Shown: piece after piece, positions 1 to 64,000 of the stretch
Layout: every line of letters begins with the position of its first letter
Numbering within the stretch: position 1 is the stretch's first letter
From: Halalkaliarchaeum desulfuricum
GTDB lineage: Archaea > Halobacteriota > Halobacteria > Halobacteriales > Haloferacaceae
Assembly (NCBI RefSeq): GCF_002952775.1
Contig: NZ_CP025066.1
Coordinates: forward strand, 1,674,001-1,738,000
Length of the DNA: 64,000 nt
Reading direction: 5' to 3'
The notes under the pieces: generated by a model
The model's input: the letters and a program-made list of their open reading frames with translations, nothing else
Database searches by the model: none
What the model was told of the DNA's origin: nothing
Translations under genes and position numbers: made by a program

Positions 1-147
1 CTCGACGAGGTCCTGGTTTCCGATCGCCCAGACCTCATGGTCGGTCTCGTGCGCCCAGTACCGGACCCACTCAAGCGGGACCGCTTTCTGCCGCGGGTGT
101 GGATTCACGTCCACCGTCCAGTCTCGGTCGAACGCGAGTACGTACAT
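1..147 (-). CDS. HAD-like protein, N-terminal fragment (runs off left edge)
   Basis: The first 49 codons of a minus-strand gene whose C-terminus lies outside the window. The protein opens MYVLAFDRDWTVDVNP, in which D-x-D-W-T resembles HAD phosphatase motif I (DxDxT). A strong Shine-Dalgarno (aaggaggt, antisense at 152-160) precedes the ATG. The start overlaps the stop of the upstream ADP-ribosylglycohydrolase gene by one base (TGATG), so the two are probably translationally coupled. The HAD assignment rests on one motif in a partial protein. Confidence 0.65.
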   Translation of the reverse strand, partial: MYVLAFDRDWTVDVNPHPRQKAVPLEWVRYWAHETDHEVWAIGNQDLVE

Positions 148-1055
148 CACGGTACCTCCTTAAGTTGCGCTGCCAAGGCTTCGAGCTCGTCGATTTCGTC
201 GATAGCGCGACGCCATCGATCGGGTAGCTGTGAGGCCCCGAACCGCGTACCGGCGACCGCACCCGCAATCGCCCCGATCGTATCCGTGTCACCACCGCGA
301 TTCACTGCCGTCACGATCGCATCCTCTGCGCTCTCCGCGAATAGGCCGTCGTGAAGTGCCGTCTGTAGCGAATGGACGACGTACCCAGAGGTCTCCAGCG
401 TGTCCGGGGGGTCTCCACGAGCGAGCGGTTGAAGTGCCGTTACGAGTTCGTCGGGCGCGTCCGCGCCAACGTAGTCGAGAGCCTCCTGCAGCGGTGCGTC
501 CGCATCTTCGATCAGGCCAGCTATCGTGAGATTCAAAATCACACAGCCTTCCGTACACCGCGGATCGGCATGCGTGATCTGTGAGGACTGGCGACTGACC
601 TCGGCGAGTCGGTCGCGATCGTCTGCGCACGCAATTGCAAGCGGTGGACACCGCATCACGCTGCCGTTGCCGGCGTTGCTCCCTTCAGGACTGGCTTCCC
701 AGACCGCCTGACCGGCCTCCTCCCAGGAGTCGCCCGCGGCAAGTCGCTGGAGTGCTTGCCGCGTCATGTTCCCGATATCGAAGGGCCCGGACTCGTACCA
801 CTGGACGAACCGGTCGGCCACGTCTGCGGGATCGAATTCGCTCCGATCGGCGAGGCTCCGCGCGATACACAGTGCCTGCTCGGTGTCATCGGTGATCGTC
901 CCGGCGGGTTGTCCCCACGTCCCGTTTCCTACCATCTCGGTGAGCGTGCCATGCTCAGCACTGATCTGGCGGGCAGAACGGAACTCAACTGGCCGGCCAA
1001 GCGCATCCCCGCAAGCCAGCCCAAGAAGGACTCCACTGGCGCGAGCCGAAGTCAT
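147..1055 (-). CDS. ADP-ribosylglycohydrolase family protein
   Basis: A 302-residue protein of the DraG/ARH fold, which removes ADP-ribose from proteins or nucleic acids using a di-magnesium centre. Visible family signatures in order are GLACGDALGRPVE at the N-terminus, TDDTEQALCIARSL (metal-binding acidic triplet), GNGSVMRCPPLAI, HADPRC, and the C-terminal NRGGDTDTIGAIAGAVAG that supplies the second metal-ligand set. Length is normal for the family. It is followed directly by the HAD-like gene and preceded by two tiny genes on the same strand, suggesting one short operon. The substrate cannot be read from sequence. Confidence 0.93.
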   Translation of the reverse strand: MTSARASGVLLGLACGDALGRPVEFRSARQISAEHGTLTEMVGNGTWGQPAGTITDDTEQALCIARSLADRSEFDPADVADRFVQWYESGPFDIGNMTRQALQRLAAGDSWEEAGQAVWEASPEGSNAGNGSVMRCPPLAIACADDRDRLAEVSRQSSQITHADPRCTEGCVILNLTIAGLIEDADAPLQEALDYVGADAPDELVTALQPLARGDPPDTLETSGYVVHSLQTALHDGLFAESAEDAIVTAVNRGGDTDTIGAIAGAVAGTRFGASQLPDRWRRAIDEIDELEALAAQLKEVP

Positions 1056-1098
1056 ACGTGACCCAACGGCTACTCGTGAGAAAAATGTGGGGCCGGAG

Positions 1099-1242
1099 TC
1101 ACTTGTCGGGTTTCGTTCCGGTTCGGACGTTTTCCAGGTACTGTCCCAACGCCTGGTACATCTCCTTGCGTTCCTCCTTGGTCATCGTGTCGTGTTCGTC
1201 CGGATCGTAAAACGGGAGTTCCTCCTTTTCGGGCATTGACAT
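1099..1242 (-). CDS. Small acidic/charged protein, 47 aa
   Basis: A 47-residue ORF (starts MSMPEKEELPFYDPDEH) with a good Shine-Dalgarno (gggagg, 7 bases before the ATG). It is rich in E, K and D and has no cysteines or membrane segment. It lies 44 bases upstream of the ADP-ribosylglycohydrolase gene on the same strand and 22 bases below another tiny ORF, so it is probably part of that operon. Function unknown. Confidence 0.6.
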   Translation of the reverse strand: MSMPEKEELPFYDPDEHDTMTKEERKEMYQALGQYLENVRTGTKPDK

Positions 1243-1263
1243 CAGCCTCCCGAGTGGATAGAT

Positions 1264-1368
1264 CTAATCGTAGTAGTTTTCGAGCACCCAGTCTTCGCCG
1301 TGGTCGTCGACGGCTTGCTGGATGACCTCTGCTGCCTCCGGGTACTTCTCTTTGAACTCGTCGTTCAT
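1264..1368 (-). CDS. Very small protein, 34 aa
   Basis: A 34-residue ORF (MNDEFKEKYPEAAEVIQQAV...) with haloarchaeal-type acidic composition, a candidate ggag about 14 bases before ATG, and the same strand and spacing as the next small gene. No family recognised. It could be a chance ORF, but composition and context favour a real first gene of the operon. Confidence 0.45.
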   Translation of the reverse strand: MNDEFKEKYPEAAEVIQQAVDDHGEDWVLENYYD

Positions 1369-1487
1369 TGTCCGGAAGTTGCTCCTAGTGAAGTTTGAGC
1401 CTACCTGTCCATGAATCTACGGGCAGGTATCCGTTAGACATCGTCCGGTTTGCAACCCCAATCAAATTACTTCAGATGAGGCGCCGT

Positions 1488-1758
1488 TCAACCACTCAGT
1501 TCTTCATATGACTCGACGATCGAAATATCGCCTTCCAATTTCGGTTTGAGCATCGGACTGCGTGCGTCGAGTTTGACGCGCTCGTATTGCCAGTCAAGTT
1601 CGTCTTTCCCATGCCAGACACCCGTAAATGGTGACGCTCGGGAGCTCAACGATCCCGAAAACGATCGCCAACATGTACAGGAGAATCTCGATTTCCCGCC
1701 AAGTGGCTATCGCATCGTCGGGAAATTCTGCAAGGATATCGCCTCGATGGCCTAACAT
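1488..1758 (-). pseudogene. Frameshifted small membrane-protein gene
   Basis: On the minus strand an ATG at 1758 opens a frame with one hydrophobic segment (EILLYMLAIVFGIVELPSV), which then meets a stop. A shift of one frame near 1610-1620 restores a good haloarchaeal-looking reading (WHGKDELDWQYERVKLDARS...) that ends at a TGA at 1488-1490. The two halves together would make a protein of about 89 residues. The single-base break in otherwise coding-like sequence suggests a recent pseudogene or a sequencing error. Confidence 0.45.
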
Positions 1759-1989
1759 TAGGCTGATAGAACTCGGCGCATCGAGCTTATTCTGACACCG
1801 AAGTCAATCTCAGGAAACAACAGGGACGACGCTGCTGACGTGATCTGCTTTGCTTGTGTAGCATCAACCATACCGATAAAACGGAGCCTGTCAAGTCGGC
1901 TCTTTGCCTCCCTCAGCAACTACTGTTAAGGGCTGTCGCTCTACATGGCTCACCATGCTTTTCTCCCCGGGTTGGTCAACCAGGCCACC

Positions 1990-1996
1990 TATATTT
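1990..1996 (+). promoter_or_regulatory. TATA box for the Bat-type regulator
   Basis: The sequence ctatatttacc lies 32-38 bases before the ATG at 2028, the spacing expected for an archaeal promoter giving a short-leader or leaderless mRNA. Confidence 0.5.
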
Positions 1997-2027
1997 ACCA
2001 GTCTCAATCACAATCATCTATCAAGGA

Positions 2028-2714
2028 ATGGCAGTCATCGCGCATCTTCGGGTTCCGGCTGACTCGTTCGAACTCGGTCGGATCCTCGAACTGGAAGCCG
2101 ACGGAACGATCGAACTCGAAAACATGATTCCGATGGGCGAGAAAGCCGTTCCGTTCTTCTCAGTGAGCGAGGACGTCCGAGAATCCTTCGAGCGAAACGT
2201 CGAGAATCACCCATCGGTCGATCGCATCGTCGAAGTGACGCGCCACGACAGCGAGCGACTGTATTCGCTGGACTGGAACGTTTCCCGCGACGTATTCTTC
2301 CAGGGGATCATCGATCTGCAGGGACAACTCCTGAGTGGCACTGGAACAGTCGACACGTGGGAGTTCGAGATTCGGTTTCTCACCCACGAGAGACTCGGTG
2401 AGTTTCAAGACCACTGTTCGAATGCGCACATCCCCCTCGAAGTCGGACGCATCTACAACCCCGTCCGTCCGGGGACCGGTATGTGGTACGGAGTGACAGG
2501 ACCGCAGCGTGAAGCGCTCATGTGTGCTGTGCAGGGTGGATACTACTCGATTCCGCGAGAGATGTCAACCCGGGAGTTGGCAGACGAATACGGAATCTCA
2601 GATACAGCCGTCACGGAACGACTGCGGCGTGCGATCGAGACGCTCACCGAGAACACGCTCGTTGCAGTGCAAGAAGAGCGCGACGAGGAGTTCGAGCAAC
2701 CCCTGGATTCCTGA
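2028..2714 (+). CDS. HTH-10 family (bacterio-opsin activator type) transcription regulator
   Basis: A 228-residue protein. The C-terminal third (from LMCAVQGGYYSIPREMSTRE through DEYGISDTAVTERLRRAIE) matches the HTH-10 domain of Bat-type haloarchaeal regulators. The N-terminal part (MAVIAHLRVPADSFELGRIL...) is the small sensory/GAF-like domain usually found with it. The ATG at 2028 is chosen because upstream in-frame sequence is non-coding in character, MAVIAHLRVP is the usual family start, and a TATA box sits about 35 bases before. No neighbour on the same strand, so it is probably transcribed alone. Confidence 0.88.
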   Translation: MAVIAHLRVPADSFELGRILELEADGTIELENMIPMGEKAVPFFSVSEDVRESFERNVENHPSVDRIVEVTRHDSERLYSLDWNVSRDVFFQGIIDLQGQLLSGTGTVDTWEFEIRFLTHERLGEFQDHCSNAHIPLEVGRIYNPVRPGTGMWYGVTGPQREALMCAVQGGYYSIPREMSTRELADEYGISDTAVTERLRRAIETLTENTLVAVQEERDEEFEQPLDS

Positions 2715-3002
2715 CAGACCTACTTTCTACTCAAAATCGGACTGTCGGCGTGATTATTCCAAGGTCAGTGTCGAACTATCAGTGGTTTCCCGCGCTGTAA
2801 TAGAAAATCAGTTTCGTGAGGGTAGCAAAGTGTCATGCACGACCGTTGAATGGGAGGGCGTGAACTCGAATGAACATTTGGACTCGTCCAGCGGCATTGC
2901 TTTGTATCTCGTTCGTCGATGAAACAATCACCCAGTGTGACATCTGACCTCGACGAACATCCAGACGGCCAATGCGTAAGAGGACACGCGTTGAGTGGCC
3001 AA
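2715..3002. other. Intergenic, no supported gene
   Basis: This stretch separates the Bat-type regulator from an IS630 remnant. A 29-codon ATG ORF exists at 2922-3001 (+) but has no ribosome site or recognisable feature, and no other supported feature is visible. Confidence 0.4.
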
Positions 3003-3475
3003 CTATAGACACGAACCACCCGGATTATTCAGCGATCGATCCTTTGATGTAGTAACAATGGCCTCTTCCTCTTCTGAAATGGAGAGCGTCCAAGGCTGTC
3101 CCTCACGGAGGCGTTCGATGAGGTGTTCTCGTTCGGCTTGGTCGAGCTTCGGGGGCCTGCCGCCCCCGAAGTTCGGGGTTAGTTTCCCCAATCCACCCTG
3201 ATTCCAGCGCTCAACCCAGTACTGGCAGTTCCTTCTGAGATGCCAACATCTTCAGCTGCCTCCGCAAGTGTAGCTTCACCGTACAGGAGCTTCAGAAAGA
3301 CAAGTCGTTTGTACACTTTGATCTCATCAGCTTCGGTCAGCAACCGCTCCAATTCTTCCTCGATCAGATGCCGCACAAGCTCCTTCTCCCGACCAACCAT
3401 GCTTGGTTCGATGAACTCCAGCTGCACAAAACTTCCCTGACGTACTAACGCCGCTGACGCGCCGTTCATCAACAC
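3003..3475 (-). pseudogene. IS630-family transposase, N-terminal part, frameshifted and truncated
   Basis: The first frame (ending at 3179) carries a helix-turn-helix region: EATLAEAAEDVGISEGTAS. Near 3225-3235 the reading must shift to continue as YWVERWNQGGLGKLTPNFGG and then GRPPKLDQAEREHLIERL, the N-terminal HTH plus GRPPKL linker typical of haloarchaeal IS630-family transposases. After the motif GQPWT (about 3090) similarity is lost and a stop follows. The DDE catalytic half is missing here. A separate fragment of the catalytic half of the same family lies at 38875-39279. Confidence 0.75.
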
Positions 3476-3797
3476 TCCACGAGATGCACGAGAACATTAC
3501 GGCAAGCGGTTCGGAATCGCATCAAGCTACCGATTAGCCAAGCAAAGCCTCGCTCTGACCAGTTCTCGTGATCCCGGGCTTCGGCTGTTGCTGTTCGTGG
3601 TGAGTCTGCTGCTCTAGAACAGCTGGCGCTATCTCCACTGGAGGTACGTGGCGGCGCCCCGCCGAGGGGGGCGCCGCCTCTGGAGATGGCCGTTCAGAGA
3701 GTTCTGTGAGATGGTGCTCCGCGCAGCCTGGACAGCACTTGGCGTCCGCAGAGCTGTCCCAGCGAATCAATCGCTCGACGACCGGTTCTTCCGGTAG
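3475..3797 (+). pseudogene. ISH3-family-like transposase, C-terminal fragment
   Basis: The plus-strand frame reads REHYGKRFGIASSYRLAKQ, then TSSRDPGLRLLLFVVSLLL, an in-frame TAG at 3615-3617, then NSWRYLHWRYVAAPRRGGRR. This matches, position for position, the C-terminal pattern of the intact ISH3-type transposase at 24539-25711 (SGIETSYRLLRQ, TTTRDPVVRF, ARPRRGGRDL), including the glutamate-containing YREK-like region at the start (here degenerate). The N-terminal two-thirds is absent. It is an old IS remnant. Confidence 0.7.
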
Positions 3798-3956
3798 CTG
3801 TCCCCAAATTGGGGCAGTGGTCGTGAGTGGCAACGCCGTCGCGTCGGCGGCGATCTGCCGCCGACAGCGACTGGCCAACAACAAAATTCGGCTGCCGAGA
3901 ACAGAACTCAGCATCTCAATCCGTTTGAAGGCGATCCATGTATCGAAGACAACGAT

Positions 3957-4154
3957 TCAGCGGCTACTGGACAGGATCGTGAGCTCTTCGGTGTGATCGA
4001 CTGAGCCTGTCTGAGTTGTGGACTGGACGCCACCAGAACGGTTGTACTCACTCCGCTGACCGATCGATGTGGAGTACACTGGAAAGGTGGCGTGCGCCCT
4101 CGCCTCCATATCGGCGACGAGGTTCGCTTCCGTCACCAGACACATCCACTCCAT
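3957..4154 (-). CDS. Short hypothetical protein, possibly a truncated gene start
   Basis: A 65-residue ORF beginning MEWMCLVTEANLVADMEARA, preceded by a good ribosome site (gggggagg, 5 bases before ATG). The first 45 residues look coding; the last 20 do not. It sits in a region made of gene fragments, so it may be the start of a gene cut by an insertion. No family recognised. Confidence 0.35.
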   Translation of the reverse strand: MEWMCLVTEANLVADMEARAHATFPVYSTSIGQRSEYNRSGGVQSTTQTGSVDHTEELTILSSSR

Positions 4155-4261
4155 CGGTCCTCCCCCAGTAACTCCCCGTACTCACTTAACCGTGTTCTCG
4201 AACTCTGTTTTGATTACTGCCGAATACCGTCGAATTTAACAACAGTTACGTAATCCTTTAC

Positions 4262-4418
4262 GCGGTTTCGAAACGGTCCGCGATCGAAGCGATCCACCGC
4301 GAGTATCCAGCGGTCACGATCGCGACCGACCTGCCGGACACCACCCCGATTCGCGGCGATCAGTTGATCTATCGGGCGCTCCTCAAACACCTAGAGAACG
4401 CGATCGAACACAACCATC
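4262..4418 (+). pseudogene. Histidine-kinase fragment (HisKA end to N-box)
   Basis: The plus-strand frame reads AVSKRSAIEAIHREYPAVTI, continues with the strand-loop typical of kinases (DLPDTTPIRGDQLIYRALL), and ends at KHLENAIEHN, the N-box of a GHKL ATPase in haloarchaeal sensor kinases. Similarity stops at 4418, exactly where the 3' end of the opposite-strand nuclease gene begins. Both the sensor part and the rest of the ATPase are missing, so this is a truncated remnant at an insertion junction. Confidence 0.7.
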
Positions 4419-4422
4419 ACGC

Positions 4423-5769
4423 CTATTGTGCCACAGTCTGGATAGCGTGTTCCTCGGCTAACTCCACGACATCGTAGACGTGAATGCCGGACTTGAACCA
4501 CAACACTCGGTCGCTCGCCCCCTCGAAGTCATCCGCCGAGCACTCTAACCGCTCGGACACCGCAACGAGGAGATGGTCGATGTCGGCCTCTCGTATCTTC
4601 GCCAGTTTCTCGTCGAGGTACTCGGGCGTCCAGAAGCCCACGATTTCGAAAATCGCCCGTCGTCCGTCCGGGTGTTCGAGCGCGAAGTCCGGTAGCATCA
4701 CCTCCGCGCCCAAGTCCAGTACGTCGTCCTCCCGTACCAGCTCCCAGTCCGTGTTCGCTCGGTCCCACTTCTGGGCGAGCGTCCGCTCCACGTCGCTGTC
4801 GAAGTCACTCTGGGCGGTGTAGTGCGATTCGAGTCCGTCCGTATAGTCGAGGTCGAACGAGAGCTTCGTGCCGGTCGATCCATCATCGTCGAGGATGTCA
4901 GCGTGCATCTCCCAGCGGTCACACAGCGGGAGTGCGGGCAGGAAGTTCGCCATCCGAATCCCATACTTTCGTGACTGCGAGAACAGCGAGGCTGGGCCGT
5001 CCAGAATCGCCTCGTATCCCGCGGCGTGGTCCGTGTTCGCTACGCGGTTTCCGTCCTCGTCGATGGGATAGATGCGGTGCATCAGTCCGAACAGCTTCAC
5101 GTAGCTGAACACGGTCCCGAAGTGGTCCCAGACTCGAATCCGCATCCGCGTCGCGTCGTACAGGACCGCCTGCGCCAACGCGAGGTTGTACCGCGTGAGG
5201 AGCCAGTCCACCGTGATGGTATCCTCGGCGTACGACTCCTCGCTATCGCCAGTCAGCCGTGTCGTTGCTGGTGAGTCGTCCGACGCCTCGTATGCAGCCG
5301 CCACACGATCGCCGAATCGGACGAGACGCTTGTTGTCCTCCAGGTCCGCGTACATGCCCCGATAGCACTCTTCGAGCGAGATGCCCAGCCTGTCGGCGAC
5401 GGTACTGTAGACCTCCAGCTTCTGGATGTCCTCACCGAGCGTGGGCTGGCGGACGATCGGATACGACTCGTTGGCCTTCTCGAAGAGGTGCTGGCGAATC
5501 TCTCGGGGGTCGGCTGCGGCGACGGTCTCGAACTCGCACTCGTCTTTCAGAAGCTTCGCCAACCCCTGGACGACCTTGTAATCCGTGTCCGCGATGGTGA
5601 GCTGGTCGATCGTCTCTTCGAGGTCGCCTTTCGGCTCGCCCAGGTGGTCCTCGAACAACTGAATGAGTTCCGCAGCAGTATCCCGATGCCGTTGCTCCTC
5701 GGGGTCGATGAACAGCGGGGAGATCGACCCATCTCGCGTCCGCGACCGGGCGAGGTTAGCCGTCAGCAC
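4423..5769 (-). CDS. bax1: Bax1/DUF790-type nuclease, partner of XPB helicase
   Basis: A 448-residue protein starting MLTANLARSRTRDGSISPLF, a start typical of the DUF790 family. Archaeal Bax1 is known as a structure-specific nuclease that binds XPB and acts in DNA repair. The C-terminal part has a restriction-nuclease-like core: MLPDFALEHPDGRRAIFEIV (D and E of a PD-ExK-like site) followed by FWTPEYLDEKLAKI with the conserved lysine. Its start overlaps the end of the XPB gene by 14 bases, giving an XPB-Bax1 operon on the minus strand. Its 3' end abuts a broken histidine-kinase gene, marking the edge of a past insertion. Confidence 0.88.
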   Translation of the reverse strand: MLTANLARSRTRDGSISPLFIDPEEQRHRDTAAELIQLFEDHLGEPKGDLEETIDQLTIADTDYKVVQGLAKLLKDECEFETVAAADPREIRQHLFEKANESYPIVRQPTLGEDIQKLEVYSTVADRLGISLEECYRGMYADLEDNKRLVRFGDRVAAAYEASDDSPATTRLTGDSEESYAEDTITVDWLLTRYNLALAQAVLYDATRMRIRVWDHFGTVFSYVKLFGLMHRIYPIDEDGNRVANTDHAAGYEAILDGPASLFSQSRKYGIRMANFLPALPLCDRWEMHADILDDDGSTGTKLSFDLDYTDGLESHYTAQSDFDSDVERTLAQKWDRANTDWELVREDDVLDLGAEVMLPDFALEHPDGRRAIFEIVGFWTPEYLDEKLAKIREADIDHLLVAVSERLECSADDFEGASDRVLWFKSGIHVYDVVELAEEHAIQTVAQ

Positions 5770-7165
5770 TCGTGGTCACCCCCTGGCGGCGGCGTTCCGA
5801 GACGTACCGCTCCATCGTGTCGTCCGTAATAATTTCATAGAGGCGCGCAGGTTCCCGGTCATCTGTGGGTCGAAGAATCCGTCCGAGTCGCTGGGCGTAC
5901 TGGCGCTTCGAGGCACTGCCCGAGAGGATGATGCCGACGTTCGCCGCAGGCACGTCAATCCCTTCATCGAGCACCTGAGACGTGACGAGCATCGAGTATT
6001 CGCCGGTGCGAAACCGCCCCAGAATCGCTGTCCGCTCATCCGTCTGGGTCTGATGGGTGATACACGGGACGATGAACTCCTGGGAGATGTCGTAGGCGAA
6101 GTCGTTGTTCGCGGTGAAGATGATGGTGCGGTCGTCGTAGTGGCGTTTCAGCAGGTTGTCGAGGGTGTCGAGTTTCTTCCCGGCGGTGCGGGCGATTTCC
6201 TCAGCGCGTTGCTTGGCGATGAGTGCGCGGCGACCGTGCGGGTCGTACGATGTCCGCTTGAGGAACTCCTGGTAGCCGTCGTCTTTCCAGATGTCGAAAT
6301 CCTGGGTCTCGATGTAGTCGCGGTAAATCTGGTACTCCTCGTCGTACTGTTTGCGTTCCTCGGGCGTGAGTTCGACCTTCAGGTGGATCGTTTCGTATTC
6401 GCTGAGATACTCGCCCGCAAGCTCGTCGACGTTCTCCTCGTAGACGACGGGGCCAATCAGGTCCTCCAGCACCTCGTGTTGCCCATCAGCGCGTTCGTAG
6501 GTAGCGGTCAGGCCGAGACGGTAGGGAGCAATCGTCATTTCGGGGATTTGTTGATAGGTCGGTGCTGGAAGGTGATGCACCTCGTCCACGACGAGGAGCC
6601 CGAACTGGTCACCGTACTCGTTGATGTAGCGGTAGGCACTGTCGTAGGTGGTCACCGTGATGTCGGTCACGTTGTGGCTTCCGCCGCCGAGAACACCGAC
6701 CGCATCGGAGAGTTGGTCCCCAAAGGCGTTGGTGAGTGTCGCGTGCCACTGATTCATCAGGTCGATGGTGGGGACGACGACGAGCGTGCTCACACCTGCG
6801 TCGGCGATAGCCTGGACAGCGAGGAACGTCTTGCCGCTGCCGGTCGGGAGGACGACGCTCCCTCGGCGGTCGTGGTCGGTCCAGGCTGTTAAGGCGGCTT
6901 GCTGGTACTCCCGCGGCTCGATAGTAACTGCAGGTGTGAGTTCGAGTTCGCGGTAGGCGCGGGCGGCATCCTCGACTGCTTCGACGCTATGTGCGGCCCG
7001 ATCCAGCGTTGCTTGCCCGTCACTGTTTCGTGCCCATTCACAGAGGTCGCGATAGTGGAGCGCACGCGCCCGGTACTCGTTGACGCGGTCATCCCACTCG
7101 GTGTAGGGAACGGCGTCAGGCGCGTCTTCGATAAGGAGAGTCCCATCATCGAACGCGAGACGCAT
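5756..7165 (-). CDS. xpb: XPB-type superfamily 2 DNA helicase
   Basis: A 469-residue helicase. Motifs in order: Q-like region EPREYQQAAL, Walker A LPTGSGKT at residues 106-113, DEVHH at 194-198, motif III LGLTATYERADG, motif IV TIIFTANNDFAYDIS, motif V VLDEGIDVPAANVGI, and motif VI RQYAQRLGRILRPTD. The N-terminal 80 residues form the short DNA-damage-recognition-like domain of archaeal XPB. It is co-transcribed with the Bax1 nuclease (14-base overlap). The pair is known to unwind and cut DNA together in archaea, acting in the cytoplasm on chromosomal DNA. No clear promoter is seen upstream of the ATG. Confidence 0.93.
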   Translation of the reverse strand: MRLAFDDGTLLIEDAPDAVPYTEWDDRVNEYRARALHYRDLCEWARNSDGQATLDRAAHSVEAVEDAARAYRELELTPAVTIEPREYQQAALTAWTDHDRRGSVVLPTGSGKTFLAVQAIADAGVSTLVVVPTIDLMNQWHATLTNAFGDQLSDAVGVLGGGSHNVTDITVTTYDSAYRYINEYGDQFGLLVVDEVHHLPAPTYQQIPEMTIAPYRLGLTATYERADGQHEVLEDLIGPVVYEENVDELAGEYLSEYETIHLKVELTPEERKQYDEEYQIYRDYIETQDFDIWKDDGYQEFLKRTSYDPHGRRALIAKQRAEEIARTAGKKLDTLDNLLKRHYDDRTIIFTANNDFAYDISQEFIVPCITHQTQTDERTAILGRFRTGEYSMLVTSQVLDEGIDVPAANVGIILSGSASKRQYAQRLGRILRPTDDREPARLYEIITDDTMERYVSERRRQGVTTSADG

Positions 7166-7376
7166 TTATGCTTGGTCTACGGAGGTGGTGGTACTTGTCC
7201 CTGCCGACGGAACGGTCGCTCTGTGTGCCTCATCGGCCAGCATGACACGGTGATTGGACCGGGATCTCGCGATGGGGCGAAGACGAAGGGGACCCCTCCC
7301 GGGCGCCGTTCACCCGGGCGAAACAGCGGCTCGATGACGTGAGTGCGATCACAACCAAGAGGGGAAGCAGTTGCGG
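7166..7376. other. Junction between helicase operon and membrane-protein element
   Basis: This is not convincingly coding on either strand. A short plus-strand frame near 7301-7360 (APFTRAKQRLDDVSAITTKR) looks like a gene remnant that I cannot identify. This is the probable left edge of the block that begins with a truncated subtilase. Confidence 0.35.
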
Positions 7377-7937
7377 ATGCCTCTCGTTCAGGCGGCGACG
7401 CGCTTCGTGAACTACCCGGCCTCGAGCGACCACACGATCGCCGTCGCCGCCACGACCGCAGAGCCGGCGCCCGAGGAGACCCGGTCGGCGTCGTTCTCGA
7501 ACGTCGGCCCGGCGCCAGGAACGGATGACTTCTCCGGCGGCGAGTCGGCCGGCGCCGAACCGGATCTCGGTGCGCCCGGCATGAAGCTGGCAGCGCTCCG
7601 CGGCACCACCAGCCAGACCACGTTCGAGGAGACACTCTCGGGCACGTCGATGGCGGCGCCGCTGGTGGCTGGCGGCGTGGCGGCCCTGCTGGAGTCGACC
7701 GGATCGATGGAGTTCGACGACCTCACAGACCGCCTCGAACGGACGGCACAGCCCGCCGAGCAGGTGGCCGAGGCAGAGGTCGGCGCCGGACTGCTGGACC
7801 TCGATGCAGCCGTCAGCGACGACGAGCGCGAGGAGACGCAGGCCGACGCGATGGACGACGAGGCCGTGACGCGCGACGAGGCGTTCCGCTCGGAGTCCGA
7901 CTGGCGCGGACGCCCCTTCCTCGGAGTGTTCGACTGA
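7377..7937 (+). pseudogene. Subtilisin-like protease, C-terminal fragment lacking Asp and His
   Basis: The 186-residue frame begins MPLVQAATRFV and quickly enters subtilase sequence (NYPASSDHTIAVAATTAEPA), passing through DLGAPG to the catalytic serine box SGTSMAAPLVAGGVAALL. The N-terminal region with the catalytic Asp and His and the oxyanion Asn is missing, so it cannot be an active subtilase. The stop overlaps the next ATG (TGATG), so it is still coupled to the downstream Tat protein. It could be a truncated gene at the element border or a domain kept for another use. Confidence 0.8.
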
Positions 7938-8671
7938 TGCTCTCGCGGAGAGAGTTGCTCGCCGGGACAGCCGCAGCGCTGGCCGGGACGATCGGCCTCT
8001 CCTCTGCGGGCGCCGCCGTCGACTACGAGGGCGTTCCCGACGATGTCGAGCTGACGTTCGACGAGGAGTGGCTCGAACGCTACCAGCCGGCGCTGATTAA
8101 GTCCTCTGACGGCCGGCGCCGGTCGGTCGGGCTGTTTGCCTATCGCGCCACGAAGGAGGACACAGACACGGAGGTGGCCTGCTACTGGCACCGCCTGACC
8201 CACCAGGACGGGCTGCCGCTGATCGGCTCCGATGGCCATCTGTACGATCACGAGCCCGCGTACGTGTTCGTCGAGGATGGCGCCGTCGAGGAGGTGGTCT
8301 TCACCGGCTACCACCACTTCGCCAGCTCGATCGAGGGCGACCGCCTCCACGATCACCTCGTCGCGAACCACACGAGCGAGGCCACCCATCCCGTGCTGGA
8401 GGTCGTGGATCCGTGGCATCACTACGACGCCGTCCGGGCGAGCGACTCCGACGAAGGCGAGCGAGCGTTCCTCGCGCTCGAGGACTTCACCGCGGCGGAG
8501 TCGAGCTGGCGCGCGAACGACATCTGGGAGGCGACAGCGTCGGAGGCAGTCTACGATCCGCACTCGATGCGGGATCGCGACTCCTGGTGGGACGAAGGAA
8601 CGTTCGACTACCGCATGGCCAGCCTGTGGCGCCGACTCGATCGCCGCCTCGGCTGGTACGGGAGCCCCTGA
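7937..8671 (+). CDS. Tat-exported protein of unknown function, 244 aa
   Basis: The N-terminus MLSRRELLAGTAAALAGTIG is a clear twin-arginine signal followed by an alanine-rich hydrophobic stretch and a cleavage-like AGAA. The mature part is acidic and rich in W, Y and H (CYWHRLTHQDG, YHHFASSIEGDRLHDHL, VVDPWHHYDA), which suggests a folded extracellular domain, possibly metal binding. The ATG overlaps the upstream subtilase stop and is followed after 2 bases by a small membrane protein gene. Family not recognised. Confidence 0.8.
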   Translation: MLSRRELLAGTAAALAGTIGLSSAGAAVDYEGVPDDVELTFDEEWLERYQPALIKSSDGRRRSVGLFAYRATKEDTDTEVACYWHRLTHQDGLPLIGSDGHLYDHEPAYVFVEDGAVEEVVFTGYHHFASSIEGDRLHDHLVANHTSEATHPVLEVVDPWHHYDAVRASDSDEGERAFLALEDFTAAESSWRANDIWEATASEAVYDPHSMRDRDSWWDEGTFDYRMASLWRRLDRRLGWYGSP

Positions 8672-8673
8672 AG

Positions 8674-8928
8674 ATGGCACGGAAGGAGGCGAGCAAGCGG
8701 CTGCTCCTGGGGATCGTGTACCTGCCGGTGTACTACTTCATCCTGTACCCGGTGGTGTTCTTCCTCGGCGTCCTCGTGACCGCCGTGGACATCCTCTGGA
8801 CGATCGTGTTCGGCGAGTCGCTGGGGCTCGTTCCGGCGTGGTCCTCGTCCACCTGGGAGTCGATCTCCCAGCCCGTGACGTGGATCTTCGGAGGCTCGCG
8901 ATCCGACAAACCCAGCTGGATGTTCTGA
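8674..8928 (+). CDS. Small membrane protein, 84 aa
   Basis: Starts MARKEASKRLLLGIVYLPV. It has one long or two closely spaced hydrophobic segments (residues about 9-45, YYFILYPVVFFLGVLVTAV) and a Trp/Ser-rich tail. It begins 2 bases after the Tat protein stop and its own stop overlaps the next ATG (TGATG). Probably a membrane component of the element's envelope or transfer apparatus; function inferred from context only. Confidence 0.75.
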   Translation: MARKEASKRLLLGIVYLPVYYFILYPVVFFLGVLVTAVDILWTIVFGESLGLVPAWSSSTWESISQPVTWIFGGSRSDKPSWMF

Positions 8929-9032
8929 TGACCATGCACTTCACAACGACCTGGCGCGGCATGGGCGGAGGGATCCCACCGCCTGTTGTGCCGCCTCCCG
9001 ACAACCGACAGGCCGGTCGCATCGCCCGCTAA
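8928..9032 (+). CDS. Tiny Gly/Pro-rich protein, 34 aa
   Basis: MTMHFTTTWRGMGGGIPPPV and a proline-rich continuation, ending RIAR. The start overlaps the previous stop (TGATG), arguing for translation. No family recognised; the polyproline stretch suggests a protein-protein contact peptide. Confidence 0.5.
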   Translation: MTMHFTTTWRGMGGGIPPPVVPPPDNRQAGRIAR

Positions 9033-9059
9033 CCGACTGCTGATCTATTCCAACACACC

Positions 9060-10097
9060 ATGAAACTCCCGAAGAGAAGCCTCATCGCGCTGGTTCTGGC
9101 GGTGCTTGTGCTGGGCGCCGGAGCGACCGTCGTCGCGGCCGAAGTCACGGCACCGTCAGTCACCGCAGACTCCGACCTGGACGAAGGAGTCACCATCGCG
9201 AACTTCAACGCTGACGCCGAGGAGAACAGTACACTCGAGATAGCAACGGACACCGCAGATGACATCGAGGTTGCCGATGTCGAGATCGAACTCGCCGACG
9301 AGGATCGCAACCTGACGGCCTACACGGCTGACCTCGATGCCGACGAGTACGAGCTGGTCGAGGAGGACAACGCCGATGGCGAGGACATCCACGCCTGGAC
9401 GATCGACCACGACGAGTTCGAGGAAGTGCCGATGGCGATCGACGAGCAGGTCGACATGGACGTGACCGTCACGATCGAAGACGCTGACGGCGCCACCGCC
9501 GACACCGAGTTCACCTTCACGCTCGAGAACGACGACGAGCGCACCGTGATCTACGTCGACGAGGTCGCCGAAGACGACGGTGATGTCGGCCCGAGCGTCG
9601 ACACGGAGACGCACGAGGCCAGCTGGTTCGCTGCGAACATCCTCGGTGAAGACGACCAGACCATCCACCAGATCGAGGAGGAGCGCGAAGTGAACGGCTC
9701 GGCAACTGATGTCGAGATCTACTTCGCGGACGACGCGGCTGACTCCTTCGACGACTCGGTGACCGAGGACGCCGACACCGAGGACATCCTCGCCGACCAG
9801 ACGATCCTCGTCGACGGTGACCTCGCGTTCACCTTCCTCGATGAGGAGAACAGCGACTACGTGTCCTCGGACGACACCTACGCAGTCTATGATGACTCGG
9901 CCGACCAGATGACGATCAACCTCGGCGACGAGCAGGACAGCAACATCGCGGCTGATGTCCACGTCGCCTCCGAGTCGCCGTCCGTGAGTGAGGAGGTCGC
10001 CACCGCCGACATCTCGGACGCGTTCGCGGATGACCTCTCGTTCATGGAGATCCGCGCCAACTACGGCCTCGCGCCGGCCATCCGCGCGCTGATCTAG
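9060..10097 (+). CDS. Secreted, very acidic surface protein, 345 aa
   Basis: The N-terminus MKLPKRSLIALVLAVLVLGA is a Sec signal with cleavage near VVAAEV. The mature chain is dominated by D and E, with beta-rich spacing similar to halophilic surface and spike proteins. There is no PGF-CTERM and no C-terminal membrane anchor, so it may be held by the neighbouring membrane proteins. It ends 9 bases before the next gene, with the ribosome site aggagg between them. Known families not recognised. A spike or S-layer-like role is inferred from signal, composition and position. Confidence 0.75.
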   Translation: MKLPKRSLIALVLAVLVLGAGATVVAAEVTAPSVTADSDLDEGVTIANFNADAEENSTLEIATDTADDIEVADVEIELADEDRNLTAYTADLDADEYELVEEDNADGEDIHAWTIDHDEFEEVPMAIDEQVDMDVTVTIEDADGATADTEFTFTLENDDERTVIYVDEVAEDDGDVGPSVDTETHEASWFAANILGEDDQTIHQIEEEREVNGSATDVEIYFADDAADSFDDSVTEDADTEDILADQTILVDGDLAFTFLDEENSDYVSSDDTYAVYDDSADQMTINLGDEQDSNIAADVHVASESPSVSEEVATADISDAFADDLSFMEIRANYGLAPAIRALI

Positions 10098-10106
10098 GAG
10101 GCCAGA

Positions 10107-10349
10107 ATGGGCCTGCTTGAAGCGCTGGGTCGGGTCGTCCTCGGTATCGTCCTGTACCTCATCCAGCTCCTGATCGCGTTCCCGCTGATGCTGCTCATCG
10201 CAGCGTACTTCGTCCTCGACGTGCTGCTGGTCGCGATCGGTCGCGATGGACTCGACAGCGGGGACTTCATCAAGGAGATCTGGTTGTGGTACGTCGGCAA
10301 CGCCGAGTACGTCTTCTTCGGCGACGGCAGCTGGGACTGGACACCATGA
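10107..10349 (+). CDS. Small membrane protein, 80 aa
   Basis: Starts MGLLEALGRVVLGIVLYLIQ, with two hydrophobic segments separated by a short turn, then an amphipathic Trp-rich tail (IWLWYVGNAEYVFFGDGS). It resembles the 84-residue protein at 8674 in layout, though not closely in sequence. A strong aggagg precedes the ATG. The stop overlaps a 10-codon mini-ORF (10346-10378) that carries the ribosome site of the next gene. Confidence 0.75.
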   Translation: MGLLEALGRVVLGIVLYLIQLLIAFPLMLLIAAYFVLDVLLVAIGRDGLDSGDFIKEIWLWYVGNAEYVFFGDGSWDWTP

Positions 10350-10382
10350 CCAACAACCCCACTACTCAACGGAGGTGAACAC

Positions 10383-10547
10383 ATGGACACACGATTCCTG
10401 CTGCGCTGGGCAGTCGCGGTCGTCCTCGCGGTGATCGCGCTGTCGCTGGTCCTGGGCTTCTTCGCGATCTCGCCGCCGATCGGCGGGACGCTCGGGATCG
10501 TTCTGGTCGCCATCGCGGTGTACCTGCTGATGCAGCGACGCGAGTGA
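10383..10547 (+). CDS. Small two-helix membrane protein, 54 aa
   Basis: MDTRFLLRWAVAVVLAVIAL plus a second helix (GTLGIVLVAIAVYLLMQRRE). The ribosome site ggaggtg lies 5-11 bases before the ATG and inside a 10-codon ORF ending at 10378, so translation may be coupled. It is the last gene before the tRNA-like region. Confidence 0.7.
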   Translation: MDTRFLLRWAVAVVLAVIALSLVLGFFAISPPIGGTLGIVLVAIAVYLLMQRRE

Positions 10548-10569
10548 CGACCGATCATCCGCCATTTTT

Positions 10570-10726
10570 GCCCGCTCGTGGCCGAACACGGCTCGAGTAC
10601 TCCGGATTTTGATACCACATCCGGTGATCCGGGGAGTCAACGAGGTGAGATTGCCAGCCTCTCGCGGGGCGCTCCCCGGCCGGTGGAACCGGTCGTGTGC
10701 TGCGGGTTCGATTCCCGCTGCGGGCA
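10570..10726 (+). ncRNA. Structured tRNA-like sequence with T-arm, upstream of 10735
   Basis: At the 3' end is a canonical T-arm: stem GCGGG (10702-10706), loop TTCGATT, stem CCCGC (10714-10718), then GCGGGC (10720-10725), which can pair with GCCCGC at 10570-10575. In between are several good hairpins: ACTCC/GGAGT around 10600-10637, GGGG-CGCT-CCCC near 10667-10678, and CCGGT-GGA-ACCGG near 10680-10692. It is not a normal tRNA: the D-loop GG is missing and the length is 157 nt. It ends 8 bases before the next ATG. Possible meanings are a tRNA pseudogene, an integration scar, or a processing or packaging RNA. Confidence 0.4.
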
Positions 10727-10734
10727 TCGAGACC

Positions 10735-11019
10735 ATGTCGAAAGCAGACACCTCTGACGAACTGGTTCCGGTTCACGTCGTCGCCTACGAGAAGAATGCC
10801 GATCTCGAGATCGACAACAGCGGCGAGGACGCGACGGTCGTGAACCACGACGAACTGGTCGACAAAGGGCAGACGTATCAGGAGATCCGGGCACTCGCTC
10901 GCAGTGCTGCCGAAGAGTACGATCTGGATATCGTAGAGCCTGGCGATCCGCTCTGGGATGACCGCTTCAACGATCTCGAGTCTGGCGACTCGTGGCGCCT
11001 CGAGGAGATTCGCGGCTGA
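10735..11019 (+). CDS. Acidic hypothetical protein, 94 aa
   Basis: Starts MSKADTSDELVPVHVVAYEK. It is a soluble, acidic protein with no cysteines or membrane segments and a short helical region (YQEIRALARSAAEEYDLDIV). Together with the lipoprotein at 11170 it forms a two-gene insert between membrane-protein genes of the block, flanked by tRNA-like structures on both sides. Function unknown. Confidence 0.65.
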   Translation: MSKADTSDELVPVHVVAYEKNADLEIDNSGEDATVVNHDELVDKGQTYQEIRALARSAAEEYDLDIVEPGDPLWDDRFNDLESGDSWRLEEIRG

Positions 11020-11169
11020 GAGGGATCAGCAGAGATTTGCAGAGTTACTGTTAGCTAGTATAGATGTTGAGATCATCGTGCGAGATGTAGAGGGTGAATG
11101 CAACAGACGGTGAAGACGCTCTCAAAGAGAAGTTATTTGGTATTCGTGGAGGTAGATAGAACACCTCCG

Positions 11170-11730
11170 ATGGCTTCGCCCTCCTCTCGGCGAGATGTAA
11201 TTACGTTCGCAGCGGTGATCGGACTTCCCGGTCTCAGCGGGTGTCTCTCACTGACTGACGAGACGGAGTCGGTGGAACTACTCTACATCATGCTGACGAC
11301 GAACCTCGTGCAGGAGCAAGAGATCAAGTTAGAGGTAGTTTCAGGACCTGACCACCATTTCAGCATGACCGTGGAAATGCCGCCGATCGGAACGGACAGT
11401 TCCGAAGTACCCGGCACAACGACGACCAGCCAGTTCATGATCGTTCCCGATACGAGCGATCTCACCGTCAATTCCGTACTCAGGGCACGCTATCCAGATG
11501 CGGATTCGTGGGTCGAAACTGCCCTCACAGACGCGGATCATCGCCACGTCGCGGGGTGGATCACGTTGTGGTCGCCCGCACCGACAGTCGAGTACGTCGA
11601 GTACCCGGAGAAGCCGAATCAAGAATCAGGAGCGGTCGAAGGTGCTGGAATAACGGTGAGCGAAGCGGAAGAATTCGTCGACTCGTTTATGAAAGAGCAA
11701 GCAGACCGAGACTACACGGTTGACGATTGA
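11170..11730 (+). CDS. Tat/lipobox lipoprotein, 186 aa
   Basis: The start MASPSSRRDVITFAAVIGLP is followed by a lipobox LSGC, giving a twin-arginine lipoprotein anchored by its cysteine. A longer start at 11098 exists, but the Tat motif fits the ATG at 11170. The mature domain is beta-rich with no recognised family. It is probably cargo rather than part of the core membrane module, since codon use and spacing differ from its neighbours. Confidence 0.7.
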   Translation: MASPSSRRDVITFAAVIGLPGLSGCLSLTDETESVELLYIMLTTNLVQEQEIKLEVVSGPDHHFSMTVEMPPIGTDSSEVPGTTTTSQFMIVPDTSDLTVNSVLRARYPDADSWVETALTDADHRHVAGWITLWSPAPTVEYVEYPEKPNQESGAVEGAGITVSEAEEFVDSFMKEQADRDYTVDD

Positions 11731-11859
11731 TGAACTGAAACTCGTCTCTTACATCTGCGGCCGGTTATATTCGCGCCGCCCATCTTGCACACCGTCTCTG
11801 ACAACTTCTGAATAGCTCTGTTGCTAACCTATGGACTGCTTCGGTTCCGATGAAACGAC

Positions 11860-11968
11860 GCCCACGATGGCGTAGTCAGGTTCGATCCCTGGCGTGGGCT
11901 TCCCCCGGCTCCGGGGGGCGAAACCGGGCGATCCCCATCCTGACGCCTGCCGGCGGCGTCCCTTTTGC
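11860..11968 (+). ncRNA. tRNA-like minihelix followed by two hairpins and a T-run
   Basis: GCCCACG (11860-11866) pairs perfectly with CGTGGGC (11893-11899). Between them, after a 9-base linker, is a T-arm with stem TCAGG/CCTGG and canonical loop TTCGATC. D- and anticodon arms are absent. It continues with a 6-bp hairpin (CCCCCG-GCTC-CGGGGG, 11902-11917) and a terminator-like hairpin (GACGCC/GGCGTC, 11942-11960) followed by ccTTTT. The whole could be a small stable RNA with its own terminator. Acceptor stem plus T-arm is the known minimal substrate of RNase P. Whether it is expressed is not known. Confidence 0.45.
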
Positions 11969-12031
11969 CCAGTAGTCGGCCATCGTCGTGGCTCATCCGA
12001 CACCCCTCTCTTTTCCCCTACCCGCTTTCGA

Positions 12032-12071
12032 GTCCGCTAGGAGCAGCTCGGTTCGACTCCGGGCGCGGACG
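12032..12071 (+). ncRNA. tRNA-like minihelix directly before start codon of 12074
   Basis: GTCCGC (12032-12037) pairs with GCGGAC (12065-12070). After an 8-base linker comes a T-arm with stem CTCGG/CCGGG and loop TTCGACT. As at 11860, the D- and anticodon arms are missing. The structure ends 3 bases before the ATG at 12074, so it would form the 5' leader of the downstream operon. It may be a processing signal, a translation control element, or a remnant of a tRNA-gene integration. Confidence 0.45.
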
Positions 12072-12073
12072 TT

Positions 12074-12298
12074 ATGGCCACCCCAGTAGACTGGCTCCGC
12101 GAACTGCTGAAGGACGGCATCGGGCAGCACAGCCCGGGCGACCAGATCACCGCCGGGTTGATCCTCGGCGCCGTGATCATCGCGACCTCCGCGGTCGGTC
12201 TCGTCGGGACGCTGCTGCTGATGCCGATCCCGATCCTGATGGCCGGCTTCGGGATCCTGCGGCTGTCCAGCACCGTCGACCAGCTGTACCCGCTGTAA
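12074..12298 (+). CDS. Small membrane protein, 74 aa
   Basis: Starts MATPVDWLRELLKDGIGQHS, then two hydrophobic helices (ITAGLILGAVIIATSAVGLV and TLLLMPIPILMAGFGIL). There is no room for a Shine-Dalgarno between the tRNA-like minihelix and the ATG, so translation would be leader-structure dependent or leaderless after cleavage. It is the first gene of a run reaching 16180. Confidence 0.75.
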   Translation: MATPVDWLRELLKDGIGQHSPGDQITAGLILGAVIIATSAVGLVGTLLLMPIPILMAGFGILRLSSTVDQLYPL

Positions 12299-12309
12299 GG
12301 AGAACTTGC

Positions 12310-13224
12310 ATGAACCGAACGCATGGATGGGGACTGCTGTTGCTTCTCGTAGTCGTCCTGTGTGGCGGCCTCGTCGCGGGGGTGAGCGCAGACGAGACGG
12401 TGACGCAGATCGACGCCGATCACGAGCTGGCGACCGAGGAGACGATCCAGACGTACCACGCCGAGGGCGTCGTCTCCGGCGATGCCGAGCAGATCCAGCT
12501 CACGCTGACAGTCGCTGAATCCGCTGACGATGTCGGTATCGACCGGACGGCGCCGCTCGACTGGCGCAACGACTACCTCCGCCTCGAGTACGACGAAGAA
12601 ATCGACCGCACGGTGCGCGTGTTCATCCCCGCCGAGATGGTGACGCCGTACACCCGAGAGGGTGTCGAGGCGCTGAACAACTCGCACACCACGTCGTTCG
12701 AGCCGATCCGCGATGGGGAGTTCCTCGCGGTGACGGTCGTCCTCGAGGGAGAGGACACGGTTGTCTTCCCGCTGGACAAGAGCGCGTCGGCCTCCTACGA
12801 TATCATGGACAGAGCGAACGACCGCGTCGAGCGGGCGACCGGCATCTCGCTGTCCGGTGACGAGGAGTGGACGTACGTCGACGGTGACGACATGGCCGGC
12901 CACACCGTGATCGAGCTGGAGGCGGACCCCGACGCCGTCGAGATCCAGTTCGACGCCCGCCACGGACAGGCCGACGAACTGTGGGTGACGATGCCCGAAG
13001 GCGACGATCCGCGGGCCGAGGTCTACTGGTACTACTCGAGCAGCGACGATCTCGTCTACATCGTGCCGAAGGCGGAGGATCCGCCAGCCGTCCGCTACAA
13101 GACGGAGGCGACGTTGCGGGATCGGATCGATGGCGCCGTCAACGATGCCCGACAGCTCGCAGAGAATCTGCGAGACCGGCTGTCGCTGCCGTGGACCGAC
13201 TCCGAGGAGGTGACCACGCCATGA
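12310..13224 (+). CDS. Signal-peptide protein, possibly membrane-associated, 304 aa
   Basis: Real start MNRTHGWGLLLLLVVVLCGG with a Sec signal (cleavage near GVSADE) and ribosome site aaggag 7 bases before. The mature part is an acidic beta-rich domain (WRNDYLRLEYDEEIDRTVRV, VTVVLEGEDTVVFPLDK). The C-terminal region ends with a short helix-forming segment (DGAVNDARQLAENLRDRLSL). The stop overlaps the next start (ATGA). Family not recognised; an extracellular component of the element is inferred. Confidence 0.75.
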   Translation: MNRTHGWGLLLLLVVVLCGGLVAGVSADETVTQIDADHELATEETIQTYHAEGVVSGDAEQIQLTLTVAESADDVGIDRTAPLDWRNDYLRLEYDEEIDRTVRVFIPAEMVTPYTREGVEALNNSHTTSFEPIRDGEFLAVTVVLEGEDTVVFPLDKSASASYDIMDRANDRVERATGISLSGDEEWTYVDGDDMAGHTVIELEADPDAVEIQFDARHGQADELWVTMPEGDDPRAEVYWYYSSSDDLVYIVPKAEDPPAVRYKTEATLRDRIDGAVNDARQLAENLRDRLSLPWTDSEEVTTP

Positions 13225-13427
13225 TATTCATCAAGCCAGACATTCAGATGGGACCGCTTACTGGATCGCTGTGGATGCTGTTTCTGATCCTGGTCGCGAT
13301 CGGCGCCCTGGGGACCGTGACGATGCCCGGACTGATCGTCTGGGTTCTGGCTGCGTTCATCCTGGTTGCAGCGCTGTGGATCATCGGCCGACGCATCCTC
13401 GGTTGGGGTGCAGGGAGGCGGATGTAG
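13221..13427 (+). CDS. Small membrane protein, 68 aa
   Basis: MIFIKPDIQMGPLTGSLWML, with two transmembrane helices and a basic tail (GRRILGWGAGRRM). It overlaps the previous gene by 4 bases (ATGA) and abuts the next ATG. One of a series of two-helix proteins in this block. Confidence 0.75.
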   Translation: MIFIKPDIQMGPLTGSLWMLFLILVAIGALGTVTMPGLIVWVLAAFILVAALWIIGRRILGWGAGRRM

Positions 13428-13688
13428 ATGCTGTACGAACTCGTCCTCGCCGGCTTCGCGATCGTGCTGACGTGGCTGTGGGTCCGCAAGAATCCGGAGA
13501 CGGCAGAGCGCACCTACGGCTGGCTCGAGCGATCGCGGAAGGTCACTGGATCGATCATCGTGATCCTGCTGGCGTTTACGTTCCTGCAGTCTGGCGTGGT
13601 GCTGCTGCAGGTGGTTGCGATCGTGATGCTCATCCTCGGCGCCCTGTACTTCTTCGTCGAGCGACCGGACCAGCGGGTGATCTCCTGA
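13428..13688 (+). CDS. Small membrane protein, 86 aa
   Basis: MLYELVLAGFAIVLTWLWVR, then a charged loop (KNPETAERTYGWLERSRKV) and two further hydrophobic stretches. It starts directly after the previous stop and its stop overlaps the next start (TGATG). The charged linker between helices suggests contact with a soluble partner such as the downstream ATPase; this is inference. Confidence 0.75.
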   Translation: MLYELVLAGFAIVLTWLWVRKNPETAERTYGWLERSRKVTGSIIVILLAFTFLQSGVVLLQVVAIVMLILGALYFFVERPDQRVIS

Positions 13689-14152
13689 TGCTCGATCGCA
13701 TCACGCGCCTCGAGCAGAACGTCCGCTACATCCTCGAGTCCGACGCTGTCGACTTCGAGGACAAGCAGGACGCGAGCGCAAAACTCGAGGAGATCGACCA
13801 GCTGGCCGGGCAGATCCACCGCGACAAGCCGTTCGAGCGCTTCCTCCAGCAGTACATCGCACGGGCTCACCGCGACTATCAGAGTGGCGACCGCGAGGAG
13901 CCGCTGTGTCGCTGTTCGTACGCCGAGTGCGACCTGAAGCAGGGACGGCTGCCCGGCAGGGTGCGGACAGCCGACTCGCTGCAGGGTGGGATCGACGAGT
14001 TTCAAGAGCGCCATCCCGAGAGTGTGGTCCTCCTCGAGGCCCGCGAGGAGTGGCTTTCGGTGATCGGCGAGTACCGCCAGATCCTGCGCGAGGTCTACGC
14101 CGATCTCGAGCAGGCACGAGCTGAAGCCGAACCGCGATACAAGAAGGTGTGA
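13688..14152 (+). CDS. Soluble helical protein, 154 aa, with Cys cluster
   Basis: Starts MLDRITRLEQNVRYILESDA. It is mostly alpha-helical and charged, with CRCSYAEC in the middle, a possible zinc site, and a long C-terminal helix (EYRQILREVYADLEQARAEA). It lies between a membrane protein and the ATPase, 3 bases before the latter's ATG. An adaptor role between ATPase and membrane is plausible but not shown. Confidence 0.7.
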   Translation: MLDRITRLEQNVRYILESDAVDFEDKQDASAKLEEIDQLAGQIHRDKPFERFLQQYIARAHRDYQSGDREEPLCRCSYAECDLKQGRLPGRVRTADSLQGGIDEFQERHPESVVLLEAREEWLSVIGEYRQILREVYADLEQARAEAEPRYKKV

Positions 14153-14155
14153 CCG

Positions 14156-16180
14156 ATGCAACGAACGCTCACCTACGCCGAGTGGCGCTCGGAGCGGAAG
14201 GCGAAAGAGCAGACCTGGGACGAACGCGAAGATGTCCGGACGGCGATCGACGCCGGGATCGCCGCCACGATGCGAGAGCCACCCGACGAGCAGCTGCTCG
14301 AAAGAGCCGTCGAGAGACTGGCAGAACTGCTGGTCGGGTCGGACGGACGGTTGATCGACTACTACTCTCGCGAGATCACCCACAACGACCAGTACCCGCT
14401 TGCCGCACTCCGGGCGGTCGCGACGGGGCAGCCACGGGTTCGAGACTACGAGTTGGCGCTGGACGCGCTGATCGCGATCGCCGACCACGAAGGCATCACC
14501 GAGGATGTCTCGAACCACGCGGAAGCCCGCGGGTTCGAGCTACCGATGGGGCGTGTCTGGTCGTCCTACGAGATGGAGTACGGCGACGAGATTCGCATCG
14601 TCTCGCGAAACTCCGGGTGGCCGAAGACGCTGTTTTGTGGCGATACCGGCCAGGGGAAAAGCGCGACGCTGGACGGAGCAGTCGCCGATCGCTACGCCAG
14701 CGGGATGAAGATCGTCGACCTCGTCGACACCGACGAGTTCGAGTCCGGCGTCTACGACATCCCGCAACGACAGCCAGCGCTCCGTGATGCGCGACGCGAC
14801 CTCGAGCTGCCGGCCGGCGCCGATGTGATGGACGACTTCGACGCGCCGGACCTCGAGATCCTCGTGCCGCTGACACCCGAGACCGCCTCGATGGACGTTC
14901 CCGTTCCGGAAGGTGCAGATGTCGACGACTCGGTCGTACGGCCGTTCACGATCCCCGCATCGGATCTCGACGAGACGACGCTCGTGTCGTTCCTGACAGC
15001 GCTGGTGTCGAAGCAGCAGGAAGCCTCGATCCGGACGGCCTACAACGCGGTCGCCGAGGGTGACTGGACGCTGCAGGATCTCGCCGAGCAGATCGCGAAA
15101 CGCGATGACCTGCAGGACTCCTACCAGCGACGCGTCCTCCGCTTGCTCGAGGATCTCCAGTCGAAGGGATTCATCCGCGATCAGGACTGCGAGTACGCCA
15201 TCGACTGGGACGACATCTTCTACGACACCGACACCGTCACGGCGTTCTCCGTGGCACCGCTCGAGGAGATCGACCAGCTGATGGTGCTGTCGTACCTCGT
15301 CCGGGCGCTGTACGACGAGCGAACGTCGCGGACTGAGTTGCCGGCGTGTGCCGGCGTCGCCCGTGAGCTGCACGAGATCGTCCCACACCGCGAGGAGGCC
15401 GCCGCCGACGCTCGTGCCGAGGCACTCCAGGGGGCGATCGCGTCGAACCTGTCGTACATCCTCCGGAAGAACCGTCACGAACGCCTGGAGATCCTCGCCG
15501 ACACCCAGGACGTGATGGATCTCAAGAAGGGCGTCCGGCTGCGGTTCTCCCGGTTCGTCGCCTTCCAGATGCCCGATCGGAGCCTGAAGAGCTGTTTCGA
15601 ATACGCTGGGGCGAGCGGCTTCGACTCGTGTCGCAACTCGATCGGGCCCGAGGCCGGCGTCGGCGCCGTGATCGGGATGAGCGAGGCAGCCATCGAGTAC
15701 GAACGCGACTTCATCTCGCCGGTCCAGTTCGCTCCGGCGCCGTTCCACCACTTCGACGTCGACGAACACGACTCCGGGTTCGACGCCCGGTGTGACTATC
15801 TCGACGAGGATCTGGTGCCTGTGCCGTGGCTCGGCAGCGTTCCCGACCGACTGTGCTTCGGCGTCGGGGATGTCGCTGGCGAGGAGATCGCAGAAGGATC
15901 GCCGTACCAGGAGTTCGCCGAGGAGTGCCTCGAGCGAGGCCCAGGGAAGACGGTGGTCAAGCGCGATGTCATCGACGCGTACAACAACTTTGCCGAGGAG
16001 CGAGGCTACGACACCGTTGGTGTGCGCTGGTTCCTCCGAAAGTTCCGCAAGCAGACCACCGACGAGTGGGAACTCGAGTCGTACTCTGAGCGGAAGTACG
16101 ACGGCGTCGAGTTGACGCAGGCTGGCCAGCAGTACCTTCCGAGCGGTGGCGCAGACACAGAGATGGCGTCGGGAGACTAA
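14156..16180 (+). CDS. FtsK/HerA/VirB4-like DNA-translocase ATPase, 674 aa
   Basis: The N-terminal 150 residues are helical. Walker A is GDTGQGKS at residues 162-169 inside GWPKTLFCGDTGQGKSATL. Later come a region typical of HerA/VirB4-type ATPases with conserved acidic residues (ACAGVARELHEIVPHREEAA) and a sensor-like motif ADTQDVMDLKKGVR followed by RFSRFVAFQMPD. The C-terminal part has winged-helix character (NFAEERGYDTVGVRWFLRKF). Such ATPases pump DNA or drive secretion at membranes. It is the only energy-coupling protein of the block and is flanked by membrane and secreted proteins, suggesting DNA transfer, packaging into vesicles or virions, or secretion. The first domain is unlike known families. 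Confidence 0.8.
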   Translation: MQRTLTYAEWRSERKAKEQTWDEREDVRTAIDAGIAATMREPPDEQLLERAVERLAELLVGSDGRLIDYYSREITHNDQYPLAALRAVATGQPRVRDYELALDALIAIADHEGITEDVSNHAEARGFELPMGRVWSSYEMEYGDEIRIVSRNSGWPKTLFCGDTGQGKSATLDGAVADRYASGMKIVDLVDTDEFESGVYDIPQRQPALRDARRDLELPAGADVMDDFDAPDLEILVPLTPETASMDVPVPEGADVDDSVVRPFTIPASDLDETTLVSFLTALVSKQQEASIRTAYNAVAEGDWTLQDLAEQIAKRDDLQDSYQRRVLRLLEDLQSKGFIRDQDCEYAIDWDDIFYDTDTVTAFSVAPLEEIDQLMVLSYLVRALYDERTSRTELPACAGVARELHEIVPHREEAAADARAEALQGAIASNLSYILRKNRHERLEILADTQDVMDLKKGVRLRFSRFVAFQMPDRSLKSCFEYAGASGFDSCRNSIGPEAGVGAVIGMSEAAIEYERDFISPVQFAPAPFHHFDVDEHDSGFDARCDYLDEDLVPVPWLGSVPDRLCFGVGDVAGEEIAEGSPYQEFAEECLERGPGKTVVKRDVIDAYNNFAEERGYDTVGVRWFLRKFRKQTTDEWELESYSERKYDGVELTQAGQQYLPSGGADTEMASGD

Positions 16181-16260
16181 TCAGAGGGCTAGCAGAGACC
16201 GTAGAACAAAACCCGCAGACTCGGGCACGAACCGGGACGGCAGAACAACTCAACACCCGG

Positions 16261-16318
16261 TATATCTCTTCGTACTCTCGTACGTTTCGGGCGCGTATTG
16301 GACCGGGAGCGATCCCGG
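16261..16318 (+). promoter_or_regulatory. TATA box and hairpin leader for the 16345 operon
   Basis: TATATCT at 16261-16267 lies about 80 bases before the ATG at 16345. The leader then carries a perfect hairpin CCGGGA-GCGA-TCCCGG at 16303-16318. The gap from 16181 to 16344 is the largest within this half of the block, consistent with a second transcription start. Confidence 0.45.
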
Positions 16319-16344
16319 CGCCGATCGAACGAGGTTAATTCCTT

Positions 16345-17316
16345 ATGTACGCTAAAATCAAGGAGTCACTCGGACGGATCAAACCGAACAGTCGCCTCCC
16401 CGACGACGAGGAGGCGCGAACGCCAGACGAGGAGATCGACCTCGAAGAGTGGAGCTCGACCACGTCGATCGGCCTCGGCGAGCGGCTCAAACGAAGCGCG
16501 CGCACGTTCGCGACACTTGGCCTGCTCGGCGTAGCCATCATCGGGATCCTGTGGGCATGGGGCAGCCAACTCGCGATCGGACTGTTCTCGAACGTGGTCG
16601 TACAGGCCGGCACCGTACTCTTGGGAACGTTTGCGACCGGACTGCTCGTGGGAATCCAGCATCAACGCGGCGTGATCACCCGCTCCGACTGGCTGATCCT
16701 CTCGACCAGCGAGGGCGTGACGCCGTTCCTCGGGGAGTTCCACACCAGCGAGGACGGGACGAACGTGTTTGTCCCCTATCGGGGGTTCGACTTCCTCGGC
16801 GATCGGGCGCGGCCGCTGTACCTGCGCGAGTTGGGCGAGGACGTGGCGCGCTCGCACGCGAAGAAGGGTCGTAACCCGGAGGATCCCGTCCGGATCCGCG
16901 TCGACGACGGGATGGTGCAGGTGCGAGACACCGCCTACGGGACGGTCGTGTCGGTGATCTCCGGCGGCCTCGAAGTCGATGCGTTCGGTCGCTACTCGGA
17001 CGTGTTTTGCACCCCGCCCGAGCAGGTGACCGCCGAGAACTACCGCCAGCTGAAGGACCAACTCGAGATGTACCTCCAGCGCGATCTCCCGAAGCTCAAA
17101 CGCGAAAACGAGATGCTCGAACAGCAAGTCGAGAACCTCCGCGACCGGCTGCGACAGAGTACCGACGAAGAGATCAACCAGTTCATCGATCGCCTCGCCC
17201 GTGTGCAGGAGGTCTCGAACCCGCACTCGAACGGCCAGAGCGGGCAGGAGCAGACGAACGGCAAGGGCACGGCGACGATCAAGGAACTCGAGGATCGCCT
17301 GGAGGCGTTCGAATGA
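16345..17316 (+). CDS. Membrane-anchored coiled-coil protein, 323 aa
   Basis: Residues 50-100 contain two hydrophobic helices (FATLGLLGVAIIGILWAW and VVVQAGTVLLGTFATGLLVG). Then follows a mixed domain (VRIRVDDGMVQVRDTAYGTV) and a long C-terminal coiled coil (DLPKLKRENEMLEQQVENLR). Its stop overlaps the next ATG (ATGA). The layout of two helices plus a cytoplasmic coiled coil is typical of assembly or scaffold proteins of secretion or virion systems. No database family recognised. Confidence 0.75.
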   Translation: MYAKIKESLGRIKPNSRLPDDEEARTPDEEIDLEEWSSTTSIGLGERLKRSARTFATLGLLGVAIIGILWAWGSQLAIGLFSNVVVQAGTVLLGTFATGLLVGIQHQRGVITRSDWLILSTSEGVTPFLGEFHTSEDGTNVFVPYRGFDFLGDRARPLYLRELGEDVARSHAKKGRNPEDPVRIRVDDGMVQVRDTAYGTVVSVISGGLEVDAFGRYSDVFCTPPEQVTAENYRQLKDQLEMYLQRDLPKLKRENEMLEQQVENLRDRLRQSTDEEINQFIDRLARVQEVSNPHSNGQSGQEQTNGKGTATIKELEDRLEAFE

Positions 17317-18833
17317 AGCGACTCGTCCTCACTGCGCTGGTTGTGCTGGTCCTCGTCGGGATCCCGGCGGCCGCCGCGGTCGACGACGTCCAATCGGCAG
17401 AGTTGGAGATCGATCAGCCGCACTACATCGACGATCGTATCGTCACCGACGACAGCGGGACCGTCACGCTGTACGAGGCCAGCGGCCCAGAGTTGCTGCT
17501 CACGCTCGAGAACGTGAACGGCAGCGTCGTCGACTACGGCGTCGAGGAGGATGGCGGCGCCCTGAAGCGTCATCCCGACCTCGACGCGTGGGTCTTCGAG
17601 GCAGAGGCCGACGCGACCTACTCGCTGTGGTGGGCGGTCGAAGAGACGCAGGTGATCGAGGAGGATAACGAGACCACGACCGAGACCGTCGAGACGCGCT
17701 ACGAGGCCCGCCTCCGCGTCGACCAGACGTCGATGCAGCACTACGAGACTGGCGTCGTCGAAGACATCCGCGAAGACGCCCAGTCGTGGCAAAACTGGGA
17801 AGACGCCGTCCAGTCCGAGCGGATCGCAGGCACCGACGCCGACATCGAAGAAGAGACCGACGCAGCGCTCGGCCTGCTGCGGCTCCGGCACAACCCGATC
17901 GAGGCGCTGACCGGCGACTTCACCTCGCTCCTGCTTACCCTGTTCATCACCCTCTCTGGACTGGTGATCGTCGCGATGGCGGTCGGCGCCCACCTGTGGA
18001 GCCGGCGCCAGGACATCATCGAGCAGCGACGCCGCCGCAAGCTCGACGCCGAGCGGGCCGACCTCGAGGAGCAGCTCGACGCGATGGAGGCCCACGAGCG
18101 GCAAGCCGCGCTCGAGGGGCTCGACTGGAACGACATCTTCCCCGACGATGTCGCCCGCGCGTTCCGGGAGACCCTCGGCGAGACCGTGTTGGACGGGTGG
18201 TTGACGATCCAGCCGGCGCTCGACCCCGAGTATCTGCTTCGCGATCGGTTGCGTGCGATGAGCGACACCCACGTCGCCGTTCGCGAACCCGTTTCGGACG
18301 GTGGTGGAGAAAGTGAGTCAGACCGGACGTTTGAATGGGCATCTTGGCGGCTCGAACCCCGGGGATCGCGTCCCGAAAACCGGGCTTCAGAAGTCCGGGA
18401 GTTGGATGATCCCGATCAGGACGTGATCGAGGGCATCTCGCTCGACGATCCGGAGCTGGTCGCGTTCGATCTGTCCGAGCACGCCGATCGGGACTTCGAG
18501 ATCGAAGTCGATGTCGACGAACTCGTGTCGCGACTCGATATCGACCTGCGTCGCGACTTCGACGAGGATCCAGAACTGGTCGCGAAGTACCTCACCGAGT
18601 TCCTGCAGTCGGTCCTCGATCACGACTACACCGATCGCGACGGTCGCGTCCGGCCGGTGCGACACGCCCTAAATCTGTGGCTACGAGCGCTGCGGCACAT
18701 CGGCGAGCGGGAGGGCGTCCCGACCGCTCGGTATCAGGCCCAGCACGTCGAGATGCTGCTGCGAACCTACGACCGCGAAGAGGAGATTGCCGACTGGGTG
18801 GACCGGGTCGAACTCGGGCAGGTGCAGGAGTGA
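17313..18833 (+). CDS. Signal peptide, one-pass membrane and helical cytoplasmic protein, 506 aa
   Basis: Starts MKRLVLTALVVLVLVGIPAA, a Sec signal. Residues about 30-200 are an extracellular beta-rich domain (WVFEAEADATYSLWWAVEET). A transmembrane helix follows (FTSLLLTLFITLSGLVIVAM), then basic residues and a coiled coil (RRRRKLDAERADLEEQLDAM). The rest is a large cytoplasmic helical region. The topology of extracellular domain, one helix and long cytoplasmic part makes it a candidate bridge between the surface and the ATPase. Confidence 0.75.
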   Translation: MKRLVLTALVVLVLVGIPAAAAVDDVQSAELEIDQPHYIDDRIVTDDSGTVTLYEASGPELLLTLENVNGSVVDYGVEEDGGALKRHPDLDAWVFEAEADATYSLWWAVEETQVIEEDNETTTETVETRYEARLRVDQTSMQHYETGVVEDIREDAQSWQNWEDAVQSERIAGTDADIEEETDAALGLLRLRHNPIEALTGDFTSLLLTLFITLSGLVIVAMAVGAHLWSRRQDIIEQRRRRKLDAERADLEEQLDAMEAHERQAALEGLDWNDIFPDDVARAFRETLGETVLDGWLTIQPALDPEYLLRDRLRAMSDTHVAVREPVSDGGGESESDRTFEWASWRLEPRGSRPENRASEVRELDDPDQDVIEGISLDDPELVAFDLSEHADRDFEIEVDVDELVSRLDIDLRRDFDEDPELVAKYLTEFLQSVLDHDYTDRDGRVRPVRHALNLWLRALRHIGEREGVPTARYQAQHVEMLLRTYDREEEIADWVDRVELGQVQE

Positions 18834-18838
18834 TCGCG

Positions 18839-18988
18839 ATGAAGGGCACCTACCACATCACCATCGAGACTGAGATTGATCCCAACCGTCTGGACGAGTG
18901 GTTGGATGCTAACGTGCCGGAAGAGAATCTCGTTGATGTCGACAGGGTTGACACCGACACAGCAAGCAGTTCGGGAGGAGAAAGATGA
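18839..18988 (+). CDS. Small acidic protein, 49 aa
   Basis: MKGTYHITIETEIDPNRLDE, ending SSSGGER. It starts 5 bases after the previous stop and overlaps the next start (ATGA at 18985). Tight spacing argues for translation. No family recognised. Confidence 0.6.
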   Translation: MKGTYHITIETEIDPNRLDEWLDANVPEENLVDVDRVDTDTASSSGGER

Positions 18989-20808
18989 TCCTGCAGGTCA
19001 ACCCCTCGGTCCCGGCGATCACCACCGAGCAGTTCCTGGTGGGCGTGCTGCTGCTTGCGGCGGCGTTCGCGATCACGGCGGTCGTGGCGCTGCGGCTGCG
19101 GTACACCGGCCTCGACGACCACGAGGCGGAGGTCGTCGCCTCCGTTCGGCGCCAGCTCGCCGCCCGATCGCCGGGGACGGTGCGGATCAGCCGCGATGAG
19201 GACCTCGAGGCCCGTCGCGAGGACATCCGCCGGGCGTTCGACGCGACCGGCGCCGTCGAGGACGTGGTCACCCTCCGGCAGGCGTACCGCTCGATCCGCG
19301 CACAGGCCGGCGAGGCCGCCCGGCCGTACCTCGAGATCGTCCCGCGACCGGCACGACGGTTCGCAGCGCTGGCGGTGGTGGTGCTGGTGTTCGGCACCGT
19401 CGCCGTCGCGAGCGAGACGCTCTACCAGTGGCTGCTCGTCGAGACGCGGCCTCTGGCGCCCGAGGAGTGGCCCATGCTTGCGATCACGGAGTCGCAGGCA
19501 GCGCTGTCGATCCTGCAGGTGTGGATCGCAGCGACGCCCGTGATCGGCGCCACGGCCGAGTGGCTGTTCGTGATCGGCGTCCTCGTCGGCGAGTGGGTGT
19601 ACCGCCGCCCGTGGCTCTTCGGCGTGCTGCTGCTCGCCGTCGCCGGTCGGATCGTGCGGTTCGATCGAGCCGGCGCCGAGCGGGTGGCGTTCCCGCTGCC
19701 GACGCCGACGCTGGTCGCGAAGCTCGCCGCCGGCATGATCGGCGCCGGATGGGTGGCGGCGATGCTCGTGATCGGCGCCGCACGGGTGGTCGCCGCCGCC
19801 GAGCCAGCCTACTGGGGCGCGCTGGTGCTGGTCGGCGTCGGCCTGTGGATCCTGGTGACCGCCGGCTACGCTGCAGTCCGGGCGGGGTCGGCGATCCTCG
19901 AATCGTACCGGCAGGCAGCCGACGACGACACCCGCGGTCGGCTGCTCGTCCGGCTGATCGGCATCGGCCTCGCCGTGATCGTGGCGCCGGTCGTCCCGGT
20001 CTGGGTCGTGGTCGCGATCGGGAGTCTGCCCGAGCTGGTGGGCGCCTTCCTCGTCGCCGAGACGGCTGTCCAACTGCTGGTCGTCCTCGTCGCGCTGGGA
20101 GTGGTCGCTGCCGGCGTCTACGTCGTCCGCGAGGCGACCGACGACGTGCAGGCAGCGCTGCGGGAAGTCCTCTCGAGGCGGGGCTGGCAGGCGGCCGTGT
20201 TCGGCCGCGCCGTCCCGCTGGGTCTGGTCGTCCTCGCGTACCTCCTCGCGCGTCCGTGGGGCTTCGGCCGGCCGGCGAGCGTCGTGATCGGCGTGGTCGT
20301 CGGGGTCGCTGCAGCTGGGCTGTGGCAGCTGTCGCTGCGGCTTCGCGATCGCGTCGAACTGTCCGAGGCCTCGAACGCGGCACACGAGGTCGTGGTCCAC
20401 GCATATCGAGTTGAAACGAAGGGGTCATGTCAGCATCTCGCACGCATCAACGGAACGCTCGTCGCGGCGCCCGACCAGGAGGGGCCGGTCGATGCAGTCC
20501 TCGAGCAGTGCCGCGAGGCGTTCCGCGACGAACGCCGCCGGCCGACGGTGGGCTCGGCTCACGCCAGGATGCTCACCGAGGACGGTATCGTCGATCCAGC
20601 CGAAACAGAACGACGGCTCAGAGCCGAGGCACGAAGCTGGATTGAAGGGACAGTGCATCGGGAGTACGGCGTCGACTACGATCGACTTGCCGACCGTCTC
20701 GAGCGCCAGGTGCCGCCAGAGATCGCACAGGAGGAACTCGATCGGGCGCCGAAGAGCCCGACCACGCCAGTCCAGTATCGAAAGGGACTGTTAGTGCCAT
20801 CGTCCTGA
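18985..20808 (+). CDS. Large polytopic membrane protein, 607 aa
   Basis: An N-terminal helix (FLVGVLLLAAAFAITAVVAL) is followed by a cytoplasmic segment, then at least nine further hydrophobic helices between residues about 125 and 455 (for example ALAVVVLVFGTVAVASE, LLVRLIGIGLAVIVAPVVPV, VIGVVVGVAAAGLWQLSL). The C-terminal 140 residues are soluble and charged (CREAFRDERRRPTVGSAHAR). It is the last gene of the block. A polytopic protein next to a DNA-pumping ATPase suggests the membrane channel of the system; this is inference. Confidence 0.8.
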   Translation: MILQVNPSVPAITTEQFLVGVLLLAAAFAITAVVALRLRYTGLDDHEAEVVASVRRQLAARSPGTVRISRDEDLEARREDIRRAFDATGAVEDVVTLRQAYRSIRAQAGEAARPYLEIVPRPARRFAALAVVVLVFGTVAVASETLYQWLLVETRPLAPEEWPMLAITESQAALSILQVWIAATPVIGATAEWLFVIGVLVGEWVYRRPWLFGVLLLAVAGRIVRFDRAGAERVAFPLPTPTLVAKLAAGMIGAGWVAAMLVIGAARVVAAAEPAYWGALVLVGVGLWILVTAGYAAVRAGSAILESYRQAADDDTRGRLLVRLIGIGLAVIVAPVVPVWVVVAIGSLPELVGAFLVAETAVQLLVVLVALGVVAAGVYVVREATDDVQAALREVLSRRGWQAAVFGRAVPLGLVVLAYLLARPWGFGRPASVVIGVVVGVAAAGLWQLSLRLRDRVELSEASNAAHEVVVHAYRVETKGSCQHLARINGTLVAAPDQEGPVDAVLEQCREAFRDERRRPTVGSAHARMLTEDGIVDPAETERRLRAEARSWIEGTVHREYGVDYDRLADRLERQVPPEIAQEELDRAPKSPTTPVQYRKGLLVPSS

Positions 20809-20924
20809 CGGCTCTCAGTTTCACTTTCACCACGGCTGGCTCAGATCTTTTAGGGAGGTATGCGAAGAGCTAGATGGAACTTGGGGCCTGTCACACGCGT
20901 CCAAGTTCCCCCCTTTCCCACCCA

Positions 20925-21074
20925 ATGTCGCAAGCAACTGCCTCCCTCGGCACCTGCCCGTTGTGCGGCACCAGAGTGAGCCGTGATGCAGTCCTCATCG
21001 AGTACGAGGTCGACGGCGATCCACGCCTGTTTGCAGAATGCCCGGAATGCGAGCAACCAGTCCGCCCGCAATAA
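20925..21074 (+). CDS. Small CPxC-type zinc-ribbon protein, 49 aa
   Basis: MSQATASLGTCPLCGTRVSR and a second pair in AECPECEQPV form a four-cysteine zinc site. This is a very common haloarchaeal small zinc-finger protein type. The ATG at 20925 is chosen over an upstream in-frame ATG because the family usually starts just before the first CPxC. Confidence 0.7.
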   Translation: MSQATASLGTCPLCGTRVSRDAVLIEYEVDGDPRLFAECPECEQPVRPQ

Positions 21075-21401
21075 CCCGTTAATCGTCGGGTACTCGTAGT
21101 CATAGGAAGGTAGACCCATCGGTGGAGAGATTCACAAGCCATTGGAGGCGTTAATCTATACTCCTCTTGTTAGAATCGGTCTGTGAGATACAAAGCGTGA
21201 ATGTTGCAGTCGAGAACAGTACTATCACCAGTGTGTCAGGACGTGAGTGATGTGTACAAGGGGCGAATACATCATCGAGGAACTTTGGATCGAGAGGGTC
21301 GGTCTTGGGTTACTATAGTTGAGTAAGGTCCCGGACTCAAGCTCATCTTATCAAGACTTCATCAGAAACCCGGTGAAAAATACAGCGCGAATGATGTATT
21401 T
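21075..21401. other. Intergenic, nothing recognised
   Basis: This stretch of visibly lower GC separates the large element from the following chromosomal-type genes. No ORF with haloarchaeal composition, no RNA structure and no IS end could be supported. Confidence 0.4.
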
Positions 21402-21785
21402 TCAATTGATAATCGAGGGCCCATACTGAAGCACGATACCGGGGAGAATTGCGCCAACGAAGATGAGGACCCCAACTAACACGGGAAACGGGAGCATAGT
21501 AAACGTGCTCAATCCGAAAAAAAGCGCCATAGCGGTGAACACGAAAACTGAAATTACCGCATTCTCTCGGGAGAAGAGAGGCTCACTTCGTATGATGATG
21601 ACCATCGAAACAGCCAGTAGCACGAATATCGCCGCCGCTGCAGCGGTGAACACCCGCATTGAATCGATTGCGAGCCCGTAATACAGCCCAACACCAGCGA
21701 TTACAAACGCCACACCGAGAGCTGAAAGGCCAGCTAACACTGCCGGTGATCGGTCAGTCTCGTCGTCGTTTGAGCCAGAGGGCAT
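21402..21785 (-). CDS. Four-helix membrane protein, 127 aa
   Basis: After a polar start (MPSGSNDDETDRSP) come four hydrophobic helices: GLSALGVAFVIAGVGLYYGL, AAAAIFVLLAVSMVIIIR, AVISVFVFTAMALFFGL and LVGVLIFVGAILPGIVL. No catalytic motif. A common orphan type in haloarchaea. Confidence 0.7.
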   Translation of the reverse strand: MPSGSNDDETDRSPAVLAGLSALGVAFVIAGVGLYYGLAIDSMRVFTAAAAAIFVLLAVSMVIIIRSEPLFSRENAVISVFVFTAMALFFGLSTFTMLPFPVLVGVLIFVGAILPGIVLQYGPSIIN

Positions 21786-21960
21786 ACTCCTCTATTGTCC
21801 TTCGAAGGGAAATACGCTCTGCCGCTGTGGTTTTGGATGGATGGCTCTGTTGAGATTCTTAGTAACTGACGTGTTTGGGTCGCTTTTGGTCAGTACATGG
21901 GAAGGAGGATTGCTTAATCCGGGGAAAATTATTATCGTGGCTCCCTGCTCGTTTTCATTA

Positions 21961-22443
21961 ATGGTGTCTCTCCGAGAGGCGTCTCCCGAGGACGCAACAG
22001 CGATGGCGCGTATTCAATCAGAATCGCTTCGAGAGAACGCAGATGAGCACTACACAGACGAACAGCTTGCCCACTTGGCACCCGCTGAGCCAGGTGCTGA
22101 AGCGATTCCTGAGGATGAGTTCACCGACGATTCGTGTCGTCCAATCATTGCTGAATTGGATGGAAAGATAGTTGGCTGGGGGAGTGTCCATCTCGACGAG
22201 AACGTACTGGCCGCAACATTTGTTGATCCCGACTACAAAAGACAGGGAGTCGGGCGCACAATCGTTGAGGAACTCGAAACAATCGCTCGACGGGAAGGCG
22301 TAGAGGTGCTGATCGTTCCCGCGTCGCTAAACGCTGTTGGCTTCTACGAAACACTTGGATACGAGAAGCAGCGTGAAATTGATGCAAGTGGCCCCGACAC
22401 ACCCGAGATACCGAGTATTGAACTGGCAAAGCAACTGTCCTAA
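21961..22443 (+). CDS. GNAT-family N-acetyltransferase, 160 aa
   Basis: MVSLREASPEDATAMARIQS is a standard GNAT beginning. The acetyl-CoA-binding motif is DPDYKRQGVGRTIVEELE, followed by the conserved NAVGFYETLGYEKQ. The ATG at 21961 is preferred over earlier in-frame ones because the domain starts there; the preceding sequence holds an AT-rich promoter-like run (aaaattattat) near 21928-21938. Substrate unknown. Confidence 0.88.
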   Translation: MVSLREASPEDATAMARIQSESLRENADEHYTDEQLAHLAPAEPGAEAIPEDEFTDDSCRPIIAELDGKIVGWGSVHLDENVLAATFVDPDYKRQGVGRTIVEELETIARREGVEVLIVPASLNAVGFYETLGYEKQREIDASGPDTPEIPSIELAKQLS

Positions 22444-22520
22444 GTGCTCAATTCGAACACTTGACCAATCGGCTGATTCGAGTCTTTCTGGTCGAAACCG
22501 AACCTTGAGAAGTATTCAAT

Positions 22521-22667
22521 GAGTCTCTCTTCTGTTGCTCCTTGGATTTCCTATTGCCGCCATTGGCAATCGAGATAATGTTGGATTTCTCCTCGTTGGT
22601 GAAGCAGTGAGATACATCGCACCATTTGGCGAATTGTTCGACATCATCGACGGTATTGCCGACTGAT
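22521..22667 (+). pseudogene. Possible membrane-protein remnant
   Basis: A plus-strand frame without a start codon reads LLLLLGFPIAAIGNRDNVGF followed by LLVGEAVRYIAPFGELFDII, which looks like real coding sequence of a membrane protein, ending in TGA. It has no upstream extension. It may be the end of a deleted gene; the antisense frame is less protein-like. Confidence 0.3.
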
Positions 22668-22682
22668 CCCTCAATCGTTCTC

Positions 22683-23579
22683 TCACGAAGCGCCATTCCC
22701 GCGCTGGCGTGCCCGAGTGTACCCATAGAGCAATCCGAGAATCGCGCCGATTATAACGATACCCGGGCCAGCGGAGAATTCGACGCCATCTGGCGTTCGA
22801 CTGAACTCAAAAATAAACAGCGGTGAATCTGGAATACCCAAGAGTACCGATCCAACACCTAGTGCTGCCAATACGAACGGCACCAGCACCCCTACGATGA
22901 GTGCAACGATTAGGACGCTTCCGGCGAATCCCACGAGTAGATCCCAAACCACGGTTGCCGGAGCAGTGTCCCATCGGTCCAATCCCGGAGGGCCGTATAT
23001 TTCGAGGCCGGTCGTGCTGTCGAGGACGCTCACCTCGGACGGATAACTGAGGAGTAGTAACGCCATCCACACGTCGCCGACAGCCCCACCAGCATTGAGT
23101 GCCAGCGGGACAGCCAACCATGGCCACTCAAAGAGGATCATAACCGGTATGCCGATCAGCGTCAACACCACCAGTGGAGCCAACGCTATCACCAGGAACT
23201 GATTGCGAGAAAACCGTGTCTCGGTCGTCGCAAATGCGTACGGGAAGACAAAGTACGCGACGCCCATCCCATATCGGGGCTGTCCGCCGTAGGCTTTGAT
23301 AGCGATTCCGTGACAGAGTTCGTGAGGCACGATGACCAGCGCCATCACGGCGACGAGCGTTACAAATGAGAGCGCGAGGTTCCACCACCAGACGCTCTCG
23401 ATCCCGATTCCCAGACTCAGCGACATCGCGGTGTCGTCCCCGGTCACGAGAAAATACAGGACAAGAAATCCGACGACCGAGATCAGGAATCCGATCGTAC
23501 TCACAACAGTCCATTGGAGAACAAGTGAGCGTGACAGGCCGAACTGCGCCAGTAACTCCTCGTCAGGGTGATCGCTCAC
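22683..23579 (-). CDS. DUF3267-type membrane metalloprotease, 298 aa
   Basis: A polytopic protein with the zinc site HELCH (in VPHELCHGIAIKAYGGQPR), the HExxH variant used by M50-like intramembrane proteases of the DUF3267 type. At least five hydrophobic helices flank it (LVTLVAVMALVIV before, FLVIALAPLVVLTLIGIPVM after). The second half has an aspartate (GGAVGDVWMALLLL) that may be the third ligand. Substrate unknown. Single gene, promoter not obvious. Confidence 0.8.
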   Translation of the reverse strand: MSDHPDEELLAQFGLSRSLVLQWTVVSTIGFLISVVGFLVLYFLVTGDDTAMSLSLGIGIESVWWWNLALSFVTLVAVMALVIVPHELCHGIAIKAYGGQPRYGMGVAYFVFPYAFATTETRFSRNQFLVIALAPLVVLTLIGIPVMILFEWPWLAVPLALNAGGAVGDVWMALLLLSYPSEVSVLDSTTGLEIYGPPGLDRWDTAPATVVWDLLVGFAGSVLIVALIVGVLVPFVLAALGVGSVLLGIPDSPLFIFEFSRTPDGVEFSAGPGIVIIGAILGLLYGYTRARQRGNGAS

Positions 23580-23650
23580 TATCGTCCCTCGTTAGCGTAC
23601 GCTCTCAGCGTCTCGTATTGAATCTACTGACGCTACGGATGGAGTGCAGA

Positions 23651-24172
23651 TTATTGAGGATTCTTCCTCAGCGCTTCGTGGACATCTTCAGCCTGCTCTC
23701 GGTCTTCAAATCTCAGTTGAAAGGTTCCGTCCCACTCACCTGTTGCGATCGCTTCAGCAAGCCCAGGGGCGACACCGAACGTCTGCTCGACTTCAACATC
23801 CCCTTCGATGGTGTAGGTGACGGATGCCTCTTCTGGTGTCTCTGCTGCACCAACGGTTTCAAACGCATCCGTTGCTTTGGCCGTCCCTTCGTCGGTGAGC
23901 TGAAAGGGAAGGACATACGCCGACTGTTCGTCCGGATCCTCAACCGAGCCGATAGACTCGATATCATCCACTGTAAAGAAGGACTCCTCACCCTCCGGGC
24001 CCGAAATTGTAAACGTCGCTTCGATCTCTGGTGCCGACTCTTCGTCATCGTCCGTGCTCTCTGGCCCTGATTCTTCGGTATCATCCGCATTGAACTGTGT
24101 ACAGCCACTCGCAGCAATCACAGCGGTACCACTAAGGAGGGTAAGCATCTCTCGTCGAGGGACCTGTCTCAT
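23651..24172 (-). CDS. Tat lipoprotein with SecD-head-like domain, 173 aa
   Basis: The start MRQVPRREMLTLLSGTAVIA with lipobox AASGC gives a twin-arginine lipoprotein. After a D/E/S-rich linker the domain has a pattern resembling the SecDF P1 head (FFTVDDIESIGSVED, VLPFQLTDEGTAKATDAFET, EWDGTFQLRFEDREQAEDVH). The ATG at 24172 places the RR motif at the N-terminus; an earlier in-frame ATG would bury it. A decayed paralogue of its C-terminus lies at 35221-35340. Confidence 0.75.
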   Translation of the reverse strand: MRQVPRREMLTLLSGTAVIAASGCTQFNADDTEESGPESTDDDEESAPEIEATFTISGPEGEESFFTVDDIESIGSVEDPDEQSAYVLPFQLTDEGTAKATDAFETVGAAETPEEASVTYTIEGDVEVEQTFGVAPGLAEAIATGEWDGTFQLRFEDREQAEDVHEALRKNPQ

Positions 24173-24538
24173 ATAGTATGCGGAAGCCCCGGTGCCATGA
24201 AAAATTCCTCGAAGGTTCAAGTCAGTATTTGTGTTACAGAAGCCCATAGCCAGCTATGAACTGGCAAAGAGTATAGACAGTCACACGGGTGTTTAGAGCT
24301 ATACGAGTAGTTGAGCTCCAAAGACGGTACTTCCCGAACGAGTCGAAACAGCGGTGTCTGAACGCCCTGAAATAGTCACTTCTTGTATGGTTCTACGCCG
24401 AACTCCCGTCATGACTGCAGAGTAACTGACTAGAGAAGCGATACACCGCTTCAGACGGACGATCTCACCCGCTTGTTGCCGCCTATCGAAGAGAGCAGTC
24501 GCTCACGGCGTGGCAGACTGGCCGTGGGCCGACCCCGG
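24173..24538. other. Intergenic, probable flank of ISH3-type element
   Basis: No gene supported. The right part should contain one end of the insertion sequence whose transposase ends at 24539, but I could not match a terminal inverted repeat with the other side by eye. Confidence 0.35.
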
Positions 24539-25711
24539 TCAGCCCGCGGCCACAGCCTGTGACGCCGGCACACCAACTCCATTCATCTTGAGTCTCCACC
24601 GACGCCGTAACTCTGCTTCCAGTTCGTGTCGAATCCAGTCGCAGAACGTCTTGAACGTGAACTCCTCGGGCAGGTCGCGCCCGCCCCGCCGCGGGCGGGC
24701 GACGACCGCCCATCGCAGCACCAACCACAGATTCTCCAGCAGCGCTGCAACGAGCATGATCGCAAACCGCACGACGGGATCACGTGTCGTCGTGATCCCT
24801 CGTGCTTGCCGAAGCAGTCGGTAGCTCGTTTCGATGCCTGATCGCTTTCTGTAGAGGCGTTCGACCTGCTTTGCTGATCGATCAGTCACGCCGCAAGCCA
24901 CGTAGCCTCGGACAACCTCGCCGTGCTTGCCCCGATTACCGTTCTGGTAGGAAACAGCGACCGCGAGCGGGAAGCGCAGTTCCCGCTCGCTGTCCTTGTA
25001 CATGCGGTAGGTCGTCATGTACGACTTGTGGACGTCGAGTTTGTCCTTCATCCGCTCACCCTTCTTGGGGACGTGAACGACCGTTGCAGCGATCTCACGA
25101 GACCGGCGGATGACGCGCTCGTTGTAGAAGCCGCTGTCGGCAAGCAAAAGATCGATCTCGAACGGATAGTTCTCGACGCGGGCGAGCACGCGCTCGACCG
25201 CGTCGGCCTCGTCTTCGTCGTTGCGGACGAACGTCATCGCCAGAGTCACCGGCTTTTCGTTTGAGACAACGTATGCCGTACAGTACCGATGGCACGTGGT
25301 CGTGCCATCTTTCGGAGCCATCGAGCAGAGTTCACCTTCATCGACGTAGTGATCACCGTGGTAGGGATTGTCGATGAAGTCGATGGAGACGATTCTCGAC
25401 CCAGACCGGTCGAGAATCGTCATAGCAAGGCGTTTAAGCAGGAGGTTAGCGACGACTTCGAGCCACTCACGGTTGAGGGTGTGGAGCCACGTGAGGGTGG
25501 TGTCGTCACATGGCGTTCCGTCGGTGTCTTTGCAGGTTTCCCAGATCGAGGTCTCGTTGACGCAGGCTAATATGACGACGAGCCAGATGTCGCCGGGGTC
25601 GAGGGGGCTCCCCTCGACACCCGGCAACGGGAGTGGAGTGATGACTTCTTCCGCTACATCTTTGACGTCCGATGCCGAAAGATAACCGTCTGGTTCGGGG
25701 ATCTTGAACAC
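24539..25711 (-). mobile_element. ISH3-family transposase, apparently intact, 390 aa
   Basis: A DDE transposase starting MFKIPEPDGYLSASDVKDVA. The catalytic positions fit IVSIDFIDNPYHGDHY (first Asp), DLLLADSGFYNERVI (second Asp) and RKRSGIETSYRLLRQ (Glu of the YREK-like box). The C-terminus shows ENLWLVLRWAVVARPRRGGR, typical of the ISH3 group. Length is full and no stop interrupts it. It lies next to a cut integrase gene at 25764, so this copy or its ancestor probably disrupted that gene. Terminal repeats not defined. Confidence 0.88.
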
Positions 25712-25763
25712 ATCCAGAACCAGACACTTTCTCGTGGTTAATCCGACGATTCAATTCCACTGA

Positions 25764-26012
25764 TTACGCCGGTTGGGAAGTACCGAGGAAGCGGATATCG
25801 ACATCGCCCATCCGAAACACGACTATCTCGCACCCCATGGCGGTCGACGTGGGATGGGTGAGGTCCTCGTCCGGGCCTTCGGGTACACGGTCGCATCTCG
25901 ATATCTCGACAACTCTGAGGAGATGGTCCGAGAGCGGTACTCACATATCGAGGCCGGCGAGTTGGGCGACGTGGCCACGGAGGCCCTTGAAGAAATTGAT
26001 GATGTCGCGTAG
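25764..26012 (+). pseudogene. Tyrosine recombinase (integrase), C-terminal fragment
   Basis: The frame reads AHPKHDYLAPHGGRRGMGEV, then ASRYLDNSEEMVRERYSHIE and LGDVATEALEEID. This is the C-terminal catalytic end of a haloarchaeal phage-type integrase: RRG holds the second catalytic Arg, and the Tyr is in RYSHI. About three-quarters of the gene is missing, and the break lies some 50 bases from the ISH3 transposase start. It marks an element that lost its own integrase. Confidence 0.8.
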
Positions 26013-26056
26013 ATTTGAAATCTCCAGCAGATGAAGTAGACACCAGAGAGTCAGTC

Positions 26057-26233
26057 CTATGAATCGGACTGATGTCTTCGGCTTTGGAGACGCTCTAACA
26101 GGGGGAGTGAGTCGACGTGGTCAATATGAGCATGGGTGAGAAATACTGCGTTTATTTGTCCCTCATCGAGTCCCCTCAGATCAGGGAATCATCCCCCGTC
26201 ACCTTGATTCAGTCCGACGTCGACGAGATACGT
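26057..26233 (-). pseudogene. Metallo-beta-lactamase-fold protein fragment
   Basis: The minus-strand frame reads TYLVDVGLNQGDGG, an in-frame stop, then FPDLRGLDEGQINAVFLTHA and HIDHVDSLPLLERL. The box THAHIDH is the metal site of the RNase J/CPSF-type beta-lactamase fold. The rest of the enzyme is absent on both sides, so this is a dead fragment. Confidence 0.75.
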
Positions 26234-27203
26234 TCATCTCCGTCGCAGGCAAAAATGCAGGCGACGGAGGCGCACCCGTAGATGTGCGCTTGAATCGCGG
26301 GACGCTGAACGTGAGTGGGGAGTACGTGCCCCCTGCCTCTGTTGAGGCATAGAACGGGAGTCCACGCGAAAGTCTCGGGGTCGTTCGGAAGATCGGAGAT
26401 CTTCCGTGATGACGAGAGACGGTGTCTCTCGAACCACTTGACACCGAGGCGATTTACGACAACACATCCGCCGATCGAAGACCGGAACGAACGACTACAC
26501 CGGATGATAAGTAAGGCGTAGCGAGAACTTTGACTTCTCGCGACACAGACGGCGTTTCTTGTCGGCCGGGGACATCACAGTGCGGTTTGACTGAAAAGAA
26601 GCGCACCGATTACTCTACCGACGGATCGAATACCGGGGCGAGTATTATGCCGCCCGTGGTCTCTGTTGCTCAGCGATCGAGGAAGACGAACCCGAAAAAG
26701 TACACGGAGAGGGCAATGAGGAGCCCACTTGCAATTCCAGAGAGGAAGTCAGGACCCACAGAGAGTCCAACGCCGAGTATTACGATCGCGCCGAGTTCGA
26801 GTCCGAGCGTATCGCAGCATCCGTCTCGACGTGACTGATGATTTTCTGTGACTCACGATCTTTAGTTGGCTGGCTGTCAATTCACAGGATCACAAAGGAA
26901 TACTTCGGTCGTTAACCCGGTGGTGACCTTCATCTTAATGGAGTAAGTGAATTTACGGAGCAACCGACATGAGCACGTGGCGGCCTCTGACAGGTTATTG
27001 TCCTCCAAATATCTATTTTATTGAGTCATCAAATTATTTTAGATAGCGGACAAGGGACTTGTTCCCCCCGAAAATCAACCGTTAGAAGCCTCCGGGTTTT
27101 GCTTCGACTCCACCTGATCTCCAACCGTGGTATTAACCTCACGGGAGGCGTGTCGTTGATAAGATGCGTCCGTTCACGCCGGTCTTTGAGGTGAGTCCGT
27201 AAC
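26234..27203. other. Long low-coding stretch with one membrane-protein remnant
   Basis: Most of this kilobase has no supported gene. On the minus strand, about 26671-26850, a frame without a start reads LELGAIVILGVGLSVGPDFL then GIASGLLIALSVYFFGFVFL and stops; it looks like the C-terminal membrane segments of a lost gene. The last 100 bases before 27204 form the upstream region of the TetR gene. Confidence 0.4.
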
Positions 27204-27806
27204 ATGCCGGAGACGGTCCGGGAGTTCGATCCGCTGAAAGAGGAGATCATGGACGCGACGTACCGGGCGCTGGTCACCCACGGGTACGGCGACCTCACGG
27301 TACAATCGATCGCCGACGAGTTCGACAAGAGCAAGTCTCTCCTCTACTACCACTATGAGGACAAGGAGGATCTGCTTGCGGAATTCCTCGAGTATGCGCT
27401 CCAACGGTTCCGCCGCGACGTCGAGATTGAAGTGGACGAACCGGAGGCCCAACTCCACACACTAGTGGACAGACTCGTTCCCGCAGACCTGGAGGAGGAC
27501 TCCTATCAGGTTCAGATCGCGTTGCTCGAACTCCGGAGCGAAGCACCACACAACGAGCGGGTCAGAGAGCAGTACACGCGGGTTGACCGCAGCCTCCAAG
27601 ACGTTATCGTGGGAATCCTCCGCCGCGGGATCGACGAGGGAGTCTTCGTCGATGTCAACCCGGAAGCGGAGGCTGAGATCCTCGTATCGCTGTTATTCGG
27701 GATCCGCACTCGACGCCTGACGACGGACGAGGAGCTCTCGGTCGCGGACACGCGTGACGCGCTTGAGATGCACCTTGATCGACTGAAGGCGGACGGCGGA
27801 AACTAA
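27204..27806 (+). CDS. TetR/AcrR-family transcription regulator, 200 aa
   Basis: The N-terminal HTH is MDATYRALVTHGYGDLTVQS and FDKSKSLLYYHYEDKEDLLA, a standard TetR DNA-binding domain. The rest is the helical ligand-binding domain. It is the first gene upstream of a long plus-strand run of membrane and ABC-transporter genes and is the likely local regulator, in the usual manner of TetR repressors controlling exporters. The ligand cannot be read. Confidence 0.93.
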   Translation: MPETVREFDPLKEEIMDATYRALVTHGYGDLTVQSIADEFDKSKSLLYYHYEDKEDLLAEFLEYALQRFRRDVEIEVDEPEAQLHTLVDRLVPADLEEDSYQVQIALLELRSEAPHNERVREQYTRVDRSLQDVIVGILRRGIDEGVFVDVNPEAEAEILVSLLFGIRTRRLTTDEELSVADTRDALEMHLDRLKADGGN

Positions 27807-27849
27807 CCGGCAACGCGAAGAGAGTACTCCGTCGCAGCGACGGATGGAC

Positions 27850-28018
27850 TGCTCTCCCTGATAGGCGCTAAGGTACGACAGCGTGAACATGACGCTGACA
27901 CCGACGATGACTGGCGTCTTGCCTCGCGAAAGAGTGAACGAGCCTGTATAGTCCCTCGGAAAGAGGAATCTTTTCCGGAGCCAATACTCGGTCGATCTTG
28001 CCGGAGAATCCAGCCATC
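27850..28018 (-). pseudogene. Frameshifted small membrane-protein remnant
   Basis: A minus-strand ATG at 28018 opens MAGFSGKIDRVLAPEKIPLS. A frame change near 27915-27925 would be needed to continue as TPVIVGVSVMFTLSYLSAYQ. Both pieces look coding, but the joint is broken and the end is unclear. Confidence 0.3.
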
Positions 28019-28019
28019 T

Positions 28020-28028
28020 TTATATATT
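28020..28028 (+). promoter_or_regulatory. TATA box for the 28074 run
   Basis: ttatatatt lies about 50 bases before the ATG at 28074. It is the only strong TATA element between the TetR gene and the polyprenyl-synthase-like gene. Confidence 0.55.
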
Positions 28029-28073
28029 GACGGTACGTTCAGCAATGCAGTTCCCCGAGCCATCACACCCAGA

Positions 28074-28865
28074 ATGGACCACCGTAATGAGACATCACTC
28101 GCCGAGGAGATCCGTGTCTGTACGCGACAGTTCCGCCCGAAGACGCGGGAGATCTGGGAGCGCTACGCACCCGAGGAGTACTGGTACGGTGAGCTGTTCG
28201 TCCGTACACATCAATCACTGACTGGCAAAGGTGACCTACCTATTTCGACTGCAGTCGGCGTCGAACTATTCTGCGCATACGGACTCGTTCGGGAACTTCC
28301 GCCTGATGGACCTGATAACGGTGTACCAGAGTGCGACTCGGAAACGTTGCTTGCCGGCGATCGGTTCCTCTCGACGTCGTTCGAGCGGATCAGCAGCGAA
28401 CACGGCGAAGCAGAGCCCCTCCAACAGGCTATCGGGACGGTCTCGAATGCCACCCGGAGGCTCAGTGACCGGCTCGCATCTGACGGCGGCTTCGGGACGA
28501 CAGGGCCCGAAGGTACCGAGGAATCCGCACCGGTGGTGACAGGGGCCGTCACGGGACAGTTAGCGGTTAACCTCGCCCGTATCCTGAGCGGGACGGAGTA
28601 TGAAGCCGACGCGACCGCACTCACGAGGGCCGGGTCGTCAATTGGTATCGCGGTCGTTCGGCTGGGTCACAGCTCGCCGGATAGTCGGATTGTCATGGAC
28701 ACGGACGACGGCGGCCATCCGTCGGATAAATCGCTCGAGACTTCAATCAGAGAGCGTATTGAGGCCGCACGGCGACAGTTCGGCTCTGCGTATGAGACGG
28801 TTCCTCCCTCGTTAGCGACGTACCTTGATCGGATCGCATCGAAAGCAAACGCCCTCCCCGAGTGA
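28074..28865 (+). CDS. Polyprenyl-synthase-like protein without DDxxD motifs, 263 aa
   Basis: The helical layout and several landmarks recall isoprenyl diphosphate synthases: STAVGVELFCAYGLVRELPP sits where active enzymes have the first Asp-rich motif, and ETLLAGDRFLSTSFERIS matches the family LAGDxLLxxAFE box. Both Asp-rich motifs are absent (ELPPDGPDNG instead of DDxxD), so normal prenyl transfer is unlikely. It may bind a lipid or serve as a regulator for the membrane exporter encoded downstream. Assignment is by pattern only. Confidence 0.5.
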   Translation: MDHRNETSLAEEIRVCTRQFRPKTREIWERYAPEEYWYGELFVRTHQSLTGKGDLPISTAVGVELFCAYGLVRELPPDGPDNGVPECDSETLLAGDRFLSTSFERISSEHGEAEPLQQAIGTVSNATRRLSDRLASDGGFGTTGPEGTEESAPVVTGAVTGQLAVNLARILSGTEYEADATALTRAGSSIGIAVVRLGHSSPDSRIVMDTDDGGHPSDKSLETSIRERIEAARRQFGSAYETVPPSLATYLDRIASKANALPE

Positions 28866-28968
28866 GCGCAAGCTTCCCGGCGTCACCTATAACAAGCATG
28901 ATCGAGACCGCGGTCTCGATGAGCCTCTAGGGGGAAATCCTTTGACATCACCCGTAAAAAGACCACGT

Positions 28969-29505
28969 ATGTGGTCCCTCCCCACGAAGCCCCTCCATCG
29001 CGCGTGTACTCGATACGGCCCCGGGCGACTTCCCGGCGCGGATCTCCCGGATATCGGTGCGGGTTATGCGGCAGCAAGTGCTGCCCTCGGCGCATCGATA
29101 CTATTCGCTATCGGTGCTATCGTTGGCGAAACCGTCGGGGTGCTGTCGTCTAACGACGGGGTCGTGTGGTTCGCGTTCGCCGGGCTCGCCGTCCCGGTAG
29201 TGGTCCCGACCGCGTTCGTGGTCGGTGTCGTCGTTTGGAGACTCCTACCGTCTGAGCACCCGTTTTTCGGCCCAGTGGCCGGTTTACTCGGGACGCTCGG
29301 GACGTACGTCGCCAGCCTGCTGGTCGTCGCGCTCATCTTGACGGTGTCCGCCGCGCTCGGCTTATCCGGCGCCGAACCCGCGAGTGCGGCGGCGTTCTCG
29401 TTCGGCGTCGTCTATCTCGCGTTCGCGGTTTCATGGTGGGTGACGTTCCCGGTCGGAGCTGTAAGTGGATCGGTATATACAGCAGCCGTGAGAGGATCCG
29501 AGTGA
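28969..29505 (+). CDS. Membrane protein, 178 aa
   Basis: Start chosen at MWSLPTKPLHRACTRYGPGR, with a taaaaag promoter-like run about 15 bases before. Four hydrophobic helices follow (ILFAIGAIVGETVGVL, AFAGLAVPVVVPTAFVVGVV, ASLLVVALILTVSAALGL, YLAFAVSWWVTFPVGAVSG). First of three successive membrane proteins of unknown function. Confidence 0.65.
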   Translation: MWSLPTKPLHRACTRYGPGRLPGADLPDIGAGYAAASAALGASILFAIGAIVGETVGVLSSNDGVVWFAFAGLAVPVVVPTAFVVGVVVWRLLPSEHPFFGPVAGLLGTLGTYVASLLVVALILTVSAALGLSGAEPASAAAFSFGVVYLAFAVSWWVTFPVGAVSGSVYTAAVRGSE

Positions 29506-29515
29506 GGTCTTCGTA

Positions 29516-30337
29516 ATGAGTACACCCTCATTCCGGACACTTCTCGTTGCGACGGTCGGCGGCGTTGTCCATCTCGGGATCGTTGAGTTCCTGTTCCGGT
29601 GGCTCGGCCACGTACCCGACTCTCTGTGGCCGCTCGCCTCAATCCTCAGTGCGGTGTTCGTCTTCACATTCGGCTTCCTTGTCGTCCTTCTTTCGGCTCA
29701 TACGGGATTGCTTTCGCCAGTTATCGGGCTTCCCACGCTGCTCGCGTGGGCGACGTATCGAGATATCGCTGCTCCACCGCCGGAATGGTCGGAACTCGGC
29801 GGACACCTCGTTGTCGACGGCTCCGTGTATTTGACGAGTTACGTGGGGACGTGGTACGTGTGGCTCGCTACAGTCGTCGTCTTCGCTGCCGTCGAGTTCG
29901 GCTTCCGCCACCACTACGAGATCGGCGACGTGAGACTCCGAAACCTGCCGCCGATGCCATTCGGTCGTCGAGCATTGGTCCTCGTGTCTGGCGCGGTCGG
30001 CGGCACATTTGGGATTGCTGTCGTGGGGTGGATGGCGAGTATTGGCGTGAATCCGACCGGAATCGTTCCCGTGCTCGCTGTGACGACCGCGCTCGCTGCC
30101 GCGGTTCCTGTCGGTGCCGCCGTCGCCCGCGGACTGGTCACACCGCCCGCGTGCTTCCTCACGCTCGTGGTTCCGGTCCTGTTAAACCAGACGTTCGTCG
30201 GCGGTGAAGGCGGACCGGTGTTTCTCCTCCTGCTCGGGCCGCTCGCCGTTGGCTTTGCGATCCTCGGCCTGCTTGAGGATCTTCTCCGGTCGCGGCTTTC
30301 AGGACGGTTCGGTGGGGTCGATGAGGTGGATGGATGA
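29516..30337 (+). CDS. Polytopic membrane protein, 273 aa
   Basis: Seven or eight hydrophobic helices (VGGVVHLGIVEFLFRWLG, ILSAVFVFTFGFLVVLLSAH, VLVSGAVGGTFGIAVVGWMA and others). No catalytic motif. The stop overlaps the next ATG (ATGA), so it is coupled with the 30334 gene. Confidence 0.7.
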   Translation: MSTPSFRTLLVATVGGVVHLGIVEFLFRWLGHVPDSLWPLASILSAVFVFTFGFLVVLLSAHTGLLSPVIGLPTLLAWATYRDIAAPPPEWSELGGHLVVDGSVYLTSYVGTWYVWLATVVVFAAVEFGFRHHYEIGDVRLRNLPPMPFGRRALVLVSGAVGGTFGIAVVGWMASIGVNPTGIVPVLAVTTALAAAVPVGAAVARGLVTPPACFLTLVVPVLLNQTFVGGEGGPVFLLLLGPLAVGFAILGLLEDLLRSRLSGRFGGVDEVDG

Positions 30338-30849
30338 CCCGAACGATGCTCTCGCCGACAGCGCGTCGTCAGGCGGTGGAACCCGTGCTCGCTGTTCTCA
30401 CCGTTGGTCTTGCTCTCATCTGGATTATGGAACCCGAATTCGTGTTCGACGATGGGATCGTGGCGACGGTCGTCGGTCCTGTGTTCGTCCCTGCAACGCT
30501 TCTTGCTCCGGGACTTCTCGCAGTATCAGTCCTCGGTCGAGTGGTTCGACACGGCATCCGGCTTGTCTCGGCGGCTGTGGGCTCAGGTGACCGAATGCAG
30601 GGCAGCGTTACGGATCTCCTACGGATCGGATGGTCGTTTGTCCTCGGCGTACTCGCCGGAATGACGCTTTGGTGGGTAGTCGGAAGCGTATATGTCCTCA
30701 CTATCGCTGACACAGGCGGTGTGATGCTTGCCCCGGTGGTTGCAGTCGTCGTCGGTAGCGTGCTCGGCGTGCTCCTAATCGGTCGAACTGTGCTGGGTTG
30801 GTTCCGTTCATCAAGAGATGCCGTTAGCCTACTGGATGAGACGGACTGA
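30334..30849 (+). CDS. Membrane protein, 171 aa
   Basis: Four hydrophobic helices, starting MTRTMLSPTARRQAVEPVLA, with a short charged tail (FRSSRDAVSLLDETD). Overlaps the preceding gene by four bases. Function unknown; co-expression with the exporter genes is likely. Confidence 0.7.
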   Translation: MTRTMLSPTARRQAVEPVLAVLTVGLALIWIMEPEFVFDDGIVATVVGPVFVPATLLAPGLLAVSVLGRVVRHGIRLVSAAVGSGDRMQGSVTDLLRIGWSFVLGVLAGMTLWWVVGSVYVLTIADTGGVMLAPVVAVVVGSVLGVLLIGRTVLGWFRSSRDAVSLLDETD

Positions 30850-30995
30850 ACCACGGCTGAATCCGCTAACACATTCACCCCGCTTCCGGGTGCCTGTTCG
30901 AAGGCGTCTGTGCCACTGTTTTTGATTCGTGGAACATCCAGCGGATCTAGCATATACCGATCGGTATCTCCATTATTCGAGTGGGATCTCTAGTA

Positions 30996-31007
30996 GTTTA
31001 TATAAAC
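30996..31007 (+). promoter_or_regulatory. TATA box for the 31028 gene
   Basis: gtttatataaac lies 20-30 bases before the ATG at 31028, giving a nearly leaderless transcript. It is palindromic and the best TATA element of the cluster. Confidence 0.6.
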
Positions 31008-31027
31008 CTCTGGTAACTACACCAACT

Positions 31028-31909
31028 ATGGCCCTCCTGAAAGCCCTTCGAGAAGCCCCGCGGCTCCTTCGAGAGCAACCGATACTGTTCGTTCCGATGG
31101 CAATTTTCGCCGTCCTGCAAACTCCACAATTGTTCTTGGAGACACTCGACCCAATAATCTCATTGGTTGGATCCCTCCTCGTGATGGCGCTATTCGTATT
31201 CATAACGCCCGTCTTCTACGCCGGCACGATCGGCATCGCGGACGACGCAGCCGCTGGAACCCCAACCTCACTCGGGCAGTTCTGGAGCCACGTCAAGGAG
31301 TTCTACGTCTCCGTGTTGATCGCGTACCTGTTCATCACTGCCGCTACGTTCGCGTTCGGCGTTGCCATCTCGATCGTGGCGGTCGTCGCGATCGTTGTGT
31401 TCGGGGCGGGTGGAATGGAGGCCGTCGGTCTACCCGTGCTGCTCGCTGCCGGCGGCATCTTCGCGTTGATCGTCCTTGCGTTCGTGATCGCGCTGTTCGC
31501 AGTGCATTTCTACGCACACGCGATCGTTATTGAAGGGAAAGGCCCGGTCGGTGGACTCTCGCGGAGTGTGCACGTCGTTCGACACAACATCAAACCGGTC
31601 ATCGGCTATGGGCTCCTTTCACTCGTAGTCGGCGGCCTGTTTGGCGGGCTGTTCGCGCTTGTTATCTCGTTTGCCTTCCCGTCAGCGCCGGCTCCCGGCG
31701 AACCCGCCCCGATGCCGGATCTCGTACCAGCGATACTCGGATCCGGCGCTTCCATCCTCGGAACCACGCTGTTCATGACGTTCTTCGTCGTCTTTTCCGT
31801 CGTCTTCTATCGAACGCTCGTCGGGATGGAGGAAGACTCGTCGGGATCGGGTGCGACGATGACAGATATTAGTGCCGATGAGTTTGATAGCCCAAATCCG
31901 TCGGATTGA
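31028..31909 (+). CDS. DUF7847-like polytopic membrane protein, 293 aa
   Basis: Starts MALLKALREAPRLLREQPIL, followed by six hydrophobic helices. Layout and motifs such as SLGQFWSHVKEFYVSVLIAY and GLSRSVHVVRHNIKPVIGYG match a widespread haloarchaeal family (DUF7847, from memory). The stop overlaps the next ATG (TGATG). Role unknown, but it is commonly seen next to transport genes. Confidence 0.65.
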   Translation: MALLKALREAPRLLREQPILFVPMAIFAVLQTPQLFLETLDPIISLVGSLLVMALFVFITPVFYAGTIGIADDAAAGTPTSLGQFWSHVKEFYVSVLIAYLFITAATFAFGVAISIVAVVAIVVFGAGGMEAVGLPVLLAAGGIFALIVLAFVIALFAVHFYAHAIVIEGKGPVGGLSRSVHVVRHNIKPVIGYGLLSLVVGGLFGGLFALVISFAFPSAPAPGEPAPMPDLVPAILGSGASILGTTLFMTFFVVFSVVFYRTLVGMEEDSSGSGATMTDISADEFDSPNPSD

Positions 31910-32628
31910 TGCTGTACACCATCGTTGGACTCGGATTTATTGCGATCGGATTTGCGATCGGGTGGTACGGGGTCCGGCCGCTCATGGTCGTCCCGAGCGT
32001 GCTCCGTGCCACCGTACAGGCCCCGAGCGAGGTGACGGAGAGTGACTCCTTTGTCGTTTGTCAAGGAATTGCGAACAAATCGAGCGAGACCATTACCGCT
32101 CCGTTCACGGGAATGCGGTGCCTTGGATTCGAGTTCGAAGTTACCGAACGGCAAGCGTTCGGAGTCGGCGTCCCGTGGTTTCAGGTACATCTCGATGACG
32201 GTGTGGCGACACACCCGTTCACGCTTGATGATCCGGCCGGTGGCCTCATTGTCGTCCCGTCTTCCAAACGGTTCGTGCTCGATACGGAATCGACCGTTTT
32301 CACGGTCGATGCGACCGAATCACTGCCCGAACGGATTCAGCGATTCGTCGATGTGCGAGACGGACTCGAACCGGTCGCGGGATGGGTACGGGCCGTTCCC
32401 GGGCTCGGAGCACGGCGCTATATCGAACGTCGGATCGACCCTGGCGAAGAGTATCTTATCGCGGGAGTCACAAAACGCCAGCAGAATGAGATTGTTCTCA
32501 CGGACAACCTCGTCATCACCGATCGCTCCCCGAGATGGTTTGCGCTCGCACGGCTCCGGCGGGCGACGTTTCCGACGGTGATCGCGTTGGTGTTGGTCGT
32601 TGCTGGGCTCGGAGGGATCGTCCTATGA
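31909..32628 (+). CDS. GIDE/MULAN-like membrane protein, 239 aa
   Basis: An N-terminal helix (IVGLGFIAIGFAIGWYGV), a beta-rich domain and a C-terminal helix (FPTVIALVLVVAGLGGIVL). The sequence run APFTGMRCLGFEFEV, then HPFTLDDPAGGLIVV, then RRYIERRIDPGEEYLIAGVT follows the pattern of the GIDE (BAM) domain of eukaryotic MULAN and its prokaryotic relatives. There is no RING finger, so no ligase activity is implied. It may sense or bind small molecules at the membrane. Confidence 0.5.
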   Translation: MLYTIVGLGFIAIGFAIGWYGVRPLMVVPSVLRATVQAPSEVTESDSFVVCQGIANKSSETITAPFTGMRCLGFEFEVTERQAFGVGVPWFQVHLDDGVATHPFTLDDPAGGLIVVPSSKRFVLDTESTVFTVDATESLPERIQRFVDVRDGLEPVAGWVRAVPGLGARRYIERRIDPGEEYLIAGVTKRQQNEIVLTDNLVITDRSPRWFALARLRRATFPTVIALVLVVAGLGGIVL

Positions 32629-32665
32629 CCGACTGTAACTCGCGACAGACTACAGCCCCTGAACG

Positions 32666-33487
32666 ATGACACGAGACACAGACGCCATTGAGACGCAGAG
32701 CCTGACGAAACGCTTCGGTAATGAAGTCGCCGTCGACGGACTCGATCTCACCGTTGCACACGGCACGGTGTACGGGTTTCTCGGACCGAACGGGGCTGGG
32801 AAGACGACGACGATGCGGATGTTGACCTCGCTGACGCGACCGACTGACGGCCAAGCGTGGATCGACGGGAACCCTGTCTCGGATCGCGATGCGATCAGAG
32901 AATCGATCGGCTACCTCCCTGAGGAGCCTCCAGTCTTCGACGAGCTCACCGGTCGCGAACAGCTCGAGTATTTCGGTCGGCTTCGCGATCTCCCCGCAGT
33001 CGAGATGAACACCCGGATCACGAACTGGTTGGACCTGTTCGATCTCACCGATGATGCGGACAAGCGGATTGAGGATTACTCGAAGGGCATGCGCCAGAAG
33101 GTCGGGCTGATTCAGGCGTTGTTGCACGAGCCCGATGTCGTCTTCCTCGACGAGCCGACCAGCGGGTTGGACCCGCGAGCAGCCCGAACCGTCCTCGACG
33201 TCATCGCGGAACTGACTGACGACGGCCACACAGTGTTCCTCTCGACGCACATCCTCTCGGTCGTCGAGGAACTCGCGGATGTCGTCGGCGTCCTCTACGA
33301 GGGCAACCTCGTTACCGAGGGAGCGCCCGCGGAGTTGACCGCACGGATGGAAGCTGAGGAAGGGACTACTCTTGAAGACGTGTTCCTCTCGGTCACCGCC
33401 GAACGCGAATCGATCGCCCCCGGACCGGGCCCAGAGGATACTGGAGACATGACGGACCGATCGAATGCACGGGTCGACGACCGATGA
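32666..33487 (+). CDS. ABC-2 exporter, ATP-binding subunit, 273 aa
   Basis: Walker A GPNGAGKT at residues 40-47, Q-loop in IGYLPEEPPVFDEL, signature YSKGMRQKVGLIQALL, Walker B VVFLDEPTSGLDP, and H-loop FLSTHIL. The family exports drugs, lipids or peptides from the cytoplasm. Its stop overlaps the permease start (ATGA). Confidence 0.95.
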   Translation: MTRDTDAIETQSLTKRFGNEVAVDGLDLTVAHGTVYGFLGPNGAGKTTTMRMLTSLTRPTDGQAWIDGNPVSDRDAIRESIGYLPEEPPVFDELTGREQLEYFGRLRDLPAVEMNTRITNWLDLFDLTDDADKRIEDYSKGMRQKVGLIQALLHEPDVVFLDEPTSGLDPRAARTVLDVIAELTDDGHTVFLSTHILSVVEELADVVGVLYEGNLVTEGAPAELTARMEAEEGTTLEDVFLSVTAERESIAPGPGPEDTGDMTDRSNARVDDR

Positions 33488-35097
33488 TGCGGGCGGCCCG
33501 GCCGCGGCTCGTCGCCCGGATCGAACTCCGGCGTCGTTGGCGGACGATTAAAGCGAACACGACGCAGCTGTTGGCACTCGCGTTCGTGGCTATCATGCTG
33601 CTTCCGTTTTCGTTCGGCGGCGTGTTCGGTGCGTATCTCGCTGGCGGATTCATCGCCGGAAGCGAGACCGAACCGCTCATCGAGTGGATACGGATGGCGT
33701 TCGTATATGGGTGGATAGTTGTAGTCGGGTTTGGCGGGTATCGCGCGTACGCCGTCGCGCTCCGTCCGGACAACCTCGACGGGTTGTTGACGACGGTCTC
33801 ACACCGAGACGTGATCGGGGGCCTCGTCCTCGCCGAACTCGTGCTCTGGTCCGCGTTCTTCGTCACGGTCGGCAGCGCTGCAACGGTTGCGTTTGCCCTC
33901 GGGGCCGGGTCAATACTCACAATCCCCGCCGTGTTGCTCACGCTGTGTTTCGTCCTCGTGACTGGGATCCCCGCTGGATTTCTCCTCGCACTCGGCGTGA
34001 GAAACGCCGGCGTTCGATCGCGGCTGCTCAGTCGCCTCCGAACGCTGTTTTTTGTCCTGCTTGGTATCGGGTACTTCGCGCTGATCTTCACGAACGCGTT
34101 CGCGTCGGTTCTGGAGCCGATCTATCGGGTGCTCGCGCCGACACCGATCGACTGGTTCGGTGACCTCGCGGCTCTGGGGTTGGCCACCGGCGCATCACCG
34201 CTCCGTGCGATAGGTGCGGTGGGATTCACGGGCGTGTTCGTCGTCATAGCGGTTGTAGCGATGTACCGACTCTCGGAGTGGCTCTGGTACGCTGAAGGCG
34301 TCCATGTTACCCACGAGGTTGAGCGATCTGTTGACGAGTCATCCCGGTTCAGCCTACTCTCACGAGTGTTTTCACAGCCAGTTGTCGGCGTCGTCGCAGC
34401 CGATTGGAAACGTGCCCGTCGCGCGCCGATATCGTTGTCGTTCGCGTTGTACCCGCTGATTGTCCTCGCCGGGCCGATGGTCACCGCCGTTCAAACGGGC
34501 GAAGTCGGAACCGGGCTTCCGTTGTGGCTGCTGGTCAGTGGGTCGTGGATCGCCGGGTCGTTGTTCGCGCTTAACGTGCTCGGCCAACAGGGGGCAGCGC
34601 TCCCCGTTACGCTGCTCTCGAAAGCACCCGAGCGATCGTTAGTTATCGGACACGTCGTTTCCGGTGCACTCCTGATAGCGCCGGTGACCGTCGCGGTAAC
34701 CGTTTTCGCGGGACTATTGAGTCCGCATTCGGTACCGGTCGTTGCGAGTCTCGGGGTCTCGGCACTCATCGTATCAGTGGCGTCGGGAGCGACCGCGACC
34801 GGAATCGGCGTTGGATTTCCTCGCTTCGAGGCGGTCAGCGTCTCTCGAAGTACGAAAGCGATCGTTCCGAGCGTCTTCGCGTTTTCGATCTACTCGATCG
34901 TGGTGATCGTCGTTGCCCTTCCGACCGTCGTCGCTCACTCCGGTATTGCTGGTCCCACGCTCGCCTCGATCGTCGGTGTCGACCGATTCGTGTTCGGTCT
35001 GGGTGGAACGCTCGTGTCGGCCGCGATCGCGTGTCTCATCGGCATCATCTCGATGTACCTCGCACGCGACCGCGTTAGCGACTACCGTCTCGGATGA
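33484..35097 (+). CDS. ABC-2 exporter, membrane subunit, 537 aa
   Basis: About twelve hydrophobic helices (for example ALAFVAIMLLPFSFGGVFGA, GLVLAELVLWSAFFVTVGSA, FAFSIYSIVVIVVALPTVVA) with basic N-terminal residues. Overlaps the ATPase gene by four bases, so the two form one transporter. Substrate unknown; the neighbouring polyprenyl-synthase-like gene makes a lipid-linked substrate possible but unproven. Confidence 0.85.
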   Translation: MMRAARPRLVARIELRRRWRTIKANTTQLLALAFVAIMLLPFSFGGVFGAYLAGGFIAGSETEPLIEWIRMAFVYGWIVVVGFGGYRAYAVALRPDNLDGLLTTVSHRDVIGGLVLAELVLWSAFFVTVGSAATVAFALGAGSILTIPAVLLTLCFVLVTGIPAGFLLALGVRNAGVRSRLLSRLRTLFFVLLGIGYFALIFTNAFASVLEPIYRVLAPTPIDWFGDLAALGLATGASPLRAIGAVGFTGVFVVIAVVAMYRLSEWLWYAEGVHVTHEVERSVDESSRFSLLSRVFSQPVVGVVAADWKRARRAPISLSFALYPLIVLAGPMVTAVQTGEVGTGLPLWLLVSGSWIAGSLFALNVLGQQGAALPVTLLSKAPERSLVIGHVVSGALLIAPVTVAVTVFAGLLSPHSVPVVASLGVSALIVSVASGATATGIGVGFPRFEAVSVSRSTKAIVPSVFAFSIYSIVVIVVALPTVVAHSGIAGPTLASIVGVDRFVFGLGGTLVSAAIACLIGIISMYLARDRVSDYRLG

Positions 35098-35220
35098 ACT
35101 ACTCATTAATAGCCCCTTGGAGTACAGCGTTGGTTTCGGTTTCACCGCGCTGTTTGAATCCTCTAAGAGTATATGTTTTTGCGGCTGTGCTGAATATAGA
35201 GGCTATATTTCGTAACAGAG

Positions 35221-35340
35221 CTTGCGGAAGCGATCTCAACAGACGAGTGGGACGGTAACTTCCAGCTACGATTCGAAGATTGAGAGCAGGCTGAAGATGT
35301 CCGAAAGACCCAGATTATTAATACTCAAGACACTTGATCA
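35221..35340 (+). pseudogene. Decayed C-terminus of a SecD-head-like lipoprotein
   Basis: The frame reads LAEAISTDEWDGNFQLRFED, a stop, then EQAEDVRKT. Compared with the lipoprotein at 23651 (LAEAIATGEWDGTFQLRFED and REQAEDVHEAL) it is nearly identical, with one codon turned into a stop. Nothing upstream matches, so only the tail of a paralogue is left. The region 35098-35517 otherwise holds nothing supported. Confidence 0.7.
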
Positions 35341-35517
35341 TCTAAATCAGTATCAATAGTACCACTCTGCTGAATATACGCCCTGCATCTTACAGATGCC
35401 GAATCAATTTATCAATAATATATTATAATACATATGTGAGATCTTTAGAATGAATGCAGCATGATGGCCCCATTATTACACAGATTCACTACAGGATAAT
35501 ACCTTATATCATCGGGG

Positions 35518-36096
35518 TCATTCGATACTCCAAGACCCGTGGACACTCTCAGCTAACTTAATCCCGGTTGTTTCGTATTCCTCCGGCGATTGAGTACGGA
35601 ACGTCCAATAGGAGACCCAACCTACGGCGTTCCCGTCCCGGAAAAGGACACGAAATTGCGTCGGCTTACCGGACGGGCTGACGCCGCCAGCGAGACTCTC
35701 GGTAGCGATATCTGCCGCCTCAAGGTTGCGTTGCTGATCCGGATGTTCCTCGTATCGCTCCGTTGCGTCGTCGGAATCGTCATGTGTCCAGACGAGCAGT
35801 TGTACCAAGCCGGCGACGTCGATACGCGAGTATTGGTCTGTTAGAGTGGCCATCTCGTCGTCTTCAGGGGCGTGGGAGAACGCTGTGAGATAGGTCGCCT
35901 CATCGGAGAGCGGTGCGGTGATTGACTCGTCGTCCTGTTTCCACTCGCCATCGAGTATCGACTGAATCTCATCGGCTGATGGCAGTTCCGGTTCGAGATC
36001 GTCGTCGCTCGTTCCTGACTCGAGGTCCGTGCAACCGACTGTGAGCATTAGCCCAACCGTTCCCAAACTCATCTGGATCATCTCTCGTCTATTCAT
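35518..36096 (-). CDS. Lipoprotein of unknown function, 192 aa
   Basis: The start MNRREMIQMSLGTVGLMLTV and lipobox VGC give a twin-arginine-like lipoprotein (RRE followed by a hydrophobic stretch). The mature part is acidic with a mixed alpha/beta region ending WRVLFRDGNAVGWVS-like (seen as TQFRVLFRDGNAVGWVSYW). The ATG at 36096 puts the RR at the N-terminus; upstream in-frame sequence looks non-coding. Confidence 0.7.
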   Translation of the reverse strand: MNRREMIQMSLGTVGLMLTVGCTDLESGTSDDDLEPELPSADEIQSILDGEWKQDDESITAPLSDEATYLTAFSHAPEDDEMATLTDQYSRIDVAGLVQLLVWTHDDSDDATERYEEHPDQQRNLEAADIATESLAGGVSPSGKPTQFRVLFRDGNAVGWVSYWTFRTQSPEEYETTGIKLAESVHGSWSIE

Positions 36097-36252
36097 AATG
36101 TAAAAACAACTATTGGAACGTAATGGCTTTACATTTGTCTCAGGTCGCATGACTGTAAAGCACCATAGATCCCAATCAGCACTACTCCTCATACCTTCTC
36201 TACAACGTGTCAGCTTTTGAGCTGCTGAGCCAGAGTGGACAACTAGCGAACG

Positions 36253-37107
36253 TCAATTCGACGCGGTCATCCACCACCGAACCAAGTACACGATTGACGA
36301 GACCCAGAACGCGGCGAGAAACACGTACATTGCGTCTCCTGGGGGATACATCGACTCGGTGAAGACTCGTGAGATCACGTATCCGGCAGCCGCGATCAGA
36401 ATCGGAGTGCCGACGAACGCTGCGACGTGCGGCTTCCAGTCGGTGTTTCGGGACTGATCTCGCTCGCCGTGCAGGTACATCGCAACCGCCGTCAACGGGG
36501 TTAGCAGCATAATCAGACCGAGCAGTCCGAAGGCCGAGAGAAAGAACGCAGCACCATCCGTCGAGCCGAAGAACACACCCCAGATGACGAGCGGCAGCAG
36601 AACGACGTACACAAAAATGACAAAGGGCCATTTACTGGGGAAATCAAGTTCGGAGCCGTACCGATCGACGAGCGCCGGCGATAAGGGATAGCGCCACGCG
36701 GTACCGAACGTTGCTTTCCCCATGGCAATGAGCCCGACGAAGAACGTCCAGAACGTGACGAGGAACCAAAGCGTGAGAAGTGTGGGAATCACGACGCTGG
36801 CGATCGTGGACACGGGAGAAGGAAGTGTGGCGACGTCGGTGACGCCCTGTCCCGTGAACTCGGCGTAGGTGAACAGGGACCCGAACGTGACGACCGTCAG
36901 CGCCAAAACGGTGAGATGCCAATCGAGGGCGTTTCGAGCGTTTCGCTTCGTGAATTCATTTGTAGCGAGGAGATATACGATCCCTGCGCCGGCAACGCCG
37001 GTTGGAATCGCTACAAAGTGGACAAGGATGCCGCCAATCGTCCGCTCCTCGAGGAGTTTCGGCCCCTGGGTCGCTGGGGTCGGTTCATGGGTGCAATCGG
37101 AGGGCAT
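36253..37107 (-). CDS. DUF4870-like membrane protein, longer form, 284 aa
   Basis: Start MPSDCTHEPTPATQGPKLLE. The first half has the DUF4870 pattern (RTIGGILVHFVAIPTGVAGA and NEFTKRNARNALDWHLTVLA) and is homologous to the next gene upstream. The second half adds three helices and a polar loop. It follows the shorter paralogue by 5 bases, so the pair is a tandem duplication within one operon. Confidence 0.75.
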   Translation of the reverse strand: MPSDCTHEPTPATQGPKLLEERTIGGILVHFVAIPTGVAGAGIVYLLATNEFTKRNARNALDWHLTVLALTVVTFGSLFTYAEFTGQGVTDVATLPSPVSTIASVVIPTLLTLWFLVTFWTFFVGLIAMGKATFGTAWRYPLSPALVDRYGSELDFPSKWPFVIFVYVVLLPLVIWGVFFGSTDGAAFFLSAFGLLGLIMLLTPLTAVAMYLHGERDQSRNTDWKPHVAAFVGTPILIAAAGYVISRVFTESMYPPGDAMYVFLAAFWVSSIVYLVRWWMTASN

Positions 37108-37112
37108 GGATC

Positions 37113-37556
37113 TCAGTGGAACCACCCGACGAAGTCGACCGAACCGGGATACGGCCAGATGGACCCGAAAATCGCCTTCAGTGTCGCTACGATAGTGTAA
37201 ACGAACGTAAGAAGGAGGGCGATCATCATGATGACCACCAAAATCATCCCGACGATCCCGAACACCGTATCGAGCGGCGCTGGGAGTAAGGACAGTTCGA
37301 CCGGTTCCCCGCCTACGGTGAGTTCGTCTGCACCGAGAAAGAACGTCACCATAGCAACGATCGACAGCACGAACACAGTGATGTGCCAGTTCAGCGCATG
37401 TCGAGCATTCGTCCGTGTATATTCGTGATCCGAGACCACGTAAACGACGGCTGGACCGAGGAACCCGGTCAACAGTCCGAGTAGGTGGACAAAGATGCCG
37501 CCGAGAGAGCGTTCGTCGAGCAGTTCAGGACCGGATGTGCTGGATGTGGATGTCAT
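37113..37556 (-). CDS. DUF4870-like membrane protein, 147 aa
   Basis: MTSTSSTSGPELLDERSLGG, then HLLGLLTGFLGPAVVYVVS and HEYTRTNARHALNWHITVFV, the usual DUF4870 core of three helices with the conserved N-A-x-x-A-L-x-W segment. Two further helices follow. First gene of the tandem pair. Confidence 0.8.
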   Translation of the reverse strand: MTSTSSTSGPELLDERSLGGIFVHLLGLLTGFLGPAVVYVVSDHEYTRTNARHALNWHITVFVLSIVAMVTFFLGADELTVGGEPVELSLLPAPLDTVFGIVGMILVVIMMIALLLTFVYTIVATLKAIFGSIWPYPGSVDFVGWFH

Positions 37557-37622
37557 GGCTGTATGAATGGCTGTGATTTTTGGCGATTCGTGTGCTGACA
37601 TGCAGGGATTCGTGTGCTTCCT

Positions 37623-38213
37623 TTACGTTGACGGGAAAAGGTTCAATGGGCCGTACTTGTCGCGAACCGATCGAACGACTCGCTCGACGACAAGCAACGC
37701 TAGACTCACGAGCAGGAGATCGAACGCGGTGTCCCAGAGGACGATATCGCTCTGCGTACCGGTGATGTCGCTCCCACTAATCGTGAGAACGCCGCCGAGC
37801 GCGAACAGTACCAGGCTCAACTGGAAGCCAGCGAGCACCAGGGTGCGGATTCCTGCCGTGTCCGAGAGGGTGAGGAATCCGCGGGTGGAGAGCCGATCCA
37901 ACGGGGTATCTGCATGCAGCGCGCGTTCACCTTCAGGCGAGAGTGGCCACTCCGACTCCGGATAGTTGATGTAGTACAGCGTGATCGAGTCGGGATACGT
38001 CTCCGTCGCGACCACGTCGATTTCCTGTAGCTCCCGGAGGCGGTTACGGACAGTGGCCCGACTGACGTCGGGTTTGATACGCGCATGCAACTGGCGGATC
38101 GAGAAGAACGGTCGGTCGGACTCCAACATCGTCTCGACGACGTGCTCCTGCGTGAGCGCATTGTCGAGGTTCCGCTCGATCCGTTCGTCGATCCAGGGCG
38201 GAATCGCGGACAC
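37623..38213 (-). CDS. Winged-helix membrane protein, 196 aa (GTG start)
   Basis: The GTG at 38213 begins VSAIPPWIDERIERNLDNAL, a conserved start for this haloarchaeal family. Then follow a winged helix (FFSIRQLHARIKPDVSRATV, RNRLRELQEIDVVATE) and two C-terminal helices (TLVLAGFQLSLVLFALGGVL, DTAFDLLLVSLALLVVERVV). An upstream ATG at 38354 would add 47 residues of poor composition. A TTTTAAT element lies about 30 bases before the GTG. Probably a membrane-bound regulator of its neighbours. Confidence 0.75.
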   Translation of the reverse strand: MSAIPPWIDERIERNLDNALTQEHVVETMLESDRPFFSIRQLHARIKPDVSRATVRNRLRELQEIDVVATETYPDSITLYYINYPESEWPLSPEGERALHADTPLDRLSTRGFLTLSDTAGIRTLVLAGFQLSLVLFALGGVLTISGSDITGTQSDIVLWDTAFDLLLVSLALLVVERVVRSVRDKYGPLNLFPST

Positions 38214-38464
38214 GGTATTACCGCATTGTTCACGGGGGTGATTAAAACAACGCGGGGATTTTATCCCCATGAATCGTCGTTTGACGGCCGTGAAACAAGA
38301 TCCAACCGTGTTAACGAAGTGATAAAACGAAGTACGCAGTCCCGATACGTTCAAAAGTTGGGAAAAGACGACCGGATTGCATTCACACCGGACAACCGGT
38401 ACTTGAAGCTCGGGAACAGACTCCGCATTCGGTCATATTTCGGTCTTCGGTCACTCAACAGATC

Positions 38465-38869
38465 TTATTCTACTTGGGAGCAGTTCGGACGTCGATCGAA
38501 CGTGTCGAGAATCGGGGCCGGATCGCTGAGGTGAGGCAGTCCCAGCGTTCGATCACGAAGTTCCACGACGATCGTCGACGTTCTGAAGCAGTTGTCGACA
38601 CGGTCGGATTCCACCCAGAGGTCGAGTTCGTCCCACGGCTCGACACGCCATAGTGGCGTCCGAAAGAGGCGATCGTACGCGACGATGGCTTCACCGTCGG
38701 TTCGATACTCGACACCACCGTGTCGAAGCCAGTAGTCGGTCTGTCCAAGGGCTATCGGCACGAATACAGTTGCAACGCACAGCGCGATTACGAGGATCCA
38801 GACGCCGCCGAACGCGAACAATCCTGCCAGGAAAAGGAGGAAAACGCCGACGAGGACCCCACCGGGGTG
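38465..38869 (-). pseudogene. PH-domain-like membrane protein, 5' truncated
   Basis: The open frame has no start codon. It begins just after a stop at 38870-38872 and reads VLVGVFLLFLAGLFAFGGVW, then IALCVATVFVPIALG, then a beta-rich part (WLRHGGVEYRTDGEAIVAYD, RVEPWDELDLWVESDRV) like the bacterial PH domain type. The missing N-terminus coincides with the edge of an IS630 fragment. Confidence 0.55.
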
Positions 38870-38874
38870 TCATC

Positions 38875-39279
38875 GAAGAGTGACGACCCCCCCACCATTC
38901 GTCCGCGAAACCGCGAGAAAAACAATCGGCCATCATCAGTCACCGCACCGAGCAAACACGTCCAGTCGCGCAATCCCGAAAGTTCCACGCTGGGTCGTGA
39001 ATTCCGTTGAAACCAGGCTTGCGTTGTATCGCCATTCACTGAGGTTTTCGTCTGGTCGATACAGACTACTGTGGCATCCATCTCCCTACGCTTTTTTTTG
39101 AGGGTTTCGTCGAACTCCTCACGGTCTTCCGGCTCGGCTTTGGCGTTTTCCGGACGCGGTTTCTGATAGCTGAGGCCAGCTTCCTTGAGCAACCGCCGAC
39201 AGCTCGGAATCGAGTACTCGACGTCGTAGGTTTCTTTGAGATGGTGTCGGTCGGAAAGACCGCGAATTGATGACTTCAT
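38875..39279 (-). pseudogene. IS630-family transposase, catalytic-part fragment
   Basis: The frame reads HHLKETYDVEYSIPSCRRLL, KEAGLSYQKPRPENAKAEPE, then VVCIDQTKTSVNGDTTQAWF (first catalytic Asp) and LLGAVTDDGRLFFSR. The N-terminal HTH is absent and the C-terminus with the last acidic residue is cut where the PH-like gene begins. It is complementary to the HTH-only fragment at 3003-3475. Confidence 0.75.
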
Positions 39280-39802
39280 GGTCTATACACATCATACCAG
39301 ATAGTATATAAATTCAAAATATCCCAATCCCAGTGCAACATTCGCGCATTCCATCTTGCACGAGTGATTTTACATATCTGTTCCCTGGTATATTTTTAGT
39401 GGTCAGTAGCCGTTCCTGGCGAGGGCAGTTTTCTCGAGTATCGTGAATCAAACAGCGTTCGCAGCCTCAATCAAGATTCTTGACGCAACCTGGCGATCGC
39501 GATGAGTCGGTTCCCCCTTGGCCTATGAACAACACCAAACCCGTCAGCACTGGGCAAAGAGGCAGAAAATGCTGCAAGCGGAGCAAACCCCCACCCCCGT
39601 ATCTCGGTCAGATGCCCCAGTGGTCGAGGATCAATCCACAACTAGTGCGGACTTTGTCCTTTCAGACCCGACGAATTTCGTTATGGCCCTGTGGAGAACC
39701 ATATGCTTCTCCACCAGTGGCGGAAAAGTACCGGCTTTTATAAGTACCAGCGGGTGGGGAGAAACCCACCCCGCGAATCGACCAATTTCAGTTCCAGTTC
39801 CA
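39280..39802. other. Intergenic with promoter of the recombinase
   Basis: AT-rich between 39280 and 39410, with several TATA-like runs (agtatataaattc). No gene supported. The promoter element ggcttttataag (about 39733-39744) lies some 60 bases before the serine-recombinase ATG. The ORF upstream of 39803 in the same frame is not protein-like. Confidence 0.45.
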
Positions 39803-40528
39803 ATGACAACCGAATCCGAGGAGTCGTGGGCGTACTACGTTCGCGTCTCCACCGACAAGCAGGACAGTGGGCAAGCATCCCAGCTCGAAAGCGTCGCCGC
39901 GTGGCTGCGCGATCGAGACGTGGATCCGAGTACAGTCGACGCCTACGTCGATCGCGACGAAAGCGGGAGTCGCGACGATCGGGCGGACTTCCAGCAGCTC
40001 GTCGCCGCCGTCGAAGCCGGCGAGTACACCGATGTCGTGTTGCCCGAGCTCTCGCGACTGGCCCGGCGGACGGCCACGAGCGCAGCGTTCATCGACGAGG
40101 CCGTCGCCCAGGACGTGACGATCCACCTGCTGGACGATATGATCGACCGCATCGACGCCGACGATCCGATGAGTCAGTTCTTCGCGAAGATGCTCTCGGT
40201 GTGGATGGAGGAAGAACGCAAGCAGACCGTGCGTCGAATTCGGCGCGGCGTGACGCACGCCCAGCGGGAGGGGAAGTGGACCGGGCGGCCGCCGGTCGGC
40301 TTCGAGACGAACGAGGAGGGGTATCTCGTCGTCGACATCGAGGAGTTCGAGGCTGTCTGTGATGCGCTCGAACGGCTGGATGCCGGCGAGTCGTATCGAT
40401 CGGTCGCGAAGAGTACGCGGTTTACCCGCCGGACGCTCTCGACGGTCGATAAGAATTCCGAGCGGCGGCAGTGGTATCTTGAGGGAGAGGCAGCAGACGA
40501 TCGTGTCGATACTGCGCTCGATAGATGA
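39803..40528 (+). CDS. Serine recombinase/resolvase, 241 aa
   Basis: MTTESEESWAYYVRVSTDKQ holds the catalytic serine in the RVSTDKQ box. Further family signatures are DRDESGSRDDRADFQQLV, VLPELSRLARR and SVWMEEERKQTVRRIRRGV, with a C-terminal HTH (ESYRSVAKSTRFTRRTLSTV). The size fits resolvase/invertase-type enzymes of haloarchaea. It may serve the neighbouring element, or act as a free invertase of nearby surface genes; no recombination sites were identified. Confidence 0.92.
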   Translation: MTTESEESWAYYVRVSTDKQDSGQASQLESVAAWLRDRDVDPSTVDAYVDRDESGSRDDRADFQQLVAAVEAGEYTDVVLPELSRLARRTATSAAFIDEAVAQDVTIHLLDDMIDRIDADDPMSQFFAKMLSVWMEEERKQTVRRIRRGVTHAQREGKWTGRPPVGFETNEEGYLVVDIEEFEAVCDALERLDAGESYRSVAKSTRFTRRTLSTVDKNSERRQWYLEGEAADDRVDTALDR

Positions 40529-40689
40529 CTCAGTGCTCCGTCAACCATGACTCGATGGAAACGCTGCTACGCCATATGAGCGTGAAACAAGACATGGGAC
40601 GCAAAAAGACCGACCGCAAGTTCGTACCATAGAGCACGTAGCTGTGACTGATCCATGTACGAAAGAAGCCGAGTCATGGGCGTGACAGC

Positions 40690-40718
40690 CCGGGTGTCGC
40701 GCCGCGCGGCACCCGGGA
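40690..40718. other. Strong hairpin at the left flank of the IS110 remnant
   Basis: CCCGGGTG pairs with CACCCGGG around a CGCG/CGCG inner stem with a 3-base loop. It is 55 bases upstream of the transposase start and may be part of the IS110 end or its control region. Confidence 0.4.
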
Positions 40719-40773
40719 AAGCCCGAATAGGTGAATCTCTGCTTCACGCACTGACGTCCCGGATGAACAGACC

Positions 40774-41588
40774 ATGTACCTCGGAATCGATGTCCACAAA
40801 CGGTACGCACAGGTGTCAGTAATGGATGGGGCTGGAGAGATTGTCGAAGAAGTTCGCGTCGGAACCGCAAACCTCGACGACCTCGCCCAGCGGTACGCTG
40901 ACGCACAAGCCGTGCTTGAGGCGACCTCCAACTACTGCCACATCCACGATACGCTGTCGGAGCACTTGGATGTGACCGTCTCTCATCCGAAAAAGCTCAA
41001 CCAGATCGCAGACATCGACAAGAAAACCGACCGCGTCGACGCAAAAGAACTCGCGCGAATGCTGCGGTTAAACTCGGTGCCTGAAAGCTCCGTTCCGACC
41101 GAGGAAGTCAGGGAAGCCCGCGCACTCGTGCGCGGGCGACAGACGTTGGTCGAAAACCGTACCAAGTACGCCAAGAAGGTTCACGGATTTCTCTCCGATC
41201 ACGGCATCACTGAAGACGTGAAACCACTGACTGTGGAGGGACGAGAGTTCCTGCAGGGACTCTCGATCCCGACCACGTGCGACGCGTTATTGAGTCGTAT
41301 CTCGAAATGATTGAGACGCTCACCGAAGAGATTCGGAACCTCGAAAAAGCAATCGAAGAACGCGCTGGATCTCTGAAGGAAACCCAGCTACTGATGACGC
41401 TTCCTGGTGTGAGTTACTTTACGGCGCTAACCGTCTACGCTGAGTTGGGTGAGATCGACACGCTTCTCACCGGAGTGAAGAGGCACAAACTCCCGGTGAA
41501 ATCTTTACCAGACAGAACAGCCGTCGCTGGCGAGCGTGAAAGAATGAAAAGGGGGCCGGCCCGCGAGGGCCGGTGGTTGATGGTCTGA
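40774..41588 (+). pseudogene. IS110-family transposase, frameshifted and truncated
   Basis: The N-terminal DEDD domain is good: MYLGIDVHKRYAQVSVMDGA, AVLEATSNYCHIHDTL and TDRVDAKELARMLRLN. At about 41288 the frame breaks; the next frame continues VIESYLEMIETLTEEIRNLE and LLMTLPGVSYFTALTVYAEL, the start of the C-terminal Tnp domain. After LGEID (about 41460) similarity ends and the catalytic serine region is missing. The remnant touches the 3' flank of the S-layer gene. Confidence 0.85.
41552..41571 (-). terminator. Terminator-like hairpin after the S-layer gene
   Basis: CCGGCCC-GCGA-GGGCCGG forms a 7-bp stem with a GCGA loop. On the minus strand it is followed by ccccctttt and further T-rich sequence, about 70 bases after the S-layer stop. 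It could also terminate the IS110 frame on the plus strand. Confidence 0.5.
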
Positions 41589-41640
41589 GTAGAGTCGACC
41601 GGCGAGGTGAGAGAACTCACCTCACGTCATCGTGGTCGGC

Positions 41641-44178
41641 TTACCGGCGACGGTACGCCAGCAGGCCGGCCGCGATGAGCGCGATCAGTGCCGCGATGGC
41701 ACCGAATCCGGGCGTCTCCTCAGGCGTCGGCGTCGGCGTCGGCTCCTCGGTCGGAGTCGGCGTCGGCTCCTCAGTCGGAGTCGGCGTCGGCTCCTCAGTC
41801 GGAGTCGGCGTGTCCACCGCTTCGACAGTCAGCGTTGCCGTCTGGCTGTCGTCGTCGGTGTAGATGCCGTGGGTGTAGTCACCGGCGTCGAGGTCGGGCG
41901 TCGCGGTAAACTCGACGGTGGTGTCCTCGTCAGCGTCGAGGGTTACCTCTTCGCTGGCGACGACGTCACCTTCGAGCTGCCATTCGACGGTCTGCGTTCC
42001 TTCCTCGTCGCCAGTGTTGGTGATCGTCGCGGAGACGGTCACCGAGTCACCGACGTCGATCTCGGCCGGTGCGTCGAGGTCAGACACCTCGAAGGTGGCC
42101 GGGTCGACATCAACGTCGACGACCTCACCTTCTTCTTCGAGTTCGAACAGCGTGGCGCGCACGCTTGCATCGTACGTGTCGCCAACGTTCTGATCGCTGA
42201 AGTCGAACTCGCCGGCGAAGTCACCGTCGGCGTCGACGACGACATCGCTGGCGGTCTTACTGAAGCCGGGGCGGGTGTCACCGGTCGAGCGGACACGGAT
42301 GTTGAGCTCGTTACCGGGGGCGATGTTGGTCTCGCCCTCGATCATGACACCGTCCTCGGCAGTCACGTTGACGTTGTCGTTCACGAATTCGCCGTCAGCC
42401 TCGATGATTTCCATCATCGCGGTGACGGTGTCGACTTCGTAGTCCTCTTCGGGGTCGTCTTCACCGGCAAGCAGCCGGTCACTGGTGACCGCGAATTCGA
42501 CATCGTAGTCTTCCTCAGCTTCTATCTCTTCGTCTTGATCGTCGATTTCAGCATCGTCGATGTTGTACGCGAGGAAGACCTGGTTGGTCTCGTCGTCAAC
42601 GATGACCGTCAGGTCACTCGTGTCTTCGAAGTCGATGACCTTGCGGTCCTCGAAGGCGGGCGTCGTGGCCGCCGTCTGGCGGACACGCAGCTCGAACGTC
42701 TCGTTCGTGTCATCGCCCCATTCATCTTCCACGGCCGCAAGGAAGTCATCCTCTTCGGCGATCATGCCGAAGATTCCGGAGGCTTCGAACTGGTGGATCA
42801 CCGTGTCGCTGGACGCTTCAGTCGAGTTAGCGATCTCGGTCCGCTCGGTGACGTTCTCGTTCAGCCGCTCTGCGAGAGCGTCGTACTGATCATCTTCGTC
42901 CTCCTCAGCGATGTCGTCAAGGACATCGGAAGGAGCAGTCCACGTGGTCACTGCGTCAGTGGAACGCTCTTCGAGGAACAGCGTGCCGATGTCGTCCGGA
43001 TCGTCGGAGATCTCGTCACGCAGGTCCTCGAAGTCCGCATCGCCAGCCTCGAACTGTTCGGGAGTCGTCTCGTTGTTCAGCGCGAGCGTCTCGTAGGCAT
43101 CCTCAGGCAGCAGGAAGCCATCGATGTCTTCTTCGTAGGCGACTTCAACCGTCTGATCGTCGTCAACAGCCTGCACTACCTTTGAGTGAGGTGCTCCGAC
43201 CTCACCGTCCTCATCCTCAAGGTCATGCTGACCAGCGAGCCAGGTGTTGAACTCGAATGCAAGGTATCCGTCCTCTTCGACATCCTCAACGTAGACGATG
43301 ATTTCGTATCCGTCATCGTCTTCGTCGCCGACCTGGACGTAACCGGCTTCAGCGTCACCCTCGAAGGTCACGTTGAATTCGGCGACGTCACCGACGTTCT
43401 GCTCGACAGTGTCGAAGTCGTCTGTGAAGACGAGTTCACCGGGGTCGACGTCGATGACTTCGATGTCATCGGAGTCTTCACCCGTCGTGTCGACGACTTC
43501 AACGTCGAATGTGTAGTCGCCCTGATCGACATCGGCGTTATCGAAGTCGAACGTGAGGTCGGTTTCGTGCGTGATGCCTTCAACGAGGACAGGATCATCA
43601 TCGTCGTCGTCGGCCTGTGCGGTTACCTCGTCGTTGTTTACGAGGAGGTCGTAGATGTCCTCGTGGTCGAGGTCAGTGGAGTTGATTTCGACATCGAACT
43701 CGTCGTCATCTCCGAACTCGACTGCACGCTCTTCGGCAGTCACGTTGAGGTCAACCTCACCGTCATCTGCGACGGTGTCATCCTCGAATTCGACCTCCAT
43801 GTCGTCAAACAGGAGTTCGAACTCGTCGAAGTTCTTCTCATCATGCCGGATGAAGTAGAAGTCCAGAGGCAGATCTTCTGTTTCGAATGTGACCTGACCA
43901 TCACTGACCCGCTCAGTCTCTAAGCGCTCTGAGTCATCGTATTCGTCAATGAGGCCCTGACGCAACTGAACCGTGTCGCCTTCGTCAAATCTGTCCCACT
44001 CAAGGGTTATCTCTTCTCCCTGGAAGACCGCAGATGGAAGTTCACCTGGGTCTTCCGCATTAACCGCCGCGGCGGAGCCGGCAAGACCGGCGCCACCGAT
44101 GGCGAGCATCGAAATTACCATAATCGCTGCCAGGAACACTGCGCGTCCCTTTTCGCGATATGTTGTTTCTCTTGTCAT
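41641..44178 (-). CDS. csg: S-layer glycoprotein-like protein with PGF-CTERM anchor, 845 aa
   Basis: The start MTRETTYREKGRAVFLAAIM and a Sec signal ending near GSAAA match haloarchaeal S-layer proteins. The mature chain is very acidic, with N-glycosylation sequons (NVT, NST, NET). Near the C-terminus are a CARDB-like domain (VSDLDAPAEIDVGDSVTVSA), a Thr/Pro-rich spacer, and PGFGAIAALIALIAAGLLAY plus RRR, the PGF-CTERM signal processed by archaeosortase A and replaced by a lipid anchor. An earlier ATG at 44274 would put 32 residues before the signal and is rejected. Neighbours are a broken IS110 downstream and an HNH-repeat gene upstream, so this may be an imported or swapped surface layer. 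Confidence 0.9.
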   Translation of the reverse strand: MTRETTYREKGRAVFLAAIMVISMLAIGGAGLAGSAAAVNAEDPGELPSAVFQGEEITLEWDRFDEGDTVQLRQGLIDEYDDSERLETERVSDGQVTFETEDLPLDFYFIRHDEKNFDEFELLFDDMEVEFEDDTVADDGEVDLNVTAEERAVEFGDDDEFDVEINSTDLDHEDIYDLLVNNDEVTAQADDDDDDPVLVEGITHETDLTFDFDNADVDQGDYTFDVEVVDTTGEDSDDIEVIDVDPGELVFTDDFDTVEQNVGDVAEFNVTFEGDAEAGYVQVGDEDDDGYEIIVYVEDVEEDGYLAFEFNTWLAGQHDLEDEDGEVGAPHSKVVQAVDDDQTVEVAYEEDIDGFLLPEDAYETLALNNETTPEQFEAGDADFEDLRDEISDDPDDIGTLFLEERSTDAVTTWTAPSDVLDDIAEEDEDDQYDALAERLNENVTERTEIANSTEASSDTVIHQFEASGIFGMIAEEDDFLAAVEDEWGDDTNETFELRVRQTAATTPAFEDRKVIDFEDTSDLTVIVDDETNQVFLAYNIDDAEIDDQDEEIEAEEDYDVEFAVTSDRLLAGEDDPEEDYEVDTVTAMMEIIEADGEFVNDNVNVTAEDGVMIEGETNIAPGNELNIRVRSTGDTRPGFSKTASDVVVDADGDFAGEFDFSDQNVGDTYDASVRATLFELEEEGEVVDVDVDPATFEVSDLDAPAEIDVGDSVTVSATITNTGDEEGTQTVEWQLEGDVVASEEVTLDADEDTTVEFTATPDLDAGDYTHGIYTDDDSQTATLTVEAVDTPTPTEEPTPTPTEEPTPTPTEEPTPTPTPEETPGFGAIAALIALIAAGLLAYRRR
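41727..41811. repeat. 24-bp tandem repeat encoding the Thr/Pro spacer
   Basis: The unit ggagtcggcgtcggctcctcagtc is repeated three to four times with single changes and encodes TPTPTEEP. Such repeats expand and contract easily and set the length of the wall-spanning spacer. Confidence 0.8.
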
Positions 44179-44673
44179 GTTTTGTGTTGTTGTGTTTCGC
44201 TCGACCACACCAGTTTTCATCCAATCTTCCGGACTCGCCCATTCTTCATCGCCAACGTCATCGACATCGTGCAACTAGACTCGATCGGGGTTACTCACGC
44301 GTGTGGCCATTCGGGTAGGGGTTGCAAAGGTACATTCAGAGGGATTGGTTAAATGCTTTGTGTAGCGTCTTGCGCGTGTTAATAAATAACAAACCGCCGA
44401 AAGAGGCAGTGATTCGCCAGTTCTACGGAGTTTGAAAATTCCATATAGCGGATCCACCTGAAGTAGAATTACTATAAAAAGCCGATGAAGAGCGAAATGA
44501 GTAAGTAGATTCGCTATGTACTCTCGGATGGGCCCACGGACGGCAGGAAACTGTCATCATAGGGTAGGGCCATGATTTCGCCTTCCTGCCGCCGTATTTT
44601 CCTTTGGATGGGGTCAGGACACCAGAATTCTCGAAACATACTCGTACCTCTACCTCGCCGTTACAGATGGCTA
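44179..44673. other. Intergenic: S-layer leader and promoters
   Basis: On the minus strand a TATA-like gcatttaacc at about 44345-44355 would give a leader of some 140 bases for the S-layer mRNA, consistent with the long leaders known for this gene class. The plus strand has AT-rich runs near 44465-44480 that could serve the HNH-repeat gene. No other gene is supported. Confidence 0.4.
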
Positions 44674-45405
44674 ATGCCCGTTTCGACGCAAGCGTTGATC
44701 GATGAATTGCATCGGCTGACCGAAAAGTTGGGTGGGCCGCCCACTCTCGCTCAACTTCGCGAACATGGTGAATATTCGGCTACCACGTATTACGACCGGT
44801 TTGGATCGTGGAACAACGCTCTCGAGGCAGCTGGGTATGCCTCGCGCGATCCGGACTCGAAAATCCCGGTCGATGATCTCCTCGAGGAACTCCAGCGACT
44901 TGCCGATGAGTTGGGCGAACCCCCGAGCGCTGCGCAGATGAACGAACATGGTGACTATTGGGCGTCCACCTATCGCGATCGATTCGGGTCGTGGAACGAA
45001 GCGCTCGCCAAAGCGGGATTCGGACCCGGCGAACGTCGCGATGCACAGATCTCAGAACAGGACCTCCTCGATGAACTTCGGCGGCTTGGTGACGCAAGTG
45101 ACGAGCCTGCCCCACCCACGTTCGAGATGATGGACGAGTCCGGCCGGTATGGTGCTCGAACCTACATCCGGCACTTCGGATCGTGGAACAAGGCGGTGCA
45201 GGAGGCTGGATTTGAACCCGAACACCCACGTGAAGTACGTGAGGAGGAACTGTGTGCTGAATTGCGTCGATTGGCAACTGAACTTGAGAAGTCACGTCCA
45301 ACGGCCCAGGACATGGTTGAACATGGCCGACACGGAGTTGCAACGTACCAGCGTCAGTTCGGAAGCTGGTCGAACGCGCTCGATGCCGCGTTTGAGAACG
45401 ACTGA
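44674..45405 (+). CDS. HNH-associated repeat protein, four repeats, 243 aa
   Basis: Start MPVSTQALIDELHRLTEKLG. Four copies of a repeat of about 60 residues, each with a helix, a T-x-x-x-M/L-x-x-x-G box and a closing F-G-S-W-x-x-A segment (DRFGSWNNALEAAGY, DRFGSWNEALAKAGF, RHFGSWNKAVQEAGF, RQFGSWSNALDAAF). This is the homing-endonuclease-associated repeat, thought to bind DNA. No HNH nuclease domain is attached. It may be a repressor or accessory DNA-binding protein of the element. Confidence 0.85.
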   Translation: MPVSTQALIDELHRLTEKLGGPPTLAQLREHGEYSATTYYDRFGSWNNALEAAGYASRDPDSKIPVDDLLEELQRLADELGEPPSAAQMNEHGDYWASTYRDRFGSWNEALAKAGFGPGERRDAQISEQDLLDELRRLGDASDEPAPPTFEMMDESGRYGARTYIRHFGSWNKAVQEAGFEPEHPREVREEELCAELRRLATELEKSRPTAQDMVEHGRHGVATYQRQFGSWSNALDAAFEND

Positions 45406-45462
45406 AAAAGAAGACTGAGAAATATATAAACTGGCATATGTTTACTGATCCAGAGAGCCAGT

Positions 45463-47553
45463 TTACGTGGGGTCTATGTAGCCGTCTTTCGGTTCGTAGA
45501 TTTCGCCTTTCCGCCGGAGCTTCTCGAGTTCCTCCTCGGCTTGCTCTGGGTCCATTCCCGCCGCCTCGGCATCCTCAATGACCTCCTCGATCGGGGCGCC
45601 CAGCGAGTACTCCGGGTCGTTAGCGTAGCTCTCGATGATGCCCTCCAGCGTCTTCACGCGGTCGCGCTGGCTCTTCGACTGGCCCGTCTCGACGACATCG
45701 GCGTCGAACTGTGAGGTCTCAGGGTCGACGCCGATCTTTCGCATACAGTCGAGCCAGATGTCGATCACGCGCTTGGCGTCCTCGATCTCGACGGTCTCCG
45801 ACAGGCGGATCCTGGCGCTTGCTTCCGCCAGCCGGTGTAGCGCCTCGATCGACCGGGCCGTCGTCGGAATCGGTGAATCCTCGTCGTCGCCCGCCCGCCG
45901 GATGTCGACGTAGTGATCGGCGATGTACTGCTCGGCCTCCTCGGTCAACACGGGATGAACCTCCTCGCGAGCCAGCGCGATGTAGGCGCGTAGCGTCTCC
46001 TCGTCGATCTCGGGCTCGGCGACGGCACGTTCCGTCTCGTCCAACTCCTGTCCGGAGGCGAGTTTCTGGCCCGTCCGCGCCATCGTGTTGAGGTGCTCTG
46101 CGAGCTTGCGATCGGTCTCGGGATCGGGCTCATCACGCATCGGGAAGATCAGATCGAACCGCGAGACGAGCGCCGGATCCAGGTCGATCTGCTCGCCGAT
46201 CGGCTGGTAGGGATCGTACCGGCCGTACTTCGGGTTCGCCGCTGCGAGCACGGACGAGGCCGCGGGCAGGGTGACGTTGTTGTCGCCCTTCGAGACGGAG
46301 ATCGTTCCGCTGGCCATCGACTCCTTCATCCCGGCGCGATCCTCTTCCTCCATGTCGTCGAGCTCGTCGATCGCCGCCAGCGAGCGATGCGCCTTCACGA
46401 GTGCGCCACCCCGGATGACCCACCCGCCGCCGTCGAGATCCGACTGCACCGCCGTGGCCGTCAGCCCGGCCTTGGTGCTCCCGGATCCGTCGGTGTAGAT
46501 CGCGCCCGGAGTCACACGTTTCGCGTACTGCAGCATTCCCGACTTGTCCACGCCAGGATCGCCGATCAGCAGGATGTGGATCGTCCCCCGGGTATGGGAG
46601 CCATCGGGAAGCTGTTTCTCGACGCCCTGGAACAACTGCAACGCAATCGCGAGCTTGATCCGCTCGTGACCGATGTGGGAGACCTTGATCGAGTTGACGA
46701 CCTTCGCGTAGGGGTCGTCGCTGGCGGCGATCGACTCGACCTCCTCGCGATGCGCCTCGATGTCGGCGTCCGCCCAGTCGGTGTCGTCCGTCTGGACCGC
46801 CTGCGCGTCACCGTACAGCTCGATCGTCGGTCGCGTCTGGTTGCCGTGGCGTTCCTGGTGGCCCTCGAGGCGCGCCTGCACGGTGACCCGGTCGCCCGAG
46901 CGGGCCGCCCGGCACAGGTCTTCCCGCAGGTTGATGTCGAACGTCGACTGGCCGTCCTCGGCCTCTTCGGGGGGTTTCTGCAGGCGCATCCGCTGGAAGT
47001 TGATCATCTCCGACTGGGCGTAGTTGAGGTCAAAGGGCCCCTGTCGCTCACATCCCTGGCACTCGTGGGGCTCTTGCAGCGTCGTGGCGTCGTACGCCTG
47101 CGGAATGTAGGTCATCGTCCCACAGCGCCGGCACTCGAAGGCCGCCTCGGTGATGAGTGGCTTGACATCGCTCTGCTCGATGATCTGCCCGGAGATCCCG
47201 ATCAGCTCGCCGAAGTGCTGGTCCGGGTCGATGTGGCCGATCGAATAGGTGCGGTAGTCCGGCAAGTTCTCAAGGCGGACGCTCGCGCCCTCCAGCGAGA
47301 TGTCCACGGGGAGATCGAACAACCGGAGTGCCTCCTCGGCGTGTTCGCGAAGGCGGTCGGGGGACTGCAGCCAGTCGTTGGCCAACTGCGGGTCGAATTG
47401 GTAGAGATCGTCGAAGTCGACGAACAGCGACTTGCGCTCGTTCGGGTAGTGCTGGGCGAGCTGCCCGATCTCATCGCGGTAGTAGGTGCGATAGAACTCG
47501 AGGAACGCGTCGGTCGGGGAGTCGCTAGTGGCCGTCTGGGCGTCAGTGCTCAT
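45463..47553 (-). CDS. mcm: MCM-type replicative helicase of a mobile element, 696 aa
   Basis: The N-terminal domain has a four-Cys zinc site (CRRC at 141-144 and CQGC at 165-168). The AAA+ core has Walker A GDPGVDKS at 331-338, a variant with Asp where most MCMs have Ala, Thr or Gly; Walker B LAAIDELDDM at 392-401; the presensor region SVSKGDNNVTLPAASSVLAA; and arginine finger LVSRFDLIF. A winged helix ends the protein (LEKLRRKGEIYEPKDGYIDP). Chromosomal MCM in haloarchaea normally sits elsewhere, and the phage-like neighbours mark this as an element-encoded copy. It is the last gene of the minus-strand operon and overlaps the preceding gene by four bases. Confidence 0.92.
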   Translation of the reverse strand: MSTDAQTATSDSPTDAFLEFYRTYYRDEIGQLAQHYPNERKSLFVDFDDLYQFDPQLANDWLQSPDRLREHAEEALRLFDLPVDISLEGASVRLENLPDYRTYSIGHIDPDQHFGELIGISGQIIEQSDVKPLITEAAFECRRCGTMTYIPQAYDATTLQEPHECQGCERQGPFDLNYAQSEMINFQRMRLQKPPEEAEDGQSTFDINLREDLCRAARSGDRVTVQARLEGHQERHGNQTRPTIELYGDAQAVQTDDTDWADADIEAHREEVESIAASDDPYAKVVNSIKVSHIGHERIKLAIALQLFQGVEKQLPDGSHTRGTIHILLIGDPGVDKSGMLQYAKRVTPGAIYTDGSGSTKAGLTATAVQSDLDGGGWVIRGGALVKAHRSLAAIDELDDMEEEDRAGMKESMASGTISVSKGDNNVTLPAASSVLAAANPKYGRYDPYQPIGEQIDLDPALVSRFDLIFPMRDEPDPETDRKLAEHLNTMARTGQKLASGQELDETERAVAEPEIDEETLRAYIALAREEVHPVLTEEAEQYIADHYVDIRRAGDDEDSPIPTTARSIEALHRLAEASARIRLSETVEIEDAKRVIDIWLDCMRKIGVDPETSQFDADVVETGQSKSQRDRVKTLEGIIESYANDPEYSLGAPIEEVIEDAEAAGMDPEQAEEELEKLRRKGEIYEPKDGYIDPT

Positions 47554-48452
47554 CGGCCACCTCCTGACCGACCAGCCCCCGGGCGCTCCTCGCGGGTGCT
47601 GGTGCTACTACTCGAAACCAACTCAGTCTGCTCGGTCCCGGGGCGGTCGTTGACGACAGGCTCCAGCCGGCCGATCGCGTCGGACATCCACCCCATCTGC
47701 TCGCCGATCCCGCCGGCCGGAATCTCCTCGAAGAGGAACCGCGGTTCCAGCGGGAACGTGTAGCCCTCATTCGGGTCGCCCGCCATCCGGCAGATTCCGT
47801 ACTCGAAGACGCCGCGCTCGCGCAGCGGCTCGATGTAGTCCTGACCGGCAAGCACGAGTAGCTGGTTCGCGTCGTTCTCCCACGGTCTGGCCTTCCGCGG
47901 TCGGAAGCGTGCGACCCACTTGCAAAGCGACGCCGCCACGGTTGCCGCCCACTGGTCCATCTCGGTGACGATTTTCTCCCCATCCGGCCGACGGCGGCCG
48001 TAGGGATTCGTGACGCGATGGTCCGGATCGGTGGGATCGTCGCCGAGGTCGTCAATTCTCTTGTCGTAGTATTTGAGGTCGCGGTCGTGGGGCACGACGC
48101 CATGCTTCGCAGACAGCACTGCCCACCCATCTGCATCGTAATTGCGAGTCCACGCCGTGACGAGATCGGCGAACTCCCGCCTGACGCCGAAGTACGTCGA
48201 CGTGTACAGCTCGCGCGCCGGCCACGCCGGGCCAGTGTCGGCGTTCGGGAGACTGGTCATCGGCTCGTCCGGGCCGACACTGGCGACGTGGAGGTCGGTC
48301 GGATCCCCGGGATCGCGTTTCTGCTTGCCGCAGCCGACGAGGACGAGGGCTCCATCGAGGTGGATTTCCGCGCGATCGGTTTCCTTGCGGTCGGATTCGA
48401 AGTCAAGACGTGGGGCAACATCGGGGCCAGCCGCGACCTGGACGTCAGTCAT
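47550..48452 (-). CDS. DUF6884-like protein, 300 aa
   Basis: The pattern LVLVGCGKQKRDPGDP, ARELYTSTYFGVRREFADLV, WAVLSAKHGVVPHDRDLKYY, then WVARFRPRK and LLVLAGQDYIEPLRERG is that of DUF6884, common in phages and plasmids. The function is not established; the fold is thought to be related to nucleic-acid-modifying or YaaA-like proteins. It overlaps the J-domain gene by 8 bases through a CGATGACTGACG junction. Confidence 0.7.
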   Translation of the reverse strand: MTDVQVAAGPDVAPRLDFESDRKETDRAEIHLDGALVLVGCGKQKRDPGDPTDLHVASVGPDEPMTSLPNADTGPAWPARELYTSTYFGVRREFADLVTAWTRNYDADGWAVLSAKHGVVPHDRDLKYYDKRIDDLGDDPTDPDHRVTNPYGRRRPDGEKIVTEMDQWAATVAASLCKWVARFRPRKARPWENDANQLLVLAGQDYIEPLRERGVFEYGICRMAGDPNEGYTFPLEPRFLFEEIPAGGIGEQMGWMSDAIGRLEPVVNDRPGTEQTELVSSSSTSTREERPGAGRSGGGR

Positions 48453-49041
48453 CGAGCATCGCCTCCTCGGCCGCGACGATTCGCTGGAACTCCGCTCGCG
48501 ATCCGCCCGCGTCCGGGTGTGCCTCGGCCTTGAGCCGTCTGGCTGCTGCCTCGACCACGTCTGCCGGGGCCTCCGGGGCGACGTTCAGCACCTCGTGTGG
48601 AGCTGCCGTGCTACCGTCTGCGACGACGATCGCGTCATCGTCGGCCGGCGGCAGGCGGGCGTTCGCGAACTCCGACTCGCCAGTCGTTACGGGTCGCGAG
48701 TCCATCTTGCGCTTCTCGTGGATGTACAGTCCGATGGTGCGGAGGTTATCTCGCACACGCGAGTACGCATCACACGCGACGGCGTACTGCTCTCCATCCA
48801 TGCGCCACCGGACGACGACGCTCGGGTCGTCCGGCTTGGGCTGGTTTGCGTACGGCCGCTTCGGGTTGCGCGACTGGTGCTCCATGTTCGTCTCGAGGCG
48901 CCAGTCGTCGACGCCGAGACGATCCAGCTCCGCTTCGAGGTCGTCGATCGCCTGCGCGAGGGAGACCTCATACGAGCGGTTCTTCGAACGGTCGCGAGCT
49001 GGCGTCCGCTCGAAGTCCGCCGGCCACTCGACGTCAGTCAT
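48445..49041 (-). CDS. J-domain-containing element protein, 198 aa
   Basis: The N-terminal part (MTDVEWPADFERTPARDRSK) is of unknown type. The C-terminal 55 residues look like a J-domain: PHEVLNVAPEAPADVVEAAA, RRLKAEAHPDAGGSRAEFQR, with HPD intact. It should stimulate the host Hsp70 (DnaK), as in plasmid and phage replication where J-proteins remodel initiation complexes. Between MTase, zinc protein and MCM, a replication role fits. Confidence 0.8.
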   Translation of the reverse strand: MTDVEWPADFERTPARDRSKNRSYEVSLAQAIDDLEAELDRLGVDDWRLETNMEHQSRNPKRPYANQPKPDDPSVVVRWRMDGEQYAVACDAYSRVRDNLRTIGLYIHEKRKMDSRPVTTGESEFANARLPPADDDAIVVADGSTAAPHEVLNVAPEAPADVVEAAARRLKAEAHPDAGGSRAEFQRIVAAEEAMLDD

Positions 49042-49300
49042 CGCGATCACCTCGACCGGCCTCCAGCAGGTCGTTCTGTTTGACGTAGAGTCGGTTGTCC
49101 AGCGAACAGCGCTCGCAGACCAGCGACTCGGTGCCGTTGCTGAAGTGGACGACGTAGTCGGCGGTGTTGCGACAGCCCTCGTAGGCGCAGCCACGATCGC
49201 CGTCGTACCCCTCGGCCGAGACCGGTTCGACGGCACCCTGCTCGACCCAGCGACGGAACTCCTCGGACTCCCCGGTCAGGGGATCAACCGCGTCAGTCAT
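49034..49300 (-). CDS. Small zinc-binding protein, 88 aa
   Basis: MTDAVDPLTGESEEFRRWVE, then CAYEGCRN and CERCS, a four-Cys site. It overlaps genes on both sides by 8 bases via the same CGATGACTGACG junction. Probably a DNA- or protein-binding accessory of the replication operon. Confidence 0.7.
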   Translation of the reverse strand: MTDAVDPLTGESEEFRRWVEQGAVEPVSAEGYDGDRGCAYEGCRNTADYVVHFSNGTESLVCERCSLDNRLYVKQNDLLEAGRGDRDD

Positions 49301-50891
49301 CGGTCGAAGACACCTCCGCGTAGGCGGGAATCTCCGTCTCTGGATCCGCTGTGACCCCACCACCGAACGTCGACAGGCTCGGTGTGTTCCACGAGAGGAT
49401 GTGGGCCCCGAGCGCTCTCGCGAGATTCACCGGGACGGCGTTCCCGATCTGCTTGCGTACCGACCGCTTGGTGTCGCCACAGATCTCGTAGTCGGCGGGG
49501 AACCCCTGCGCCTGCTTGGTCTCGTGTGGCTCGAGCAGCCGATACCGGATGTCCAGCCCCCACGGGAACAGGTCGGGTTCGATCAGTGCGTGGCGCGCTT
49601 TCGTCCGAACGGTCGGCAGCGGCTCGTCGACGTCGGCGGCGTCGCTTTGCCCGTTGTAGACGATCAGGTACGGCGAGACCAGATGACCGTCGTGGTTCCG
49701 GGCCGTGATCGTGTGGGCGGGCTGGGCGCCGGGATCGTAGGTCGCGTTGCTGTGGACGCCCCGCTGGGGCAGGTTGCGCGGTTTTACGAACGCGTCGACG
49801 GCGATGTGGTGGATCGCACCGGTTGTCGTGACGGTCGGGACGGGGCGACCCTGGGCGTCGCGTGGGTACGCCCCCGAATGCTGGCCCATCACCAGCACGG
49901 CGCCGGGATCCGGCTCCTCCCCCGTGACACCACCGTCGGCGATCGCGACCTCGCCCGTCACGAGGAACGGCTCGGTGCGCTCTTTGACGGCAGTCTCGAG
50001 GTCGTCGATCGGGACGACATCGTCCTGCAACTGTTCGACGTCTTCGGGACCGAGCGTCTCGACGACGTCGGCGTACGGCGCCAGTCGGTCGTCACAGTGT
50101 CGACGGATTCCCTCGGCGATCCGCTGCATCGTATTCTTCGCGAGCGGGCGCGAGCGGGCCCAGATGGATTCGCCCCGATCCGACCAGTCGATGATCGTGG
50201 CGGCGGTCCGGTACTCGCGCAAGTCGTCCTCGGGATCGGCCGAGTGTGTCGGCTCGGGTGCGGTGGGTTTGTGCGTCCGGCTGCCGATGACGAACAGCCG
50301 CCGTCTCGAGGTTGGATCACCGTAGTCACACGCCCGGAGCGTAACCCCGTACCGCCCGCGGTCGTCGCGGATAATCGTGTAGCCGAGTGCCTGGAGCGTC
50401 TGGATCCACTGCTGGTAGATCGCCCCGTCGTTCGTCGCCTCGCCGTCGATCACGCGCGACCAGCTGCGGAACTCGGGGACGTTCTCGATCAGCAGCTGCT
50501 CCGGGCGGAGCTGCTGGATCCAATGCAGGACGTGCCACGCCGACGCGCGTTCCTGCTCGCGAATCGGCTTCCCCCCGCGGGCGTTCGAGTGGTGCGTACA
50601 GCTCGGGCCGCCCGCAAGGAGCGTCACGGCCCCGGGATCGACGACATCCGGCGGATGCAGCTCCTCGATCTTGGCGTGGTAATGCTCGGCCCACGGGTGG
50701 TTTTGCTCGTGGGTCGCAATCGCGTCCTCGGAGTGGTTGATCGCGACCAGACGGACGTCCTCGCCGAGAGTGCCGCCCAGCGCTTCACACGCCTGGGCGA
50801 TCCCGGTGGAGAGCCCACCGGCGCCGGCGAAGAGATCCACGACAACGATCTCCGCGTCCGATGACGAGGACGGAGACGAGGGAGACGTCAC
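49293..50891 (-). CDS. C5-cytosine DNA methyltransferase, 532 aa
   Basis: Motif I DLFAGAGGLSTG at residues 19-30, catalytic loop GGPSCTHHSNARGG (Cys98; PSC in place of the usual PPC), ENVPEF motif VI, the QRRR-like TSRRRLFVIGSR, and C-terminal motif IX/X RYRLLEPHETKQAQGFPADY and QIGNAVPVNLARAL. The target-recognition region between is long. No restriction gene accompanies it, so it probably protects or regulates the element. First gene of the operon after the operator region. Confidence 0.93.
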   Translation of the reverse strand: MTSPSSPSSSSDAEIVVVDLFAGAGGLSTGIAQACEALGGTLGEDVRLVAINHSEDAIATHEQNHPWAEHYHAKIEELHPPDVVDPGAVTLLAGGPSCTHHSNARGGKPIREQERASAWHVLHWIQQLRPEQLLIENVPEFRSWSRVIDGEATNDGAIYQQWIQTLQALGYTIIRDDRGRYGVTLRACDYGDPTSRRRLFVIGSRTHKPTAPEPTHSADPEDDLREYRTAATIIDWSDRGESIWARSRPLAKNTMQRIAEGIRRHCDDRLAPYADVVETLGPEDVEQLQDDVVPIDDLETAVKERTEPFLVTGEVAIADGGVTGEEPDPGAVLVMGQHSGAYPRDAQGRPVPTVTTTGAIHHIAVDAFVKPRNLPQRGVHSNATYDPGAQPAHTITARNHDGHLVSPYLIVYNGQSDAADVDEPLPTVRTKARHALIEPDLFPWGLDIRYRLLEPHETKQAQGFPADYEICGDTKRSVRKQIGNAVPVNLARALGAHILSWNTPSLSTFGGGVTADPETEIPAYAEVSSTDD

Positions 50892-50950
50892 GCGACCACC
50901 TCCACGGCCGGTGGAACGACACGATCGACGCGGTGGTTCGTCACGATCCG

Positions 50951-50970
50951 ATTAACAATGTTGTTAGCGG
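50951..50970. promoter_or_regulatory. Palindromic operator-like site before the methylase-MCM operon
   Basis: attaacaatgttgttagcgg is an imperfect inverted repeat of the same type as the perfect one at 51146. A half-site (ctaacaac) lies at about 50981-50988. It is 60-80 bases upstream of the methylase ATG and overlaps the only TATA-like run there (ttaat), the position expected of a repressor site. Confidence 0.55.
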
Positions 50971-51075
50971 GAGAACGCCCCCTAACAACCGCCCCGGAAC
51001 GCGAGAGCGACGCGAGAGTTGACGTACTTATCAGTAGTGGAGTGTTGTGTACAGTGGTGTTGTGCATGGATTTTA

Positions 51076-51675
51076 CTAGTCTTGTGTTACATTCGTGGTA
51101 TGTCCGTCTTGACCCACCGTGTGAGCGGTAGGCTGATGCCCTTCGCCGCTAACAACATTGTTAGCGGGGTCGATACCTGGAACAGCGTCGAGATCACACT
51201 CGACAACCTGGACCTCGCGGACGTCACTCCGGTCATCGGTCTGTGCCACGTCGCGTTTTCCCGTGGCCAGGCTGAATCCATCCGACTGGGCGACGTCTTC
51301 GAACACGCGGTGGACCTGCTGGGGCACGAGATCACCGTGACCGTGTCCTGCAAGCGCGTCGGCAAGCTCGCGCCAGTACATCGATGCCTTCCCACCGCGA
51401 GCCTCTGCTCGGCGGAGCAGGATCTGTCGGGCGTCCCTGACGCGTTTCTCGTGGTTGGAGGCATCCGGGCCGGGCACGCCGACGATCGCCTCCAGCCGTG
51501 CCTCGAGGTCGTCGATCCGCTGGGCTTGCGCGTCAAGCCGCTCGGCGAGCTGCTGGATCGTCTCCTCGAGACGGGGGAGATCGTCCCGGACGGCGGGGAG
51601 GACGACCTGGTCCTGCTTGGCTGCCGTCTTCTGGAGTGTGATCTCCCACTCGTCGTGGCCGTTGCTACGCGACAT
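51076..51675 (-). CDS. Coiled-coil, putative DNA-binding protein, 199 aa
   Basis: An N-terminal coiled coil (RDDLPRLEETIQQLAERLDA and QAQRIDDLEARLEAIVG) is followed by a winged-helix-like part (EKRVRDARQILLRRAEARGG, YWRELADALAGHGHGDLVPQ). It sits at the head of the element's operon, between two operator-like palindromes. It is the natural candidate for the factor that binds them, as repressor or replication protein; this is inference. Confidence 0.7.
   Translation of the reverse strand: MSRSNGHDEWEITLQKTAAKQDQVVLPAVRDDLPRLEETIQQLAERLDAQAQRIDDLEARLEAIVGVPGPDASNHEKRVRDARQILLRRAEARGGKASMYWRELADALAGHGHGDLVPQQVHRVFEDVAQSDGFSLATGKRDVAQTDDRSDVREVQVVECDLDAVPGIDPANNVVSGEGHQPTAHTVGQDGHTTNVTQD
51146..51167. 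promoter_or_regulatory. Perfect 22-bp palindrome inside the 3' end of the 51076 gene
   Basis: The arms CCGCTAACA and TGTTAGCGG (9 bp each, 4-base centre) form a perfect inverted repeat. It is related to the site at 50951. Two such sites 195 bases apart could allow looping, or mark a replication origin. Confidence 0.55.
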
Positions 51676-51820
51676 GGTCGATCACCTCGAACTCCTCCGC
51701 GTGTTCCCAGCAGACGACGCGTCGACCGTGCTCGGGGTGTGCGATCACCGGCTGGGCCGACTCACGGCAGCCGGCGACACAGCAGTGTGGACCAATCGAG
51801 GCGTGGCGCTCGACGCTCAC
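51665..51820 (-). CDS. Small zinc-binding protein, 51 aa (GTG start)
   Basis: GTG at 51820, ribosome site ggagg 10 bases before. The protein has CCVAGC and CWEH, a likely zinc site, with composition like other small element proteins. It overlaps the coiled-coil gene by 11 bases. It is the outermost element gene before tRNA-Cys. Confidence 0.6.
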   Translation of the reverse strand: MSVERHASIGPHCCVAGCRESAQPVIAHPEHGRRVVCWEHAEEFEVIDHVA

Positions 51821-51898
51821 GACACACCCCTCCGTACTGAAAATTCTGATCTGTTAGAAGAGGCTCTCAGACGGTTGGATTCTGAGGTTTTGGGGTCA

Positions 51899-51974
51899 AG
51901 CCAAGGGCCGGATTTGAACCGGCGTTGGGCGGCTCTGCAGGCCGCTGCGTCTGACCGGACTCTGCCACCTTGGC
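51899..51974 (-). tRNA. tRNA-Cys (GCA)
   Basis: Acceptor stem GCCAAGG/CCTTGGC (51968-51974 and 51900-51906), anticodon stem GCGGC/GCCGC with loop CTGCAGA (anticodon GCA), T-arm GCCGG-TTCAAAT-CCGGC, discriminator U. CCA is not encoded. The 3' end faces the MCM operon, which makes this gene a probable attachment site of the integrated element. Confidence 0.95.
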
Positions 51975-52034
51975 GCAGGTGAATCTACCCGATTCGAACT
52001 CTTAAGGGTAGCGGTCTCCCGTCTCGCTCTCCCG

Positions 52035-52433
52035 TCAGGGAACCGGCGTCACGCGATCCACGTGCGTTAGTTCCGCGAGGTCGTCGCTCAACGCGTCCTG
52101 GTCCACGCCGGCCTCGTAATAAAAGACGAGATCGAAGGTCCCCTCCCGGAGCAGCTGTTGACACTCCCAGACGAACTCCTCGTCCTCGAGCGTCAGCCCC
52201 TGGAACTGATTCGAGGAGAAGTCGGGATCGTCGTTACCGGCGTAGATGTACGCCTCCCCCTTGTCGGCGTGTTCGGAGATCACGTCGTGGACGTCGACGG
52301 TGAGCTCCTGCATTTCGAGATCCGCCTGGCCATCGAGGTGGGTGTGGACGATACAGCCGACGAGTTCGATCTCCCCCGGCTCGAGGAGCGACTTCGTCCG
52401 TTCGTACAGCTCCTGATCGATCACGTCGTTCAT
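52035..52433 (-). CDS. DUF5778-like protein, 132 aa
   Basis: MNDVIDQELYERTKSLLEPG, then ELVGCIVHTHLDGQADLEMQ and LTLEDEEFVWECQQLLREGT. A small, acidic soluble protein found throughout haloarchaea (family name from memory). No catalytic motif. Marks the start of core chromosome. Confidence 0.75.
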   Translation of the reverse strand: MNDVIDQELYERTKSLLEPGEIELVGCIVHTHLDGQADLEMQELTVDVHDVISEHADKGEAYIYAGNDDPDFSSNQFQGLTLEDEEFVWECQQLLREGTFDLVFYYEAGVDQDALSDDLAELTHVDRVTPVP

Positions 52434-52560
52434 CGCCGGATGTTCTCTGCCGGTCTACAAACGGCTGACGGTTCGCGCCTCGGAACGGCGGCGTCGACGC
52501 AGTGTTTCGAAGAACTCCGGAGGGCGAGAGTTTTTGTCCCGGCGACACGCAGCCATCGAC

Positions 52561-53259
52561 GTGACCTTCAGCATCTGCGTTCGGGAGCCGTACACCGACG
52601 AGGAGGGAAACAGACACCACCGGTTCGGCGTCGCTGTCACCACCCGATTGCCCGCTGTCGGGACGTTGTGCCCGTTCGCGTCAGAACACGGGGCCGTCGC
52701 GACCCAGAGTCTGGTCAACGTCGAACTCGGCCGGAAGGGGATCGACTACCTCGCTGACGGCCTGGCCGTCGAGGACGCCCTGGAGGCGCTTTTAAACGCC
52801 GACGAGGGCCGAGCCCAACGACAACTGCACGGTGTCGACGCCGACGGGACGTTCGTCTTCTCCGGCGACGAGTGCCGGGACTGGTACGGACACACTGCCG
52901 GTGAGAACTACACCGTCGCGGGGAACCTCCTGACCGGTTCGGACGTGATCGACGCCACGGCGGCAGCCTACGAGTCGGAGGCGTTCGGCGAGGGCCCGCT
53001 CGCGGCTCGACTGATCGACGCGCTCGCGGCTGGCCACGAGGAGGGTGGCGACAAGCGGACGGATCTCCCGATCCAGTCGGCAGCATTGTTGGTAGAGACC
53101 ACCGAAGACGTCGAGGACGAGCCCACCTCCCCCGACTCGATCGACCTCCGGGTGGACGCGACCGAGACGCCGATCGACGACCTCCGGGACACCTACGAGT
53201 TGACGCTCCAGGGCTGGACGGACGCAGCTGTGAAATACGAGGGCGAGAACGAGGAATGA
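52561..53259 (+). CDS. DUF1028-like Ntn-hydrolase-fold protein, 232 aa (GTG start)
   Basis: GTG at 52561 begins VTFSICVREPYTDEEGNRHH, matching the family start MTFSIxxRD. Then AVTTRLPAVGTLCPFASEHG and AVATQSLVNVELGRKGIDYL follow the DUF1028 pattern, including the G-A-V-A-T-Q box, and later YTVAGNLLTGSDVIDATAAA. The family resembles self-processing hydrolases; the substrate is unknown. Confidence 0.85.
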   Translation: MTFSICVREPYTDEEGNRHHRFGVAVTTRLPAVGTLCPFASEHGAVATQSLVNVELGRKGIDYLADGLAVEDALEALLNADEGRAQRQLHGVDADGTFVFSGDECRDWYGHTAGENYTVAGNLLTGSDVIDATAAAYESEAFGEGPLAARLIDALAAGHEEGGDKRTDLPIQSAALLVETTEDVEDEPTSPDSIDLRVDATETPIDDLRDTYELTLQGWTDAAVKYEGENEE

Positions 53260-53355
53260 ACGCGATCCGTGGGAGGTGGGTGGTGAGATGTGAAACGTGA
53301 GCGTGGGGCGTGAAGCGTGGGACGTTGATCGGGTGGTGTGAGGTATGGGGCGACC

Positions 53356-53835
53356 TCACACCGAGAATTCGAACAGTTCGTCGCCGACGTGGTGGATCGA
53401 CTCCACGACCTTCCCGGAGTCGCCGAGCATCTCGGCACCGTCGACGAGCGCGCGACCGACCGCAAGCACCTTCCCGTGGGTCTCCTCTGCGACGACGACG
53501 AGATCACCCTCCTCGATCGCCTCGTCGGCCTCCACGATCCCGGGGCGCATCACGTCAGCCCCGTTCGAGACGAACGACACCGCGCCGGCGTCGACGGTAA
53601 CGATCCGGCGTTCCGGCGGGAACGCGTTCGCCCCCTGAACCGTGAGAAACGGCTCGTCGTCGACGTACACGACCGCCGGGTCGCCGTCGACGAGCACGAC
53701 CTCCCGCGGGTCGTCCGTAAAGGAGACGCGTTCGAAGCTCTCGCCGTCGATCTCTACGCCGAGCGCGTCCCGGACGGCCGACTGGATGGCGTCGACCTCG
53801 TCGCTCCGGAGATGATGCCGCGATTTGACGTCCAT
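53356..53835 (-). CDS. PUA-domain RNA-binding protein, 159 aa
   Basis: MDVKSRHHLRSDEVDAIQSA is the N-terminal domain seen in archaeal MCT-1/Tma20-like proteins. The PUA domain follows (VDAGAVSFVSNGADVMRPGI, DLVVVAEETHGKVLAVGRAL). Such proteins act on tRNA or ribosomes during initiation or recycling. Confidence 0.88.
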   Translation of the reverse strand: MDVKSRHHLRSDEVDAIQSAVRDALGVEIDGESFERVSFTDDPREVVLVDGDPAVVYVDDEPFLTVQGANAFPPERRIVTVDAGAVSFVSNGADVMRPGIVEADEAIEEGDLVVVAEETHGKVLAVGRALVDGAEMLGDSGKVVESIHHVGDELFEFSV

Positions 53836-53952
53836 ACGGGAACGATCGCCGCCCCGACCGATAAATCGACTGTTCCGTCCCGAACCGCGGTCGTGTACAC
53901 GCCGTGGGAGGCCACGACAAGCGCTAAGTATCGGGGGGACATCCGTTTTCGT

Positions 53953-54258
53953 ATGTGGCGTTCGCGGTCGAACCGGGATCGAAAAACCGTCGTGTGTATC
54001 GCGTGTGGCGACTCACTGCTACGGTCCGACGCGCGCGAGTACGACAAGGAGGGGGACCGCTGGGACCGCCACGGCAAGGAGTTCGAACACCTCTGTAAGG
54101 AGTGTCACGACGAACTGTGCCACCAGCCCCGGGCCGAACTCGAATCGCTCCTTTTGTCGATCGAATCCGACGAGGTCTCCCGGGAATCGTTCCTCCGTCG
54201 GTACTTCGACGCTGTCGAGGAGGAGTACGGCTCCGCGGACGCCGAAGAACGGTCCTGA
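53953..54258 (+). CDS. Zinc-ribbon protein, DUF7562-like, 101 aa
   Basis: MWRSRSNRDRKTVVCIACGD, then CKECHDELC, a four-Cys zinc site, and an acidic helical tail. The ATG at 53953 is preferred because the family starts just before the first CxxC; longer in-frame extensions overlap the PUA gene. Function unknown. Confidence 0.7.
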   Translation: MWRSRSNRDRKTVVCIACGDSLLRSDAREYDKEGDRWDRHGKEFEHLCKECHDELCHQPRAELESLLLSIESDEVSRESFLRRYFDAVEEEYGSADAEERS

Positions 54259-54332
54259 GTCGGGATCCGTTCGGCGGACCAGCTGCCGTCCTCGACGACA
54301 CGCCTTTCTATCCGGTCGCCCTTGTACCCGGT

Positions 54333-55631
54333 ATGTCAGACGAACAGGCCGCCGCCGGAACCGCGGAGGGCCAAGGCCCGGTGAAGATCACCGAGGAGAT
54401 GGCAGAGCGGCTCGAGGAAAAACGGGAAGAGCTCTTCGAGGAGTTCGATATCCGGGACGGGTTTCCGATCGAGGTGAAACGGGAGGCCGAAGCGCGAAGC
54501 GACGGCATCGAAGACGAGATCGACGCGGAGCTCGAGGATCGGCAGGACCTCCGGGACCTGACGACGTGGACGACCGACCCGATCGACGCCCAGGACTTCG
54601 ACGACGCGATCAGCATCGACGAAAACGAGGAGACGTACCACCTCTGGGTCCACATCGCGGACGTCACCCACTACGTCACTCCGGAGACGACGATGTGGGA
54701 GGAGGCGGTACAGCGGAGCAACACCGTCTATCTGCCGGCGTACACGGTCCACATGCTGCCCTCCGTACTCGCCGAGACCGTCTGTTCGCTCGTCCCCGAG
54801 GAGGACCGGCTCGCCCACACCGTCGAGATGGTGCTGGACCGGGAGACGCTCTCGTTCGAGTCGATCGACATCTACAAGTCGGTGATCCGCAGCGACGAGC
54901 GACTGACGTACACTCAGTGTGAAAACCGACTCGACGACCCCGACGCCCCACTCCACGAGGAGAACGCCCTGGCGTACGAACTCGCAGAGCAGATGCACCA
55001 ACAGCGCAAGGAGGACGGGTCGCTCGTGTTGAATCCTCGCCGGGACCGAGCTCACACGATCATCGAGGAGTGCATGCTGAAGGCGAACAAGGCGGTCACA
55101 CACGAGCTGATGTGGAACCGCGGCGTGGAGGCGATGTACCGGGTGCACCCGCAGCCGACACCGGACCAGTGGAACGACGCCCTCAAAGAGATCCAGGAGC
55201 TGGATGGCGTCTCGATCCCGGGATCCTCGTGGGACGATCCCCGGAAGGCCGTCAACGCGGCGCTCGAGGAGGCGCCCGACCGCCAGCTCAACAAGATCCA
55301 GCGTGCCGTCCTGAAGGTGATGCCGCGCGCGAAGTACATGAACGATCCGTTCGGCGGGCACCACGCGCTCAACTTCGACATCTACGGTCACTTCACCTCT
55401 CCGATCCGTCGACTGTCCGATCTGGTGAACCACTGGATCGTCTACACGAACGACGTCCCGGAGGACCTGATCGAACTGTGCGACCGCGCCAGCGACAAAC
55501 AGAAGGACGGCGAGACGTGCGAACGCCTCTACAAACAGTTCCTCGAGGAGAACCACATCGATCCGTACGCGGTCAACAACCGGGGGCTCGAAATCGTCGA
55601 GGACCCGGAGGAAGCCACCCACGGCGTCTAG
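54333..55631 (+). CDS. rnr: RNase II/R-type 3'-5' exoribonuclease (RNB domain), 432 aa
   Basis: The RNB core is seen in TTDPIDAQDFDDAISIDENE (catalytic acidic cluster), LWVHIADVTHYVTPETTMWE, NTVYLPAYTVHMLPSVLAE, IIEECMLKANKAVTHELMW and the C-terminal HFTSPIRRLSDLVNHW. There are no cold-shock or S1 domains, so it is the short haloarchaeal form. It degrades or trims RNA in the cytoplasm. Confidence 0.93.
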   Translation: MSDEQAAAGTAEGQGPVKITEEMAERLEEKREELFEEFDIRDGFPIEVKREAEARSDGIEDEIDAELEDRQDLRDLTTWTTDPIDAQDFDDAISIDENEETYHLWVHIADVTHYVTPETTMWEEAVQRSNTVYLPAYTVHMLPSVLAETVCSLVPEEDRLAHTVEMVLDRETLSFESIDIYKSVIRSDERLTYTQCENRLDDPDAPLHEENALAYELAEQMHQQRKEDGSLVLNPRRDRAHTIIEECMLKANKAVTHELMWNRGVEAMYRVHPQPTPDQWNDALKEIQELDGVSIPGSSWDDPRKAVNAALEEAPDRQLNKIQRAVLKVMPRAKYMNDPFGGHHALNFDIYGHFTSPIRRLSDLVNHWIVYTNDVPEDLIELCDRASDKQKDGETCERLYKQFLEENHIDPYAVNNRGLEIVEDPEEATHGV

Positions 55632-55643
55632 CCCACGAGCGCT

Positions 55644-55835
55644 GTGCTGTCGGCCTGGCGGGGGGAGTTGCGAACTGCTTTTTACGACTGTGCGCTGGAG
55701 GCACGCAGTGACGTCGCAGGCGCCTGGAAAAACGACAAACAACTGGGTGAGACAGTTCGCCTGGGTCTGGAACGTTTGCCTAACGTAAAGTACCACGGGT
55801 CGGGTGACCCGTGGAACACTCGCTGTATCTTTTAG
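55644..55835 (+). CDS. Possible gene remnant, 63 codons
   Basis: A GTG-initiated frame reading LSAWRGELRTAFYDCALEAR, SDVAGAWKNDKQLGETVRLG. Composition is coding-like, but its last 14 codons run through a terminator hairpin. It lies at the border of an accessory island and is probably the truncated end of a lost gene. Confidence 0.3.
   Translation: MLSAWRGELRTAFYDCALEARSDVAGAWKNDKQLGETVRLGLERLPNVKYHGSGDPWNTRCIF
55793..55814. terminator. Hairpin between convergent genes
   Basis: CCACGGGTC-GGGT-GACCCGTGG, a perfect 9-bp stem with a 4-base loop, between the RNB gene (+) and the zinc-finger gene (-). Likely a bidirectional transcription stop. Confidence 0.5.
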
Positions 55836-56863
55836 AGGACGATGTCGGTAAACGACCAGTCGTCAGGTAGCTGCCGGGCGAGTCCACAATCGACAACGAC
55901 GGCACGGAGTCGGTCACGAACATCTGGACCCCAGTCGAAGCCGTCCGCGTGGAACTCGGGATACAGTGTCTCCCAGCCCCAGTGGTCGCTCGAATCCGGG
56001 TAGTAACCACGATCGATTGCGCCGACGATCTGGAGCAGTTTTGCGGGGTCCGAGACGATATCCGCAGCAAACAGGTCTTCGAGGAGTTCCGTTGTAGCGT
56101 GTTGGTCCGCGTGCATGGCGTGTTCGATGGCCGTGCCGGCCCAGATCTCGTACTCGCCGTCGACGATCGTCTCGATAGTCTCCTCGAACGGGTGGTCCGG
56201 ATGACCGATCCCCCAGCCGTAACTCATCGAGTCGATCCAGGGTTGTGTATCTCCCGGATGGCGATGGAACGGCATCAGATAATCGAGTGCCTCGACCGGA
56301 ATCGCCGCGACACCGTCGGCACGCCGCGTCCGAACCATCTGCTTGCCAGTCACGGTCACGAGAACGTGGCTGACGTGTGGGTACTCCTCGAAGTCACTTC
56401 GCTCCGGGTTGCCGAACGCCTCGTGTTCGGAATAGGTGTCGAAGTCGTACGTGACTTCGGGCCAGTAGGCGTCGAGTACATCGAGCAGAAACGGCCAGCC
56501 GTCGCGCTGCACTACCGTTTCGAAACCCTCGACTGCGGGCCCAAAGAAGACGCGATGGAAGCCCCAGTAGTCTCCCCCATCTTCCTGTGCCCACTCGTCA
56601 GAGAGCTGACGTTCGTACTGCGCGAGGGCCTGGTAGACAGCCATCTCGTCGCCCCGTCGTGCTTGATCGAGCGCGTCTGTCAGGTCCTCGCTAGCCGCTC
56701 GCCTCACTCTCCGCTCGCTCTCGCGCTCCTGTTTTTTCATTTCTTCTCTCCGCTCTTCAAAAACGTCTTCGACGGCAGTGGATTCCTCCTCCGGGCAGTC
56801 GTGCAGGCGAAGACCGGACAGCGTTTCGAACGCCTCTCCGCAGTCATCGCAGGTGTGGGGCAT
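55832..56863 (-). CDS. Orphan protein with N-terminal zinc finger, 343 aa
   Basis: MPHTCDDCGEAFETLSGLRL plus HDC forms a C2H2-like finger at residues 5-27, followed by a coiled coil (ERREEMKKQERESERRVRRA). The large C-terminal part is rich in W, H and Y (WGFHRVFFGPAVEGFETVVQ, HRHPGDTQPWIDSMSYGWG). No family recognised. It is divergent from the 56990 gene. Confidence 0.7.
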   Translation of the reverse strand: MPHTCDDCGEAFETLSGLRLHDCPEEESTAVEDVFEERREEMKKQERESERRVRRAASEDLTDALDQARRGDEMAVYQALAQYERQLSDEWAQEDGGDYWGFHRVFFGPAVEGFETVVQRDGWPFLLDVLDAYWPEVTYDFDTYSEHEAFGNPERSDFEEYPHVSHVLVTVTGKQMVRTRRADGVAAIPVEALDYLMPFHRHPGDTQPWIDSMSYGWGIGHPDHPFEETIETIVDGEYEIWAGTAIEHAMHADQHATTELLEDLFAADIVSDPAKLLQIVGAIDRGYYPDSSDHWGWETLYPEFHADGFDWGPDVRDRLRAVVVDCGLARQLPDDWSFTDIVL

Positions 56864-56989
56864 AGTTGTTGTTTCTCATGTGCCCGTTTCAAAGTCCCCC
56901 TCCTTGATCTGCGTCCGTTCAGCGGGCTCTTCGAGAACTGACCGCTGCCGGCCCTGAACGTTTTCACTCAAGCAGTCGTATCTGCTTCT

Positions 56990-57961
56990 ATGTCGTTCAG
57001 CGTCAGTTGGAGCACGCTGCTCGAGGAACTAGACGAGTTGGCTGACGATGCCGAAATCATCACACCGTTTTCTCACGACAGGTTCCGGATTACGGACGTT
57101 CGAGAACACCGAGTCGTCGTCACCTACGACGACACCGGAGACCGCCGACCTCTCCAGCGCGACCAGTTCGAAACTCTCTACCGCCGAATCAAGGACTCGA
57201 ACGGTGAATTCGAACTCGACCGACTCCCGCCCGACGCCGATCCGTATCCAGCGGTGTTGAGCCTCCACTCCCGTTTCGAGATCGACGAACAGCAGGGGAC
57301 CATCACCGAGAAAGACGGACCAACCGCCACGCAACTGGCCGATGACGAGCCGAGCGGAGACGACAACGAGCGCGTCGAACCCGACGGTGTTGACGCGTAC
57401 TCCGATGCGTTGCTACTCATCGACGCACTCGAACGGCACGACGTCTCCGACCTGACCGAACTGGAGACGAACGTGCTAGTGAACATGTACACACTCTGTT
57501 CCGACGTACAGCGAAACGCGAACGAGCTCCGAAAAGACGTCTCGGACGTGTTGCTCGACAGACTCCATCACGATCAGCCAGTCCACGGCCAGTACGGATC
57601 GGTCCAGCGAACGTCGCGTCGAAATCGCTCGCTGAAGGACGATGAGGAGGTGCTGGCCGTACTGGAGGAGGCAGGTATCGACCGGGAGCGCGTCACGACT
57701 GTCGATTCGAGCAAAGTAGACGAAGCACTCGAAGTTACGGAACTCTCGGAGACGGACGTTTACGAGATTGAAGAGAGCGAATACGTCCGGAAAGCCGAAG
57801 TCGACGAGGAGGCCAAGGAGTCGCGGCTACAGGGTCTGAAAGACAGGCTCGCGGCCAGTGGTGATGAGGAGACTGACGAACTCCGGGAGGAAATCGAAGC
57901 ACTCGAAGATCGTATCGACGACCTCACGAGCTTCAGCACGGGAACACAGATACAAGGGTAG
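56990..57961 (+). CDS. Orphan coiled-coil protein, 323 aa
   Basis: MSFSVSWSTLLEELDELADD; the first 90 residues look like a small folded domain (RFRITDVREHRVVVTYDDTG). The middle is helical, and the C-terminal third is an acidic coiled coil (EEAKESRLQGLKDRLAASGD, DELREEIEALEDRIDDLTSF). Known in other haloarchaeal islands by pattern, but no function can be named. Confidence 0.7.
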   Translation: MSFSVSWSTLLEELDELADDAEIITPFSHDRFRITDVREHRVVVTYDDTGDRRPLQRDQFETLYRRIKDSNGEFELDRLPPDADPYPAVLSLHSRFEIDEQQGTITEKDGPTATQLADDEPSGDDNERVEPDGVDAYSDALLLIDALERHDVSDLTELETNVLVNMYTLCSDVQRNANELRKDVSDVLLDRLHHDQPVHGQYGSVQRTSRRNRSLKDDEEVLAVLEEAGIDRERVTTVDSSKVDEALEVTELSETDVYEIEESEYVRKAEVDEEAKESRLQGLKDRLAASGDEETDELREEIEALEDRIDDLTSFSTGTQIQG

Positions 57962-57987
57962 TTTGGATACGATACTGTCAGTACACA

Positions 57988-58057
57988 GTGAACTACCCCT
58001 GCCTACTCGCTCGCGCTGACGCGCTCGCTCCTTGAGGAAGGGGTCTTGCCCGCCTGC
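57988..58057 (+). repeat. Structured repeat, left copy (inverted relative to 60001-60063)
   Basis: It begins GTGAACTACCCCTGCCTACTCGC, has a variable GC-rich middle, and ends CTCCTTGAGGAAGGGGTCTT...CGCCTGC. ACCCCT can pair with AGGGGT around a small inner hairpin. The right copy shares both outer segments but has a different inner hairpin. This resembles the subterminal structures of IS200/IS605-type elements. Confidence 0.6.
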
Positions 58058-58265
58058 ATTTTAGATAAAACACTGCCTGATAGCTGGCCCTTGACTCTCA
58101 CACGTTACCCGAAAGCCCAAGACGGCCTTGTCTTGGTCTGCCTCCTCTTTTGACATCATTTTATCGAAAATACGATAGCAATGGGTATGTCGATTCGTCT
58201 ATTCAGATTTCTCGGAATAATCCAGTCATACAAAGATTTATTCCGTCAAAGGCCGTCAATCCACT

Positions 58266-58841
58266 ATGGAAGAACCACGTCCCGAACTGGAAGCAGAAGC
58301 CGACGAGCGTCGGGACAGACCGGATTTCGACGCCCTCATCCCTCCGGAGGAACTCGTTTCCGGGGATCGTACTAGAGACGACTTCTTCGATGCCGTTCTC
58401 GGACTGGACAGTCCCTCGACAGCAGGTGAGGTTGCAGATCTTGCGGGACACGGGGTAGACGCTGCCCGTGAGTATCTGGAGTGGTTCGAACGCATGGGGG
58501 TTGTCACGCGCGTCACCGACTCTCCGGCGACGTACGAACGCAACCAGGAGTACCTGAATTGGCGGCGTGTCCAGCGACTCCGAAATCAGTTCGACGACGA
58601 CCAACTGGTCGACTTTCTCGAAGATGCGGTGGAGAAGGACGGGTCATTTGCGGAGAAGTTCGACGTCGAATCCCCGGACACAGTAGCTATCACTGCACAC
58701 GCAGCCGACACTGACCGTTCTGTAGAGGCGGTGTGGAGGGAAGTATCCGAGTGGAAGACGACTCGCCGCCGGATCTCCCTCCTCGAACGGGCGTTGCAGA
58801 CCGACTCGGACGGCACTGCCGGTCAGCGTACTGTTGCATGA
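58266..58841 (+). CDS. DUF7342-like winged-helix regulator/antitoxin, 191 aa
   Basis: MEEPRPELEAEADERRDRPD; then an HTH (STAGEVADLAGHGVDAAREY, LEWFERMGVVTRVTDSPATY) followed by helical segments. Matches a haloarchaeal family (DUF7342, from memory) often placed directly before a DUF6516 gene, as here with a 4-base overlap. Likely DNA-binding antitoxin or autoregulator. Confidence 0.75.
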   Translation: MEEPRPELEAEADERRDRPDFDALIPPEELVSGDRTRDDFFDAVLGLDSPSTAGEVADLAGHGVDAAREYLEWFERMGVVTRVTDSPATYERNQEYLNWRRVQRLRNQFDDDQLVDFLEDAVEKDGSFAEKFDVESPDTVAITAHAADTDRSVEAVWREVSEWKTTRRRISLLERALQTDSDGTAGQRTVA

Positions 58842-59287
58842 GCGGCGAGAGAGACGACGCTCGTTCGACGGATGATGTCAGTGGTGCACCGATCGACTTC
58901 GACCGGCTGAACGTTGTCGCGGAGCGATTCTCCACGAACGACCGCTTTACCGAGATCGAAGTCCAACCCGAATTCGCGCCGACTCGCATCGTGTGCCTCT
59001 ACGATCCCGGGTTTTACCCGCGGCGCGTGCACAGCGCTCGCCTGGAGATCGTGTGGTTCGAGAACGGGGACTTCTCGCTGCATTATCACGAAGGGCACGA
59101 GAATGGCACGTTTGACCACCGCTGGGATCGGCATCCCTCGGATCACAACACGCGTGACCACGTCCACCCAGGTCCGGACGCATCAACTCCCGGCGACGAC
59201 GCGTCACATCCGGAGGAATGGCGCGACGTTTTGTCGATGGTCCTCAGCGAGATCGAGGATCGACAGCGGGCTTTCTGGACCGAATGA
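58838..59287 (+). CDS. DUF6516/TumE-like putative toxin, 149 aa
   Basis: MSGERDDARSTDDVSGAPID; the core has SARLEIVWFENGDFSLHYHE, FDHRWDRHPSDHNTRDHVHP, the pattern of DUF6516 (TumE-type toxins, presumed RNA cleavers). It overlaps the upstream winged-helix gene (ATGA), giving a two-gene toxin-antitoxin-like unit. Activity not proven from sequence. Confidence 0.7.
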   Translation: MSGERDDARSTDDVSGAPIDFDRLNVVAERFSTNDRFTEIEVQPEFAPTRIVCLYDPGFYPRRVHSARLEIVWFENGDFSLHYHEGHENGTFDHRWDRHPSDHNTRDHVHPGPDASTPGDDASHPEEWRDVLSMVLSEIEDRQRAFWTE

Positions 59288-59296
59288 GCTGTCGGG

Positions 59297-59806
59297 TCAG
59301 TTCTGCTCACGTCGTTGTAGCAGACTGTGACGGACGAGCAGGAGAAACGCACATAGCTCGGCTCGCTGCCGGGACTCGGCAAAGTGGAACGCCACGTTGT
59401 AGTGGCGAGTCCACGCCGAGAGGGTGCCCACTATCTGGTTCGGATGGACGTCTCGCCACGTCATGCAGCCACGATTGCGAAGCAAGGTCTCCCAGGACGT
59501 CTCGACGACGACCGCAAGGGGGTGATGCCACTCGGCGGCCCGCCGTAGCTCGGACGTGAACCGATCTCGTTCCCACGTGAGTGCGGTGAGGAAGTCGTGT
59601 GCAGACTTGCGTTCGACCGCGAACTGTGGGTGGTACGTGTCCGATGTCGAGTCGTGCGTACAGTCAGTCGGGACAGCGTAGTCTCCAGTTGAGAGGGTCA
59701 CGTCGCGCGTCTCGACTACACACCCGTCGAACGTCCAGGGCCGCTGTTCGCGGTTATCTCGCAGTACCGTAGTGGGAATGGAACTAGCGTGTCGCCTCTC
59801 GTCCAT
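59297..59806 (-). CDS. ERCC4-domain nuclease, 169 aa
   Basis: TTVLRDNREQRPWTFDGCVV, GDYAVPTDC, and FAVERKSAHDFLTALTWERD, the GDxn-ERKxxxD nuclease core of XPF-type enzymes, alone without a helicase or HhH domain. It should cut branched DNA. Convergent with the toxin-like gene, inside the same inverted repeats. Confidence 0.85.
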   Translation of the reverse strand: MDERRHASSIPTTVLRDNREQRPWTFDGCVVETRDVTLSTGDYAVPTDCTHDSTSDTYHPQFAVERKSAHDFLTALTWERDRFTSELRRAAEWHHPLAVVVETSWETLLRNRGCMTWRDVHPNQIVGTLSAWTRHYNVAFHFAESRQRAELCAFLLLVRHSLLQRREQN

Positions 59807-59874
59807 CTATCACGATTTGGGCCCGGTATCGGAGATAAACCCTCGCAGCGAAATGATCCGACACACGAGATAGA

Positions 59875-59985
59875 TCAGAACCCGGCCTTCTCCAGTTCGT
59901 CCAAGAAGGCTGGCCGGTTCGAGTGTTTGTCTTTCGGGAAATCGACGAACTCCTCGAACCGCGCTTCGGAAACCAATCCTCGCAT
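59875..59985 (-). CDS. Very small protein, 36 aa
   Basis: MRGLVSEARFEEFVDFPKDK, ending ELEKAGF. Composition is coding-like; there is no ribosome site. It lies next to the right repeat copy and may be part of that element. Confidence 0.35.
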   Translation of the reverse strand: MRGLVSEARFEEFVDFPKDKHSNRPAFLDELEKAGF

Positions 59986-60000
59986 CTCTTTTAGCTGATA

Positions 60001-60063
60001 GCAGGCGCTAAGCCCCCTCTTCAAGGAGCCGCCGAAGGCGGCGAGTAGGCAGGGGTAGTTCAC
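60001..60063 (-). repeat. Structured repeat, right copy
   Basis: Reverse complement of the left-copy type: GTGAACTACCCCTGCCTACTCGC, a perfect inner hairpin GCCGCC-TTCG-GGCGGC-like, CTCCTTGAAGAGGGGGCTTAGCGCCTGC. Together with 57988-58057 it brackets about 2 kb with three main genes. Confidence 0.6.
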
Positions 60064-60075
60064 CGGTGCCAACTG

Positions 60076-60651
60076 TTACGCCAACAGCGTCTCGAACCAG
60101 AGGAACAGCGCCGCCAGGATCGACTGGAACGACAGCGTTCCGATCGCCGAGAGGACGACGAACTTCTGGCCGGACATGTCCGAGAGGCCGGCCGGGACCG
60201 TGAGCATCCCGCGGGTGAAAAGCAGGGTGTTGCTCACGGGGATCACGACCGGGCCCCAGCGGTCGAACCAGCCGTCGAATCGGTCCAGCGTCGACCCGGA
60301 GACCCGGAACCACCGCTTCTGCAGCAGGTACTCCCGGCCGCCGTGGTGGGCGACCCGAAACAGCGCGTACTGACCGATCGTCGCCCCGATGACGGCGACG
60401 GTCAACACTGCCGCGACGTCCTCGGGGGCCGTCCCGATCAACAGGAGGGCGCTGGGAACGACGAGTTCGCTGGGCATGAAGTACATCAGCATCGCCCCCT
60501 CGAGGACGAACACCCCCAGGAGGACCAACAGCGCCCACTCGGAGTCGAGCCACGCGCGAAGCCACGGCGGCATCTCCGCGAGCTGGAGGGGGGCGATCGC
60601 GTAATCGAGGGCGACGACCGACGCCAATCCGGGACCCATCGATACGAGCAT
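60076..60651 (-). CDS. DedA/SNARE-associated family membrane protein, 191 aa
   Basis: Start at MLVSMGPGLASVVALDYAIA (a second ATG lies 12 bases on). Helices and the family patterns FVLEGAMLMYFMPSELVVPS, IGATIGQYALFRVAHHGG and NTLLFTRGMLTVPAGLSDMS are clear. The family moves or flips lipids in membranes. Confidence 0.85.
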   Translation of the reverse strand: MLVSMGPGLASVVALDYAIAPLQLAEMPPWLRAWLDSEWALLVLLGVFVLEGAMLMYFMPSELVVPSALLLIGTAPEDVAAVLTVAVIGATIGQYALFRVAHHGGREYLLQKRWFRVSGSTLDRFDGWFDRWGPVVIPVSNTLLFTRGMLTVPAGLSDMSGQKFVVLSAIGTLSFQSILAALFLWFETLLA

Positions 60652-60785
60652 ACTGAACTGGCCGTAATGGGTCTTGCGTTCCGATCGCCCGACTGGAAGG
60701 GTGGGGATAGGGTAGGGGTGATCGCCCGCGGCGTGGTGAGCGCCGAACCGGGGGCGTTTTTGCCGCCGCGGGGCGAACCGAGGGT

Positions 60786-61802
60786 ATGGATCCGACCACC
60801 CGATCACGGCGATCGGCGCCCGTGAACCGCTCCCATCGCCCGCGACGGCTGCGGACCGACGGCGTCCGATCGCTGGTCCGCGAGACGACGCTGTCGCCGA
60901 GTGACCTCGTCGCCCCGGTGTTCGTCGACGCCACGACCGACGAGCGCGTCCCGATCCCGTCGATGCCCGGCCACGACCGCGTCCCCGTTTCGGAGGCGGT
61001 CGATCGCGTCGAGGAAGTACTCGAGACCGGAATCGAAGCGGTGATCCTGTTCGGGATCCCCGAATCGAAGAACGATCGCGGCTCGCGGGCGTACGCCGAG
61101 GACGGGGTCGTCCAGCGGGCACTGCGGCAAATCTCTGCGGAGACTGACGCCTACGTCATCGCCGACGTCTGTCTGTGCGAGTACACCGACCACGGCCACT
61201 GTGGCGTACTCGAACCCGACGCCCGGTCGGACCCGACACTTACGGTCCGGAACGACGACACCCTCGAGCTGCTGGCGGAGACGGCGGTTTCACAAGCGAA
61301 GGCGGGTGCTGACATGGTCGCCCCGTCGTCGATGACCGACGGGATGGTCGGCGCGATCAGGGCCGGCCTCGACGAGGCCGGCTTCGAGGAGGTGCCGATC
61401 TTGAGTTACGCGGTGAAGTACGAGTCCGCCTTTTACGGGCCGTTCCGGGATGCCGCGGACGGCGCGCCGTCGTTCGGCGACCGCCGGCACTACCAGATGG
61501 ATCCCGGCAACGCCCGGGAAGCGCTCCGGGAGGCGCGCCTCGACGTCGAGGAGGGGGCCGACGCCCTGATGGTCAAACCCGCGTTGCCGTATCTGGACGT
61601 CCTCGGCGACGTCCGTCGGGAGTTCGACGTTCCGGTGGCGGCGTACAACGTCTCCGGGGAGTACGCGATGTTGCACGCCGCCGCCGAAAAGGGGTGGCTT
61701 GACCTGGAGGCGACCGCCCACGAGTCGCTCGTGTCGATCAAGCGCGCCGGGGCGGATCTGATCGTCACCTACTTCGCCGAGGACGTCGCTCGGCGGCTGT
61801 AG
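60786..61802 (+). CDS. hemB: Delta-aminolevulinic acid dehydratase
   Basis: A 338-residue enzyme condensing two 5-aminolevulinates to porphobilinogen (haem and cobalamin pathway). Zinc site [14 protein letters not shown], first catalytic lysine in [17 protein letters not shown], Schiff-base lysine in [13 protein letters not shown], and [13 protein letters not shown]. Full length, single gene. Confidence 0.98.
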
Positions 61803-61917
61803 TAGACAAGCGTCTGTCTCTCTGTCTGTCTGGCCGCGCCGTGTGGCACTGATCCCGTCGTCTCGCCGGCGCGAGATGGACAGGATTTTATGGGCGCCAC
61901 GGCAAGAGACGGCTACT

Positions 61918-62070
61918 ATGGGCAAGAAATCGAAGGCCAAGAAGAAGCGGCTGGCCAAAAAGGAGCGCCAGAACACGCGCGTTCCCGCGTGGGTGATGAT
62001 GAAGACGAACATGGAAGTGACCCGGAACCCGAAGCGCCGAAACTGGCGACGTAGCGACCTCGACGAATAA
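61918..62070 (+). CDS. rpl39e: 50S ribosomal protein L39e
   Basis: A 50-residue basic protein, [20 protein letters not shown], ending [11 protein letters not shown], which is the L39e signature. It starts the L39e-L31e-aIF6 operon (TAATG overlap with the next gene). Its AT-rich promoter (gattttat) lies some 30 bases upstream. Confidence 0.98.
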
Positions 62071-62345
62071 TGAGTACGAGTGATTTCGAGGAGCGCGTCG
62101 TGACCGTCCCGCTCCGCGACGCCAGAAAGGCCTCCGTACAGGAGCGCGCCGACGAGGCGATGTCGATCGTGCGCAGTCACCTCGCACAACACTTCAGCGT
62201 CGACGAGGACGCCATCCGGCTCGACCCGAGCGTCAACGAGGCGATCTGGGCGAACGGGCGGCAGAGCCCTCCGTCGAAGCTCCGGGTTCGCGCAGCCCGG
62301 TTCGTCGAGGACGACGAGGCGATCGTCGAGGCGGAACCGGCCTGA
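62070..62345 (+). CDS. rpl31e: 50S ribosomal protein L31e
   Basis: 91 residues, [20 protein letters not shown], with [20 protein letters not shown] and [19 protein letters not shown], standard for archaeal L31e. Overlaps the L39e stop by one base and lies one base before aIF6. Confidence 0.98.
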
Positions 62346-62346
62346 C

Positions 62347-63009
62347 GTGCTTCGGGCTTCCTTCGCCGGGTCGTCGTACGTCGGCGTCTTCGCCCGGACG
62401 ACCAACGGAGTCCTGCTGGTTCGCCCCGACCTCGATGAGGGGCTGGTGAGTGACCTCGCCGAGGAACTGGCGGTGGAGGCCCACCCGACGACGGTCGCCG
62501 GCTCGAACACCGTCGGGGCGCTCGCAGTCGGCAACGAGAACGGGATTTTGGTCTCCGAACGCGTCACCGAACGGGAACGGACGTCGATCGAGGACGTTGC
62601 CGACCTGCCGGTGTTCGAGTTGCCCGGACGGATCAACGCCGCGGGCAACGTCGTCCTCGCGAACGACTACGGCGCGTACGTCCATCCCGAACTGACCGAC
62701 GAAGCGGTCGACGCCGTCGGCGACGCCCTCGAGGTGCCCGTCGAACGCGGGAGTTTCGGGGACGTTCGGACCGTCGGCACTGCCGCCGTGGCGACCAACC
62801 GTGGTGCGCTTTGTCACCCGAAGTCGCGCGAACCCGAACTCGAGGCGCTCGAAGCCCATCTCGACGTGCGTGCCGACCTGGGCACCATCAACTACGGGGC
62901 GCCGCTGGTCGGCTCCGGGCTGCTCGCCAACGACTCCGGCTACGTCGCCGGCGAGAACACCACCGGTCCCGAACTGGGGCGCATCGAGGACGCGCTCGGC
63001 TATATCTGA
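62347..63009 (+). CDS. eif6: Translation initiation factor aIF6 (GTG start)
   Basis: 220 residues from a GTG at 62347 ([20 protein letters not shown]). The repeating pentein units are visible ([59 protein letters not shown]). aIF6 binds the 50S subunit and prevents premature joining. Third gene of the ribosomal operon. Confidence 0.97.
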
Positions 63010-63094
63010 GCGAATTCATCCGGCTTCTGGCGGTTTTTTCGGGATGGTTTCCGACGTCGAGGCCGAATCCGAGCGATAATCGACTCGATGTCGG

Positions 63095-64000
63095 TCACTC
63101 GTGGGCTCTGGCGATGGCCTCCCCGGCCCGCCGGCTCGCCCGTTCGCGGACCGCCGCCTGGTCGAGAACCTGCACGTCCCGGTCGCGCATGAGCACCGTT
63201 CCGTCACACACCGTGTGACGCACGTCGCTCCCCCGCGCGGCGTACGCGAGATGGCTCACGACGTCGTGACGCGGCGTGAGATGGGGTGCCTCGAAGTCGA
63301 CGACCGCGAGATCCGCCGCCGCGCCGGGTTGGATCCGCCCCCCCGGCAGCCCGACTGCGTCGGCTCCCTCGGCGGTCGCCATCCGGACGACCGTGTCGGC
63401 CGGGACGGCGCTTGCATCGTCGGCGGCGAGCTTGCCGATCATGGCGGCGTCACGCATTTCGCCGAACATGTCGAGATCGTTGTTCGAGGCCGCGCCGTCG
63501 GTGCCCAGGCCGACGGTGACGCCCGCCTCGAGCAGCTTTTCCACGGGGGCCATCCCCGAGGCGAGTTTCATGTTCGAGGCGGGACAGTGGATCACGCCGG
63601 TCCCCGACTCCGCCAGTAGTTCGATCTCCCGATCGTCGACGTGGACGCCGTGTGCGAGGAAGTCCTCGGCGGAGAGTCCGAGTTTCCGTGCGTACTCGAG
63701 GGGTCGCATCCCCCAATCCTCGAGGATCGGTTCGACCTCGTCGGTCGTCTCGTTCGCATGGAGGTGGACCGGAACGCCGATCTCCCGGGCGGCCGAAAAC
63801 GCCTCCCGGAGGTACTCCTCGCTGACCGTCGTAAGCGAGTGTGGCGCGACCATCGACCGGATCCGTCCGCCGCCGGCGCCGTCGAATTCGCGGGCGATTT
63901 CGACGCTCTCCTCGAGGTCCGCGCGGGCCTCGGCTTCGTCCTTGCCGACGGTGACGACCCCGTGGCCCAGCCGGGCCCGCAGTCCGGTGCGCTCGACCAC
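63095..64000 (-). CDS. Amidohydrolase (MTA/SAH deaminase type), partial at right edge
   Basis: The C-terminal 301 residues of a larger enzyme; the N-terminal metal-binding HxH lies outside the window. Visible are VPVHLHANETTDEVEPI, AHGVHVDDREIELLAES, GTGVIHCPASNMKLASGMAP and TVGLGTDGAASNNDLDMFGE, which supply the other His and Asp ligands and the catalytic Glu of the adenosine/S-adenosylhomocysteine deaminase-like group. It ends convergently with aIF6. Confidence 0.92.
   Translation of the reverse strand: MVERTGLRARLGHGVVTVGKDEAEARADLEESVEIAREFDGAGGGRIRSMVAPHSLTTVSEEYLREAFSAAREIGVPVHLHANETTDEVEPILEDWGMRPLEYARKLGLSAEDFLAHGVHVDDREIELLAESGTGVIHCPASNMKLASGMAPVEKLLEAGVTVGLGTDGAASNNDLDMFGEMRDAAMIGKLAADDASAVPADTVVRMATAEGADAVGLPGGRIQPGAAADLAVVDFEAPHLTPRHDVVSHLAYAARGSDVRHTVCDGTVLMRDRDVQVLDQAAVRERASRRAGEAIARAHE

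Follow-up and report, generated by a model that had tools for sequence, protein, structure and literature searches.

What are 18 closely packed genes, most of them for membrane or secreted proteins and one for an ATPase, doing in a haloarchaeal chromosome? The genes lie at 7377-20808 of the window, the whole stretch of 64,000 nucleotides of Halalkaliarchaeum desulfuricum DNA that we analysed. The initial annotation had described about 17 genes there as an undescribed-looking envelope or transfer module, possibly similar to a vesicle plasmid known from Halorubrum. In our view the block is likely to derive from a mobile plasmid akin to pR1SE that carries a packaging cluster of a second type; the copy is inserted in the chromosome and defective.

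The gene block and its likeness to pR1SE

pR1SE, whose host is Halorubrum lacusprofundi, was the first plasmid found to spread in a virus-like manner, inside vesicles that contain proteins it encodes. Together with the apHPVs it belongs to the haloarchaeal plasmids that spread, or potentially spread, in plasmid vesicles that they encode themselves (Lucking et al. 2023, PMC10818511). In that paper an apHPV is recognised by at least five of six HMM profiles scoring above their thresholds. Proteins of pR1SE are located in the vesicles, and ORF25 has been proposed to act in packaging (PMC10818511). pR1SE reportedly needs no contact between cells for its transfer, and in the literature vesicle transfer has been demonstrated for pR1SE only.

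All 18 ORFs of the block are on the plus strand and most overlap or are less than 30 nt apart; wider gaps occur at 8928-9060, 10547-10735, 11730-12074 and 16180-16345. Seventeen ORFs are intact, the exception being the first. GC3 is mostly 0.75-0.95 but falls to about 0.63 in g8. The ORFs are the following:

7377-7937, plus strand: g1, C-terminal fragment of ORF7, a subtilisin-like S8 protease, N-terminal part lost (Pfam Peptidase_S8)
7937-8671, plus: g2, ORF8 homologue with Tat signal (tblastn to pR1SE; profile P=100)
8674-8928, plus: g3, small membrane protein with weak likeness to g5 (HMM E=3e-4)
9060-10097, plus: g4, ORF9 homologue, acidic and secreted (profile P=100, E=3e-50)
10107-10349, plus: g5, small membrane protein that follows ORF9 in type B and is conserved there (locus comparison)
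10383-10547, plus: g6, small two-helix membrane protein (sequence features)
10735-11019, plus: g7, small acidic protein, variable region (ORF list)
11170-11730, plus: g8, lipoprotein-like protein, variable region (ORF features)
12074-12298, plus: g9, two-helix membrane protein (sequence features, locus comparison)
12310-13224, plus: g10, secreted ORF17 counterpart (profile P=94, E=1e-7)
13221-13427, plus: g11, small membrane protein in the place of ORF18 (weak best profile match also ORF18)
13428-13688, plus: g12, membrane protein with two helices in the place of ORF19, conserved in type B
13688-14152, plus: g13, soluble protein in the place of ORF21, conserved throughout the type-B loci
14156-16180, plus: g14, HerA-like ATPase with C-terminal winged helix, ORF25 counterpart (profile match)
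16345-17316, plus: g15, two TM segments and a coiled coil, ORF22 counterpart (profile P=94.7)
17313-18833, plus: g16, signal peptide, ectodomain, one TM and cytosolic domain, probable ORF23 counterpart (profile, gene order)
18830-18988, plus: g17, small ORF (ORF list)
18985-20808, plus: g18, polytopic protein with about nine TM, ORF24 counterpart (profile P=95.3, 175 columns)

This inventory confirms what the initial annotation had observed. The six or more small membrane proteins are g3, g5, g6, g9, g11 and g12, each with one or two helices; the signal-peptide proteins are g4, g10 and g16 (Sec-type), to which g2 (Tat-type) and the lipoprotein-like g8 can be added. The membrane coiled-coil, one-pass bridge and polytopic proteins are g15, g16 and g18, and the Walker A motif GDTGQGKS occupies residues 162-169 of g14. 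Family searches of the block gave no capsid, terminase, relaxase, tail or portal gene (the terminase match of g14 has E=0.034).

Judged by sequence and profile comparison, the block is homologous to the plasmid-vesicle region of pR1SE, as had been suggested for the Halorubrum plasmid. The direct sequence match is ORF8 (g2, 40.9% identity, 5e-42 by tblastn), and counterparts of ORF9, 17, 22, 23, 24 and 25 were seen by profile comparison. Those of ORF24 and ORF25 have P=95.3 and 95.9, the latter over 448 columns, and were missed by plain sequence search; for g16, ORF23 is the best match, though a modest one (P=69). pR1SE and the apHPVs have in common with the block a cluster 1 (ORF7-9, and ORF6 in relatives), a variable region, and homologues of ORF17, 22, 24 and 25, with a probable one of ORF23. 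ORF9 is an S-layer-like coat according to the literature.

Cluster 2 is far diverged. The ATPase gene comes before the ORF22-24 counterparts in all loci of this kind, not after ORF24 as in pR1SE and the apHPVs, and its P-loop reads GxTGxGKS instead of PRxGKDST. ORF21 is undetectable: g13 holds its position, but profile comparison found no similarity between the two. By profiles and gene order, this second cluster is a distinct, strongly diverged and rearranged homologue of the pR1SE-type (type A) cluster 2, and we call it type B. The word "undescribed" does not apply to cluster 1, which is part of the described pR1SE/apHPV set, but holds for the second cluster with its diverged and relocated ATPase, of which PMC10818511 gives no description.

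The reading of g14 as a DNA-translocase-type ATPase is supported. With the HerA-FtsK superfamily (HerA, VirB4, TrwB and archaeal virus packaging NTPases) it shares Walker A and probably a DUF87-like central region, and type-B ATPases have the conserved arginine-rich and DTQ motifs of ORF25 and that superfamily. They differ in their own N-terminal region, in exchangeable C-terminal DNA-binding domains and in falling below the Pfam cut-off (for g14, DUF87 at 6e-4 and 20.4 bits, cut-off 23.2). A PHROG primase C-terminus matched g14 at 5e-6. A profile search of PDB sequences gave chance matches only, pattern scans based on the single window ATPase found nothing, and a structure prediction from three sequences reached pLDDT 39.

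The state of the copy in the window

The block sits in an island of about 82 kb, whose left end lies at window coordinate about -30022 and adjoins a tyrosine integrase (PF00589, 1e-14). The parts inside the window are:

1-51898, no strand: portion of the island within the window (tRNA-Cys repeat, comparison with genome G004)
45463-47553, minus strand: plasmid-like MCM helicase near the tRNA end (43% identity to the MCM of apHPV plasmid L023)
49293-50891, minus: C5 DNA methylase close to the tRNA end (60.5% identical to that of the same plasmid)
51899-51974, minus: tRNA-Cys, the attachment site of the island (tRNA-Cys repeats, comparison with G004)

We rejected XPB-DUF790 (4423-7165) as a left boundary with the core genome: G004 has fragments of it only, at 68-74% identity and in an unrelated place.

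Among the features that mark an apHPV, ORF6 and an intact ORF7 are wanting in this copy. ORF6 has no match anywhere in the genome of the window, although it is present in 14 of the 17 other type-B loci. ORF7 is represented by its C-terminal part only, since g1 covers profile positions 163-288 of 288 of Peptidase_S8 (3.6e-15) and is 46-49% identical to the C-terminal parts of ORF7 in three other loci (L021, L038 and L022). Because ORF6 is absent and ORF7 truncated, the window copy is defective; it is a chromosomally integrated copy and not an evidently active element.

Exchange of cluster 1 and the two kinds of cluster 2

Gene order was checked in other haloarchaea, as the initial annotation had proposed. 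The type-B order recurs in 17 other loci, and the block is therefore not a chance assembly. Some of these loci are on circular plasmids; Salinigranum rubrum (39 kb) and Natrinema pallidum (pNPA70) have circular type-B plasmids. Type B was found in 15 of 392 sampled species of Halobacteria, and in 15 of 15 B-type genomes ORF8 is on the same contig as the cluster. Thirteen genomes have B only, and 26 genomes with ORF8 have A. Five of the 18 loci (not the window) also carry an AAA_5/CbbQ_C ATPase adjacent to a VWA protein, as in MoxR/CbbQ-type systems; unlike those, the pair is embedded in a plasmid-vesicle cluster, where it is optional.

In the ATPase tree, A and B are cleanly separated (support 100), whereas in the ORF8 tree A and B are mixed like shuffled labels. 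One A plasmid and one B plasmid share 85.6% DNA identity over ORF6C-ORF8, stopping at the end of ORF8. Hence, cluster 1 and the two kinds of cluster 2 have been exchanged between elements.

How could such an element work? We infer that type B serves transfer in vesicles. In relatives that are intact, cluster 1 would supply the secreted and Tat proteins (ORF6, the maturation protease ORF7, ORF8 and the coat protein ORF9) that give a membrane vesicle its shape and coat. The HerA-like ATPase g14 would recognise the plasmid through its C-terminal DNA-binding domain and drive it across or into an assembly in the membrane, made up of g15, the bridge g16, the polytopic g18 and the small two-helix proteins, thereby loading it into the budding vesicle. 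The AAA+/VWA pair, where present, is probably an assembly or remodelling chaperone.

One could also argue that cluster 2 is a channel for contact-dependent, conjugation-like DNA transfer or for protein secretion, and that cluster 1 makes surface structures instead of vesicles. A HerA/VirB4-kind ATPase with bridge and polytopic membrane proteins would fit, VirB4/TrwB-like folds have been reported for ORF25 and pilus-assembly-like folds for ORF23 (PMC10818511), and type IV pilin genes are found near several elements; the type-B ATPase could serve secretion instead. We consider this unlikely, as cluster 1 is the same as in pR1SE, with its reportedly contact-independent transfer, and is exchanged between A and B. 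In addition, the four type-B plasmids first found were all typed as non-mobilizable and lack a relaxase; no relaxase family was found in the block either, the rest of the island having been scanned in part. An origin from a pleomorphic or other archaeal virus is very improbable. Two IMG/VR contigs classed as viral do carry the type-B ATPase and cluster, and virions that resemble vesicles, for instance in pleolipoviruses, make do with few proteins. But the ATPase has no match in 50,697 phage and archaeal-virus records, and PHROGs gave no virus hallmark family. Other scans of viral contigs found nothing.

Domestication concerns the window copy itself: an intact cluster 2 and ORF8-9 might be kept because they serve the host in its envelope or in gene transfer, with no packaging of plasmids. 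That 17 of 18 ORFs survived the loss of ORF6, and that chromosomal copies exist in four further genomes (G013, G066, G352 and G368), would agree with this. Recent capture followed by slow decay explains intact ORFs equally well, however, the block is missing from most species of the genus and family, and the copy sits in an island with an integrase, which makes a retained host function distinctly unlikely. A pR1SE-related plasmid, integrated and defective, best explains the ORF8 match, the one-to-one profile matches in cluster 2 and the shared gene order. It also accounts for the constant company of ORF8 and type B, the conflicting trees, the ORF6C-ORF8 stretch shared by an A and a B plasmid, the island with integrase and tRNA repeats, the missing ORF6 and the minihelix statistics described below.

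tRNA-like minihelices and the meaning of type B

In types A and B, tRNA-like minihelices cluster in the region that separates the two modules, and many lie 3-10 nt ahead of a start codon. The block has two, besides a tRNA-like T-arm hairpin:

10702-10725, plus strand: T-arm hairpin with a poor acceptor partner, 9 nt before the ATG of g7
11860-11899, plus: minihelix with 7/7 acceptor pairs and T-arm, followed by a GC hairpin at 11901-11919
12032-12070, plus: minihelix whose end lies 3 nt ahead of the g9 ATG

Among 30 such elements, 20 have a paired 5' acceptor strand (p=2e-6), which is followed by GG in 16 of the 20, and 16 of the 30 have a start codon 3-10 nt downstream (p=7e-8). Pairing was counted by script, MAFFT having misaligned the acceptor arms. 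Rfam found no known RNAs in 6-24 kb of the window. From these patterns the minihelices are probably sites for RNase P and tRNase Z, whose cuts in the transcript would separate messages and probably leave the downstream mRNAs near-leaderless. As in the t-element upstream of 5S rRNA in Haloferax (PMC4326828), a tRNA-like structure immediately precedes the point at which an RNA end is to form; in contrast to it, the minihelices are predicted sites within protein-coding operons on mobile elements, where start codons or GC hairpins follow them.

They could instead be scars of recombination or integration at tRNA genes. The minihelices lie where the elements are most exchangeable, plasmid integrases make use of tRNA 3' ends, and in a replication set acceptor pairing was only modestly enriched (8/17, p=0.04). 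We set aside integration ends inside the block as an account of these pieces, which are strand-specific and tied to start codons across elements, but keep scars as a rival that is rather unlikely: the paired acceptors, the GG and the distance to the start codon would be left unexplained.

Processing sites would form part of a wider picture, in which vesicle plasmids consist of two independently inherited modules, an exchangeable vesicle module being able to operate with at least two anciently separated packaging modules, with tRNA-like processing elements between the modules to separate their messages, and in which the cluster-1-only "remnants" of the literature are mostly complete type-B elements. 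For this picture as a whole we see an even chance. Taken alone, it is probable that the published incomplete elements are mostly complete type B, and type B would then alter how they are read. It adds about half as many carriers again (13 B-only beside 26 A). Natural chimeras, in which closely similar ORF6-8 stand next to one or the other of two very different ATPase clusters, set the formation of particles apart from the loading of DNA. They offer ready-made pairs for experiments on how the clusters divide the work. If the processing reading is true, archaeal mobile elements would, through these tRNA-like structures, be using the tRNA-processing enzymes of their hosts in a new way.

A diverged sister of the pR1SE type

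The window is part of a 3.3-Mb haloarchaeal chromosome. The membrane proteins, signal peptides and ATPase that the initial annotation had claimed for the block at 7377–20808 are indeed there, on 18 plus-strand ORFs (g1–g18). Pfam and PHROGs named little in it beyond a subtilisin-like protease in the first ORF, of which only the C-terminal portion is present, and the domains of the ATPase (g14), a HerA central domain below the cut-off and a primase-type winged helix. The suspected similarity to the Halorubrum vesicle plasmid, pR1SE, proved real: in tblastn, g2 matches pR1SE ORF8 (41% identity, 5e-42), and its matches comprise 18 haloarchaeal plasmid records, pR1SE among them.

pR1SE and 40 relatives (apHPVs) carry two gene clusters, ORF6–9 (cluster 1) and ORF17, 21, 23, 24 and 25 (cluster 2), separated by a variable region; synteny within the clusters is identical across all complete elements (PMC10818511). 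The ATPase and g16 match only four plasmids in tblastn, all with the window's gene order, and pR1SE matches neither. A profile–profile comparison of five members of this window-like type (type B) with five pR1SE-like members (type A) gave one-to-one best matches for ORF8 (P=100), ORF9 (P=100), ORF17 (P=94), ORF22 (P=95), ORF23 (P=69), ORF24 (P=95) and ORF25, the ATPase (P=96). ORF20 also has a type-B counterpart (P=98), a gene missing from the window. For g13 and the two-helix proteins the correspondence is positional only, and ORF numbers 18–22 were counted backward from ORF25 on the pR1SE record. Because the profile matches are one-to-one and tblastn with the ATPase and g16 does not reach pR1SE, type-B cluster 2 is, judged by sequence comparison, homologous to that of pR1SE and far diverged. 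The type-B ATPase precedes the counterparts of ORF22–24 (g15, g16, g18), whereas that of pR1SE comes last.

Distribution and exchange of modules

Among 392 Halobacteria species genomes, 41 carry ORF8, 27 an A-type ATPase and 15 a B-type ATPase (called at E below 1e-80). In 15/15 B genomes ORF8 lies on the same contig as the B-type ATPase; two genomes hold both types, each on a separate contig, and only two genomes with ORF8 have neither ATPase. The conserved gene order sought in other haloarchaea was found at 18 type-B loci, each counted once and including the window: ORF6-7-8-9 ... ORF17-g11-g12-g13-ATPase-(AAA+-VWA)-(ORF20)-g15-g16-g18. Departures are local losses or truncated contigs. In two loci (L042/L043 and L116/L117, in genomes G066 and G368) g15-g16-g18 is inverted and so converges with the ATPase half, and this could be an invertible segment. 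In Pfam, the AAA+ partner corresponds to AAA_5/CbbQ_C and the other to VWA, where one of the two tested proteins falls just under the cut-off. Type B is real and widespread, a variation on an already described system. Of the 38 incomplete elements in the published search, 34 had cluster 1 only (PMC10818511); these cluster-1-only elements are probably mostly type B.

Modules have been exchanged between the types. The ATPase tree separates A and B into two clades (support 100). On the ORF8 tree the A/B labels need 13 changes, no fewer in effect than shuffled labels do (13.7–14.0), and a single type-B clade is rejected (AU p=3e-48). The window's own ORF8 falls in the pR1SE clade (100/96), and its ATPase is type B. 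A 3.9-kb stretch of pHTUR05 (type A), from inside ORF6 to the end of ORF8, is 85.6% identical in DNA to a plasmid-sized type-B contig from its own genus (G360); beyond it the two have only short patches in common. In G360 the clusters lie side by side only on the assumption, made here, that the contig is a circle. L044 (G050 contig 24) has a complete type-B cluster and, immediately downstream on the minus strand (6603–7403), a fragment resembling a type-A ATPase (1.8e-55), as if recombination between elements of the two types had taken place.

The window copy and its island

The window copy is a defective member of this sister type. A profile search found no ORF6 anywhere in the genome (a similar profile detected ORF6 in 14/17 other type-B loci), and ORF7 is truncated. 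Because it lacks ORF6, an intact ORF7, a detectable ORF21 and the published order of cluster 2, it is incomplete as an apHPV under the published definition.

The copy lies in an island of ~82 kb, which may be one element or several nested ones, running from tRNA-Cys (window 51899) to a partial copy of the tRNA-Cys 3' end beside a tyrosine integrase, 30 kb left of the window. In G004, of the same genus, the sequence past tRNA-Cys matches DNA at and beyond the island's far end. At the tRNA end are genes for an MCM helicase and for a C5 methylase, both resembling their counterparts on an apHPV plasmid. There are more partial tRNA-Cys 3'-end copies at the site (L061, G004:C2:287725-287911; G000:C1:1642357), and their presence in both genomes points to more than one integration at this tRNA-Cys.

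Several other features were seen. The IS transposase at 24539–25711 is 75% identical to the ISH3-like element of pR1SE; the island has a second DDE transposase of equal length farther to the left. The minus-strand gene at 41641–44274 encodes a large acidic protein that is secreted and carries DUF7827, CARDB and PGF-CTERM; the type-B locus of G013 has a relative upstream of its ORF6. At 44572–45405 (plus) lies a gene whose product has four HNH_repeat units, a kind associated with homing endonucleases; two type-A plasmids (L024, L027) have relatives upstream of ORF6. Outside the island, a perfect 23-nt inverted repeat (57988–58010 / 60041–60063) has its arms ~2 kb apart.

tRNA-like minihelices and the probable working of type B

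In the window and many other loci, vesicle-plasmid elements of both types contain tRNA-like minihelices, an acceptor stem plus T-arm that lacks the anticodon arm. They cluster in the region from ORF8 to ORF17, often directly 5' of a start codon or GC hairpin.

Minihelices in the window
10702–10725, plus, tRNA-like T-arm hairpin with a poor acceptor partner
11860–11919, plus, tRNA-like minihelix with the GC hairpin that follows it
12032–12070, plus, tRNA-like minihelix

The pattern was first noticed in the window and counted afterwards. T-arm hairpins with GTTCRA loops number 30 in 119 kb of ORF8–ORF17 region on the coding strand. Elsewhere on that strand there are 14 in 690 kb, two of which resemble genuine tRNAs, and the opposite strand has 5 in 809 kb. 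In 20/30, a 7-nt acceptor partner forming 6 or more Watson–Crick pairs lies upstream (25% expected, p=2e-6), and GG stands near the linker start in 16/20 short-linker cases. ATG follows 3–10 nt downstream in 16/30 (p=7e-8), a strong GC hairpin after about seven of the 30. In 20 further type-A regions, an independent set, 17 hairpins fall within 96 kb of variable region, versus 2 within 148 kb of cluster 2 and 4 within 244 kb of the opposite strand. Closeness to an ATG recurred there (8/17, p=5e-4); acceptor pairing did so only weakly (8/17, p=0.04). With related elements and overlapping genomes among the loci, the counts as a whole are partly non-independent. As a precedent, the Haloferax t-element before 5S rRNA, which is cut by tRNase Z, fits best (PMC4326828), and we infer that RNA is processed at the minihelices. 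tRNA does not come up in the main text of the apHPV paper (PMC10818511).

In pR1SE, vesicles contain the proteins of cluster 1 and most of the core ones of cluster 2, and ORF25 has been proposed as the plasmid loader (PMC10818511). The ATPases of types A and B have different P-loops and C-terminal domains, and the latter vary within type B as well, as expected if each ATPase recognises its own plasmid. A complete type-B element most likely works like pR1SE; it would do the same job with a different motor.
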